Assembly (NCBI GenBank): GCA_030280995.1
Contig: JASXTE010000014.1
Coordinates: forward strand, 21,799,650-21,863,649
Length of the DNA: 64,000 nt
Source of the DNA: Hemileia vastatrix
Lineage: Eukaryota; Basidiomycota; Pucciniomycetes; Pucciniales; Zaghouaniaceae
Direction of reading: 5' to 3'
The notes under the pieces were generated by a model. It saw nothing but the letters and a program-made list of their open reading frames with translations. It was not told the origin of the DNA and searched no databases. The translations under genes and the position numbers were made by a program. Below, piece after piece: positions 1 through 64,000 of the stretch (the first letter of the stretch is position 1; every line of letters starts with the position of its first letter).

Positions 1-801
1 ATATGTAGCTTTTTTGTCATATCATCCAACTGCTCCACCACTGGGTCCCTCTCCTGTTTGAGAAACTCCACCATTTTCTTCTCCTCCTTCTTCACTCTAT
101 TCTCCTCTTCAGCCAAAGCCTCACTGACTTTGCTGACATATTTTGCACACCCCTCTTGATAGGTTTTCACAGCCAATAACTTCAAATGGGCCTCGACAGC
201 CTCCTTCACCTTGTCCAAGGCAAGAAACATCTGCTCCCCATTTGAAAGAGTCTTCATCAAGTCCTTCCTTGACAGATCCTTCAACACATTCATTCTGACA
301 TCTATAGCCAAGGCATACCAAAAAATAACTTTGGCCGCATTTTCATGTGCCAGCTCCTCCACTTCCACCAAATATTCTACCACAGGATCAAACTGTAGCA
401 GAAACTTCCTGTAACTGAGTAAGTTACCAACACCACCATACGACTTCCATTAACTGACAACCTTGTTCAGATCCACCATAGTGAACCTGAAACCCCATCT
501 ATCCACCATCTCCCTACACAATAACTTCCAGTCCCTCCTCTTGTAGCCAGACATGGCTTTAACCTCCTTCTCCACTGCCCTATCACCTATGAAGAAAAAA
601 ATCTGCTCCACCATTTCTAGGTAAGAAGCACCATCCACACCAGCAGAAGTTTCATATTTCTCCAGAAACCACTTCACATCTTCACCATTAAACTTGGTAC
701 CATTCCAAGTTTTAATCCTAACACACTCCCTAACCATCACAGCAGGAAGACCTTCCTCCCCCAATGACAGTCACCAAAGGAATAGAGGAACTAGAAGCCA
801 T
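1..801 (-). pseudogene. G1-a gag (N-terminal part, broken), Ty3/Gypsy
   Basis: The reading frame starts at an ATG whose complement is 799-801 and runs left out of the window. It matches the gag of G1-b (27734-29277) almost residue for residue, including the segments VRECVRIKTW, NGEDVKWFLEKYET and GYKRRDWKLLCREM. Gag would form the virus-like particle that packages the element RNA. Breaks seen: an extra G just after the start shifts the frame relative to G1-b, and a TAA interrupts VVS-WKSYGG near 450. The zinc knuckle and protease lie beyond the left edge. The same fragment recurs at 47821-48535. The family assignment rests on alignment to the complete element in this window. Confidence 0.8.
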
Positions 802-872
802 TCTTCCAGACCAAAATCACCAAAAAGGACAAACCAAAGACAACAGAGATTCCAAAGAAATAGAAGGTTCTC

Positions 873-889
873 CCCCACCTTGGGCACCA
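873..889 (-). other. G1-a primer-binding site, degenerate
   Basis: It reads CCCCACCTTGGGCACCA on the plus strand, 4 bp inside the LTR. It differs at two positions from the clean tRNA-Lys-type site of G1-b at 29348-29364. Confidence 0.65.
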
Positions 890-893
890 GAAA

Positions 894-1825
894 TGTAGAC
901 AATCCTATAGTACTAGCTATAGGCCTTGTCCAAGTGAGTTGGAGTAAAAACCCAGAGAGAAAAACCCCTGTCCCTTTAGAAAAATAAAGTGATATTTACC
1001 TGCTACAGTAAATTGGTGCCTGTTTCTAAAGCCTCTTTTCCAAAACACTTGACTTCCTGATCAGCCAAGAAAATAGTCTTCAGACTGACTACCAAACCAA
1101 AGAACTGAAATTTGGACCAATGTACACACCAGAGAAAGCAATGATACTTGATGTAGATTGCAAATCCACACCAGAGACAGAAATAATACTTGATATAGCT
1201 TGAAAGACTACACCAGAGAAACCAGTTGCCAAGTTAAGTTAAATGAAGAACTCACCTTGAAACAAACACAGCCCATTGTGGACAAAAAACAGTGAAAACT
1301 GAGTGAGGAACAAGGATATCACCTCAAGATGGTTGTATGATAATTAAAGTTGCCCCAAACTGTCTTATTCACTTTTTACACACAGACCACTATCTAAAAG
1401 CCCATGCACACAAAGTAATTCGGTGTTCTTGAGCACTAAATTGCATAAAACCCCTCTAGAAATGCTTCCCAGCCTTCTACCAATGAGGAGGGTGGTCTGC
1501 CTGATGTCAGGAGGCCCGCCTGAGGCAGCCAGACCACCCTGAAGCCAGAAAACCACCAAAACCCCTAAAAATACTCAAAATATTTAGAAAAATATACTAC
1601 AACTACTAAAAACTTTAAAACACATAATTAGGCTATAAAAACATTGTGAAATAAAATATAGAGAAAAACCAGGGATATCCAATGGTAGTACCTAAATCCC
1701 CGCAGTCTCAATATTCACCAAATAATTCCAGAAAAACACCCAATTATTAAACAATGCCATTTAAGACATATCAAAACAAAGCCAAATAGACCAACAAAGG
1801 GCTCATCCAATGTTGGAATACCACA
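894..1825 (-). repeat. G1-a 5' LTR
   Basis: It starts TGTAGACAAT and ends ACCACA on the plus strand (TGTGGT...TCTACA in element orientation). It aligns throughout with the two LTRs of G1-b but is shorter (932 against about 1091 bp) and clearly diverged. It is inserted in the G2-a 5' LTR: the sequence right after it (CCGTGCAGAAAATT) is the G2 LTR, matching 30559 onward. Confidence 0.85.
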
Positions 1826-2059
1826 CCGTGCAGAAAATTTGACTTACTTAAAATATATATTTTATAATTAAATTAAACCTCTCTATTGTGTCTCTCCTCA
1901 TAAAGTGTTGTTGCACTTCTTTATTTCTTTTTCTTCTTTTCTTAAATTTATAAATTTTAATTACTCTCATTTCCTTGTTATATTCACTTATTCCTATTTC
2001 CTGCTATTCCTTTCTATTTCCTTCTCCTTCTTCTCCTTCTTCTAGATGACCCGCCGACA
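1826..2059 (+). repeat. G2-a 5' LTR, 3' remnant
   Basis: It aligns without gaps to 30559-30792, the last part of the G2-a 3' LTR (constant offset 28733). The proposed end GACA at 2056-2059 pairs with the TGTC start of the 3' LTR at 10257. The upstream part of this LTR was cut off by the G1-a insertion. Confidence 0.75.
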
Positions 2060-2750
2060 ATTGGAGGCCCTTCCAAACAATATGACACCTTTCAACAAAC
2101 AACATAACGCATGGACCACCTATAGCAGAAAAAACAATTTTTTCAGCAACCATGTTTTTAACTTGGGTTTGACCTTTTTGGTTTATAATAGATTAAATAA
2201 TATAAATTTTAAAGTTATTTCTTGATCACTATAGTAAGTAAACCTTTCCCTCTCAATTATATTGTTAAATTTTTTTTGCAATTACAGTGATTTTGGCTTA
2301 ATTGCTGAATCACTGAGTGTAAGTGATCTTTTTTTATTATTAATTTTTTCTTAGTTGACCATAATAGAGCTATATTCTTAGTTCTAGAGGATTATTAAAA
2401 TTTTAATAAATTATTAACCTAATTTTTATTGAAATTTTGTTTTGATTTATTGGTTGACCATAATAGTACTCAGTGCTTAGTCCCAATATTACCAACATAT
2501 TTTTTGATATTAATTATTTTTTAGTTGACTTATTAAACCTTTTTGGTTGGTTTCATAATAATTATTGTTTTTTCTTAATAAAATGATTTGTAATAACATA
2601 TTTTTTGGATTACATTTTTTGTTAATTAATTGATTTTTAAATAAAATTTAAATTTTTTATTCTTTTAAAAATCATTTGATTATTTTTTTTATTTTTAAAA
2701 TACTAATTTGAATCATTAAAATCATTTTGATTTTTTTTTTCACAGTTTTT
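2060..2750 (+). other. G2-a leader, AT-rich, no gene seen
   Basis: This is non-coding sequence between LTR and gag. The primer-binding site should begin at about 2060 (ATTGGAGGCCC), but I cannot assign a tRNA. A GTAAGTG at about 2319 and a pyrimidine-rich CACAG at 2741-2745, 5 bp before the gag ATG, look like splice sites of a leader intron. This is suggestive only. Confidence 0.45.
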
Positions 2751-5276
2751 ATGTCCATTAGTTTGGCAAACAGCATGGATAATCTGCATGTGGATGAAAT
2801 TGAAGTGGATGTTGAAAATGAATCTGTATGTTCCTCAAAATTAACTTGAAAAATTCTTCAGCTGACAAACAACCTTCATTCCAATCAGGATTTAGAAATG
2901 TCAGGAGAAGTGGAAAACCCCCCTCACCAAACTACTCTGAATGAAGTAAAACCTCAGATAAATCAGGAAAATCTTCTAAAGGGTATAAGAATAAAGAAGA
3001 TCCCTCTGACACAACAAATAAACAACCTTTCCAGCCACATAAAAGAACTGAAAGCAGAAAGCATGAAATACAAGGCAAGAGTAGACACACTCTGGAAACA
3101 GATGCAGGAGCTATTAAATCACAAGCAGGTTCAACCTCCTCCTTTCACAGCCTCTCAGTCTCAGCCTCAGCCTCAGCCTCAGCCTCAGCCCCATCAGGTG
3201 CCCAGCTCTTTCACTAAAAATCAAAGCAATCTGAAAATGGAAAAGTGGAAATGGGATTACCTGATGAGCCATTACCAGCAGAATGTTCAGCAGCCAGCAG
3301 CTCAACACCCTGGCCCTACCATGGCACCAACCTACCATCCATATCCTCAGGCCTATCCTTATCAGGGAGGCAAAAGAAAGAAGGCACAGGGGAAATTTCC
3401 TCTTGTGCCATGGTAAGTAATTTGTTTGATAAAAATGTTGGTATTTATAATAACAAATCTTCTTCCACAGGTAATATTGTGGATCATGGTGAAAGAACAG
3501 TTAAACCCATAAAGAGAAAACTTCCTTTGATGAGTAGCCCTAATGATTTAACTAGTAAATTATCATTTGGTGAACCTTTAAAATTTACTTCTACTTTTTA
3601 ATTAATCCTTCTCTTGAAATTAAAAATGACTCTGTTTCCCCTGAAGCCTATACCTTGCTTGAGAAAAATTCTGAGGATATATTGAAAGATACCCTTGATT
3701 TTAATTTTGAAAAACACAAAAATTTGAGAGATGTATTAGTACATGAAAGTGATAGATTGAATAATTTTCACATACATTGTAAAGTGGGTTCTTCTGTACA
3801 AGATACAGATTATTTTAAAATCAAAGAAACTTTTAATATTGTTCTTTGCCAACAAAAGCAAATAAGAAGTGATCATAGAGCTATCTCAGATAAAAATATT
3901 CATCTGCATAAAACTTTAACTGAGTTAAAGCCCCTTATTGAAGAGAATTATTCATTAAAAAGCAAAATTAAGTCTCTACACAATGAGTTGAAAAATCTGA
4001 AAAATGATTTCCAAGCTCTGAGTACCAAACACACAGTTTTTGAGGACAGAATTGTTTTATCCCTTGAAAAAAAAAATGAAAATCTGTCTGAAATTCCTAG
4101 GATAAGAAATGATTTGTCTGACCTAAAGAAAAAAATTTCAGCTTTCACCATCAATCATTATGGTGTGAATTAAAATGCTTCCCATCAGCTGCATACAAAT
4201 AAAGGAAAAGAGCCTGAGAAAAGCTGCTCTTTTCTTCCCCATATTTCAGCCATTAAACAAACTGACAATGGGTCTGTAAAATATTTTGCTACTAGCAAAT
4301 AATCTTTTAATGGTCATGAACCAGATGTTTCTGTAAATAATAAAATTTCTGAACACCTGACTAAACTTCAATAATTATTATTGTTAAATAATTCAAATCA
4401 AAGGATGGACCATCCCAGTAGCCAGAAAAATTGGCCCAAACTGGATCAGTATCCCACTTTTGACGGTCACTCTTCATCTGACTGGCAACACTTTGTTCAG
4501 AGAATTGATAATCTGAAAAGCTCTTATAAATTTCCAGATGAGGAAATTGTCTCTAAATTAATATATTTATTTTCCAATGTAGCTTAAATGTGGTATGAAT
4601 CTGTCTTACTGGAAAATCAACATTATACTTGTAAAGAGTGGAGAACCTTGATTGAAAATCAGTTTGGTGGTTCCAAATTGAGGTTTTCCCAGCAGAGATT
4701 ATACGATAATGCAAAATATGTGTCCTCTCCTGAAAAACCTATTTTTTTCCTTATGAAATTTACAAAAATTCTTAGAGCCATTGATCCTAAAATGGATTAT
4801 GATATTTTGAGAGATAAAATTCTCTGAGAGATTTGATTGTGGAAAGGACTGAGCATGTGAGAAAGAATTCTTCCTTTATTAATATCTGTAATGAAGTCCT
4901 ACTAAATCATAGATATGAATCAAGGAATTATGCTGTTAAATCTTTTCATGACCAGCCAAAGCCTTCCACAAAACTTTCAGACAAAACTGGTAGACCTTCT
5001 TCCCCAGTTGCACCAAAGAAGTATGCAACAAAAAATTGTTTTAAATGTAACAAACAATGGCAGAAAGGACATACTTGTGACAAGAAAATTCATTTTGCTG
5101 AACAAACTGAGGAATCTGAAAATACTCAAGCTGAGCTTGATGATTCCTCCAGTGACTGTAATAGAAATATCTCTTATGACCATGAGTCCTCTCAGGAAGT
5201 TCTAGTTTTAGAAAAGGATATCCAATATTTAGATAATTGGTCTGATAATTGTGATATTGACTTGTCTTCTGCATAA
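2751..5276 (+). pseudogene. G2-a gag, multiply interrupted
   Basis: This is the structural protein of the G2 chromovirus. In order it has a short acidic N-terminus from the ATG at 2751, a stop after CSSKLT, a lysine/glutamate-rich coiled-coil-like part, and a PQ repeat at about 3160-3195. A second coiled-coil-like segment lies at 3655-4173. The capsid-like part follows at 4381-4827 (FDGHSSSDW, KEWRTLIENQFGG). The basic C-terminal part carries CFKCNKQWQKGHTC, the CX2CX7HXC zinc finger of Gypsy Gag proteins (about 5038-5079). Breaks: TGA near 2850, a frame change near 3410, TAA at 4171, 4300 and 4585, and TGA plus a frameshift near 4825. A possible intron (GTAAGT at 3413, CACAG to 3470) does not remove the local stop. 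The copies at 49675 and 56816 share these breaks, so decay preceded duplication. Confidence 0.75.
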
Positions 5277-5789
5277 AATTCTGAAGTTATTAGAGATATT
5301 ACTGACAGTTCCATTTTAATATCACCTTTGAGAGAACCAGTTATCATAAATGGTCAAAATGTTGATGTTATTCTTGACTCTGGTGCTGGAGGAAGTGTAG
5401 TGCCTGAGAGAGCACTGGCTTCTTTGGATAAGGATTATCAATGCAAATTATTACCTATAACATCTGAAAAATGGAGAGGTTATGGTTCTGTTTTATGTCC
5501 CATTGGAAAATACAAAACCACTGTATTCTTTTAATATAACGGTGGTTTTTTCAGAGCTATTTGTGAATTTTTTGTGATGAAAAATGATAATTTAAGCAAT
5601 TGGTTAATCATGGGAAATGAAATTTTAACTATGTTTGGCATTAAGTTGGATCCTGCAAACAATTGTTTTACCTTGGGCATGAATGGGAAAAGAAAATTTA
5701 AAATTTCTTCTTATAAAAATCATTCTGCACCCTTATTAGAATCTTTTCATTCTTTGATCCATTATAAAGGAATAAAATCAGATGAAATG
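5277..5789 (+). pseudogene. G2-a aspartic protease region, broken
   Basis: This is a retropepsin-type protease that would cut the Gag-Pol polyprotein. The active-site motif VILDSGAGGSVV is at about 5365-5400. A TAA at 5275 separates it from gag and another TAA at 5532 splits the domain. The reading then continues in the same frame (MGNEILTMFGIKLDP). The frame runs into a solo LTR at 5790, so the last residues of the open frame (after DEM) are LTR sequence, not protease. Confidence 0.75.
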
Positions 5790-6349
5790 TGTCAGCCTGT
5801 ATATTTCCAGAACTGGGTAAAAATTACTTATAAGTTATTTTAAACACATGAACTATACATGGGAATAATAATTAAGAGTACACAAACAGTATACATAAGT
5901 AAAATTATGATAATATACAAAATATGCCATTATAACACCTTATATACATGCATATATCCACCTTTTATAAGTCTTATGTACTTAATATTAAGTTGGAATA
6001 TTTTAGGGTAATCTTAAGAACTTTAAGTATCAGGCTACATAATTTTTAAGTACACTTAAAGCTGTTATTTTCACTGTTTTATGCAAAAAACAAGAAATGT
6101 GCTTTATTTCACTTAAAAGTTGACTATATGCGCTATAAATTTTATAATATCAAAAATGTGCTTTGAAAGATACATTTTTCTCATTTAGGACTATTGATTT
6201 GGCTATTTAAATGCATAAAAATAACACTTTTCAAATTTGGTGTTTTTTATGCCAGAAATGGCTTCTGTGTACTGGCCACATACTGCCTGCTTTTTTCCCG
6301 TGTGAATAGCTTCATTTTTAGCAAAGTTAGCTTTTTCACACTATAACTA

Positions 6350-6375
6350 CCCCACATTCTACGCCCACTGTGGGG
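6350..6375. repeat. Inverted repeat in the solo LTR
   Basis: CCCCACA and TGTGGGG form a 7-bp stem around 12 bases. It is kept at 58569-58594 and, inverted, at 31130-31155. Confidence 0.7.
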
Positions 6376-6791
6376 AAACACACTAAAATAGGCAACAGGC
6401 GCTTATTTAGTGTCCTAGCTTAATTAATAATGCATTGACCCTCTTTATATACACTAATTTCATTAATAATCTCACTCTTGGTGCCTTATTTCACTACCAC
6501 GCTTAAATTCGCCTAGATTTAGTCAAGGATTTACTCGTGAAAGCGCCTTCCAAGGACTGCATATAGTTACCCCACATCTCACGCTCCATTTTGGGTTTTT
6601 GGGTGGTTTCTCAGTCAATATTGGGTATTTTTGAATGGGAATTTCACGTAGTATAATGTCAGGATTAGCCCCATTATTTCTACAGTGAATCTCCCTTATT
6701 ATTAAGCTATTATTAACCTTAAAATTTCCTCTTTAGTCTTTTATATCATTGTTTAATATGCATATACTCAATCATTGGGGAACTCAGTGTG

Positions 6792-6798
6792 TATAAAA
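6792..6798 (+). promoter_or_regulatory. TATA box of the solo LTR
   Basis: TATAAAA is followed by a GGAGGAGG stretch and a pyrimidine-rich start region, the layout of an LTR promoter (U3/R border). It is conserved at 59011-59017. Confidence 0.6.
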
Positions 6799-7023
6799 GG
6801 AGGAGGTTTTTGGGTCTTGTTTCTACATTCTTTATCATTACAATTTAACCAATATAACCAAATAAATTACAATACATATAAATTAGTACTTTTATAAGAC
6901 TTTTGAATAGTATCTGAATTATAAAATCTCTTTTTCTACCAACTAAAAAGATTGTAAGCCATATATAAAAATAGTGAGAATTATATTACTGAGACCTTTA
7001 ATTTTGATTATATTTTACTACTT

Positions 7024-8660
7024 GTTGGATTTAACTACAGTATTCATTTAGGACCATTAAAATATTCTAGAAAACTGAACATTCAAGCTAGTTCACGTCT
7101 TTTTACTTCACCTCAGCCTAACAAAATAAATGTATTATTTTCTGAAATTGAAACAGCTTCATTTGGTGATCAATTAACTGATGATCAAAAAGATTTAATA
7201 GTAGCCCTAATTACATCTTTACCAATGGCTTTTTCTCATGGTTCCCATGTGTTAGATTGGTTAAAGATGAAATGAAAATTTCTTTATCCTGAAATTCGGG
7301 TGAAATACCTCCTAGCCTAAAGAAAAAACCTTACCCTGCTTCTCCCACAAAGAGAAAAGATATTGAAGATAATATCTCAACTTTATTAAGTATGAATATC
7401 ATTGATAAAGTGGATGTTACTCCCAAATATTGTGTCATCTCTCCAGCTTTAATCTCTTATGGGAAAGATAAAGCTAGACTTTGTGGTGATTTTAGAGCAT
7501 TTAATAATTATACCGTAGATGATATTTACCCCTTACCCAGAATTAGCTATATACATGCTACCATGCAAGGTTCAAAATTCATAAGCTGTCTAGATGGGAA
7601 TAGGGGTTATCATCAAATACCTGATGAAAAGTCTACCAAACTTTTTTTGCTAATTGCAACCCATATAGGAATTTACAAATATGTTAGGATGCCTTTTGGT
7701 CCTAAAAATTCCCCTTCAGTATTCCAAAAAGTAATGGATAATACATTTCATCAGGAAATAATTAAAGGATGTTTAATGGTTTATATTGATCACTTCATAG
7801 TTTTTTTTATAACTTTTGATGAACATATCCAACACTTAAATAGAGTCTTCCAGAAAATGGATCAAATTAACATGAATTTATCCTTAAAAAAGTGTAAATT
7901 TGGGTTTCAATACTTGAAAGTCCTGGATCATGTAGTTTCTGGCTTAAAGATCTGTGTAGACCAAGGAAAAGTTGCTGCTATCCAAAATGTGTCAGCACCA
8001 GCTTCTGTAAAAGAAATACAGGGCTTCTTGTGAATGTGTGGCTACTATAGACAATATATATAAAATTATTAAGTCATAGCCTTACCACTTACCAAACTAG
8101 CAAGAAAAGATGTGGCTTATATATGGAATGAGTATGCTCAAAGAGCTTTTGATACATTAAAAAAGTGTTTAATTTCAGCTCCAATCCTTTCCCTTCCATA
8201 TTTTAATAAGAGTCTTGTTCTTTATACAGATGCAATTTTTATTGGACTTGGAGCTGCTCTACATCAAAAACAAATTATTAATGAAAAAGTTTCAGAAGTA
8301 GTAATTTGTTATATTTCAAGAACCTTAAGAAAAAGTGAATGGAAGTATGGTGCCACTCAATTAGAGTGCTTAGCAGTTGTAGGGGCTTTACAAAAGCTTC
8401 ATTATAATTTAGATGATAAAAAGTTTGAATTAGTTACTGATTTCAGTGCTGTGAAATCCCTCTAAAACTTGAAAACACCAAATAGACATATGTTTAGGTG
8501 GCAACTAGCTGTTCAAGAATACAGATGTAGAATGACTATTATTCACAGGGCTGGAAATTTTTATTCAAATGTTGATATGTTGTCCAGATTACCTCTTCCA
8601 AATGATGTATCTAATCCAGCCTATGTACCTGAAGATGATACAGTATATATACATGGTATA
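7024..8660 (+). pseudogene. G2-a reverse transcriptase and RNase H, broken
   Basis: This is the Ty3/Gypsy RT followed by RNase H, which copy element RNA into DNA. RT motifs run from 7392: PALISYGKDKARLCGDFRA, DGNRGYHQIP, MPFGPKNSPSVF and the catalytic box YIDHFIVFF near 7783. RNase H follows as LYTDAIFIGLGAALHQKQ, near 8220. The catalytic YIDD is YIDH here, so the enzyme would be dead even without stops. Stops include TGA near 7274, TGA at 8031 (GFL-MCGYYRQYI), TAA within YI-NY-VIA, and TAA at 8463. Most are transversions relative to the G3 sequence. G2-c shares them. Confidence 0.85.
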
Positions 8661-10222
8661 TACATTGTTGATATTGAAGAGGAACTGTTACAATTAATTC
8701 TTGATTCATATGATCAAGATTCTGATTTAAGTAAATTGGTTACAATCTTGAATGATCCAAATAATGCTTCTATTCAAGCATTGATAAAAACTCTTCCTCC
8801 AAAGTACCAAAGTGCTTTGAGTAAGGGAAAGTTTTCTGTTGAAGATGGTTATATTTATTACAGGAGAAAACTGACCAATGTAATTGTTATTCCTCCTTCC
8901 ATGAAAGAAACCATCTTAAACATTTGTCATGATGACATTTTAGCAGGACATTTTGATCTTGAGAAAACCATTATCAGAATTAAAAACACTGCTTGGTAGG
9001 CTAATATGTCTGAAGACACTAAATTATATGTTGAATCTTGTGACTCTTGTCAGAAATCTAAAAGATTTACAGGTAAAAGAGCAGGATTTTTGCAACATAA
9101 TGAAGCACCTGATGCTCCTTAGAAAGTAATTAACATTGATTTTGTCACTGGTCTTCCTCTAGCAGGTAAAGACAGTTATAAATCTTGTTGGGTAATAGTG
9201 GATAGATTCACCAAAATGTGCAAATTTATTCCCACCCACAAAGATGTATCCACAAAATAATTAGCTTTCTTATGGTGTTCTTACATGCTTAATATTTTTG
9301 GATTTTTAAAAGCCATTATCTCTGATAGAGACCCAAAATGTACATCTGGATTTTGGACTTCTTTGATGAATATTTGTGGCTGTGAGTTGAAATTGTCTAC
9401 AGCTCACCATCCTCAGACTGATGGTCTAGCTGAAAGAATTATTCAAACTCTGGAAGATATGATTAGAAGGTATTGTGCCTTTGGATTAGAATATATAGAC
9501 AATGACAGATTTACTCATGACTGGGTCACTCTATTGCCTGGTCTTGAATTTGCATATAATAGCACTGTTCATTTTGTCACTGAGAAAAAGCCTTTTAAGC
9601 TTTGGTTAGGTTATTCCCGAAAAACTCCTGCTCAAATTATCAATAATAAATTACCTAAGTTGTAACTACATCCTGGTGTACGATCTTTTATGCAAATGCA
9701 ACAGCTATGCAGAAAACATGCTCAAAGCTGTATTGATAAAGCATTTGAATATGAAAAGAATAGATGGGATAAATCCCATAAAGAATACACATTTATCAAG
9801 GGTGATGAAGTATTGATATCTACTTTCCATTTCAATCCACAAGGTAACAACAAATTAAAAGATCCTTTTATGGGACCATTTTTTGTTAAAAGTATGGCTA
9901 GAGATAATGCAGTAGAAGTTGTAATGTATTCTCCATATGATAGGAAAAATCCTTTTTTTACCATTTCTTTACTTAAACCTTATACTTCCAACTGTGACTT
10001 ATTTCCCAAAAGAATGGGAATACCTAAGAAAAACCCTCAGGAAGTAACAGAAACTGCAGAAATTGATAAAATTATCAATGATAGAATTATCACTTCTGAA
10101 AGAGGTATTGAATAATTATTGACATATAAGAACAAATCATCTGAACATGATGCTTGGATACCTGAAAAAGAAATTTCAAATCTTCCTACTCTGTTAAAAA
10201 AGTATAAAAACAAAAAATATTA
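8661..10222 (+). pseudogene. G2-a integrase with C-terminal chromodomain, broken
   Basis: The integrase inserts element DNA into the chromosome. The zinc-binding HHCC part is visible (CHDDILAGHFD ... CDSCQKSKR, 8925-9062). The catalytic core has D in NIDFVTGLP, D in ISDRDPKCTS (near 9320) and E in TDGLAERIIQT (near 9430). A chromodomain-like tail (AEIDKIINDR ... LLTYKNKSSEHDAWIP) ends at about 10200 and places the element among chromoviruses, which target histone-marked chromatin. Breaks: TAG at 8997 (Trp codon), TAG near 9119, TAA near 9258, TAA near 9663 and TAA near 10115. Confidence 0.85.
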
Positions 10223-10244
10223 GCATTTTTTTAATTTGTTTTTT

Positions 10245-10256
10245 AGAGTGAGGGAG
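10245..10256 (+). other. G2-a polypurine tract
   Basis: AGAGTGAGGGAG lies directly before the TGTC start of the 3' LTR. It resembles the G3 tract at 55627-55638 and would prime plus-strand synthesis. Confidence 0.7.
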
Positions 10257-10550
10257 TGTCATCCAGGCTGTAACAGGAGCCCAGTAAATGTTATGTTAAT
10301 TTATTATACCTGAAAGAGGGCATAAAAATATGCATTTTATGTTTATAAATTAATATTTTATTGCATAATAAAATTATATAATTATCTTATTAAATATAAG
10401 TTAAATAAGTGTTATATTAATCTTATTGTTATATAAATTATTTATACATTTAAATTAAGCATGATATATTTTATATTCTATAAATTATGGCGCATTTTTA
10501 TGTATTTAATGAATATAAATTAATAATTACTTAATTATAAACATATATTA
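10257..10550 (+). repeat. G2-a 3' LTR, segment 1 of 3
   Basis: It starts TGTCATCCAGG after the polypurine tract and is very AT-rich. It is cut at 10550 by the Harbinger element; the LTR continues at 16755. Confidence 0.7.
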
Positions 10551-10581
10551 GGGGGTATCAATGTTCAGGGATCCGCAATTA
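10551..10581. repeat. Harbinger left terminal inverted repeat
   Basis: It begins GGGGGTATCAATGTTCAGGG and matches the complement of 16724-16754 at 30 of 31 positions. TATTA (10546-10550) precedes it. Confidence 0.9.
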
Positions 10582-10967
10582 GGGATCAGGAATTTTTTTT
10601 TCTGGGATCAGACATTATTAATTGAAGAAGATTCTTATCCACTAGCCCCGGGGCTAGTCAATAAGGAATCCAAGATAATACATTATCCCGCCTCTTATAC
10701 CCCAATTTCCATTCCTAATTCCTGATCCCAAACTCATCTCATCCATGATGGATTTGCAAGAAAGTCACATGACTCATAATTGCTGATGCCATCCTTAAGT
10801 CTTTCCTCACTCTATGCTACTTAATTTTGGTGGAGAACACTTAAGTTTTTTTTTATCTACACACCCCAACTGCACATTTGGCGGTGAATTCCCACTTCCC
10901 TCATCACATAACCCTTCCACCGGCAACAATAAAATACCTCTCTACTAGGAAGCTACTTCACTCAACA
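10582..10967. other. Harbinger left subterminal region
   Basis: There is no gene. It holds repeated GGGATCAG motifs in both orientations (about 10575, 10597, 10720), and a perfect 18-bp palindrome at 10641-10658 (ACTAGCCCC with its complement). CTTATACCCCAATT (10694-10707) recurs inverted near the right end at about 16688-16701. These are candidate transposase-binding sites. Confidence 0.6.
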
Positions 10968-12067
10968 ATGAATGCTATTACTTTTCTTTTAGTTCTTTAC
11001 TATAAATCTGACTCTGATTTGGAAGATGCTTTAGCTTATATGTGTTTTCTTTCCAAAAATTGTTACATCATCACCAGGGGGCCAAATCTTTATCATGATT
11101 CCCAATATGATCTGGCCTCCATTCTCAAAATTCTTCATTTAAACTTCACCCAAATTTTTAGAACTTCTCCTGATTCTTTCTTCAAACTTTATCAACTCAT
11201 CTCCAATCATCCTATCTTTCATAACAATTCCCATAACAAAAAGTGTAATCCTGCCATCCAACTTGCTATTGCACTATGTCACTTTGGCTAAAATGGAAAT
11301 GGTGCTGCTGTAAGACATTTGGATAATCTCTTTAACATAGGATATGGTACTGTGATATTATACACCAAGCGCTGTATGATTTCTATCCTTTCCCTCAAGT
11401 CTCAAACACTTGCTTGGCCAACTCCAGAACAGCTACTTGAATCCTCTCAAGTAATGCAAGATGAAGGTTTCCCTGGCTGTGTAGGATTTGTTGATGGCAC
11501 AACTATACCTTTGAGTCAAAAGCCTTCTCATGATGGCAACCATTATTTTGATCGCAAAAAAAGGTTTCTTCAAAATCTTCTCCAATTTCTCATCCTTTAT
11601 AAACTAACTTTTTATCTTCTTTCTAGATACTCTATTGCCGCTCAACTTGTATTCAATGTCAATAAAAATTTATTGCTTTTCATAGTGGCTGCCCTGGCTC
11701 ATGTCATGACTCTTCCGTCTTCCAAAGAATGAGGATTTCTCAAACCCCTGACTCATACTTTGACTAATCTCAGTACCTCCTTGCAGACTCAGAATATGCA
11801 AGTGGGAAGTACATTATACCTGCTTTCCGTGGTGCAACCTTAGAAAATGACCCTAAAACTGAATTTAATTATCACCTTGCCCAATCAAGAGTATGAATTG
11901 ATCATGCTATAGGTATTTTAAAGAGATGATTTTCTAGTCTTCGGGAGCTCAGAATCCAATTTCAAAAAAAATTGGAGATCAAAACTGCAAATCATTGGAT
12001 CATGACTTGCATTATACTCCACAATATCCTAGCTGATTTAAAGGATGATTGGAATGATCTTTATTAA
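10968..12067 (+). pseudogene. PIF/Harbinger (HARBI1-like) transposase, broken
   Basis: This is a DDE-type transposase. I chose the ATG at 10968 because the longer open frame starts at a TTG. The DDE residues are visible: D in GCVGFVDGTTIPL (near 11490) and D in FLADSEYASGKYI (near 11790). The third acidic residue, in the family's RVxxEHAIG block, is Asp here and Glu in the copy at 62438. An intron at 11564-11626 joins KKR to YSIAAQL in frame. Breaks: TAA at 11289-11291, a 1-base frameshift near 11665 after VNKN, TAA at 11766 (Glu in the other copy), and TGA codons near 11894 and 11926 that both copies share. Those shared TGAs fit CGA to TGA changes. Confidence 0.85.
11564..11626 (+). other. 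Intron in the Harbinger transposase
   Basis: It begins GTTTCT, has a CTAAC branch-like site and ends TTTCTAG. Removing these 63 bp restores the conserved KKRYSIAAQL stretch. Confidence 0.75.
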
Positions 12068-13451
12068 GAAGAGGATCCTGAACCAGAACCGGCTCTTTCC
12101 TCCCTTGAATCACAAAACATTCATTCAACCGGCATACGCTCTATCATTATGCCTATTACTCTCCAACATTTCTCTTCACCACCCTTTTAAATTATTTTTT
12201 TTTCACTCCAAAGGTCCTCTTTGTGTACTTCATTCACTTGGTTTGGTATTTTGGTTTTTTGCATATTCATTTTTTTTTTGGAATTTATGGTGAAGATCTT
12301 TTTTTTAAATGGCTCATTGGTTTTCTTTCACCAGCTCAAGATGAAATCGCATATTTTCTGAAATTGCATATTTTGTCAGTGATTTTTTTTCATTCATCCC
12401 TCATATCCTTTTCCTATTCTCCTCCAACATCCCTCAAACAATTTGGTTTCATTCATTTTGTCATCTCATCTCTCCAGGTAAGTCATGTTATTCTTTTTTT
12501 TTTGATTTTTTGATTACTAATTATATTTTTTTTTGTTTTTTTCTGTTTATTTTATTTTTTTTATCTAAATTTTTTTTGTAAGTGGTTATTTTGGATTTCA
12601 ATGGTATAATTAACCTTTTTTTTCTCTCCCTCTTTACTTTCTTTTTTAGCTCCATCACCCTACTCTTCATCCCTCCTTGGCATGGTCATTATCCCCCCTT
12701 TCCCTTATATCAGTTTTTTTTGGCTCCATTTCATTGAAACACATACACTGCACACTCTTTATGCATTTCACTTACTCCATATTCAAGTTCTTCACAATTC
12801 CAACATCAATCCTTCTTACTCTATTTTTCCTACTTTTCAATCAAGGTAAGTCTCATCTCCTTTTTTTCATGCCTATATGATATCTCATTCCTTTTATGAA
12901 AACTTCATACTTAAATATATGTATGACTCTTATCTGGATAACAGTGAACTTATAAAACTCCTTTTGATCTCATCTTCATTACTACTTTTCAACTTTTTGT
13001 AAAATTTTGAAAATCAGACTCGGAATTAGGGTTAGGTTTATTCAAATCTAATGTTCTTTTTACTGAAGATTCTCCTGAAGGCTACCTTTCATTTCCTACA
13101 AACAGATTTGAATTTGATTCAGTGGTTGCTGAGATATTGACCGTTAATGTTGAACCTTTTTTTCCCAATTTAAATTTTTATTTCATTTTTTATGTAACAA
13201 ATTAGAGTTAGGTTTATTTAAATCACATGTCCATTAACTGAAGATTCTACTAAAGCATATCTTTCGTTTCCCACAAACAGGTTTGAATTAGGTTCAGTGG
13301 TTTCTGAGATTTTGACCTTTGAAGTTGAGCCTTTTTTCCAAATTTCACTTGTCTTATTTCACATTTTTATATTGCATATTTAGAGGATAAGGATTCTGAA
13401 ACTCTTATATGATTATTATCTAGGCATTTCAATTATATAGGCATATATTCA
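12068..13451. other. Harbinger internal spacer, no intact gene
   Basis: This is T-rich sequence on the plus strand with several strong splice-like pairs, such as GTAAGTCATG near 12478, TTTTTTAG near 12648 and GTAAGTCTC near 12846. They suggest 5' exons of the TET-like gene downstream, but no reading frame is long enough for me to support one. It is nearly identical to 62843-64000. Confidence 0.5.
13027..13350. repeat. Two-copy tandem repeat of about 178 bp
   Basis: Both copies carry TTAGGTTTATT, ACTGAAGATTCT, TTTCCTACAAACAG/TTTCCCACAAACAG and GATTCAGTGGTTGCTGAGAT-like blocks in the same order. The first copy is also present at the window end (63785 on). Confidence 0.75.
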
Positions 13452-14069
13452 TTGCTCAAGAATATCACTAAATCTCAAAAAAATGAAGATTTTTGCTTAT
13501 GGGACACTCTGCCTTCCTTTAACTCTTTTCTTGCTCTTTGACTCAAAAAGCACTGTAATAAAGCATTTGAAAAAAATCATGAACTTGCAACCAAAGTTGG
13601 AATACCAAATTGGTGTGACCCCAAATGGGAAGATATAAGCCATAAATATCTTTTATTTTCTAATGTTATTATCACTCATTCTGGATTTCACAATAGGATT
13701 TATATTGATAGGAATGATGCCAATTTTCTTACTTTTGGTATATTCTCATATATCAATCCGATAACTGGCCAACCAATACCATCTCCAGCTAAAATCAAAG
13801 AACATGGTTTATATTTTCCAGACCACCGGTGCATCATTGATTTTGGTTTGGGAAATGATATCATCAAAACTATTTGGAATTCTTCTAAGGATAATCATCA
13901 AATGACCAAACCTCCTCCTGGTTTGGAATCCTGTCAATATTTAACACATTTTGGTTGCTCATTTCAAATCAGTCATAAGTTGATTCAAAGAATCAATAAG
14001 GTAAAGAAAGAAGGTAAAGTTATTCGATTTAAAAAAACTATATCTAGATCCAAAAAGTATGGGGATTAG
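13452..14069 (+). pseudogene. TET/JBP-like 2OG-Fe(II) dioxygenase fragment, broken
   Basis: The translated domain runs from LLKNITKSQKNEDF to the stop at 14067-14069. It resembles the fungal Tet-like 2-oxoglutarate/Fe(II) oxygenase family, which oxidises methylated cytosine or related bases. Family-type blocks are NFLTFGIFSYINPITGQPIP, GLYFPDHRCIIDFG and YLTHFGCSFQIS. The likely distal iron-binding His is at 13896-13898 (DNHQMTK). At the expected His-x-Asp pair the sequence reads Tyr-Ile-Asp (13701-13709), so the first ligand appears lost by a single C-to-T change. One TGA sits near 13541, and the N-terminal exons are not recognisable. The recognition is from memory of the family; the residue roles are inference. 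It lies inside the transposon, downstream of and co-oriented with the transposase. Confidence 0.65.
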
Positions 14070-14361
14070 AGTTGTCATTGAAAATTTTATATTTTTTCAT
14101 AAATTTTTAATAAATATTTTTTATATATCAATTTGCTCAAGTAATGTGATGAGCCAGCGACCTTTGGTTGTATAACAGGTAATCATGATAACATTTATTT
14201 GTTTCATGGGGTTTCTCTTGTCTATACCTGTGGAAAGTCACAAACTTTTGTTTCTAGACTTGGTCTGCATTTCGGCTTGAGGAATTGTCATTACTTTAAA
14301 CTAGGGAAATTTAAATATATTAGATATTTATTTAATAATTTATGTAATAATATTAAATTTA
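14070..14361. other. AT-rich spacer, nothing recognised
   Basis: This is spacer between the TET-like fragment and the tandem array. I see no frame or structure worth naming. Confidence 0.5.
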
Positions 14362-14805
14362 GATGACTTCCACCCCTTACTTCAATAAAATTCAGGGGGG
14401 GTAATGCCAAATTTTCAAATCTGACATGTGAAATTGATGACTTAGAAAAATTTTGGTGATACCCACCCCTTGCTTCAATAAAATGCAGGGGAGAGTATTG
14501 CCAATTTTTTAAAACAGATATAGAATTTTTTTGACATGTAAATATTTTGTTGAAATTTTTTTGGTGATACCCGTCCCTTACTTCAATAAAATCCATGGGG
14601 GGTTTTGCCAAAATTTCTTATAAGACTTGTGAAATTCTTGACATGTAAGAATTTTTGGGATACCGGTAAAATGCAGGGGGTGGTAAAGCCAAAGTTTCAT
14701 ATAAGACTTTCAAGATTCATGACATGAAAGAATTTTGGTGATACCCACCCCTTACTTCAAAAAAATCCAGGGGTGGGGGATTGTCAAATTTTCAAAGGGG
14801 ACATG
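14362..14805. repeat. Five-unit tandem array with GC hairpins
   Basis: Units begin near 14371, 14464, 14572, 14663 and 14746 (spacing 83-108 bp). A typical unit has CACCCCTTACTTCAATAAAA followed by a GGGGTGGGG-like run, able to pair as CACCCC/GGGGTG, then a TGCCAAATTTT-type tail and GACATGTAA. The fourth unit lacks the left arm. The open frame on the minus strand here only mirrors the repeat. Confidence 0.8.
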
Positions 14806-15354
14806 AAAATTTTATTTAAAAAAAGAATATTTAACATTAAAATACAAAAATTCAAGTAATGATAGATAGAGTAATGAAATAAAGGAAATTATTGGAAATT
14901 TTATGTACAAATAAATATGAACAGTTGAAGTGTGAGAGAAATAAAACAAACTAGTCATCCAACAATTTCTTTAAAAGTTCAATTTCCTCAACAGATATAT
15001 TAGCTTTAACACATTCTATCAAGAAATCTTTCTTTTTGGAATTTTCTTCATGATCAAACTTATATTTCATCTGCTCTAATAGGTCTTGATGTTTGAGTGT
15101 TTTCTCCTCTTTTTTTGATTTTTCAATACTTAGAGTTAACTCAAACTTCTTCTCCTCCAAATCTTGGGCCCGATCATCCTTCTGTAAAGAGAGCTGGTAC
15201 TTCCTCTCCTCCAAATCTTGGGCCCGATCATCCTTCCATAAAGAGAGCTCGTACTTCATCTCTTCCAAATCTTTTAGCCTATCATCCCTCCTTAAAGAGA
15301 GCTCATATTTCTTCTTTTCAAAGCTTAGAGTCTCTTTAGCGATTTCTACTTGTT

Positions 15355-15429
15355 CTAGAGTGATAATAAAAATTAATATAAAGTGGAAGAAAAGTAGAGT
15401 AAAGTAATAAGAGGTATGGTATCACTTAC
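15355..15429 (-). other. Intron in Harbinger second ORF
   Basis: On the minus strand it starts GTAAGTGAT and ends CACTCTAG, 75 bp. Confidence 0.7.
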
Positions 15430-15628
15430 CAGCATCACGTTTCTCTAAAAATTGTTCCATAGACAAAAAAGGGGTTTGTGATGAAGTATCACTTTTTCGT
15501 CTTCTTTTTGGGTGGAAATTTAGGCTACTTGAAGCCCTACGCTTCTTGTCCAAGGTCATATTCTCCTCATCATCATTGTCACTACCTTCAGACTCAGTTG
15601 ATTGAGGATCCTGGGTTTGTTCATCAGC

Positions 15629-15700
15629 CTTTTATGAAATAAGAAAAAGATAAGTAAATAAAAAATAGAAAATATAAGATAAAAGAAAAAAGAAACAGAC
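15629..15700 (-). other. Probable intron in Harbinger second ORF
   Basis: On the minus strand it starts GTCTGT and ends CATAAAAG, 72 bp. The donor site is weaker than its neighbour's. Confidence 0.5.
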
Positions 15701-16400
15701 CTGAGCTAGATTTGGTTGGGTTAAATCACCAATAAGATCTACAGAAAAGCTATCTTGATATGTCTCATTCAAATGAGGGGAGGCTTGAGTGGAGAAGAGG
15801 ATGGGAAAAGATTTTCTTCAACATCATGTTTGGAGATAGGATCTTCACCATCCAACATGTTTACAGGATTAACATTGGCTTGCTCTCCAAAAATTGCATC
15901 CATCTCTTTAAAGTAAGGACATAAAGTTTCAATTTTATTGTCTATGGATTTTATGCCCTTAGTTATATCGTTGTTGGTAACCCCAAAACCAGTGGAAGAT
16001 GAAAGAGCCTTTGCCTTCTTGTATTTTTCTCAGTAATGCTTGAATTGTTCAGACATCTGTTTAGGCAAAAGATCAATCCTTCCCTTGGTCTTATTCCGTA
16101 ATTCATTTGCCATTAGAAGATAGCCATTAACTTTTGATGCGGGGGGCTGTCCTACTTTAGTGGCATACTCAGTACCAAAACAAGAATCATAGTTAGATTT
16201 GGTTTTCAGCCAGTTGATAAGAATGAGATGGTCATCTTTTTTTAATTGAACGGTCTTTGATTTCTTGGCTTGGCAGGGGAAAGAGGAAGTAGTGGGAATT
16301 GAAGAACAACTGGGTGATGGCTGCCTTTGAGAAGATCTAGGATGACAAGGAATTTTATTATAAATAAAGATGAAAAGGAGCAGAAACAAGCAGATGAGAT

Positions 16401-16723
16401 AGCAAGATGAAAAGGAGCAGAATAAAATAGATGAAATGGGGAGAAATTCTGAGCTGATAGAATGAACAGGATGGGATGATAATGGAAGTACACAGAAAGT
16501 TAGAAGGCATATCCATAGAGTAGTCCAAGATGTGGTTATGGCAGAAAGTAGGTCAAGATGTGGTTATGACAGGAGGTTGCCCAAGATGTGTTTATGAAAA
16601 ATTGAGTAAAAAATGTCGGATAAGAGGTGAACATTGACACGTAAAGTGTCTAATAACCCAATTATTAGCAAAAATAATTGCAGAAGATAATTGGGGTATA
16701 AGGATTTTTATCCGCAATTAATT
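16401..16723. repeat. Harbinger right subterminal region with 28-bp repeats
   Basis: CAAGATGTGGTTATG or a one-base variant occurs three times, starting at about 16526, 16554 and 16582 (period 28). No gene was found. GGGGTATAAGG near 16693 mirrors the left subterminal region. Confidence 0.65.
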
Positions 16724-16754
16724 TAATTGCTGATCCCTGAACATTGATACCCCC
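16724..16754. repeat. Harbinger right terminal inverted repeat
   Basis: It ends CCCTGAACATTGATACCCCC and is followed by TATTA (16755-16759), the same 5 bp that precede the left end. Confidence 0.9.
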
Positions 16755-17447
16755 TATTATAATTATAAGTGTAAAATTAACTTATAATGTAATTATATTA
16801 ATAAATTAAATTTATATTTTAAAAAAATCTTAAATATCTTATTAAACAATAATATTGGGCGCTTTTTTGATTCATAATTGTGTCATCAAAGTATTAAACA
16901 AGTTAAAACACTTTATTAAATAAATTATAAATATATTATTATAAAAATTAGTAATTTTTTTATAATAAGTATTTGTTTTAACTTAAAATAATTGTTACAA
17001 TAATAAGAGTTGTTAAAATAATTAATTACTCATGTTTTATACTAAATTAGTTAATTAAACTAATTTTATGCGTTAAAATAAGTTCCTTTATATGTTTCAC
17101 TTAAAATTGGTTTTTTTAAAAGAGTTATCAGACATGTTTTAAATTAAAATAATTGTTTTATTGTGTCTCAAACTTATTTAATTACTTCCTAATTTTATAG
17201 TAAATGTTTGGGATTAATATGGAAAACTTTAGCCTCTTACTCATGTGTGTTAGTTAATTTGTTCACAGATTCCCTTGCACTTACTCAAATTTTGTTACAT
17301 ATTATTTTTATTATATTTTTAACTGTATATACATTAATGTGGCGCTTCAGAGGGCCCTTTGCCTATATAAAGGCCTTGGGTAACCCCCTGTAGCCTCATC
17401 ACTTATTACTCACATTCTAAGATATTTTAAAATTTTTACAAACACGT
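16755..17447 (+). repeat. G2-a 3' LTR, segment 2 of 3
   Basis: This AT-rich sequence continues the LTR after the Harbinger insertion and ends at the ACGT (17444-17447) that borders G1-b. It includes the TATA region. The assignment rests on position between the two insertions and on the resumed LTR end at 30461-30792. Confidence 0.65.
17364..17370 (+). promoter_or_regulatory. TATA box of the G2 3' LTR
   Basis: TATATAA sits between GGGCCCTTTGCC and AGGCC, about 30 bp before a pyrimidine-rich start region. It is a probable LTR promoter. Confidence 0.55.
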
Positions 17448-18538
17448 TGTAGACAATCATATAGCACTAGCTATAGGCCTTGACCAAGGGAGTTGGAGAA
17501 AAACCAGAGAGAGAATCCCCTGTCCCTTTAGAAAAATAGAGTGAGATTTACTTGCTAAAGTAAGTTGGTTCCTGTTTTGCTAAAGATCCTTTTTAACACA
17601 CTTGACTGCTTTATGAGCCAAGAAAGTAGTCCCCAGATAGACTACAAGACCAAAGAACTGAAATATAGAACAATGTCCATACCAGAGACAGCAAAGATAC
17701 TTGATGTAGGCTGAAAATCCACACCAGAGACAGCAATAATACTTGCTATAGCTTGCAAGACTATAACAGAGAAATCAGTTTCCAAAGTTAAGTTAAATGA
17801 AGAACTCACTTGCAACAAACACAGCCAATTGTGGCCAGAAAACAGTGAAAACTGAATGAGGAACAATGATATCACCTCCGGATGGTTGTATGATGATTAA
17901 GGTTGCCCCAAACTGTCTTTCTCACTATGTACACACAGACCACTAACTAAGAGCCCATGCGCACCCACCAATCTGGCGCCTGTACCCGCCAAATTACATA
18001 AAAAACCCTCCTGAAGCGCTCCCCTACTTCCTAAAACAGATGCAGGCGGGCCGACCCACATTGGAGATGCCGCCTGAAGCGGCCCAGCCTCCCTGAAGCC
18101 AGAAAACCAATAAAAACAACTAATCTACTTAGAAAAATTAGCTACAACTACTAAAACCTTTAAAACACGGAATTTCACTATAACAACATTGAGACATGAA
18201 ATATAGAGAAAAATTAGCTCTATCCAATGGTACTAAGCACTTAACCCTAAGACTTAAGGTTAGCCCGTAAAACACGAAAAAAAAATTAAACAGCAATCTT
18301 TTATATATGAAAAATGAGGAAATGACCCCTTAAAACTCAGAATATGAAAAATGTCTTCACGACATAAAATATAGGGAAAAGCCAGAGCTATCTAATTATA
18401 GTACCCACATACCCGCAGACCCAATATCCATGGAATAAACCAGAAAAATACCCAATTCCTTAACAGATGTCAATTAAGACATGCACAAACAGCGCCAAAT
18501 CACACAACAAAGGCCCCTGCCAATGCTAGAAGACCACA
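17448..18538 (-). repeat. G1-b 3' LTR
   Basis: It runs from TGTAGACAAT to ACCACA on the plus strand. It holds a GC-rich patch (about 18043-18090) with the stem GCCGC-CTGAA-GCGGC in an otherwise AT-rich LTR. Confidence 0.9.
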
Positions 18539-18548
18539 TTCTCCCTCC
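18539..18548 (-). other. G1-b polypurine tract
   Basis: GGAGGGAGAA in element orientation directly abuts the LTR start TGTGGT. Confidence 0.7.
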
Positions 18549-18586
18549 AATTGAGAATTTCCACATTCTTTCTTCATCCAACCACC

Positions 18587-19227
18587 ATGTTTAACCTTCT
18601 TCCCAAATCTGCCTCTGAAATGGGTCCCTGCCAATACTGCATCGACAATAATTTAATCTGCACCATGACACCACCTGTCCATCCATACAGAACGTCCTGT
18701 GATGTCTGCCAATCCAGAAAGAAGACCTGCCACAGACCTGGTCCACTTTCTTCTGAAACAGATTCACCTCCACCTCAGCCTGGTCCTTCTTCTGCCAGCA
18801 CCAAAAGATCTAGGCCATCCATCCTGATACCCAGATTAATCAAAAAGCTCCACCCTTCCCAGAAGAGTGCCACAACCCATAAAACAACTAGTTCCACCAT
18901 CCCTGGTCCATCTGATGGTAAAGAGCATTCATTTCTTCCTTCAACTTTAAAACTGATGACTTCTCAGTTCCTCCATCTTCTGATAGTGATGATAACAATG
19001 TAGGATCCATTGCACCACCAACACCAACGCACTTGCCCACTATCAAGGCCAAGTTCCAACAACACACATCTCAACAGAAACAACTTCTGCTTCACTACTT
19101 CCAATCCACTCCTGCTAGAGATCCACAGGACATTGAGAACAGAAGACACCTCATTCACCAGTTCAAAGCTAATTCTGAACACTTCATTTTATCTCTTGAT
19201 TCCCTCTGTAATTCCACTAGTACTTGA
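18587..19227 (+). pseudogene. Zn2Cys6-like protein 1, antisense to G1-b
   Basis: The gene is encoded on the strand opposite to gag-pol, starting 49 bp inside the 3' LTR. The ATG at 18587 follows ACCACC, a good fungal start context; the longer open frame begins at a TTG. Cysteines at residues 15, 18, 25, 38, 41 and 48 fit CX2CX6CX12CX2CX6C, the fungal Zn2Cys6 binuclear cluster pattern used by DNA-binding factors. Basic residues (QSRKKT) lie in the second half, whereas in classical factors they follow the second Cys of the first half. A Ser/Pro-rich basic middle follows. A one-base shift near 18940 moves the frame; the tail continues as DDFSVPPSSDSDDN and KFQQHTSQQKQLLLHYF to a stop at 19227. 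DNA binding is inferred only from the cysteine pattern. Confidence 0.6.
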
Positions 19228-19932
19228 GTTTGATCCAGAAAAGAAAAATTGACCACACCCTCTATAGGTTGTAACCACAAACAACCCTCAGTTTTAAGTC
19301 TTGGGGGACCATCCTCATTTCATAGTCTTGGGGGACTCAAAAACCCTCAGTTTAAAGTCTTGGGGGACTCAAAACCTAAATCATAAACCCAGAACCAGAG
19401 ATCAAGCACATTAAGACACAGAGAAAAAACTAACATTCTGGGGTAATTGTAAATAGAGCTGTCAGCCCATCAATTACCCCCAAACTTGCCTTAGCTAAAT
19501 TCGGAGGCTCCCCCTGTGGATACCCTCCACCAATCTTTCAAAACCAACTCCAACAACAAAACTCATTCCTCAGTTTATAGTCTTTGAGGACTCACAACCC
19601 TCAGTTTAAAGTCTTGGGGGACTAAACCAACAACAATCCTCAGTTTAAAGTCTTGGGAGACTAACACAGTGTTCAGTTTAAAGTCTTGATGGACTAGTCT
19701 TGATAGAATCTTGAAACAAGCCAGTTTAAAGTCTGAGAGGACTAACATAAACCAGATTTCAGTTTAAAGTCTTGATGGACTGACGGAATTTTGCATAAAA
19801 TAGAAGCAGCCAGTTTCATACAGAACACCCCTACAGCCAACCTGCTGAACTTCCACCTTCACTTCATCATCTACCCATCACTGACAAAAATCTCCTCCTA
19901 TCCCTTTCCATCATCTTTTCTCACCACAGATC
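19228..19932. repeat. Non-coding spacer with nine AGTC-N6-GACT repeats
   Basis: The motif CAGTTTAAAGTCTTGGGGGA plus CT, with variants, occurs near 19289, 19315, 19348, 19571, 19602, 19641, 19674, 19722 and 19760. Most copies keep AGTC and GACT arms around about six bases. Two more copies are at 22190 and 22454, and one marks the truncated end of G1-c (41294). A block at 19400-19540 is related to the repeats at 22190-22715. No protein-coding frame was found. Confidence 0.75.
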
Positions 19933-21479
19933 ATGGCTGGATCTCCTGATGTTAACCCTTCTACTCTCCCTTGCTTCACTGCTCCCAAGGACTATGCCTT
20001 CAAACAGTGCATCCACATGTGCAGACCTTGCACATTCACTCTTCCAACTCCTGAAGCCAAATTCTACAACAGGGCTTGTGATTCTTGCTATTCCAAAAAG
20101 AAAAGATGTGACAGAGATTCCAACTACCCTATTCCTCCTCCTTCACCTTCTCATAAATACATCTCTAGATCCCCTACCAGATCCCAAGAGCTTGGTCCTT
20201 CCTCTTCCTCTTTATCTTCAGCACCTTCCAAAAGATCCAGAAGCTCAGCTTCCAGAACTCTTCCCAAAAGACCAGCCTTAGCTTCCCAAGAGACTGCTTT
20301 TATCTCTGCCAAATTAGCTCCAAAAGCTTCAAGATCAGCTCCCAGGCTTCTAGACTGCGTCCAGGCGGCCTGCCCGCCTCACTGGACAGTGAAAATCCGG
20401 CTCAAAATCTCCAAAAACAACCGGAAAACAGCCAAATTCAATCAATCAACAAAAACAACTCTACATAATCACCTCCCACTGCTCCCAGAGCAATACAGCC
20501 AACCCTTCCAGGGTCCAAAAACTTCAAATTTTCCCAAAATTCTAGGAGACCTGCCAGAGAACCCCAAGAAGAAACCAGAACACCCAACACTGCACCCAAG
20601 CAACAACTTCGTCCCCAGCTAAGACAAAGAAACTACACCTCTCCTCTGTCAGCCAACTATTCTTCTGACAGTTCCATCTCTTCAAAAGCTCCATCCAGAA
20701 GAGATCAATCTGCTTCCAAATCACCCTCTCTTGCTCCATCTTTTAACAACCCTGGTACTCCATCACCAGCACCTCCTCCAGCTGAATCCAACAAAAATAA
20801 CAACCACAACAACAAAAACAATCCCACTGCTCTAACTAGGCCCTAGGAACATCAGCCTCCTAGTTCACCTTCTCAGAATCCTTCAGAGGAAGACCAAGAG
20901 AATCCATATCTTGCCCTGGTTGATCCACCCACTATGACCATTACAAAATCTTCAGAGATCCAAATTCCAGCTGCTTACAGATTTGATGAGCTTCCAATCT
21001 GTAAGTACCAAATTAATTTATCCCATTTCCTCAACAAAAATAATTACTGATCCAATTCTTCTTGTCTAGTTGGCACCCCTCCTCCTGAATCTATTATTGG
21101 AGTTGGCCAACCTCTTGAAACTTCTTTGACCCTGGATTATGGAGACATGAAAAAACACCTAAGCACCATGTGTTCCAACATGCTAAAAGCCTTTGCCCTC
21201 CATGGACCTTTGAATGACTTTGAAAAATCCCTGAGAAAGCGCCTGTTGGAAGACCACTGGAAAATGTCTTGGATCATTAAGCACACCCTCCAGCACTCCA
21301 TTCCTGCCTCTTCTTCTTCCTCCTCTGAACTTCCCTCTAATCCAATTCCTGACCATTACAATCCCTATAATCTCTCCAGCAGGATGCACTTCAAAGAACA
21401 CAGTGCTTCCCATAATCCTAACAAAAAACAAAAACGACATCACAATCCGGACCAGCCTCCAGAAGCTTCATCATCCTGA
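19933..21479 (+). pseudogene. Zn2Cys6-like protein 2, antisense to G1-b, spliced and broken
   Basis: The ATG at 19933 begins a protein with cysteines at residues 26, 33, 49, 52 and 59. They fit the pattern of protein 1 except that the first ligand is Phe23 and the central spacing is longer (15). The block ACDSCYSKKKRCDR matches TSCDVCQSRKKTCHR of protein 1. A long Ser/Pro/Asn-rich region follows. The frame moves near 20340, then has TAA at 20466 and TAG at 20844. The C-terminal exon (FGTPPPESIIGVGQP ... SSS) ends at 21479 and carries a basic KKQKRHH patch. A 69-bp intron joins the last two parts in frame. I do not recognise a specific function; a nuclear DNA-binding role is inferred. Confidence 0.6.
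21001..21069 (+). other. Intron in the antisense gene of G1-b
   Basis: It begins GTAAGTACC, has a TACTGATC branch-like site and ends CTTGTCTAG. Splicing joins DELPI to FGTPPPE with the frame kept. Because it is antisense to the genomic RNA, it would survive retrotransposition. Confidence 0.75.
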
Positions 21480-22189
21480 CAATGAGCTCCTGCAAAAAGA
21501 TTAGAAACATAATAATAATATAAAACAATTAATAAAAATAATTTCAGAATTTTTTTTTTTTTTTAAGGTACTAACATACTAAAATTAAAAATTGATAAAT
21601 AAAATGAAATAAAATAAAATATAAAAAAATAATACAAATGGTATCCCCCAGCCAATTGATGAGCTGATCCCCTGATACCTTACCCACATCCAAGTGCACC
21701 TTGATTTGGATACACAATTAAATCTTTTAAATGATTAACAGAAAACAAAAATCAAAAAAATTTAGAAATTCAGAAGATAATAAAAATAATGAAACACAGA
21801 AACACATGAAATAAATAATAAATAAATTAAAAAAGAAAATAGCATTTCCCGGCCAATTGATGAGCCTTTCCCCACCAATGCTTGCCCACATCCAGGTGAC
21901 CCTGATGTGGTAACACCCTATCTTTTTGATTTTATAATTTTAAACAACCCCCATAAAAAAATTAAAAGAAAAAAAAGAGAAAAAAGAAAATAATCTAAAA
22001 CTGCTATCTAGCAAAAAAATAACTTCAAAATCAAAAAAGTCCAGCTCCATAGATGGTCCAATAAGGGAAAGTCCGATCCATAAAAATGATCACTGGGTGG
22101 GATCCCTCCAATAATTAAAAATGATGGGAGACCACCAGTGATCCACCACCAATCTAAAAGAACCAAAGATAAAGAAGCCAGTCCCAAAC
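21480..22189. repeat. G1-b 3' spacer with a 190-bp two-copy repeat
   Basis: GCCAATTGATGAGC followed by a CCCACATCCA(A/G)GTG block occurs near 21651 and 21853. The rest is A-rich and has no gene. Confidence 0.6.
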
Positions 22190-22725
22190 CAGTTTAAAGT
22201 CATAGTGGAGTTAAAAACCTGAATAATAAACAAAAGAACTAGAATTCAACTAGGAAAAACAAAAGACTTGAGACAGACATTCTGGGGTAACTGTTCTTCA
22301 GAGCAGCCAGCTCATCAGTTACCCCCAAACTTGCCAAAATAAAATCTAGAAGCCCCCCCTGGGTACCTTCTAACAAAAAACACAACATCCAACACAAAAA
22401 AACCAAAACCAATAAGAGTGAAGAGACCAGCACATGAAAACCAGAGGAAATTCCAGTTTAAAGTCATAGAGGACTAAGACCTGTGAAAAGAAACCAATAC
22501 TAGGGTTCAACCAAATTAAGAGAAAGGGTTGGAAACAGACAATCTGGGGTAACTGTTGATAGAGCAGCCAGCCCATCAGTCACCCCTACACTTGCCAAGA
22601 TCAAATCTAGAAGCCCCACCCATGGGTACCTTCTAACAAAAAGTTTCCAACACAAAAGTTGCTCTGCAACACCACAAAACTCCAAAACAAAATAGAACGT
22701 TCCATAGTTTATCCTCATTGCGGAG
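22190..22725. repeat. G1-b 3' spacer, tandem duplication of about 264 bp
   Basis: Two copies (from 22190 and 22454) share CAGTTTAAAGTCATAG, CTGGGGTAACTGTT, CAGCCAGC(T/C)CATCAGT and TCTAGAAGCCCC in order. A related copy opens G1-c near 41294-41490. No gene was found. Confidence 0.75.
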
Positions 22726-23763
22726 TCAATATTCTTCATGCCTAGTGCCTCTGGGATAAAACCTCTTCACTTGGTCTGCAGCCACCCCCTTTTTCAAGAC
22801 TGCACCATCCAACTCTTCCAAAACATAAGAACCTCCAGACGCCTGAGATCTGACTTTGTAAGGTCCATTCCATCTGTCAGCAAAAATTTTCCCCCACTGA
22901 CTCTCCAAACTTCTATTATACACCAAAACCAAACAACCAGGTTTCAAGGGATTCCTGAGTCTATGAGCCAACTTCTTGTCCCAGTACTTGACTGATTGAT
23001 TCCTAATCTTCATCATTCTAGAGTATGACTTCTCTTGACATTCCTCTCTACATTCCAACTGTTGCATCCTGGCACAGAGCAATTCTTCTGTTGAGTGCAC
23101 CTCATCCCAATCAATTCCAAGATAAGAGACAGCTTCCAAGTCCACTGGTAGAACAGCTTTCTGACCAAACATTAACTCATAAGGAGAACAGCCAGTTGTC
23201 CTCTTCACAGTGACCCTATCCGCAAATAAAACCAAGGGTAAATAATGCCTCCACTTTTCGGCACTATCTCCACACATCTTCACCAAAGCATTCTTGATAA
23301 CTTGATGGCCTCTTTCAACCATGCCTTCAGCTTCAGGATAATACGGTGTAGCCACTCTAACCCTAGAACCAACACTAGCCACAGCTTCTTTAAATTCGGC
23401 AACAAACTCTGGCCCACCATCAACAGTCACCAACTTCATCAACCCATACCTATAAATCCACTCCTTCTTCAAAAACTCTGCCACATTCTTGGCAGTCAAA
23501 TTAAACAGAGGCACTGCCTCAACCCAACCAGACAAATCATCCCTAGCAACAATCAAGTATTTATACCTGCCTTCTTTAATATGGACAGCATCCAGACTGA
23601 CCCTTCCAAAAAAAGTTGATTCTCCAGTAGCACGGCCCACCTCTTTAGGTTTCAAATGACTTCTTCTTTGACATTCTTCACAAGATCGAACCCAATCCTG
23701 CACAGCCAACTTCATACCTGGCCACCAAAATCTGTCTGCTACTCTTCTATAAGTCTCCCCAAA
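22726..23763 (-). pseudogene. G1-b integrase
   Basis: This is the C-terminal part of pol, in one frame with RT. After a TGA at 23764-23766 (Arg in G1-c), the zinc-binding part continues with SCEECQRRSH. The catalytic triad is visible: D in RVSLDAVHI, D in LVTVDGGPEF and E in EGMVERGHQ. The tail (CLVLVYNRSLESQWGKIFADRWNGPYKV) is the usual Gypsy integrase C-terminal fold, and no chromodomain follows. Apart from the upstream stops, this reading frame is intact over 329 codons. Confidence 0.9.
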
Positions 23764-23766
23764 GCC

Positions 23767-25974
23767 TCAATGACCAAGGTCTTCATGCAAGGACTTCAAC
23801 ACAAGTTCTTGACCCTTCTTCTGAGTCACCACCACTTGAGGATTAGGATGCCTTCTCCTCATCAACCTTCTTCCTGACACATAAAATCCATGACTCTTCT
23901 TCTTGATTGCTAACCAAGTATCATCATCACAACTATCTGGCCTCTCCAAGGTCAACAGATATTCCACCAAAATAAAATAAAGGCCAGACTGACCCCAGGT
24001 CTCATCTTCAAAATCCAACAACACCACATCCAAGGGTACAATTCTGTCATCAAAATCACCAGTATGAACATGAGCCAATGGAGCAGCCCAACCAGGACAC
24101 CAATACTTAAATTTTGGCAAGTCCTTCTCTTTCCACTGAACCTTGTGAGAATCCAGTTCACTAACAAAAACACCCTTTTCCAATTTTGAGCTGTCCCAAA
24201 CAACAACTCCATCTTCATCAACAAAAACATCCTGATCACCAGAATCAAGATCAGATCCAGCCAGTTTAGCCTCTTGGTGGAGGTCAGAAAAATCTTCAGC
24301 ACCCTTTGTGCTGGCCCTAACCACTGGAACATCCTCATCAAACTCTTCAGCCTCAGAATCTTCATCTGTAGGTGGCCTCCTTGATAATCCATCAGGCATA
24401 GTAAAAGTTTTACCTGGTTTGTGTACCAGGTCAAAAGAAAAATGTTGAATAAATGCCACCCACCTAGTTATTGGGGAATTTGGAAGACTAGGTGTATTGA
24501 TCATCTGAACCAAAGATTTTGCATCCACCTGCAGCTCAAAATGCTGCCCCCACAAAACCGTCTGTAGCTTCTTTAAAATTTTAGCTACGCCACACAATTC
24601 CAACTTAGGTTGAGAATACCTAGATTCCACCTCATTAAACACCACAGACTCATATCTTACTGGCCTGACCCTCCCAGTCTTATCCTCCTGAGACAAAACA
24701 ACACCAGCAGCAATATAACTTGAGTCCACTTCCAGATAAATTTTTCCAGCACCAACACCATAATCCAACTTGTGAAGAACAATATCTTTACCAACAACCT
24801 TTTTCAACTTCTGAAAAGCTTCTTCACACTCTTCAGTCCATTCCCAATCTGCATCTTTTCTGGTCAACCTCCTTAAAGGTGAAGCCAACAAAGAAAAATC
24901 CTTAATAAAAATCCTGACATATACACATACACCCAAAAATCCCCTGACTTCAGTAGTATTTTTAGGCCTTGGCAATGACTGAATTTTATTAATCTTCTTC
25001 TTCGCCATAATCCTTCCCTCTTTACTTACCACATGACCCAGAATTTCCGAAGCAGGAACACAAAAACAGAATTTTGACCCTGAAATGGTCAAACCAGCCT
25101 CTTCAATCCTAAACATCACTCTCTCTAGAGTTATTGCATATTCCCACACAAACCTCCTTATGCCAGGGTTCTCCACTAACACCTCATTACCATAATCAGT
25201 GGATGGTCGTTTAATTCCACTATCATCAATAAAATTACCAGCATGAGTAGGAACCTCATCCTGCAAGATCTAAGCCATCTGTGCTTGATAAACTGCCACT
25301 GAATCAGTTGCTCCTTGAGGCAACCTAGTGAGCTGAAATCTTGCCAAAGGAGTCTCAAAAGTTTTGAGAGGCCTTGAATCCGTATGGAGTTCCCTCTCAT
25401 CATAACCACCCATAATATCCACCAAACCATAACACACCCTTCCAGCAAAAGCTTCAACAAAATCCTCTGCACTTGGTGGCATACCAGCATCCTTGATAGT
25501 GACTCTATTCAAGGCTCTAAGATCATGCACCACCGGCAACTTTCCATTCTGCTTCTTTACACAGAAAACCGGACTAGAGTAGCTGGAAGTCGATTGTTCA
25601 TATAACCCAGTCCTGACTCTTTCCCTAACAATCTCTACAAAATCCTCTCTAATAGCGGCAGGAATCGGAATAGGTTTGATTTGCCAAGGTTCATGACAAA
25701 CCACAGGAATCAAGTAAGGTTCCCCATAAGAGTGCTTCAATACACCCCTTTCCTCCTCAGCAAATGCCACAACTTTTTCACTTAGCACAATAATGTGCAA
25801 CAACAACTTCTTTTCTTCTTCAGACAACCACCCATCAGGACCAAAATTAACAACTTTCAACCTTTCCACGGTCACCCTAGCCGTCTCTAAAAATTCTGGA
25901 GGATTCTTCACCAAAGGAGTACAGTACAGATCTCTTGACAAAGGAGGTCTCTTCAAGGGCGGATTCAAGCCCAC
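23767..25974 (-). pseudogene. G1-b reverse transcriptase and RNase H, nearly intact
   Basis: This is the Ty3/Gypsy RT and RNase H. RT motifs include FCVKKQNGKLPVVHDLRALN, DIMGGYDERELH, FQLTRLPQGATDS and the catalytic FIDD (about 25222-25233), a known variant of YxDD. RNase H follows as YLEVDSSYIAAGVVLSQED and LELCGV. A linker with an acidic stretch leads to the integrase zinc domain. The only stop inside is TAG at 25267-25269, where G1-c has Trp, so a G-to-A change. The stop at the downstream end (23764) fits CGA to TGA. Two transition mutations thus separate this pol from an open frame. Confidence 0.9.
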
Positions 25975-26025
25975 AGGCCTAATCTTCTGCGCTACCTTCT
26001 TATACTTTTCCGCTCCACCTTCAAC

Positions 26026-26817
26026 TTAAGGGATCTTCAAGAAATCTTCACCACCAGACCTGGAACAAAAACCAAGGAGCTCCCCATTCATCACATGTGT
26101 GGCCAAGGTAATGTTTTTGAAAGGTGTAGAAGAAACCCTAGCGGTGCACAATTGGTAGGACTTACTTTTACACCCCAATCTCACCACTCCAAAACTTTTC
26201 CGCAATTCTACATCTTCATCCTCACTTCCAACTTCCAAATCTTCAAATCTTGATTCATCTTCTGAATCACATCTTCTAAAATTGTGCAGTTTATCCTCAT
26301 GCTGGAGGCTCAAAAATCGATCTTGATGATCTTCTCTCTTCATAATTTTCTGCAGTTTAACCTCATGCTGGAGGCCCAAAAATAGATCTTGATGATCTTC
26401 ACAAAAATATTTTGCATCTACTTTCTTCATCATCTTCAGATTTTTTTCTTGATTTTCATGAATTATTTTGAAATTTTTATCTTCTTTTTTTGAGTTTTCT
26501 TCTGACCTACAAAAATAACCAGGGGTTTCCCCAATGCTCACAGGTGTGGCCCAGGTAATGTTTTTGAAAGGTGTAGAAGAAACCCTAGCGGTGCACAACT
26601 GGGAGGACTTACATTTAGACCCCAATCTCACCGCCCCAAAACTTTTCCGCATATCTTTCAATAAAGATATATAACCAATCTTCTTCCTTGAACTTGAATT
26701 AAAAATAATTAAAAATCTTGAGAGAGAACAGAGAATTGATAAAAAACTTGATGAATACTTGCAGAGAAGAGAGACATTAAAAAGAGAAAGTTGAAAATCC
26801 ACTTGGTGTATCTCCAA
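26026..26817 (-). pseudogene. G1-b protease-RT linker with duplicated module and 22-aa repeats
   Basis: It is in the same frame as pol and separated from it by a TAA at 26026 (Gln in G1-c). A module of about 50 residues occurs twice: RKSFGAVRLGSKCKSSQLCT and, downstream, RKSFGVVRLGCKSKSYQLCT, each followed by a RVSSTPFKNIT block. Between them lie two units of a 22-residue repeat (HQDLFLGLQHEVKLQKIMKR; HQDRFLSLQHEDKLHNFRR). G1-c has five units there. I know no function for this linker; its Lys/Glu pattern suggests a helical spacer. Confidence 0.7.
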
Positions 26818-26890
26818 GGGAGCTGACCTACTACAACCTGGATTTCCTCATCTTGGGGAGAGGTTGTAGCACTAGGGTGATCAGCCCTCA

Positions 26891-27733
26891 TTACTCTAAA
26901 AAAGACAGACTCTCAATAGAGCCTGAGCCACACTCCAAAAAACCAGAGGCAGCACCCACTTCCTTCCTTCTCCTGCAGCAGTCCATGCACTTGCACATTG
27001 AAGATAAACCAGGCCTGGTCTCCCAACCATCCTCTCCAGGGGATGATAACCTCATGTGAAGTCTCCTTTCATCTTCACCGGTCAACTCCAAACTGATTCC
27101 CAAATCAAATTGATAACCAATTCTTGCCTGAAAATCCATCAAGAATGGCCCACCCAAAACTGTTTTTACATTACCTTTAGCAATGTAAAAATGAACCTTC
27201 CCTGAGCCTCCGCCAACATCTAACTTCACAAACTCTGAAGTTCCAACCAATTCAGTGACATGGCCACTGATCCCTCTCAAATTCCCACCAATACCAGTTT
27301 TGATGGGGAGGCCCATATGAGTTGCCTCAAACAAAGAAATCAGGTTTATCTGAGAACCTGAATCCACCAATGCCCTTGCCTCCCTGCCATTCAGAGTGAC
27401 ATTGACATATCCCAGAGAAGCAGAAAAATGAGTTTCCAAACCCTCACCAAACCTTTCAGCAGAATCACAAATGTATTCTACCTCACCAGAAGAAACTCTT
27501 CCCCTGGTGAACAACTTTTTCTGCCTATCAGCCAACCCTGGACTGATAGCATACAATTCCCCATAAGATAGGGAAACCTGACCCTGATTCATCCTTTTCA
27601 GAACAGAGTCCATAACATTAACTTTACCAGACACTACTGGCCTCTCAAAGTGAGCTCTTTGCTTCACCACCTTGGTCCTAGAAGCTTCTTGAGGACCAGC
27701 ACCACCAACAGATTTACCATTAACAGGAACCAA
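26891..27733 (-). pseudogene. G1-b aspartic protease
   Basis: This is a retropepsin-like domain with the active-site motif ALVDSGSQINLIS (about 27355-27395) and a downstream GGPFLMDFQARIGYQFD block. It ends with SLSFLE and a stop at 26891. The region upstream (LSYGELYAISPGLADRQKK) is typical of fungal Gypsy polyproteins. A TAG just upstream (about 27745) splits it from gag. The protease is in a different frame from pol, so expression of pol would need a frameshift or an indel has occurred here. Confidence 0.85.
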
Positions 27734-29277
27734 ACCAGATCCCTAACCAGAACCCCTGACTCCAGCAGGCTTTTGCAATGAAGCCAAAGGGACATCCTCC
27801 TCAGAGTCAGACTCCACCTCCATTGGCATTGGCTCACCATTCAGGTCCAATGCACCAAAACTAGGGAGGCCCATGTCAGCCATACCCTTCTGCATCTTGT
27901 ACAGCTCCTCTTTGCTGTACCTCTTCCTAGCTGCACTCAGCTTAGGATCTATCTTTGAAGAATTTGGCTTTGGTTAGGCCTGAGAACTGCTCTTAGGCCT
28001 TCCCACCTTTCCTGCTTCCACATCATAAACACCAGCCAAACATTCACAACTTGACTTTCCACCACAAGAATACAACTCCAAACCACCAAAGGAAGTAGAA
28101 AAAGAGACCTTATTGACCTCCTTCCCCTTTCCCTTGCCATCCTCATTCTCCTTACCAGAAGACTTCCCTTGATCAGGAATCTCCTCAAACCTTGGCCTCC
28201 TTTGATTGAGACCTCCCCTCCTCCTGACCAAATCAACAGGAGCCTGCCCCTCACTGGGCTTAACAAAAGAACCATCAGGGAACTTGAAAACCCTGCCATC
28301 AAATTCCACCTTTCCTTCAGACACATCCCTATTCAATGCCCAACAATCATTGGACCTGTGCCCCCTCCTGCTGCAATAAGAGCAGACCCAAGGATCACTC
28401 CTACCAGCCCTCCTATCAAAATTTCTAGACTAAGAAGGTGCCTTATTGACCTTCTTAGCCTCCTGAACAAAAATATGCAGCTGCTTTGTAAGATCAGCCA
28501 ACTGCTCCACCATTGGGTCCCTCTCCTGTTTGGGAACCTGCACCAAATGTTTCTCCTCCTTCTTCTCCCTAACTTCCTCTTCATCCAAAGCCTCACTTAC
28601 TTTGTTGACATACTTGGCACACCCCACCCCTCCTGATAGGTGTCCACAGCCAACAACTTCAAATGAGCCTCAACAGCCTCCTTCACTTTATCCAAGGCAG
28701 GCAACTTCTGGTCCCCATTAGAAAGAGTCTTCATCAATTCCTTTCTTGATAACTCCTTCAACACATCCATCCTGACATCTCTAGCCAGGGCAGACCAAAA
28801 AACATCCTTGGCAGCATTTTCATGTTCCAGCTCCTCCACTTCCACCAAATATTCCACCACAGGATCAAACTGTAGCAGAAACTTCCTGTAACTATGTAAG
28901 TTACCAACACCACCATAAGATTGCCATTCACTGACAACCTTGTTCAGATCCACCATAGTGAACCTGACACCCCATCTATCTATCATCTCTCTACACAACA
29001 GTTTCCAATCCCTCTTCTTGTAGCCAGACATTGCCACAATCTCCTTCTCCACTGACCTATCACCAATGAAGAAGATAATCTGCTTCACCATGTCCAGGTA
29101 GGAAGCACCATCCACTCCAGCAGCAGTTTTATACTTCTCTAGAAACCACTTGACATCCTCCCCATTAAACTTGGTACCATCCCAAGTTTTAATCCTCACA
29201 CACTCCCTAACCATCACAGAAGGAGGACCATCCTCCCCACTGACAGTCACCACAGGAATAGCAGAACCAGAAGCCAT
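27734..29277 (-). pseudogene. G1-b gag with CCHC zinc knuckle, broken
   Basis: The start ATG (complement of 29275-29277) gives MASGSAIPVV. The capsid-like region runs through WFLEKYKTAAGVD, FFIGDRSVEKE and LLQFDPVVEYLVEVEELEHE. A charged coiled-coil part follows, then a zinc knuckle CSYCSRRGHRSNDC (CX2CX4HX4C, about 28340-28383) for RNA packaging. Breaks: a small indel near 28620, TAG near 28432, TAA near 27976 and TAG near 27745. Most stops fit single transitions. Confidence 0.85.
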
Positions 29278-29347
29278 TCTTCCAGTCCAAAACACCAAAA
29301 AGAGCCAACCAAAGAAAACAGAGATTCCAAAGAACTAGCAAGTTCTA

Positions 29348-29364
29348 CCCCACGTTGGGCGCCA
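29348..29364 (-). other. G1-b primer-binding site (tRNA-Lys type)
   Basis: TGGCGCCCAACGTGGGG in element orientation lies 4 bp inside the 5' LTR. It is the classic site complementary to the 3' end of tRNA-Lys(1,2). Confidence 0.85.
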
Positions 29365-29368
29365 GAAA

Positions 29369-30460
29369 TGTAGACAATCCTATAGTACTAGCTATAGGCC
29401 TTGACCAAGGGAGTTGGAGAAAAACCAGAGAGAAAATCCCCTGTCCCTTTAGAAAAATAGAGTGAGATTTACTTGCTAAAGTAAGTTGGTTCCTGTTTTG
29501 CTAAAGCCCCTTTTTAACACACTTGACTGCTTGATGAGCCAAGAAAGTAGACCCCAGATAGACTACCAGACCAAAGAGCTGAAATTTAGAAGAATGTCCA
29601 CACCAGAGACAGCAAAGATACTTGATGTAGGCTGCAAATCCACACCAGAGACAGCAATAATACTTGCTATAGCTTGCAAGACTATAACAGAGAAAACAGT
29701 TGCCAAAGTTAAGTTAAATGAAGAACTCACTTGCAACAAACACAGCCAATTGTGGCCAGAAAACAGTGAAGACTGAGTGAGGAGCAATGATATCACCTCC
29801 AGAAGGTTGTATGATGATTAAGGTTGCCCCAAACTGTCTTATTCACTATGTACACACAGACCACTAACTAAGAGCCCATGCGCACCCACCAATCTGGCGC
29901 CTGTACCCGCCAAATTGCATAAAAAACCCTCCTGAAGCGCTCCCCTACCTCCTAAAACAGAGGCGGGCGGGCCACCCAACGTTGGAGATGCCGCCTGAAG
30001 CGGCCCGGTCTCCCTGAAGCCAGAAAACCAATAAAAACAACTAATCTACTTAGAAAAATTAGCTACAACTACTAAAACCTTTAAAACACGGAATTTCACT
30101 ATAACAACATTGAGACATGAAATATAGAGAAAAATTAGCTCTATTAAATGGTACTAAGCACTTAACCCTAAGACTTAAGGTTAGCCTGTAAAACACAAAA
30201 AACAAAATTAAACAGCAATCTTTTATATATGAAAAATGAGGAAATGAACCCTTAAAACTCAGAATATGAAAAATGTCTTCAAGACATAAAATATAGAGAA
30301 AAGCCAGGGCTATCTAATGATAGTACCCACATACTCGCAGACCCAATATCCACAGAATAAACCAGAAAAATACCCAATTCCTTAACAGATGTCAATTAAG
30401 ACATGCACAAACAGCGCCAAATCACACAACAAAGGCCACTGCCAATGTTATAAGACCAAA
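29369..30460 (-). repeat. G1-b 5' LTR
   Basis: It starts TGTAGACAAT on the plus strand and ends ACCAAA where the partner has ACCACA. It is 1092 bp against 1091 and is flanked by ACGT at 30461. Confidence 0.9.
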
Positions 30461-30792
30461 ACGTTATTTGTCATTTTATTAGTATTATAATTCTAATTTA
30501 AAATATCAAATAATTAATTAAAGGTTGCCTTAAGTCTATTAGTAATAATAATTGTTAGCCGCGCAGAAAATTTGACTTACTTAAAATATATATTTTACAA
30601 TTAAATTAAACCTCTCTATTCTGTCTCTCCTCATCAAGTGTTGTTGCATTTCTTTATTTCTTTTTCTTATTGTATTAAATTTATAAATTTTAGTTATTAT
30701 CATTTCCTTTTTATACTCCCTTATTCATATTTCCTGCTATTCCTTTCTATTTTATTCTCCTTCTTCTCCTTCTTCTAGAAGACCCACTACCA
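30461..30792 (+). repeat. G2-a 3' LTR, segment 3 of 3
   Basis: From 30559 it aligns gap-free with 1826-2059. Near the end CCGCCGACA in the 5' copy reads CCACTACCA here, with the three CpG-linked positions changed as in cytosine deamination. Confidence 0.75.
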
Positions 30793-31716
30793 AATTATTA
30801 CTCATTAATAAGGAAGATTAAAAGTAGAAATTATGGGGCTAATCATGACATTAAACTACGTGAAATCCCCAGTCAAAAATAACCAATATTGACTGAGAAA
30901 CCACTTAAAAACCCAAAGAAGGGCGTGAGATGTGGGGTAACTACATGCAGTCCTTGGAAGGTGCTTGCACAGGTAAATCCTTGACTAATTTAGGCAAATT
31001 TAAGTGTGGTAGTGAGTTAAAGCATCAAGCTTTTGGTTATTAATGAAATTAGTGCATATAATAAGGTCAATGCACCTATAATTATATTAGGACACTAAAT
31101 AAGCATCTGTCCCCTATTTTAGTGTTTTTCCCCACAGTGGGCATAGAATGTGGGGTAATTATAGTGTGAAAAAGCTAAATTTTCTAAAAATGAAGCTATT
31201 TACATACAAAAAATGCAGGCAGTATGTGGCCAGTACACAGAAGCCATTTCTGGCATAAAAAACACCAAATTTGAAAAGTGTTATTTTTATGCATTTGAGT
31301 AGCCAAATCAATAGTCCTAATTAAGACAAACTGATCTGTCAAGGTACATTTTTAATATTATTTAATTTATAGTGCATATATTAAACTTTTAAGTGATTTA
31401 AACTGCATTTCTTGGCTTTTGCATAAAACAATGAAAACAACAGATTTAAGTCTACTTAAAAATTATTTAGTCTTATAATTAAGGTTCTTAAGATTACCCT
31501 AAAATTTTCCAAATTAGTATTAAGTACATAAGACTTTTAAAAGGTGGACATATTCAAGTATATAAGCTGATATAATGGCATATATTGTATTTTATCATAA
31601 TTTATACTTATGTATATAACTTGTGTACTTTAATTTATTGTTCCAATGTATAGTCCATGTGTTTAACATAAATTATAAGTACTTTTTACTCAGTCCTGGG
31701 TATATCCAAGCTGACA
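30793..31716 (-). repeat. Inverted fragment of the solo-LTR family
   Basis: The reverse complement follows 5790 to about 6710, from the TGTCAG start (31716) through the conserved CCCCACA/TGTGGGG stem. The TATA and R/U5 parts are missing. It abuts the G2-a LTR end. Confidence 0.75.
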
Positions 31717-33023
31717 CTTTTCCAGTTTCAAAGCTTAGCATTCACCTATTCCTAAATTACTGATTTCAACCAATGATGGTACTTCTCCAAAATAATTAAC
31801 ATATTTTTGAGTTTTGAGTCTTAGAGGGCTTGAAATAATTGACATTCCAGTTTAATGTCATAGTGGACCAGTTATATAATAAATTTTCCAGTATAAGATC
31901 TTGGAGGAGGAAAAAATCACAGATCTACATACCGGCCAAAATTTTTCCACTGACACCCAATTTTTCCTGAATCCTAGTTTCTCACATGTTCATCTTCTTT
32001 TACCACTGTCTTGTTCAATCAGTATTTTCTTCTCCTCAGGAAGGCAGGGAATCTTTTTAATTTCTCCATGTCTTCTGGCTTCTGCTTACAGAAAGGTGAC
32101 TGTAAGAGTTCTTCTACAATGTCTCATAAACTTAGTGGGAAGATTTATTACCCAGTAAATATAATCTTTGGGGTGAGTTCTTGACACACTATTTTCCCAT
32201 CTTTATTGTTTCCCAAGTTGAGTTAGTTCCTGTGGCTGTCCTATCATCACCTCCAAATCCAAATCCTAACATATTGAATATTTATTCTCCTCAAACCTCA
32301 ACCAAGCTTTTATTTTGAGAAAACATCATTTACCAACTCCAATTATTTACTTGATTTGAGCTACATTTAAACTTTGTAATACGGCTGCCAAAATGTTCAA
32401 CTTCAAATCCACATCTACAAAAAATTAATACTGTGGAAAAGAAATATGAAAAATTGGGTTGTAGATAACTCCCTCAACTCCCACATTGGATCACTTCAGC
32501 TCTATCATTAGCTATCATGTCTTATCCATTGCAAAGTACCATTCGATCTATCAGTGTATGCTGTAATTTTTTATTTATGTCTTTTGTGGGCCTCTTCATA
32601 AAACAAAAGCCAATATTTGACTGTGTTATGATGAATATTGATATTTTAGAGTACAAAATTGGCTAATCTTGTTACTTCCAGTTTGAAAAAGCTTGCAGAA
32701 TTTTACCCCCTAAAAAAAAATTTCTCACTCAACAAAAATAGGTCTCCCTTCTCAGAAGGAGTATCTTAAGGGCCCCTAATATTGTGCATTCCAGTTAGGG
32801 AAGAAAATTGTGTTAAAATTCAGATGAGATTGAAACATTAGATAAATAAATGTATACTAGCTACTTTTTAATTTACAGCCATTGTAAAATCTGATGGCTC
32901 TATCAATCTTTCCAGCCTTCTCCACATTTTCAGCTCTCTTACTATGAAAAATGAGTAAACCATCCTTTTCTATTTATGTGGTTGAAAAGAATCTGCTTCT
33001 TATGAGTGTAAATTTTTCACTTT
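31717..33023. other. Old repeat relics and unclassified sequence
   Basis: The first 250 bp hold degraded versions of the G1 3' motif (CAGTTTAATGTCATAGTGGAC near 31851) and a stretch like the end of G1 integrase (CAAAATTTTTCCACTGAC). The rest is AT-rich with no frame I can support. Confidence 0.45.
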
Positions 33024-33028
33024 GAAAT

Positions 33029-33144
33029 TGTTGAGACATAAAGATATGCATATAATATACTTGACTACATAACAGATGTATATAGAATAACATACAGAGA
33101 AGAGTATATGAAAAAGTGTAATCTGATTCTAAACCACCACAATA
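33029..33144 (+). repeat. Copia 5' LTR
   Basis: It runs from TGTTGAGACATAAAG to CACCACAATA. It is very short at 116 bp, and the primer site follows with no gap. Confidence 0.95.
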
Positions 33145-33165
33145 GGTTATGGGCTCGCTTGCTTC
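33145..33165 (+). other. Copia primer-binding site, half-tRNA initiator Met type
   Basis: GGTTATGGGCTCGCTTGCTTC is complementary to the anticodon arm of an initiator tRNA-Met (...GAGCCCATAACC). Drosophila copia uses this internal priming by a cleaved tRNA half. Confidence 0.8.
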
Positions 33166-33920
33166 TTAAAATCCCGAAATCAATAATTTATTTTTTTAAA
33201 AACACTTTTCTTGCCTCAATTTTTTCTTCTTTCCTTTCTCTTTTCTCCTTTTTGCTTTTGTTTTCCTTCTTTCTTTCTCTCTCTCTCTCTCTCGCTCTCG
33301 CTATTGAATTGGGTTTCCTTACCTAAGGGGTCAAGATATTTTCTTCTCTTTTATCTCATATTTTCTTTCCTTCTTTCTCTTTTTCTTTTCCTTTTTTTCT
33401 TTTCTTCTTCTCTTTATTTCTATCTTCTCTTTCCGTTCTACTTTATCTCTATATTAAACCGAACTGTTACTTGAAACGTTTATAATTATAAAAAATATAT
33501 ATATATATAAATATAAATAAATAAAATAAAATAAAAATAAACAATAAAACTATATTTCTATATAAAACTGATTAGTTTGCTTAACCGTTTATTATTATTA
33601 AATAAAAAAACAAAATAAAAATAAAAATAAATGATAAAACTACAAAGCATAGTGACGTGATTAGGTCGATTCTGGTGGCTCGGATCCGAGCTTTTTTACT
33701 GACAAAGAAGGAACATCTTTGCCACCAAAAACTTAACTTTGCTATATAAAAAAAATAATAATAATAAAAATAAAAATAAAATAGAATAGTGTAACAAATA
33801 AATCACATAGATATTTTATATACTTTTATATTTTTTTTTTCTTTTTTCTCCTTTTCTTTTTCTTCTTTTCTCTCTTCTTTTCCTTTTTTTAGTTTACTTT
33901 GAAATAGATTTTATTATACA
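33166..33920 (+). other. Copia leader, low complexity
   Basis: It is non-coding, with a TC microsatellite at about 33271-33300 and long T/C and A/T runs. The frames read there are microsatellite artefacts. Confidence 0.7.
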
Positions 33921-34841
33921 ATGTCACAACCAACTTCAAGACACTCATCTCATTGACGAAACAAAACTCTTTCAATGCCGACACCAGCAGACACCGAGGC
34001 ACAAGATACAACTGAACGGGGTCCGACTCATATTACAGAAACAGGCTGGGATGAAGATTTTGCCTTTGCAAAACTTACTAAAGCAAAACCATGGATTGAC
34101 AGCATTACGAAACTAACAACTACAGGGGAAAATTTTCAAACATAGATTAGGAAGACAAGACAACTATTTGGAAAAGTGATTCGAGATGAAACATACGCAA
34201 ATGAACGAGGACAACATTTAAACATCCACAAAGATTATTTGGTCTGAGAATTAATCATTGAATGTTGTGATGATGGAGTGCAAGAAATGATTTCCAATGG
34301 TACTTACCCAACTGCCTTTGACGTGCTGACTTTTCTCGTTACTCATTTCAATCAAAGCACACGGGTTCACCACTTAAATATATGGCAAGAACTGGTATCT
34401 TTAAAACTTTCAGATTTCACAACTGGAGGAGAATACACTCATGCCGTTTATGAAAAACTTCAATCGCTTTGTGCTTCAGGACTTTATCTCACTGTTGATA
34501 ATTTTCTTGTATTAATTTTGCAAAATGGAGCAACCGGCAATCAGAAAATTGAAGAAGATATCATGAACCAAATCAGTACTTTATATCGACTTCAAGATAT
34601 TCCTCAGTCAAAAGAAATAAGCCAAATCATAATTGACTCACACAGACAAGAAGTTTTGAAAGCCAAATTCAACAACAACAATACAATAGTTTTGAAACAA
34701 TCATCAGCCAACAATTCTTTACCTGAGGAAATAGAAACTGATTTTGCCAGAAGAGGAAAACAAAATTTGTGTTTTCGCTGCAACCGTCAATGTCATCTTG
34801 CTGCTGATTGCAGGGCATCTACAATACAAAATTCTTCTTAA
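33921..34841 (+). pseudogene. Copia gag, broken
   Basis: The ATG at 33921 starts MSQPTSRHS. The frame is broken by TGA near 33957, TAG near 34144 and TGA near 34245, then is open from 34278. The capsid-like part includes NIWQELVSLKLSD and YEKLQSLCASG. A zinc knuckle CFRCNRQCHLAADC (CX2CX4HX4C) lies near 34774-34815. It ends with a TAA at 34839, although Copia gag and pol usually share one frame, so this stop may also be a mutation. Confidence 0.85.
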
Positions 34842-35498
34842 CATCAAATAACTCCCTTCCCAAATTACTTAGCACACTATCCTTTACCATTTTGCCCAGC
34901 CCTCACCCCAAACTTTCCCTATCCTTATCCTCCTTTTCGTAATCAAGCATCTTTACCAAATTATCATAATCAACAACTGTTGCCGAAAACGCCACCAAAA
35001 GATTATGGCAAGGCAGATTATTATTGACCTAACTACGATAAAGATAAAATCAAACCTGCAATAAAATCTCGCCTTCTCGAAATTGATGATTCAAGAGAGC
35101 CTTCTGAAATTCAAATTGACAGATTAACTATCTCTGATGATGGACCTCTTCTGATTCTTGATAGCGGTGCTACGCATCATGTGACTGGCAATAAAAAAAG
35201 TTTTGCAACGTTTGTCCTCTTAAATCCACCAATTCCCCTAAAAGTTGCGACTTATGGCAAACCCAATTTTATTACAGGGAAAGGCTCAATGATTTTCCCC
35301 GGGCTGAATGGGAATAATGTGGAATTGAAGAATGTATATTTCTGTGATCAGGCAGAAGGTACATTAATATCTCAAGCGTCGCTTATTTTGGGTGGCTGTA
35401 AGCTTGATTTTCAATTGAACAACATGAGGATTCTTTCTAATGATGGAAATCCAATTTTTACTGCACGATTCAACAACAGAAGCTGGACACTACCTTGA
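34842..35498 (+). pseudogene. Copia protease region, broken
   Basis: A retropepsin active site ILDSGATHHVTGNK lies near 35158-35195, the typical Copia wording. A TGA near 35029 precedes it and a TGA at 35496 ends the open stretch. Confidence 0.85.
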
Positions 35499-36699
35499 CC
35501 GTTTCCGGCTCATTTATTAGGGGCAATGTTGGACATTGATATTGTTTTATCTAAATTTTATACAGATGTGCAATGTGATAATTTTTCTCCATCTTAAAAA
35601 ATGTGTGACTTCCCAACAATACTATCTGGAAAAAGGGTGAAACTTGATATTGAAAAAGAAGAAGTCTTAAGATTTTGGCATTGATGTTTTGGCCACCGAA
35701 GTTTGAGAAGTATAAGAAAACTAGTTAATGGTAAATTTGGTGAAGGTCTACCAGATTACATTCCTTCAGGAAATATCGATTGTGAAGAATGTAAATTAGC
35801 AAAATCAAGACGAATTGACACTAAAAGCAAATCTGGTAGATTTCATGCGCCTGGCGATGTCTTGGCAGTTGACCTCATGGGACCTTTTGAAGTAACCACA
35901 ACAAATCAAGGTATATATTTATTAACTATGTTAGATGTAGGCTCTAGTTATGCTAATGTTGAAACTTTAAAAACTAAAGATGAAGCCAGTAAATTTATTA
36001 TTTCTTATATATCTTGGTTTGAAAGACGTACTAATATTAAAATAAAGACCCTAAAAAGTGACAATGGTGGAGAGTTTGTTAACAAAAAATTACGAGAATG
36101 GCTTTCTTTACAGGGAATCAAACACAAATGTTCTCTACCATATTATCATGAACAAAATGGAGACATTGAAAGATTTAACCAAACAATTTTTGATATGGGT
36201 CGAACAATACTAGTGGACAGTGGTCTCCCAAAAAATCTCTGGGGTCCAGCTTTCAAATGGGCTGTTTATACGCACAACCGACTACCTAAAACTTGCAGCT
36301 CAGATATGACTCCATATGAAAAGCTATTACTCTCCAAACCAAAATTGGATCATCTCCAATTTTTTGGCAGTATAGCTTATGTCCACATTTCCAAGGAAAC
36401 GAGAAAGAAATTAGATGCAAGAGGAAGAAAGTGTAGAGTGATTGGATATCTAGAACAATCAAAGGGTTGGTTGTTTCTGGACCTTGAGACAGGCAAGTTG
36501 ATCCCTTCTGCATGGGCAGATTTTGAAATAAAAAAACCAATTCTTAATAAACAATTAACTAACACAATAGCTGATGATACCAAGGACAATGAAATGTCAA
36601 TAGATTTTATTACTAACAAGTTTGAATTTAACAATTTTGAAGCTGAAAATAAATTTTTTGAACAGGAAAAACTAGTATCAAATATAGAAATATCTGCAC
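35499..36699 (+). pseudogene. Copia integrase, broken only at its N-terminus
   Basis: The pre-integrase HHCC part has FWH-CFGH with TGA where Arg is expected, then CEECKLAKSRR. The core shows D in LAVDLMGPFE, D in LKSDNGGEFVN and E in NGDIERFNQT. The following KLLLSKPKLDHLQFFGSIAY and RKCRVIGY blocks are standard for Copia. It is open from 35703 into RT. Confidence 0.9.
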
Positions 36700-38279
36700 A
36701 TGCCATAGCTAGTGGTACACCAACAACTTTTAAACAAGCAATGAAATCTCCTCATAAAGAAGATTGGTTAACAGCTTGCAAAAGTGAATTTCAAAACCTG
36801 AACAATATGAAAGTCTGGTCTTTAACTGACATACCAGTAACAGCAAAGATAACCGATGCCAAATGGGTGTTTGCTGAAAAACTGGATCAAGAAGGTAATC
36901 TAATAAAAAGAAAGGCAAGATACGTGGCAAAAGGTTTCTCACAGGTAGAGGGTGTTGACTATGCTGAGACTTTTGCGCCTACAGCAACATTTACTTCTTA
37001 AAGGATCTTACTGACAATTGCAGCAGCCAATAACTGGCCTGTACACAATTTTGATGTAGTTGCAGCATATTTAAACTCTTCGATAGATGAAGAAATATGG
37101 GTTAGGGCACCGCCAGGTTTTGGAAGAGATGAAGGAAAAGTTTACAAGCTACATAAAGCTTTGTACGGCACTAAAAAGGCAGCTAGATGCTGGTGGAAGC
37201 ATCTAGAATGTAAGTTACGTAAAATGGACTACATACCAAGCTACTATGACAGTTCTCTTTATGTTTTAAAATCCAATAATGAAACAGGAATCTTATGGAT
37301 TCATGTAGATGATGGAGTAATAACAGGTAATTCTACGGCAGTATTGAAAAAATTTCATCAGAACTTATTGGAGCTAGTAGATATTAAATGGCAGGAATGC
37401 TTAGATAACATAGTTGGAGTAAAAGTGATACGAAATAACAATTCATTCCTGCTCTCTCAACCGGTTTTGATAAAGAAAATAGAAGAAAAATTTTTACAAT
37501 CAACAACTAAAAAGACAACTGTTCTACCAAAAGACTGCAACCTTAAAACTAATACAGGAGAAAAAGTAAAACCAACAGAATATCTTAGTCTGATAGGATC
37601 GTTAAACTATTTAGCAGTAGGTACTAGTCCAGACATTTCCTTTGCAGTAAACTATTTGGCTCGTTTTGCAAATAACCCTAGCGAGGATCATTGGACAGCG
37701 CTTGGTCATCTTACTCAATATGTACTGACAACAAAAGATCATAGTTTTCATGTGTGTCCAGATAAAAATTTAGGTTTACAAGCATTCGGTGATGCGAGTT
37801 GCAACGACGGTACCTCCAGGTGTACAAACGGTGGAATCATCTTTTTCCTTGGAGTCCCAGTCAATTGGAGCTCAAAGAGACAGACGCTAGTTGCTCTATC
37901 AACTTGTGAATCTGAACTGGCAGCACTGGCATCCATCACAAAAACAGCAACTTGGATTCAAAACATTATAGAAGATTTAACCAACATACAACATACAATA
38001 CAATTATACTGTGATAACGAATCGACCATTAATGTTGCCAGGGACCAGCCATCCAACAAAAGAATATGTCATATGGATAGGAATTTTTTCTATGTTAATG
38101 CTCAGTTATATAATAAAAAAGCAACAATTAACTGGATAAGTACAAAAGATCAAAAAGCTGATATATTAACAAAAAATCTAGGTCCTAATTTGATTACAAA
38201 AGCTAGGGAGATGATTAATGTATACTGCAGTAATCTTGGATGGCGGAATGTAGTCGAGCAGGGGGGTGTTGAGACATAA
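36700..38279 (+). pseudogene. Copia reverse transcriptase and RNase H, one stop
   Basis: RT starts with DAKWVFAEKLDQEG and RKARYVAKGFSQVEGVDY. A TAA at 36999-37001 interrupts FAPTATFTS-RILLTIAA. The second half has LHKALYGTKKAARCWW and the catalytic pair in WIHVDDGVITGN (Val-Asp-Asp, near 37305). RNase H reads LQAFGDASCND and TCESELAAL and ends at 38279, overlapping the LTR by 13 bases. Confidence 0.9.
38256..38266 (+). other. Copia polypurine tract
   Basis: GAGCAGGGGGG directly abuts the 3' LTR. Confidence 0.85.
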
Positions 38280-38382
38280 AGATATGCATATAATATACTT
38301 GACTACATAACAGATGTATATAGAATAACATATGGAGAAGAGTATATGAAAAAGTGTAATCTGATTCTAAACCACCACAATA
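38267..38382 (+). repeat. Copia 3' LTR
   Basis: It is 116 bp and identical to 33029-33144 except CATATGG for CATACAG. It is followed by GAAAT. Confidence 0.95.
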
Positions 38383-38387
38383 GAAAT

Positions 38388-39756
38388 GAATCAACTGATA
38401 ACTGTATACTCTTGCAGTCTAGTCTTCCTAATTCTCTTTATCACTATGCTGGTGTTACTTTTGTGTTTTTGTATGATTTTTATTCCCTATGGTCTTGCAA
38501 TGCATTAGGGGTCTCAAACATTTCATATCAGCCATTAAAAAGCCTCATTTTTTCAATAAAAATTAGTTTATAAACTTTCAGTTATATTTATTTTTACTTT
38601 TTAATATCCCTCTTTTGATGACCTAATATCAATGGGATTCCTATTTTTTTGAGACTAGAAATGAATTTAATGTGTTTCCACATTTGCCATGTTTGACACC
38701 CCTATTATGCCTTTTGTTTTAATTTCAATTTATCATGTGTGTTAAATGGTCATGCTGTAAAAGCCCAAAAAGAAAGTTCATCGGTAGACTTTCTTCACGC
38801 GCCAAATCCTACGACGCGTTGTAGCAGTATCTTTTTTTTTATTAGCTAGCATTTCACCAAATATTTGATTGTCCTCACCTTATAATATGATAAATTCCAG
38901 ATACTCCAAGTTCAACAATGGTATACTTCAGTGAATATTCCAATCTATTTACACTCCCAATAATTGGAGGACAAATTTACAGGGTATGAATAATAACATT
39001 GCAACTATGGTTAAAATTTGCGCGCGTATTTTTTAACCACGTGCCACACGCGTGAGACGCGTCTTGAATATTATACTGCATGAAAAAATTTCAACTTTGC
39101 TCAACATGAAACATTTTAGTAAAATTCCGTGTGCATTACTTATCGACGTGTCTTAATGATAACAGTCAGTTAAGAAAGTCAAAACAAGAAGAATTCATTT
39201 TTTAATAAAGCAGAATAGCAATATAAAATGTTTTTAATATATATCTGAAGCTCTTCTTCCGTTCAAAGGGGCGGCGGGTAGGTCTCGAAATGATAAACTG
39301 GCACAATTTTTATCACTCTAACGTATGGGTATTAAAAAAAACGACTGTGGCAATTTTATATCATTAAGTAATATAATTATTACCTAGGCTTATGTCCATT
39401 TTACATGTCCATTGCACTATTAAAAATTAGCCAACTGCTAAATTATACAACATCTATAATGACCATTGTACGGTAATAATTGGCTGATTGTGGAAACCAA
39501 AAGTCCGTAACGTAACAGACTTAAATGAAAAATTTCATCATTCAAAGTGGTGCTAATAAGATAGCTGAAAAGTGAGAAGGCTGGAAATATTGGTAGTGTT
39601 GAGTCAGTTTGGAATTGATATAAAATCAACAGCAATTCGATAACTTTTATTTTCTTCACACCTCACTCATATTCCTGATTTCACAAAATCTCCTTCCCCA
39701 AATTCAATTTTTATTTATTCATCATTAAAGCTATTTGCTATAAAATTTCTTCCAAC
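38388..39756. other. Upstream region of the single host-like gene
   Basis: It has no similarity to the elements in this window. CpG-containing motifs stand out in AT-rich DNA (38797-39062). A TATAAAA-like GATATAAAAT lies near 39617. No reading frame was supported. Confidence 0.5.
38797..39062. promoter_or_regulatory. Cluster of ACGCGT (MCB-like) motifs
   Basis: ACGCGT is at 38814, 39048 and 39057. There is also ACGCGCC at 38797, GCGCGCGT near 39020 and CACGTG at 39038. In yeasts ACGCGT is the MluI cell-cycle box. The link to the gene about 700 bp downstream is inference. Confidence 0.4.
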
Positions 39757-40902
39757 ATGATAAACTGTCAATCTACCTCTTCTAAAATCCACGTCGAAGA
39801 AAAAAACACATGGAAAATTAGGGTTAAGACAACCCCCACAACTTCGACCTTAGATAGATTTAACGCAGTTGGTAGCTGCCCTACCTTATCGATAGCAGAG
39901 CACCATTTGATCCACCGCCTCAAGTGTCAAAATCATCATCAACATTTACCCTGGGGAACATTTCTCCAACCCAACGGCCGCTTTTTGGATGATAGCGATG
40001 ATGAAGATGATGAAGACCATGCTAAGACACTGGCACACATCCGGCATCAAAAACTGCGCATCCGACAGGCTAGAGGCCCCCGACCTCACAGTCTGGAAAC
40101 CAAAAAACTCTCATTAAGAGATAATATTGCTCAATCTCTGGATATTGATGTATGTTTTTATTTTTTCCATTTCAATCAATCAAGATTTGATTTCAAATGC
40201 TAATTGTTATGTATTTGTTTTTTGTGATATTTTCAGCTATCTCCCCCCATTTCATATCAAAAGAATCAAAAGGTTCCAGAAATTTGGCCTGCTACTGTGG
40301 CTAAACATGTGCTCACAAACCCAACTCTAGCGAGAAAAAAAATTCTATCAAAAAAAACTAGACAATATGCGTCTTTAATCTGTTCCCTACACTATAAAAT
40401 CGAGCGACAAGCATTATCTGTTGTTCCGCCAATTCAGTGCACCCGTATTCCTGTTTATTTTGCAAGTCGACAACAATCTGGCTTGCCCACTCAACGTCCA
40501 ATAACACCCTATGTTGAAGATTTGGTTGCCTCACATGCTGATCAGCATCCTATCGACAAATCTCAATCATATCCTTCCGCCAGGTCATGCCAATCATCTA
40601 ATATCACACCCTCGTTATCCCGGGCATCTCAATCATCAAAGCGAACCTCGAATAATTCTCTAGTCACCACCAAAACCAATAGCACAATAAAAGAACCCAT
40701 TATTCAAGATGAGGTATCTTTCTCTGATACCAATCATCTGTCTAAAAAGCAATCATCCTATGATTTGATGGAGGAGAAAATCATCAACACGCGCATCGAT
40801 GGCGTAAGCCAAGATCCCCTCTTCAAAAAGAAAAAAACAGTTGTTCTCCGAACTTGCCCTGAATCTTCATTTGTCCATTTTTCTCTTGAAGACCTATTAT
40901 AG
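39757..40902 (+). CDS. Hypothetical protein, two exons, host-like gene
   Basis: Two exons (39757-40149 and 40237-40902) give an open frame of 352 codons plus stop. I chose the ATG at 39757 because the frame then runs 131 codons exactly to a GTATGT donor. No known domain is visible. Features: an acidic run DDSDDEDDEDH at about residues 80-90, and a basic QKLRIRQARGPRPH stretch. Exon 2 opens with LSPPISYQKNQKVPEIWPAT and contains ARKKILSKKTRQYASLI. The C-terminal half is Ser-rich and ends KKKKTVVLRTCPESSFVHFSLEDLL. There is no signal peptide or membrane segment. It has no second copy in the window and no stops, unlike all element genes, so it is probably expressed. A nuclear role is only a guess from charge. 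Confidence 0.7.
40150..40236 (+). other. Intron of the hypothetical gene
   Basis: It starts GTATGTTTTT and ends TATTTTCAG, 87 bp, phase 0. It contains TGCTAAT-type branch candidates near 40199. Confidence 0.8.
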
Positions 40903-41293
40903 TTGTTGTGGTTTTCATTTTATTCTATGTTCCCTACTTTTGTATCTCATTTTTCATATCAAAATTATCTGTCTTATGTTACACATTTTTTAAGACCCAT
41001 CATTTGATTCTCAAATATTTCAATCTTCATGTTTTCATTTTTAATTTATATATATATATATATATGTCTTGATTTAAAATGTATTTTTACCATCTTGAAC
41101 TGAATCCTATTTATAGAAGGATGTTTTTATTTTTTTTCTTGTTGAAAATTATTGTTTTATTTTTTCAATGTTCTGTGCAACCATTCTTTTCCCCCAAAAA
41201 ATAAATAAATGAGTGTTATATTATCATATATATGTATTTTCTGTTATGCTCTAAAAGTATTTCTAAAAAAAATAAACTTTACAAATTGATACA
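40903..41293. other. 3' flank of the hypothetical gene
   Basis: It is T-rich, with a TA microsatellite near 41049-41066 and AATAAATAAATGAG near 41201, a possible polyadenylation region. It ends where truncated G1-c begins. Confidence 0.5.
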
Positions 41294-41560
41294 ACTAAAG
41301 TCATAGTGGACTTGAAATATGAATAACAAAAACCAGAACTAGGGTTCAACTAGGACAAACAAAATACTTGAAACAGACATTATGGGGTAACTGTTCTACA
41401 GAGCAGCCAGCTCATCAGTTACCCCCACACTTGCCAAAATAAAATCTAGAAGCCCCACCCATGGGCACCTTCCAACAAAAAAAGTTTCCAACAAAACAGA
41501 TGCACAGCATCACAAAAACCCAAAATTAAAGAATGGTCCATAGTTTATCCTCATTGCAGA

Positions 41561-42830
41561 GTCAGTCTTCTTCACTTCTAGTGCCTCTAGGATAAAATCT
41601 CTTCACCTGATCCACAGCCACTCTCTTCTTTAAGACCGTGCCATCTAACTCCTCCAAAACATAAGAACCTACAGAAAACTGAGATCTGACTCCGTAAGTT
41701 CTATTCCATCTGTCAGAAAACATTTTTCCCAACTGACTCTCCAAACTTCTATTATACACCAAAACTAAACAACCAGGTTTCAAGGGATTCCTGACTCTAT
41801 GAGAAAACTTCTTGTCCCAGTATCTTACTTATTGTTTTCTTATCTTCATCATTCTAGAGTATGCCTTCTCTTGAAATTCCTCTCTACATTCCAACTGTTG
41901 CATCCTGGCACAGAGAAAATCTTCAGTCAAGCACACATCATCATAATTAATTCCAAGATAAGAGACTGCCTCCAAATCCACTGGTAGAACAGCTTTCTGC
42001 ACAAAAATTAATTCATAAGGGGAATAGCCAGTTGTCCTTTTCACATTGACCCTATCAGAAAATAGCACCAAGGGTAAATAAAGCCTCCATTTTTCAGCAC
42101 TATCCCCACACATCTTCACCAAAGCATTCTTGATAACTTTATGGCCTCTTTCAACGATGCCTTTAGCTTAAGGATAATAAGATGTAGTCACTCTGACTTT
42201 AGAATTAATACTTTCCTCAGCTTCTTTAAATTCAGCTACAAACTCTGGCCCACCATCAACAGTCACCAATTTTGTCAAATCATACCTAAACACCTGTTCT
42301 TTCTTTAAAAATTCTGCCACATTTTTGGCAGTCAAATTAACCAGAGGCACTGCCTTAACTCAACCAGACAAATCATCCCTAACAACAATCAAGTATTTAT
42401 ACCTGCCCTCTTTGATATGGACAGCATCCAGACTGACTCTTCCAAACACAGTTTTTTCACCAGTAGCATGGCCAAACTCTTTAGGTTTCAAGTGACTTCT
42501 TCTTTGACATTCTTCACAAGATTGAACCCCACCCTGCACAGCCAACTTCATACCTGTCCACCAAAATCTATCTGCTACTCTTCTATAAGTCTCCCCAAAG
42601 CCTCTATGACCAAGGTCTTCATGCAAAGACTTCAAAACCAACTCTTGACCCTTCTTCTGAGTCACCACCACTTGAGGATTTGGATGCCTCCTCCTCATCA
42701 ACGTCCTTCCTGACACAAAGAATCCAGGACTCTTATTCTTGATTGCCACCCAAGTATTATCATCACAAATATCTGGCCTCTCCAAGGTTAACAGATATTC
42801 AACCATAATAAAATAAAACCCAATTTACCC
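41561..42830 (-). pseudogene. G1-c integrase, broken
   Basis: The zinc part has LHEDLGHRGFGETYRR and SCEECQRRSH, and the core has RVSLDAVHI and LVTVDGGPEF. The segment with the catalytic Glu is damaged: a TAA near 42169 stands before the Gly-Ile-Val-Glu-type stretch. The C-terminal fold is present to 41562. Stops also occur near 41829 and 42358. This copy has Arg where G1-b has the TGA at 23764. Confidence 0.85.
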
Positions 42831-43859
42831 CAGGTCTCATCTTCAAAATACAACAAAACAACATGCAAGGGTACAACCCTGTCATCAAAATCTCCAGTGT
42901 ACACATGAGCAACACAACCAGCCCAACCAGGACACCAATCCCTAAACTTTGGCACATTCTATCTCTTCCACTGAATCTTATGAGAATCCAGTTCACCAAC
43001 AAAAACACCATTTTCCAATGTTGATCCATCCCAAATAACAGCCCCATCTTCATCAACAAAAACATCCCAATGACCAGAATCAAGATCAGAACCATCCAGT
43101 TTAACCTCTTGGTGGAGGAGAGAACAATTATCCAGTTTAGCCTCATGGGGAAGGAGAGAAGTATCATCCAGTTTAGCCTCATGGGGGAGGAGAGAAAAAT
43201 ATTCAGCACCCTTTGCACTGGCCCTAACCAATGGAACATCTTCATCAAATTCTTAAGAATCAGAATCTTCATCTGTGGCTTGTCTTCTTGATAATCCATC
43301 TGGCATTGTAAAAGTCTTACCTGGCTTGTGAAACAGGTTAAAAGAAAAATGATTAATAAATGCCACCTACCTAGTCATTGGAGCATTTGGAAGACCAGGT
43401 GTGTTGATCATTTGAACCAGAGATTTAGCATCCACCTGCAGCTCAAAATGCTGCCCCCAAAAAACGGTTTTTATCTTCTTCAAAATTTTTGCTACACCAC
43501 ATAATTCAAAATTTGGCTGAGAAAACCTATATTCCACCTCATTAAAAACTACAGACTCATACCTTACTGGCCTGACCTTCCCAGCTTTATCTTTTGAGAC
43601 AAAACAGCACCAGCAGAAATATAACTTGAGTCCACCACAAGATAAATTTTTCCAGCTTCTCTTCCATAATCCTACTTGTGAAGAATAATATCTTAACCTA
43701 CCACCTTCTTCAACTTCTGAAAAGCCTCTTCACACTCATCAGTCCAATTTCACTCCGCATCTTTCCTGGTCAACCTTCTTAAAGGTGAAGTCAACAAAGA
43801 AAAATTCTTAATAAAAATCCTGACATACACACAAACTCCCAAAAAACCCCTAACTTCAC
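42831..43859 (-). pseudogene. G1-c RNase H and RNase H-integrase linker, broken
   Basis: It aligns with G1-b 23990-24950. The RNase H part is degraded by a frameshift near 43590 and stops. The acidic linker carries a three-unit repeat at 43094-43201. Interrupted upstream by the MITE. Confidence 0.7.
43094..43201 (-). repeat. 36-bp coding repeat, three units
   Basis: Units 43094-43129, 43130-43165 and 43166-43201 encode SLLHQEVKLDGS, SLLPHEAKLDNC and SLLPHEAKLDDT. G1-b has a single equivalent (DLHQEAKLAGS). Confidence 0.9.
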
Positions 43860-44119
43860 ACTACGCAATATAGGGGGTGGACTTGCTAGCAAGTCCTCAA
43901 CCTGAACTGAGATTGAACTCAGATGGAACTCAGACTGAACTCATACTGAACCCAAACTGAACTCTACTTGAACACCCACCTAAAACTGTTCTGCTGAGTG
44001 GTGTTCATTCCTGATTGTATGGTTCCTTTATCAATAGCTCAATGTGTGTTCAATCTGTTGTGAGTTTGGGTCCAAGGTTGCGGACTCACTAGCAAGTCCG
44101 CCCCCCATATTGTGTGGTG
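43860..44119. mobile_element. CACTA-type MITE, 260 bp
   Basis: The ends CACTAC...GTGGTG form imperfect inverted repeats of about 32 bp (both arms contain GGACTTGCTAG). It is flanked by TCA at 43857-43859 and 44120-44122. The uninterrupted G1-b site reads CTTCAGTAG near 24946, which confirms a 3-bp target duplication. There is no coding capacity. The inside has short TGAACTCAGA-like direct repeats. CACTA ends and 3-bp duplications are hallmarks of the CACTA/EnSpm superfamily. Confidence 0.85.
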
Positions 44120-45060
44120 TCAGTAGTATTTCTGGGCCTTGGCCATGACTTAATTTTATTAACCTCATTCTTTGCCATAATCTTTCCCTCCTTACATACA
44201 ACATGACCCAGAATTTCCAGAGCAGGAACATAATAACAAAACTTTGACCCAGAAATTGTCAAACCAGCCTCTTCAATTCTAAACAATACTCTCTCTAGAG
44301 TAATTGCATATTCCCAAACAAATCTCCTTATACCTGTGTTCTCCTTCAGCACCTCATTTTCACAATCAGTGGAGGGTCCTTCTAATTCCACCGTCATTAA
44401 TAAAAATACCAGCATGAGTCAGAACCTCATCCTGTAAAATCCAAGCCATTTGAGCTTGATATACTGCTACTGAATTAGTCTCTGCTTGAGGCAACCTAGT
44501 AAGCTGAAATCTTCCCAGAGGATTCACAAACATTGTGAGTGGCTGTGAATCGGTGTGAAGTTCCCTTTCATCATAACCACACTTAGTATCACCCAAACCA
44601 TAACACATCCTTTCAGAATAAGCTTTCACAAAGTCCTCTGCACTTGGAGGCATCCCCGCATCCTTGATAGTGACTCTATTCAAGGCCCTAAGATCATGCA
44701 CCACCCTCAACTTCCCATTCTGCTTCTTAACACAGAAAACCAGACTTGAGTATTTAGAAGTTGATTGTTTGTATAACCCAGTTCTGACTCTTTCCCTAAC
44801 AATCTCTACAAAATCATCCCTGATAGCAGCTGGAATTGAAATAGGTTTGATTTGCCAAGGTTCGTGACATACTACAGGAATCAAGTAAGGTTCCCCATAA
44901 GAGTGTTTCAACACACCCCTTTCCTCTTCAACAAAAGCCTCCGCTTTCTCCCTGAGCACAATAAAATGCAACAACAACTTCTATTTCTCATCTGACAACC
45001 AACCATCAGGACCAAAATTAATAACTTTCAACCTTTCCACAGTCATCCAAGTGGTTTCCA
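44120..45060 (-). pseudogene. G1-c reverse transcriptase, broken
   Basis: It reads LVFCVKKQNGKLRVVHDL, GYDERELHTDSQPL, FQLTRLPQAETNS and MAWILQDEV, then a frameshift near 44390 in the FINDG box where G1-b has FIDD. The first catalytic Asp reads Asn. It continues as FVWEYAITLERVLFRIEEAG to the MITE. Confidence 0.85.
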
Positions 45061-45179
45061 CAAAATCAGGAGGATTCTTCACCAGAGGAGTACCGTATGG
45101 ATCTCTTGAAAATAAAGGTCTCTTCAAAGGAGGATTAAAACCCACAGGCATAGGCTCATTGACAGGCCTAATCTTCTGT

Positions 45180-46130
45180 GCTACCTTCTTGTACTTTGAG
45201 GCTCCACCATCAACTTGAGGGATCTCAGGAAGTCTTCACAAGACCTGTAACAAAAACCAAGGGTTTCCCCATTTCTCACATGTGTGGCCCAGGTAATGTT
45301 TTTGAAAGGTGTAGAAGAAACCCTAGTGGTGCACAATTGGGAGGACTTACTTTTAGACCCCAATCTCACCACTCCACAACTTTTCCTCAATTCCACATCT
45401 TCATCCTCACTTCCATCTTCCAAATCTTCAAATCATGATTAATCTTCTGAATCACATCTTCTAGAATTATGCAGTTTATCCTCATGCTGGAAGCCATAAA
45501 ATTGATCTTGCCGATCTTCTTTCTTCAAAAGCTTATGCAGTTTAACCTCATGCTGGAGGCTGAAAAATTGATCTTGACAATCTTTTTTCTTCAAAATTTC
45601 GTGCAGTTTAACCTCATGCTGGAGGCCCAAAAATTGATCTTGATGATCTTCTTTCTTCAAAAGCTTATGCATTTTAACCTCGTGCTGGAGGCCCAAAAAT
45701 TGATCTTGATGATCTTCTTTCTTCAAAAGCTTATGCAGTTTAACCTCATGCTTGAGGCTCAAAAATTGATCTTGACTATATTTACATAAATAATTCTTTT
45801 CTTTTTTTTTGATTATCTTCAGATTTTTTTCTTGCTTTTCTTCAGTTATCTTGAAGTTTTTATCTTCTTTTCTTGAGTTTTCTTCCATCCTAAAAAAAAA
45901 CCAGGGGTTTCCCCAATTCTCAAAGACATGGTCAAGGTAATGTTTTTGAAAGGAATAGAAGAAAGGCTAGAGGTGCACAATTGGGAGGACTTAAATTTAG
46001 ACCCCAATCTCACCACTCCACAGATTTTCCACATATCTTTGAATAACGATATATAAGCAATCTTCTTTTTTGAACTTGAATTAATATTAATTGAAAACTT
46101 GATAAAGAACAGATACTTGATAAAAAACAT
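45180..46130 (-). pseudogene. G1-c protease-RT linker with five 22-aa repeats
   Basis: Same architecture as 26026-26817: a module with VVRLGSKFKSSQLCT, a Lys/Glu-rich start, the repeat array, then a second module VVRLGSKSKSSQLCT and STPFKNITWATHV. A stop near 45437 follows CDSED. Function is unknown. Confidence 0.7.
45466..45795 (-). repeat. 66-bp coding minisatellite, five units
   Basis: Unit anchors are at 45469, 45535, 45601, 45667 and 45733, exactly 66 bp apart. Each encodes a form of HQDQFLGLQHEVKLHKLLKK plus a Lys/Glu-Asp pair. G1-b has two units (anchors 26284 and 26350). Confidence 0.9.
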
Positions 46131-46259
46131 GAAGAGTACTTGCAGAGAAGAGAAACATTAAAAAAAGAAAGTTGAAAATCCACTTGGTATATCTCCAAGG
46201 GAGCTGAACTACTACAACCTGGGATTTCCTCATCTTGGGTAGAGGTTGTAGGACTTGGG

Positions 46260-47256
46260 CAATCAGCCCTCATTACTCTAAAAAAGACAGACTCTCACTA
46301 GAGCCTAAGCCACACTCCAAAAAACCAGAGGCAGCACCCACTTCTTTTCTTCTCCTACAATAATCCGTGCACTGGCACATTGAAGACAACCCAGGCCTGG
46401 TCTTCCAACCATCATCTCCAGGAGATGATAACCTCATGTGAAGCCTCCTTTCATCTTCACTGGTCAACTCCAAACTTATTCACATATCAAACTGATAACC
46501 AATTCTTGCTTGAAAATCCATCAAGAATGGTCCAAAAAAAACAGCTTTTACATTACCTTTGGAAATGTAAAAATGAACCTTCCCAGAGGCTCCACCAACA
46601 TCCAGCTTCACAAATTTGGCTGTCCCAATCAACTCAGTGACATGACCACCAATTCCAGTCTTGATGGGGAGGCCCAGATGAGTAGCCTCAAACAAAGAAA
46701 TCAGGTTAATCTGAGAACCTGAATCCACCAATGCTCTAGTCTCCCTGCCATTCAAAGTGACATTGACATTACCCAGAGGAGCAAAAAAATGAGTCTCCAA
46801 CCCCTCACCAAACTTCTCAGCAGAAGCACAAATGTATTCTACCTCCCAAGAAGAAACCCTTCTTCTGGTCAACAATTTTTTTTGTCTATCAGCCAACCCA
46901 GGACTGATAGCATACAATTCCCCATAAGAAAGGAAAACCTGACCCTGATTCATCCTTTCGAGAACATAGTCCATAACATTATATTGGATAGAAACTACTG
47001 GCCTCTCAAATTGAGCCCTTGGTTTCACTACCTTTGTCCTAGAAATCTCATGAGGACCAGAACCACTAACAGATTTACCATCAACAGGAATCAAACCAGA
47101 ACCCTCACCAGCAACTTTAACTCCAGAAGGCTTTGGAAATGAAGCCAAAGGGACATCCTCCTCAGAGTCAGAATCAAAATCCATAGGCATTGGCTCACCA
47201 TTCATGTCCAATGCACCAAAACTAGGGGGGCCCATATCAGCAATCCCCTTCTGCAT
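46260..47256 (-). pseudogene. G1-c aspartic protease region
   Basis: The active-site motif ALVDSGSQINLIS is intact and the upstream YGELYAISPGLADRQKK block is kept. Open from 47256 to 46480, then a TGA splits off the tail ending in SLSFLE at 46273. Relative to G1-b it lacks about six residues before GHVTELIGT. Confidence 0.85.
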
Positions 47257-48532
47257 CTTTTACAGCTCCTCTTTTCTGTACTTCCTCCTAGCTTCAATCA
47301 TCTTAGGATCCACCTTTGAAGCCATAGGCTTTGGATGGGCCTTAGAACTGCTCTTAAGCCTTCCCACTTTTCCAGCCTCTACATCATAGACACCAGCCAA
47401 GCATTCACCACTTGACTGCCCACCACAAGAATACAACTCCAATCCACCAAAGGAAGTAGAAAAAGAGACCTTATTAACCTCCTTCCATTTTTCCTTGAAA
47501 TCATCATCTTCCTTAGCAGAAGACTTTCCCTGATCAGGAATCTCCTCAAACCTTGGCTCCTCTGATTGAGACCATTCCTTCTCCTGACCAAATCAACAGG
47601 AGCCTGCCCCTCACGGGAATTCATAAATGAGCCATCAGGGAAATTGGACACCCTTCCGTCAAACTCGACCTTTCCATCTCTGTTCAAAGCCCAACAATCA
47701 TTGGGCTTGTGCCCCCTCCTGCTTCAATAAGAGCAGACCCAAGGATCACTCCTACCAGCCCTCCTATTGTAATCTCTAGGCTGAGAAGTAGCCCTGTTGG
47801 CCTTCTTTTCCTCCTGAAAAAAATATGTAGCTTTTCTGTCATATCATCCAACTGCTCCACCACTGGGTCCCTCTCCTGTTTGAGAAACTCCACCATTTTC
47901 TTCTCCTCCTTCTTCACTCTATTCTCCTCTTCAGCCAAAGCCTCACTGACTTTGCTGACATATTTTTCACACCCCTCTTGATAGGTTTCCACAGCCAATA
48001 ACTTCAAATGGGCCTCCACAGCCTCCTTCACCTTGTCCAAGGCAGGAAACTTCTGCTCCCCATTTGAAAGAGTCTTCATCAAGTCCTTCCTTGACAGCTC
48101 CTTCAACACATTCATCCTGACATCTCTAGCCAAGGCATACCAAAAAACAACTTTGGCAGCATTTTCATCTGCCAGCTCCTCAACTTCCACCAAATATTCT
48201 ACCACAGGATCAAACTGTAGAAGAAACTTCCTGTAACTGAGTAAGTTACCAACACCACCATATGACTTCCATTCACTGACAACCTTGTTCAGATCCACCA
48301 TAGTGAACCTGACACCCCAACAATCCACCATCTCTCTACACAATAACTTCCAGTCCCTCCTCTTTTAGTCAGACATGGCTTCAACCTCCTTCTCCACTGC
48401 CCTATCACCAATGAAGAAAAAATTCTGCTCCACCATTTCTAGGTAAGAAGCACCATCCACACCAGCAGAAGTTTCATATTTCTCCAGAAACCACTTCACA
48501 TCTTCACCATTAAACTTGGTACCATCCCAAGT
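47257..48532 (-). pseudogene. G1-c gag, 5'-truncated and broken
   Basis: It starts within the capsid region because the deletion at 48533 removed the ATG. It reads LCREMVDCWGVRFTMVDLN and LLQFDPVVEYLVEVEELADE and a coiled-coil part. The zinc knuckle is destroyed: its second Cys codon is TGA (47724-47726). A frameshift near 47565 and a TAA near 47260 follow. Confidence 0.85.
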
Positions 48533-48757
48533 TTCTACTAAAAACTTTAAAACACATATTTAGGCTATAAAAACATTGTTAAATAAAATATAGAGAAAAA
48601 CCAGGGATATCCAATGGTAGTACCTTAATCCCCGCAGTCTCAATACTCACCAAATAATTCCAGAAAAACACCCAATTATTAAGCAATGCCATTTAAGACA
48701 TATCAAAACAAGGCCAAATAGACCAACAAAGGGCTCATCCAATGTTGGAATACCACA
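48533..48757 (-). repeat. G1-c 5' LTR remnant
   Basis: It matches 1601-1825 and ends with the same ACCACA-CCGTGCAG junction to G2, showing this is a duplicate of one insertion rather than an independent one. Confidence 0.85.
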
Positions 48758-48992
48758 CCGTGCAGAAAATTTGACTTACTTAAAATATATATTTTATAAT
48801 TAAATTAAACCTCTCTATTGTGTCTCTCCTCAAAAAGTGTTGTTGCACTTCTTTATTTCTTTTTCTTATTTTCTTAAATTTATAAATTTTAGTTATTATC
48901 ATTTCCTTTTTATACTCACTTATTTCTATTTCATGCTATTCCTTTCTATTTTATTCTCCTTCTTCTCCTTTTTCTAGATGACCCACCGACAA
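48758..48992 (+). repeat. G2-b 5' LTR remnant
   Basis: It matches 1826-2059 with a few differences and ends CACCGACA. Confidence 0.75.
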
Positions 48993-49674
48993 TTGGAGGC
49001 CCTTCCAAATAATATGACACCTTTCAACGAACAACATAATGCATGGACCACCTAAAGCAGAAAAAACAATTTTTTTGGCAACCATGTTTTTAACTTGGGT
49101 TTGACCTTATTGGTTTATAATAGATTAAATAATATACATTTTAAAGTTATTTCTTGATCACTATAGTAAGTAAACCTTTCCCTCTCAATTATATTGTTAA
49201 ATTTTTTTTGCAATTACAGTGATTTTGGCTTAATTTCTGAATCACTGAGTGTAAGTGATCTTTTTTTTATTAATTTTTTCTTAGTTGACCATAATAGAGC
49301 TATACTCTTAGTTCTAGAGGATTATTAAAATTTTTAATAAATTATTAACTTAATTTTTATTGAAATTTTGTTTTGATTTATTGGTTGACCATAATAGTAC
49401 TCAGTGCTTAGTCCCAATATTACCAACATATTTTTTGATATTAATTATTTTTTAGTTGACTTATTGAACCTTTTTGGTTGGTTTCATAATAATTATTGTT
49501 TTTTCTTAATAAAATGATTTGTAATTACATATTTTTTGTATTACATTTTTTGTTAATTAATTGATTTTTAAATAAAATTTATTTTTTTTTTTAAAAAATC
49601 ATTTGATTATTTTTTTATTTTTAAAATACTAATTTGAATCATTAAAATCATTTTGATTTTTTTTCACAGTTTTT
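48993..49674 (+). other. G2-b leader
   Basis: It is a near-copy of 2060-2750 with small indels in T and A runs, including the same splice-like sites. It holds no gene. Confidence 0.6.
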
Positions 49675-52200
49675 ATGTCCATTAGTTTGGCAAACAGCAT
49701 GGATAATCTGCATGTGGATGAAATTGAAGTGGATGTTGAAAATGAATCTGTATGTTCCTCAAAATTAACTTGAAAAATTCTTCAGCTGACAAACAACCTT
49801 CATTCCAATCAGGATTTAGAAATGTCAGGAGAAGTGGAAAACCCCCCTCACCAAACTACTCTGAATGAAGTAAAACCTCAGATAAATCAGGAAAATCTTC
49901 TAAAGGGTATAAGAATAAAGAAGATCCCTCTGACACAACAAATAAACAACCTTTCCAGCCACATAAAAGAACTGAAAGCAGAAAGCATGAAATACAAGGC
50001 AAGAGTAGACACACTCTGGAAACAGATGCAGGAGCTATTAAATCACAAGCAGGTTCAACCTCCTCCTTTCAAAGCCTCTCAGTCTCAGCCTCAGCCTCAG
50101 CCTCAGCCTCAGCCCCATCAGGTGCCCAGCTCTTTCACTAAAAATCAAAGCAATCTGAAAATGGAAAAGTGGAAATGGGATTACCTGATGAGCCATTACC
50201 AGCAGAATGTTCAGCAGCCAGCAGCTCAACACCCTGGCCCTACCATGGCACCAACCTACCATCCATATCCTCAGGCCTATCCTTATCAGGGAGGCAAAAG
50301 AAAGAAGGCACAGGGGAAATTTCCTCTTGTGCCATGGTAAGTAATTTGTTTGATAAAAATGTTGGTATTTATAATAACAAATCTTCTTCCACAGGTAATA
50401 TTGTGGATCATGGTGAAAGAACAGTTAAACCCATAAAGAGAAAACTTCCTTTGATGAGTAGCCCTAATGATTTAACTAGTAAATTATCATTTGGTGAACC
50501 TTTAAAATTTACTTCTACTTTTTAATTAATCCTTCTCTTGAAATTAAAAATGACTCTGTTTCCCCTGAAGCCTATACCTTGCTTGAGAAAAATTCTGAGG
50601 ATATATTGAAAGATACCCTTGATTTTAATTTTGAAAAACACAAAAATTTGAGAGATGTATTAGTACATGAAAGTGATAGATTGAATAATTTTCACATACA
50701 TTGTAAAGTGGGTTCTTCTGTACAAGATACAGATTATTTTAAAATCAAAGAAACTTTTAATATTGTTCTTTGCCAACAAAAGCAAATAAGAAGTGATCAT
50801 AGAGCTATCTCAGATAAAAATATTCATCTGCATAAAACTTTAACTGAGTTAAAGCCCCTTATTGAAGAGAATTATTCATTAAAAAGCAAAATTAAGTCTC
50901 TACACAATGAGTTGAAAAATCTGAAAAATGATTTCCAAGCTCTGAGTACCAAACACACAGTTTTTGAGGACAGAATTGTTTTATCCCTTGAAAAAAAAAA
51001 TGAAAATCTGTCTGAAATTCCAAGGATAAGAAATGATTTGTCTGACCTAAAGAAAAAAATTTCAGCTTTCACCATCAATCATTATGGTGTGAATTAAAAT
51101 GCTTCCCATCAGCTGCATACAAATAAAGGAAAAGAGCCTGAGAAAAGCTGCTCTTTTCTTCCCCATATTTCAGCCATTAAACAAACTGACAATGGGTCTG
51201 TAAAATATTTTGCTACTAGCAAATAATCTTTTAATGGTCATGAACCAGATGTTTCTGTAAATAATAAAATTTCTGAACACCTGACTAAACTTCAATAATT
51301 ATTATTGTTAAATAATTCAAATCAAAGGATGGACCATCCCAGTAGCCAGAAAAATTGGCACAAACTGGATCAGTATCCCACTTTTGACGGTCACTCTTCA
51401 TCTGACTGGCAACACTTTGTTCAGAGAATTGATAATCTGAAAAGCTCTTATAAATTTCCAGATGAGGAAATTGTCTCTAAATTAATATATTTATTTTCCA
51501 ATGTAGCTTAAATGTGGTATGAATCTGTCTTACTGGAAAATCAACATTATACTTGTAAAGAGTGGAGAACCTTGATTGAAAATCAGTTTGGTGGTTCCAA
51601 ATTGAGGTTTTCCCAGCAGAGATTATACGATAATGCAAAATATGTGTCCTCTCCTGAAAAACCTATTTTTTTCCTTATGAAATTTACAAAAATTCTTAGA
51701 GCCATTGATCCTAAAATGGATTATGATATTTTGAGAGATAAAATTCTCTGAGAGATTTGATTGTGGAAAGGACTGAGCATGTGAGAAAGAATTCTTCCTT
51801 TATTAATATCTGTAATGAAGTCCTACTAAATCATAGATATGAATCATGGAATTATGCTGTTAAATCTTTTCATGACCAGCCAAAGCCTTCCACAAAACTT
51901 TCAGACAAAACTGGTAGACCTTCTTCCCCAGTTGCACCAAAGAAGTATGCAACAAAAAATTGCTTTAAATGTAACAAACAATGGCAGAAAGGAGATACTT
52001 GTGACAAGAAAATTCATTTTGCTGAACAAACTGAGGAATCTGAAAATACTCAAGCTGAGCTTGATGATTCCTCCAGTGACTGTAATAGAAATATCTCTTA
52101 TGACCATGAGTCCTCTCAGGAAGTTCTAGTTTCAGAAAAGGATATCCAATATTTAGATAATTGGTCTGATAATTGTGATATTGACTTGTCTTCTGCATAA
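49675..52200 (+). pseudogene. G2-b gag, broken
   Basis: It is a near-identical duplicate of 2751-5276: the first long open part differs by one residue (Thr to Lys). The same stops and frameshifts are present. In the zinc finger the His is replaced (QKGDTC instead of QKGHTC), so this copy has also lost a zinc ligand. Confidence 0.8.
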
Positions 52201-52713
52201 AATTCTGAAGTTATTAGAGATATTACTGACAGTTCCATTTTAATATCACCTTTGAGAGAACCAGTTATCATAAATGGTCAAAATGTTGATGTTATTCTTG
52301 ACTCTGGTGCTGGAGGAAGTGTAGTGCCTGAGAGAGCACTGGCTTCTTTGGATAAGGATTATCAATGCAAATTATTACCTATAACATCTGAAAAATGGAG
52401 AGGTTATGGTTCTGTTTTATGTCCCATTGGAAAATACAAAACCACTGTATTCTTTTAATATAACGGTGGTTTTTTCAGAGCTATTTGTGAATTTTTTGTG
52501 ATGAAAAATGATAATTTAAGCAATTGGTTAATCATGGGAAATGAAATTTTAACTATGTTTGGCATTAAGTTGGATCCTGCAAACAATTGTTTTACCTTGG
52601 GCATGAATGGGAAAAGAAAATTTAAAATTTCTTCTTATAAAAATCATTCTGCACCCTTATTAGAATCTTTTCATTCTTTGATCCATTATAAAGGCATAAA
52701 ATCAGATGAAATG
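52201..52713 (+). pseudogene. G2-b protease region, broken
   Basis: It is a duplicate of 5277-5789 with the same VILDSGAGGSVV motif and the same two TAA codons. Confidence 0.75.
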
Positions 52714-52901
52714 TGTCAGCCTGTATATTTCCAGAACTGGGTAAAAATTACTTATAAGTTATTTTAAACACATGAACTATACATGGGAATAATAATTAAG
52801 AGTACACAAACAGTATACATAAGTAAAATTATGATAATATACAAAATATGCCATTATAACACCTTATATACATGCATATATCCACCTTTTATAAGTCTTA
52901 T
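52714..52901 (+). repeat. Solo LTR, first 188 bp, cut by the G2-G3 junction
   Basis: It matches 5790-5977. At 52891-52901 ATAAGTCTTAT leads directly into the G3 RT frame. Confidence 0.8.
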
Positions 52902-53780
52902 AGATGGAAATAAAGGGTACCATCAAATTCCTGTTGAAAAGAATTCACAGAACTTTTTGTTGATAACAACACACATGGGAATTTATAAGTATGTCAGAAT
53001 GCCATTTGGACCAAAGAATGCTCCATCAGTATTTCAAAAGTTAATTGATATAACATTCCATAATGAAATGATTGAGGGATGGTTAATGGTATACATTGAT
53101 GACATCATAGTGTTCTCTAAAACTTTTGATGAACACTTAATCCATTTAAGGAAAGTATTTCAGAAAATGGATGAAATAAAAATGACCCTTGCATTGAAAA
53201 AATGTAAATTTGGGTTTGAATCTTTAAAAGTGCTTGGTCATATTGTATCTGGCTTACAAATATGTGTAGACCAAAATAAAGTGGCTGCAATAAAGAATAT
53301 TGGCATTCCTCAAAATGTGAAGGATGTACAATCTTTTCTTGGAATGTGTGGTTATTATAGACAATATATAAAAAACTACCAATCAATTGCTGCACCACTG
53401 ACCACACTGATAAAGAAATCAGAAGCTTTCATTTGGAATAATGAAAGACAACAAGCTTTTAATAAGTTGAAAGAATGTTTAATGACAGCTCCTATCTTGG
53501 GATTACCAGATTTCCAATTAACTTTTGTATTATATACAGATGCAAGTTTTATTGGACTGGGTGCTGCTTTGCATCAGAAACAACTTATTGAAGGTAAAAT
53601 GTCAGAAGTAGTAATCTGCTATATTTCACGTACTCTGAGAAGTGGTGAATTGAAATATGGTGCTACTCAACTTGAATGTTTGGCAGTAGTATGAACTCTT
53701 GAAAAGCTACATTATTACCTTGAAGACCAAAAATTTGAGTTAATAACTGACTGTAGTGCAGTTAAGTCACTCTTAAACAT
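52902..53780 (+). pseudogene. G3 reverse transcriptase (5'-truncated) and RNase H
   Basis: RT begins inside the palm at DGNKGYHQIPVEK, with the N-terminal third missing. The catalytic YIDDIIVFSKTFDEH is intact (near 53092), unlike G2. RNase H reads LYTDASFIGLGAALHQKQ. The open frame starting at 52783 gets its first 40 residues from G2/solo-LTR sequence and is an artefact of the junction. A TGA at 53692-53694 (Gly expected) interrupts RNase H. The protein is about two thirds identical by eye to G2, so it is a distinct but related chromovirus. Confidence 0.9.
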
Positions 53781-55527
53781 GAAAACTCCTAATAGACACA
53801 TGTTTAGATGGCAATTAGCTGTACAAGAATACAGAGGACGGATGACTATTACACATAGAGCAGGAACCTTGCACTCTAATGTAGATCTGTTATCTAGAGT
53901 ACCTCTGCCTAATAATGATGATAATCCTGCTTATGTTCCTGAGTCAGAGATTATTAACATTTATGGCATTTATATTGTAGATCTTGAGGATGAATTTATG
54001 CAATCAATTCTTGATAATTATAATTCAGATCCTGACTTAAGTAAATTAACTACAATATTAAATGATCCATCTAATGCTTCAATGAATGTTTTAATAAAAA
54101 CATTACCAAATAAGTATAAAGAGGCATTAGAGAAAGGAAAATTTTCCATTGAGGATGGTTTTATATATTACAGGAGAAAATTAAGTAATGTAATTGTAAT
54201 TCCCCCTTCAATGAAGGAGTTAATGTTAAGTATATGTCATGATGATATATTAGCAGGTCATTTTGACTACCATAAAACATTAACCAGAGTAAAAAACACA
54301 GCTTGGTGGATTAACATGTCTGAGGATGTTCAGAAATATGTTGAAACATGTGATTCTTGTCAAAAATCTAAAAGATTAACAGGAAAAAGAGCTGGTTTAT
54401 TACAACAAATTGAGCAACCAAAAGCTCCATGGGAAATCATTAACATGGACTTCGTAACAGGTTTGCCAATAGCAGGGCATAAGAGTTATAACTCCTGCTG
54501 GGTAATTGTAGATAGATTTACAAAGATGTGTAAATTTATTCCTACCCACAAAGAGGTTTCTGCAAAGGACTTAGCTTTTTTATGGTAGACACAAATGTTA
54601 AATACAGCAGGTTTCCCCAAAGCAATAGTTTCTGACAGAGATCCTAAATTTACTTCTGATTTCTGGACGTCACTTATGGATGTTTCAGGGTGTCAATTAA
54701 AACTTTCTACAGCACACCATCCACAAACTGATGGGCTAGCAGAAAGAATGATACAAACCTTAGAAGATATGATAAGAAGATACTGTGCTTTTGGTCTTAA
54801 TTTTAAAGACAATGACAAATTCACGCATGATTGGGTAACCCTTATCCCAGGTTTAGAATTTGCATATAATAGTACAGTACATTCTGTCACTGGCAAAAAG
54901 CCATTTGAGTTATGGTTGGGTTATGTACCTAATACCCCTGCTAAAACTCTTAATAAGTTACCTAGATTGGATATTCATCCAGGTACTAAATCTTTTCTTC
55001 AGATGCAGGAATTATGCAGAAAACATGCTCAAGAATGTATAAATAAGGCTTTTGAGTATGAAAAGAAAAGATGGGATAAAGCCCATAAAGAACAAATGTT
55101 CAAAGAGGGTGATGAAGTCCTTATTTCAACGCTACATTTCAATTTAAATGGTAATGTTAAATTGAAGGATCCATTCATTGGACCATTTGTAGTTAAAAAG
55201 ATGGTTGGTAATAATGCTGTTGAGGTTATTCTATATGCACCTTATGATAGAAAACATCCAGTATTTCCTATTTCTCTTATAAAACCATACCATTCTAATG
55301 ATACTGCTCTCTTTCCAAGAAGATCAGGAAGTCATAAACAGCAACCTGAAGAAATAGTGGAAAAAGCAGAAATTGAAAAGATACTTAAAAAGAGACACCT
55401 TACTAAAGAAAAGGGAGTTGAGTATCTATTAAGATTTAAAAATAAATCAAGTGAATATGACCAGTGGATTCCAGAAAATGAAATCTCTGATCTTAAAAAT
55501 CTCTTGAAAAAATTTAAATCTAAATAA
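53781..55527 (+). pseudogene. G3 integrase with chromodomain, one stop
   Basis: The HHCC domain (CHDDILAGHFDYHK ... CDSCQKSKR) is intact. The catalytic residues are D in NMDFVTGLP, D in VSDRDPKFTS and E in TDGLAERMIQT. One TAG at 54586-54588 splits the core after DLAFLW. The C-terminal chromodomain (AEIEKILKKRHL ... YLLRFKNKSSEYDQWIPENE) ends at 55527. Chromodomains of such integrases bind methylated histone tails and steer insertion. Confidence 0.9.
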
Positions 55528-55626
55528 TACTGTTCATTCAGTATATGTATTATAAAAATTAATTTTTTTTATTTCATTCCTTAAGATTAATTAAAATGTC
55601 TTAACATTTTTTTTATTGTTTTTTTT

Positions 55627-55638
55627 GGGGTGAGGGAG
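55627..55638 (+). other. G3 polypurine tract
   Basis: GGGGTGAGGGAG directly abuts the LTR start TGTCAG. Confidence 0.8.
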
Positions 55639-56815
55639 TGTCAGCCTAAATATCCTTAGGACTGAGTATTTCTTATGCTTAAAATAAGATAACCTTAACT
55701 AGATTAAGCTTATATCTTAAAAATAAGGTTAAAATAATAATATATATTATTTTATTATATATATATATAATTATTATTCTATTATATAATTTATATTAGT
55801 TTAAATAGCTTATCCATGGCCTAATAATACTTATTAAGGTGTTAATGGAGTCATAATATACTTATCTTAAGTGATATGAAGTAATTATTGACATACATAA
55901 GCTTATATGTATACATAAATCTCATATTCAGTGAAATATGCAGTATATTATGTATATTTAGGTATATAAGTGGGTTTTAGCCCCTTAATAGCCTATAACC
56001 TTTGTTTTTCTGCTTATTTTAGGTCATATGGACGAAATCAGTGGACTCACAACGCCTACAGAAGCATAGACACCTATATCAGGCGCATACACCCAGTTTG
56101 GACAACTAAAATTACTTCCTTGGATGGTTATTCACGGATTTATGGGTTGGAAAGATGTTTTTGGGTTAATGTGGATGCTTGGGGATGTTATTGGGGGCTT
56201 GGACATTTTATTTGTTTCCTTTATATGCTTTTAGTTTCATTAAATCTCTTTTTGATCATTTATTTTACCTGTTTCTTTATGGTATCCGCTTTTATCTGGG
56301 TTTTCTATTTATGGTATGACTCTGTGTTATTATTAATAGTGATGGAGGGTCCTTACTGGAGGTCTGGGTGTTGAAACTGCTTGAAGTGGACCCCATGGGG
56401 AGGTGATGGGCCCTCACAGTGCTGTAATTGCCAGGGATAGCAGTGACATCATCTGGATTGAAGGTCTGTGCACTCCAGTGGATTTGGGTATAAGTAAGGA
56501 GGGATTTTGACGGTTTATTATCATCATTCAATTACTACACTTCAAACAAACACTACAATACAATTATTAACATTCAGAAATATATTATAAAGCCCTTATA
56601 AATTGATATTATCTTTATAATAGCTATAACTATATTTTATTCTTCTATTTTCCACCACTAGCATGCATTTAAATCCAAGTATTGTGAGTTTTATTTGAGT
56701 ATAACTATTCTATTAGTCTTCCCCTGAGGTTTAATCACTAAATCATTTATTAATAAGTAGTAGGACCATAAAATAACACTATTATATCATACTTATATAC
56801 TAGACTATACTGACA
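55639..56815 (+). repeat. G3 3' LTR
   Basis: It is 1,177 bp, from TGTCAG to CTGACA (6-bp perfect inverted ends). A TATATAA at 55963 and a TATAAG near 56489 are promoter candidates. G2 gag resumes directly after it at GAATC (56816). No 5' LTR remains. Confidence 0.85.
55963..55969 (+). promoter_or_regulatory. TATA box candidate in the G3 LTR
   Basis: TATATAA is followed by GTGGGTTTTAGCCCC, in the first third of the LTR. Confidence 0.4.
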
Positions 56816-57495
56816 GAATCTGTCTTACTGGAAAATCAACATTATACTTGTAAAGAGTGGAGAACCTTGATTGAAAATCAGTTTGGTGGTTCCAAATTGA
56901 GTTTTTCCCAGAAGAGATTATACGATAATGTAAAATATGTGTCCTCTCCTGAAAAACCTATTTTTTTCCTTATGAAATTTACAAAAATTCTTAGAGCCAT
57001 TGATCCTAAAATGGATTATGATATTTTGAGAGATAAAATTCTCTGAGAGATTTGATTGTGGAAAGGACTGAGCATGTGAGAAAGAATTCTTCCTTTATTA
57101 ATATCTGTAATGAAGTCCTACTAAATCATAGATATGAATCAAGGAATTACGCTGTTAAATCTTTTCATGACCAGCCAAAGCCTTCCACAAAACTTTCAGA
57201 AAAAACTGGTAGACCTTCTTCCCCAGTTGCACCAAAGAAGTATGCAACAAAAAATTGTTTTAAATGTAACAAACCATGGCAGAAAGGACATATTTGTGAC
57301 AAGAAAATTCATTTTGCTGAACAAACTGAGGAATCTGAAAATACTCAAGCTGAGCTTGATGATTCCTCCAGTGACTGTAATAGAAATATCTCTTATGACC
57401 ATGAGTCCTCTCAGAAAGTTCTAGTTTTAGAAAAGGATATCCAATATTTAGATAATTGGTCTGATAATTGTGATATTGACTTGTCTTCTGCATAA
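56816..57495 (+). pseudogene. G2-c gag, 3' part, broken
   Basis: It matches 4597-5276. It begins abruptly at the G3 LTR within the capsid region (ESVLLENQHY). The zinc finger is CFKCNKPWQKGHIC, complete. The TGA and frameshift near 57043 and the final TAA are shared with the other copies. Confidence 0.8.
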
Positions 57496-58008
57496 AATTC
57501 TGAAGTTATTAGAGATATTACTGACAGTTCCATTTTAATATCACCTTTGAGAGAACCAGTTATCATAAATGGTCAAAATGTTGATGTTATTCTTGACTCT
57601 GGTGCTGGAGGAATTGTAGTGTCTGAGAGAGCACTGGCTTCTTTGGATAAGGATTATCAATGCAAATTATTACCTATAACATCCAAAAAATGGAGAGGTT
57701 ATGGTTCTGTTTTATGTCCCATTGGAAAATACAAAACCACTGTATTCTTTTAATATAATGGTGGTTTTTTCAGAGCTATTTGTGAATTTTTTGTGATGAA
57801 AAATGATAATTTAAGAAATTGGTTAATCATGGGAAATGAAATTTTAACTATGTTTGGCATTAAGTTGGATCCTGCAAACAATTGTTTTACCTTGGGCATG
57901 AATGGGAAAAGAAAATTTAAAATTTCTTCTTATAAAAATCATTCTGCACCCTTATTAGAATCTTTTCATTCTTTGATCCATTATAAAGGCATAAAATCAG
58001 ATGAAATG
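57496..58008 (+). pseudogene. G2-c protease region, broken
   Basis: It is a duplicate of 5277-5789. VILDSGAGGIVV shows a Ser-to-Ile change two residues after the active-site motif. The same internal TAA is present at 57751. Confidence 0.75.
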
Positions 58009-59213
58009 TGTCAGCCTGTATATTTCCAGAACTAGGTAAAAATTACTTATAAGTTATGTTAAACACATGAAATATACATGGGAATAATAATTAAGAGTAC
58101 ACAAACAGTATACATAAGTAAAATTATGATAATATACAAAATATGCCATTATAACACCTTATATACATGCATATATCCACCTTTTATAAGTCTTATGTAC
58201 TTAATATTAAGTTGGAATATGTTAGGGTAATCTTAAGAATCTTAATTATAAGGCTACATAATTTTTAAGTACACTTAAAGCTGTTATTTTCACTGTTTTA
58301 TGCAAAAAACAAGAAATGCGCTTTATTTCACTTAAAAGTTGACTATATGCGCTATAAATTTTATAATATCAAAAATGCGCTTTGACAGATCAATTTTTCT
58401 CATTTAGGACTATTGATTTGGCTATTTAAATGCATAAAAATAACACTTTTCAAATTTGGTGTTTTTTATGCCAGAAATGGCTTCTGTGTACTGGCCACAT
58501 ACTGCCTGCTTTTTTCCTGTGTGAATAGCTTCATTTTTAGCAAAGTTAGCTTTTTCACACTATAACTACCCCACATTCTAGGCCCACTGTGGGGAAACAC
58601 ACTAAAATAGGCAACAGGCGCTTATTTAGTGTCCTAGCTTAATTAATAATGCATTGTCCCTCTTTATATACACTAATTTCATTAATAATCTCACTCTTGG
58701 TGCCTTATTTCACTACCACGCTTAAATTCGCCTAAATTTAGTCAAGGATTTACCCCTGCAAGCGCCTGCCAAGGACTGCATATAGTTACCCCACATCTCA
58801 CGCTCCATTTTGGGTTTTTGGGTGGTTTCTCAGTCAATATTGGGTATTTTTGAATGGGAATTTCATGTAGTATAATGTCAGGATTAGCCCCATTATTTCT
58901 ACAGTGAATCTCCCTTATTATTAAGCTATTATTAACCTTAAAATTCCCTCTTTAGTCTTTTATATCATTGTTTAATATGCATATACTCAATCATTGGGGA
59001 ACTCAGTGTGTATAAAAGGAGGAGGTTTTTGGGTCTTGTTTCTACATTCTTTATCATTACAATTTAACCAATATAACCAAATAAATTACAATACATATAA
59101 ATTAGTACTTTTATAAGACTTTTGAATAGTATCTGAATTATAAAATCTCTTTTTCTACCAACTAAAAAGATTGTAAGCCATATATAAAAATAGTGAGAAT
59201 TATATTACTGAGA
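58009..59213 (+). repeat. Solo LTR in G2-c
   Basis: It is a full-length match to 5790-6994 at offset 52219, including the TATAAAA at 59011 and the stem at 58569-58594. Confidence 0.7.
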
Positions 59214-59223
59214 CCTTTAATTT

Positions 59224-60880
59224 TGATTATATTTTACTACTTGTTGGATTTAAACTTCAGTATTCATATAGGACCATTAAAATATTCTAGACAACTGAAC
59301 ATTCAAGCTAGTTCACGTCTTTGTACTTCACCTCAGCCTGACAAAATGGATGTATTATTTTCTGAAATCGAAACAGCTTCATATGGTGATCAATTAACTG
59401 ATGATCAAAAATATTCAATAGTAGCCCTAATTACATCTTTACCAATGGCTTTTTCTCATGGTTCCTATGTGTTAGATTGGTTAAAGATGAAATGAAAATT
59501 TCTTTATCCTGAAATTCGGGTGAAATACCTTCTAGCCTAAAGAAAAAACCTTACCCTGCTTCTCCCACAAAGAGAAAAGATATTGAAGATAATATCTCAA
59601 CTTTATTAAGTATGAATATCATTGAGAAAGTGGATGTTACACCCAAATATTGTGTCATCTCTCCAGCTTTAATATCCTATGAGAAAGATAAAGCTAGACT
59701 TTGTGGAGATTTTAGAGCATTATTAATTATACCGTGGATGATATTTACCCCTTACCCAGATTTAGCTATATACATGCTACCATGCAAGGTTCAAAATTCA
59801 TAAGCTGTCTAGATGGGAATAGGGGTTATCATCAAATACCTGTTGAAAAGTCTACCAAACTTTTTTTGCTAATTGCAACCCATATAGGAATTTACAAATA
59901 TGTTAGGATGCCTTTTGGTCCTAAAAATTCCCCTTCAGTATTCCAAAAAGTAATGGATAATACATTTCATCAGGAAATAATTTAAGGATGTTTAATGGTT
60001 TATATTGATCACTTCATAGTTTTTTTTATAACTTTTGATGAACATATCCAACACTTAAATAGAGTCTTCCAGAAAATGGATCAAATTAACATGACTTTAT
60101 CCTTAAAAAAGTGTAAATTTGGGTTTCAATACTTGAAAGTCCTGGGTCATGTAGTTTCTGGCTTAAATATCTGTTTAGACCAAGGAAAAGTTGCTGCTAT
60201 CCAAAATGTGTCAGCACCAGCTTCTGTAAAAGAAATACAGGGCTTCTTGTGAATGTGTGGCTACTATAGACAATATATATAAAATTATTAAGTCATAGCC
60301 TTACCACTTACCAAACTAGCAAGAAAAGATGTGGCTTATATATGGAATGAGTATGCTCAAAGAGCTTTTGATACATTAAAAAAGTGTTTAATTTCAGCTC
60401 CAATCCTTTCCCTTCCATATTTTAATAAGCCTTTTGTTCTTTATACAGATGCAATTTTTATTGGACTTGGAGCTGCTCTACATCAATAACAAATTATTAA
60501 TGAAAAAGTTTCAGAAGTAGTAATTTGTTATATTTCAAGAAACTTAAGAAAAAGTGAATTGAAGTATGGTGCCACTCAATTAGAGTGCTTAGCAGTTGCA
60601 GGGGCTTTACAAAAGCTTCATTATAATTTAGATGATAAAAAGTTTGAATTAGTTACTGATTTCAGTGCTGTGAAATCCCTCTAAAACTTGAAAACACCAA
60701 ATAGACATATGTTTAGGTGGCAACTAGCTGTTCAAGAATACAGATGTAGAATGACTATTATTCACAGGGCTGGAAATTTTCATTCAAATGTTGATATGTT
60801 GTCCAGATTACCTCTTCCAAATGATGTATCTAATCCAGCCTATGTACCTGAAGATGATACAGTACATATACATGGTATAT
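59224..60880 (+). pseudogene. G2-c reverse transcriptase and RNase H, broken
   Basis: The N-terminal part is clearer than in G2-a (GPLKYSRQLNIQASSRL through SHGSYVLDWLKMK, 59265-59495). It shares YIDHFIVFF and most stops with G2-a. It adds a frameshift near 59720 (lost base in RALL), TAA near 59984 and TAA near 60488 in RNase H. Confidence 0.85.
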
Positions 60881-62437
60881 ACATTGTTGATATTGAAGTG
60901 GAACTGTTACAATTAATTCTTGATTCATATGATTAAGATTCTGATGTAAGTAAATTGGTTACAATCTTGAATGATCCAAATAATGCTTCTATTCAAGCAT
61001 TGATAAAAACTCTTCCTCCAAAGTACCAAAGTGCTTTGAGTAAGGGAAAGTTTTCTGTTGAAGATGGTTATATTTATTACAGGAGAAAACTGACCAATGT
61101 AATTGTTATTCCTCCTTCCATGAAAGAAACCATCTTAAACATTTGTCATGATGACATTTTAGCAGGACATTTTGATCTTGAGAAAACCATTATCAGAATT
61201 AAAAACACTTCTTGGTAGGCTAATATGTCTGAAGACACTAAATTATATGTTGAATCTTGTGACTATTGTCAAAAATCTAAAAGATTTACAGGTAAAAGAG
61301 CAGGATTGTTGCAACATAATGAAGCACCTGATGCTCCTTAGCAAGTAATTAACATTGATTTTGTCACTGGTCTTCCTCTAGCAGGTAAAGACAGTTATAA
61401 ATCTTGTTGGGTAATAGTGGATAGATTAACCAAAATGTGCAAATTTATTCCCACCCACAAAGATGTATCCACAAAATAATTAGCTTTCTTATGGTGTTCT
61501 TACATGCTTAATATTTTTGGATTTTGAAAAGCCATTATCTCTGATAGAGACCCAAAATGTACATCTGAATTTTGGACTTCTTTGATGAATATTTGTGGCT
61601 GTGAGTTGAAATTGTCTACAGCTCACCATCCTCAGACTGATGGTCTAGCTGAAAAATGATTCAAACTCTGGAAGATATGATTAGAAGGTATTGTGCCTTT
61701 GGATTAGAATATATAGACAATGACAGATTTACTCATGACTGGGTCACTCTATTGCCTGGTCTTGAATTTGCATATAATAGCACTGTTCATTTTGTCACTG
61801 AGAAAAAGCCTTTTAAGCTTTGGTTAGGTTATGCCCCAAAAACTCCTGCTCAAATTATCAATAATAAATTACTCAAGTTGTAACTACATCCTGGTGTAAG
61901 ATCTTTTTTGCAAATGCAACAGCTATGCAGAAAACATGCTCAAAGCTGTATTGATAAAGCATTTGAATATGAAAAGAATAGATGGGATAAATCCCATAAA
62001 GAATACACATTTAACAAGGGTGATGAAGTATTGATATCTACTTTCCATTTCAATCCACAAGGTAACAACAAATTGAAAGATCCTTTTATGGGACCATTTT
62101 TTGTTAAAAGAATGGCTAGAGATAATGCAGTAGAAGTTGTAATGTATTCTCCATATGATAGGAAAAATCCTTTTTTTACTATTTCTTTTCTTAAGCCTTA
62201 TACTTCCAACTGTGACTTATTTCCCAAAAGAATGGGAATACCTAAGAAAAACCCTCAGGAAGTCACAGAAACTGCAGAAATTGATAAAATTATCAATGAT
62301 AGAATTATCACTTCTGAAAGAGGTATTGAATATTTATTGACATATAAGAACAAATCATCTGAACATGATGCTTGGATACCTGATAAAGAAATTTCAAATC
62401 TTCCTACTCTGTTAAAAAATTATAAAAACAAAAAATA
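60881..62437 (+). pseudogene. G2-c integrase and chromodomain, broken
   Basis: It is a duplicate of 8661-10219 with extra damage: TAA near 60934, TGA near 61526 and a small deletion at about 61652 in LAERM. The chromodomain part (GIEYLLTYKNKSSEHDAWIP) is open here, whereas G2-a has a stop. The open frame to 62507 runs past the junction into Harbinger DNA, so its last 17 residues are not integrase. Confidence 0.85.
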
Positions 62438-62842
62438 CAAAAATTTATTGCTTTTCATAGTGGCTGCCCTGGCTCATGTCATGACTCTTCCGTCTTCCAA
62501 AGAATGAGGATTTCTCAAACCCCTGACTCATACTTTGACGAATCTCAGTACCTCCTTGCAGACTCAGCATATGCAAGTGGGAAGTACATTATACCTGCTT
62601 TCCGTGGTGCAACCTTAGAAAATGACCCCAAAACTAAATTTAATTATCAACTTGCCCAATCAAGAGTATGAATTGAACATGCTATAGGTATTTTAAAGGG
62701 ATGATTTTCTAGTCTTCGGGAGCTCAGAATCCAATTTCAAAAAAAATTGGAGATCAAAACTGCAAATCATTGGATCATGACTTGCATTATACTCCACAAT
62801 ATCCTAGCTGATTTAGAGGATGAGTGGAATGTTCTTTATTAA
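62438..62842 (+). pseudogene. Harbinger transposase C-terminal part
   Basis: It carries the FDESQYLLADSAYASGKYI block with the second catalytic Asp, and IEHAIGILKG with the third acidic residue as Glu, closer to the family norm than the first copy. It keeps the same two TGA codons around that block. It ends with TAA at 62840. Confidence 0.8.
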
Positions 62843-63784
62843 GAAGAGGATCCTGAACCAGCACCGGCTCTTTCCTCCCTTGAATCACAAAACATTCATT
62901 CAACCAGCATACGCTCGATCATTATGCCTATTACTCTCCAACATTTCTCTTCACCACCCTTTTAAATTATTTTTTTTTTCACTCCAAATGTCCTCTTTGT
63001 GTACTTCATTCACTTGGTTTGGTATTTTGGTTTGTTGAATATTCATTTTTTTTATGGAATTTATGGTGAAGATCTTTTTTTTGAATGGCTCATTGGTTTT
63101 CTTTCACCAGCTCAAGATGAAATTGCATATTTTGTCAGTGATTTTTTTTCATTCATCCCTCATATCCTTTTCCTATTCTCCTCCAAAATCCCTCAAACAA
63201 TTTGGTTTCATTCATTTTGTCATCTCATCTCTCCAGGTAAGTCATGTTATTCTTTTTTTTTGATTTTTTGATTACTAATTATAATTTTTTTGTTTTTTTC
63301 TGTTTATTTTATTTTTTTTATCTAAATTTTTTTTGTAAGTGGTTATTTTTGATTTCACTGGTATAATTAACCTTTTTTTTCTCTCCCTCTTTACTTTCTT
63401 TTTTAGCTCCATCACCCTACTCTTCATCCCTCCTTGGCATGGTCATTATCCCCCCTTTCCCTTATTTCAGTTTTTTTTGGCTCCATTTCATTGAAACACA
63501 TACATTGCACATTTTTTATGCATTTCACTTACTCCATATTCAATTTCCCCACAATTCCAACATCAATCTTTCTCACTCTATTTTTCCTACTTTTCAATCA
63601 AGGTAAGTCTCATCTCCTTTTTTTCATGCCTATATTATATCTCATTCCTTTTATGAAAACTTCATACTTAAATATATGTATGACTCTTATCTGGATAACA
63701 GTGAACTTATAAAACTCCTTTTGATCTCATCTTCATTACCACTTTTCAAGTTTTTGTAAAATTTTGAAAATCAGACTCGGAATT
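62843..63784. other. Harbinger internal spacer, second copy
   Basis: It is a near-copy of 12068-13026 with the same splice-like sites. No intact gene was seen. Confidence 0.5.
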
Positions 63785-64000
63785 AGGGTTATGTTTATTC
63801 AAATCTAATGTTCTTTTTACTGAAGATTCTCCTGAAGGCTACCTTTCATTTCCTACAAACAGATTTGAATTTGATTCAGTGGTTGCTGAGATATTGACCG
63901 TTAAAGTTGAGCCTTTTTTTCCCAATTTAAATTTTTATTTCATTTTTTTATGTAACAAATCAGGGTTAGGTTTATTTAAATCACATGTACTTTAACTGAA

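Follow-up and report, generated by a model that had tools for sequence, protein, structure and literature searches.

A 6,204-bp element within the 64,000-nucleotide stretch of Hemileia vastatrix DNA analyzed here (the window) is very probably a dead copy of a TET-carrying PIF/Harbinger DNA transposon, and by its features it most closely resembles the PHISTA lineage of rust fungi. The first-pass annotation had proposed a relic of a Tet-like oxygenase inside a PIF/Harbinger-type transposon, lying between the transposase and a third open reading frame and enclosed by 31-bp inverted repeats. This arrangement was confirmed by a match to the Pfam family PF20515, by the terminal inverted repeats (TIRs), and by the homologs of the transposase. 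The element is a further, decayed example of a kind published in December 2025 rather than a new kind. Coordinates of the relevant features are provided in Table 1.

Table 1. Features of the element and of its partial second copy, in window coordinates.
Feature	Position	Strand	Basis
Whole PHISTA-like PIF/Harbinger element, 6,204 bp	10551..16754		31-bp TIRs and flanking TA
Left flanking TA, probable target-site duplication	10549..10550		sequence
Left terminal inverted repeat, 31 bp	10551..10581	+	30/31 match to right TIR
Five GGGATCAGNAATTA-like motifs near left end, candidate transposase-binding sites	10568..10790		motif matches
PIF/Harbinger DDE transposase pseudogene	10938..12190	+	homologs, tblastn; 3' end (12067 or 12190) a guess
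Tet-like 2OG-Fe(II) oxygenase pseudogene	13440..14069	+	PF20515 match and homologs
Third gene, in pieces; limits tentative	14951..16563	-	open reading pieces
Right terminal inverted repeat, 31 bp	16724..16754	-	30/31 match to left TIR
Right flanking TA, probable target-site duplication	16755..16756		sequence
Second, partial element copy, equivalent to bases 11664-13242, 96.1% identical	62439..64000	+	self-BLAST, alignment, tblastn

The 23 outermost bases of the two TIRs are identical (10551-10573 on the plus strand and 16732-16754 on the minus strand). A search of the window with this 23-base end, allowing up to three mismatches, returned only these two matches, with none expected on the basis of 100 shuffles. 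The dinucleotide TA that borders the element at both ends is probably a target-site duplication. The letters of this AT-rich flank would equally allow termini that are longer by one base, with a 3-bp duplication of ATT. The usual target duplication of Harbinger elements is TWA, however, which ATT does not fit, and thus the TA reading is preferred. The GGGATCAGNAATTA-like motif, present five times near the left end, also occurs once in the right TIR. When up to two mismatches are allowed, the window contains seven matches to GGGATCAGNAATTA, six of which lie at the element ends; 3.06 are expected and two of 100 shuffles reach seven, the motif having been picked after the ends had been viewed. 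These motifs are possible binding sites for the transposase.

The open reading frame at 13542-14066 on the plus strand, which falls inside the element, has a match to PF20515 (2OG-FeII_Oxy_6, Tet-like) that scores 65.3 bits (E=1e-17; the cut-off is 27 bits) and covers positions 85-210 of the 211 in the profile. The family membership read at first from the letters was accordingly upheld by the HMM comparison, and a chance similarity to the Tet-like family is ruled out by the E-value. Five of the 21 candidates from a protein search are homologs at E<=0.001 (E-values from 7.8e-39 to 9.8e-25), with identities to the window of 42-43%; the two that are named are from Puccinia triticina and P. sorghi. 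When the five were compared with the whole window by tblastn (E<=0.001), a single place was matched. Four of them align from 13434-13497 to 14057-14063 in one frame and without a frameshift, crossing the one in-frame stop that interrupts the oxygenase reading frame (13539-13541). The fifth is a partial protein with a match that begins at 13659.

The iron triad of the TET/JBP type consists of HxD and a downstream histidine (PMC12730594). In the window the first ligand position is occupied by a tyrosine codon (13701-13703), and all five homologs have a histidine there. This bears out the loss of the first ligand, tyrosine for histidine, that had been suspected in the first-pass annotation. Read by column in alignment A1, the triad is YxD...H instead of HxD...H; the aspartate, two residues after the first ligand, and the distal histidine are kept in all six rows. 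An AlphaFold2 (AF2) model of the oxygenase piece, built from six sequences, had a mean pLDDT of 40.0 and was too poor to be informative, and a profile search of the PDB returned one chance match and nothing else. Scans of virus and prokaryote contigs with alignment A1 confirmed no relative among 40 and 45 pattern matches, respectively.

It is highly improbable that the gene encoded some other 2OG-Fe(II) oxygenase that does not act on DNA, or that the tyrosine-substituted protein has a non-catalytic role. The Tet-like assignment does come from sequence only, and Kojima (PMC12730594), as far as the available text goes, states that the function of transposon-encoded TETs lacks experimental validation and allows other activities for the type. 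With its reading frame interrupted by a stop and the transposase decayed, however, this copy is unlikely to have been selected for a non-catalytic role. The gene is best taken as the relic of a Tet-like oxygenase.

The carrier transposase is, on the evidence of its sequence, a PIF/Harbinger-type DDE enzyme. A protein search with the open reading frame at 11292-11729 gave 63 homologs among 102 candidates, the top one being a P. striiformis "DDE Tnp4" protein with 56% identity over 91%. The PF13359 domain is precomputed for nine of the 63. With Pfam, the transposase pieces gave nothing above the cut-off, one piece matching DDE_Tnp_4 at E=0.048, and a PDB search by sequence with a transposase piece returned no match. 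By tblastn the homologs span 10938-11803, and a single protein, P0068, reaches 11923. Alignment A2, of 10 chosen sequences, also bears on the DDE assignment. The tree was calculated with 57 of 64 sequences, the other seven being left out for covering less than 75% of the 90 columns. In it the window belongs to a 32-member group (support 0.81) in which three P. striiformis proteins are also found, and it adjoins protein P0021 (support 0.75). The named match from Austropuccinia psidii (47%) is more distant than a P. striiformis match (73%).

The transposase reading frame is broken repeatedly. Of the 63 homologs, 54 align across its stop at 11289-11291, five across the one at 11765-11767, and only P0068 across the one at 11894-11896; another stop, at 11927-11929, falls immediately past the reach of any significant homolog match. 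The frame changes near 11666-11690, and a 63-nt GT-AG intron was read by eye at 11564-11626. No Pfam family was matched by the pieces at 11768-11893 and 11930-12064. The last part of the gene, which we assign to the transposase by its motifs, has little homology support. Since the transposase contains several stops and the oxygenase contains a stop and has lost an iron ligand, this copy of the element is judged to be beyond function.

The third gene is read as open pieces, two of which share a frame and are separated by a stop at 16030-16032. Its last piece has, by eye, the look of a charged coiled coil. The first-pass annotation had described a Myb-like gene at this place; a minus-strand gene downstream of the oxygenase is indeed present, but its Myb identity received no support from Pfam or the PDB. 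The third-gene pieces gave no Pfam match above the cut-off, and a protein search with residues 95-177 of the first piece yielded three candidates, none significant. The 17 PDB matches to a third-gene piece all had E-values of 0.4 or worse, were to M1-type aminopeptidases, and are attributed to chance. An AF2 model of the 86-residue piece at 16033-16290 alone displays four helices with a mean pLDDT of 49.9, which is of low confidence. That the gene encoded a very divergent trihelix/Myb-like DNA-binding partner is a doubtful proposal, with a probability well under even. If it were correct, the element would join the layouts of the Nuwa-like elements (transposase and Myb) and of PHISTA (transposase and TET), and it would contradict the statement in PMC12730594, in the text available, that the third proteins of TET-carrying Harbinger elements are without Myb/SANT.

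The partial second copy exits the window ∼200 bases before the position of the TET gene and is uninformative with respect to cargo. It lacks the equivalent of 10220-11663 (∼1.4 kb) and hence the left end. At its junction, the upstream flank passes straight into the middle of the transposase (10219/11664 versus 62437/62439). This flank is common to both copies (4597-10219 and 56816-62437, 98.1% identity); the second copy is therefore part of a segmental duplication, and an independent insertion is ruled out. Of the five stop codons in the frame that starts from 11666, the second copy shares four, including 11894-11896 (62669-62671 in that copy), and lacks the one at 11765-11767. In the second copy, too, the tblastn match of P0068 (62438-62701) runs across the shared stop. 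Because a transposase stop that is supported by homology is common to both copies, the element had probably died by the time it was duplicated, as judged from these alignments. Gene conversion could also account for the shared stops. Note that 17 of the 41 substitutions between the copies are C-T or A-G, with no excess of transitions, and thus recent decay by methylation is not visible there.

An origin in which the TET-like gene was captured once, or arrived as a nested insertion from another TET transposon or a host gene, and was never a regular part of the family, would be consistent with what the window contains, where no independent insertion was seen and the one further copy ends short of the TET position. 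It would also be consistent with an inverted pair at 13456-13484 and 14525-14553 (29 nt, 76% complementary) that spans most of the gene. This pair, however, is weak and AT-rich, starts inside the gene, and is one of many of the same grade (the best 25 of 112), and PMC12730594, in the available text, reports fifteen Harbinger families from six rust species that have TET among their components. Such a one-off capture is accordingly regarded as improbable, and a TET-carrying transposon family remains the preferred reading.

Two large direct duplications, at 98-99% identity and with their members ∼47-52 kb apart, occur in the window: 1603-5977/48535-52901 and the flank 4597-10219/56816-62437 noted above. 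The stretches 1603-5977 and 4597-10219 have, by eye, a Gypsy-type look, and the truncated Harbinger directly follows the duplicate that starts at 56816. Gypsy-type frames on the minus strand, including ones of 346 and 500 amino acids, were also recognized by eye at 22726-29334, and a diverged copy of this region (∼86%) lies within 41296-48534. Upstream of the TET gene, at 13024-13370, is a tandem pair of ∼170-bp units that are 81.5% alike; the second copy of the element extends through the first of these and into the second. A 44-nt reference unit recurs as five diverged copies, spaced 81-107 apart, in the interval that separates the TET gene from the third gene (14358-14815).

The GC content of the window is 35.3%. 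The observed/expected ratio for CpG is 0.19 for the window as a whole, 0.22 for the element, and 0.06-0.23 in 14 of the 16 bins of 4 kb. CpG loss characterizes most of the window and is not confined to the element. Among the NCG words of the window TCG is the scarcest, at 0.66 of expectation. The low CpG fits with CpG methylation and its decay. In Austropuccinia psidii, a GC content of 33.8%, CpG loss in transposons, and CpG methylation decay are reported in the available parts of PMC8063080 and PMC12774611. The stretch at 32001-40000 differs from the other 14 bins, with observed/expected ratios of 0.49-0.55. It contains Copia-type frames at 34248-38279 (by eye) and a 117-bp direct repeat at 33029-33145/38267-38383 (98.3%), and is perhaps a young insertion.

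In the working ancestor of this element, a DDE transposase that bound both the 31-bp ends and the subterminal motifs would have inserted the element at TA sites. Oxidation of 5-methylcytosine on the element by the TET-like enzyme may have opposed CpG methylation by the host, and the third gene would have encoded an accessory protein. The duplication of TA, the substrate of the enzyme, and its anti-silencing role are points that we infer. What was sighted here from raw sequence is a transposon with a gene of a DNA-demethylase family amid strong CpG loss. Kojima proposes that TET cargo helps transposons to escape silencing based on methylation (PMC12730594, in the text available). The element fits this published view, in which transposons counter methylation; as a dead copy it adds no test of function.

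By title and abstract, the only paper on TET-carrying Harbinger elements in the literature searched is that of Kojima (Biology 2025, 14:1741; PMC12730594), which appeared in December 2025. In the portion of the text available, it describes seven transposon lineages of rusts with one TET/JBP type. The Harbinger families with TET carry TA duplications, and their six host species are five of Puccinia together with A. psidii; PHISTA is the name given to the Puccinia lineage. A 2026 review cites the finding as yet to be characterized (PMC13297926, in the part available). Because TET-carrying Harbinger elements had thus already been described, the novelty of such a carrier falls, and the view taken at first, that KDZ transposons are the known link and hence that this carrier is new, is not supported.

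Three published systems invite comparison, each as described in the available text of PMC12730594. The Kyakuja-Dileera-Zisupton elements with TET/JBP genes likewise have a Tet-like cargo in a fungal DNA transposon, and in the rusts the TET of Dileera is of the same PU type. Their transposase, however, is of another superfamily, and Kyakuja has the AG type and occurs in Agaricomycetes. The Nuwa lineage, with 3-bp duplications and a transposase accompanied by a Myb/SANT protein, shares with our element the PIF/Harbinger superfamily and a second gene other than TET. In contrast to Nuwa, the element described here has a TET gene, preferred TA flanks, and a third gene for which Myb/SANT support is absent. 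The comparison with PHISTA was made by described features rather than by sequences, and gene order does not appear in that available text. The copy in the window differs from PHISTA in being decayed; the two are alike in having a Harbinger-type DDE transposase closest to rust proteins, a Tet-like gene, a third gene, and flanking TA.
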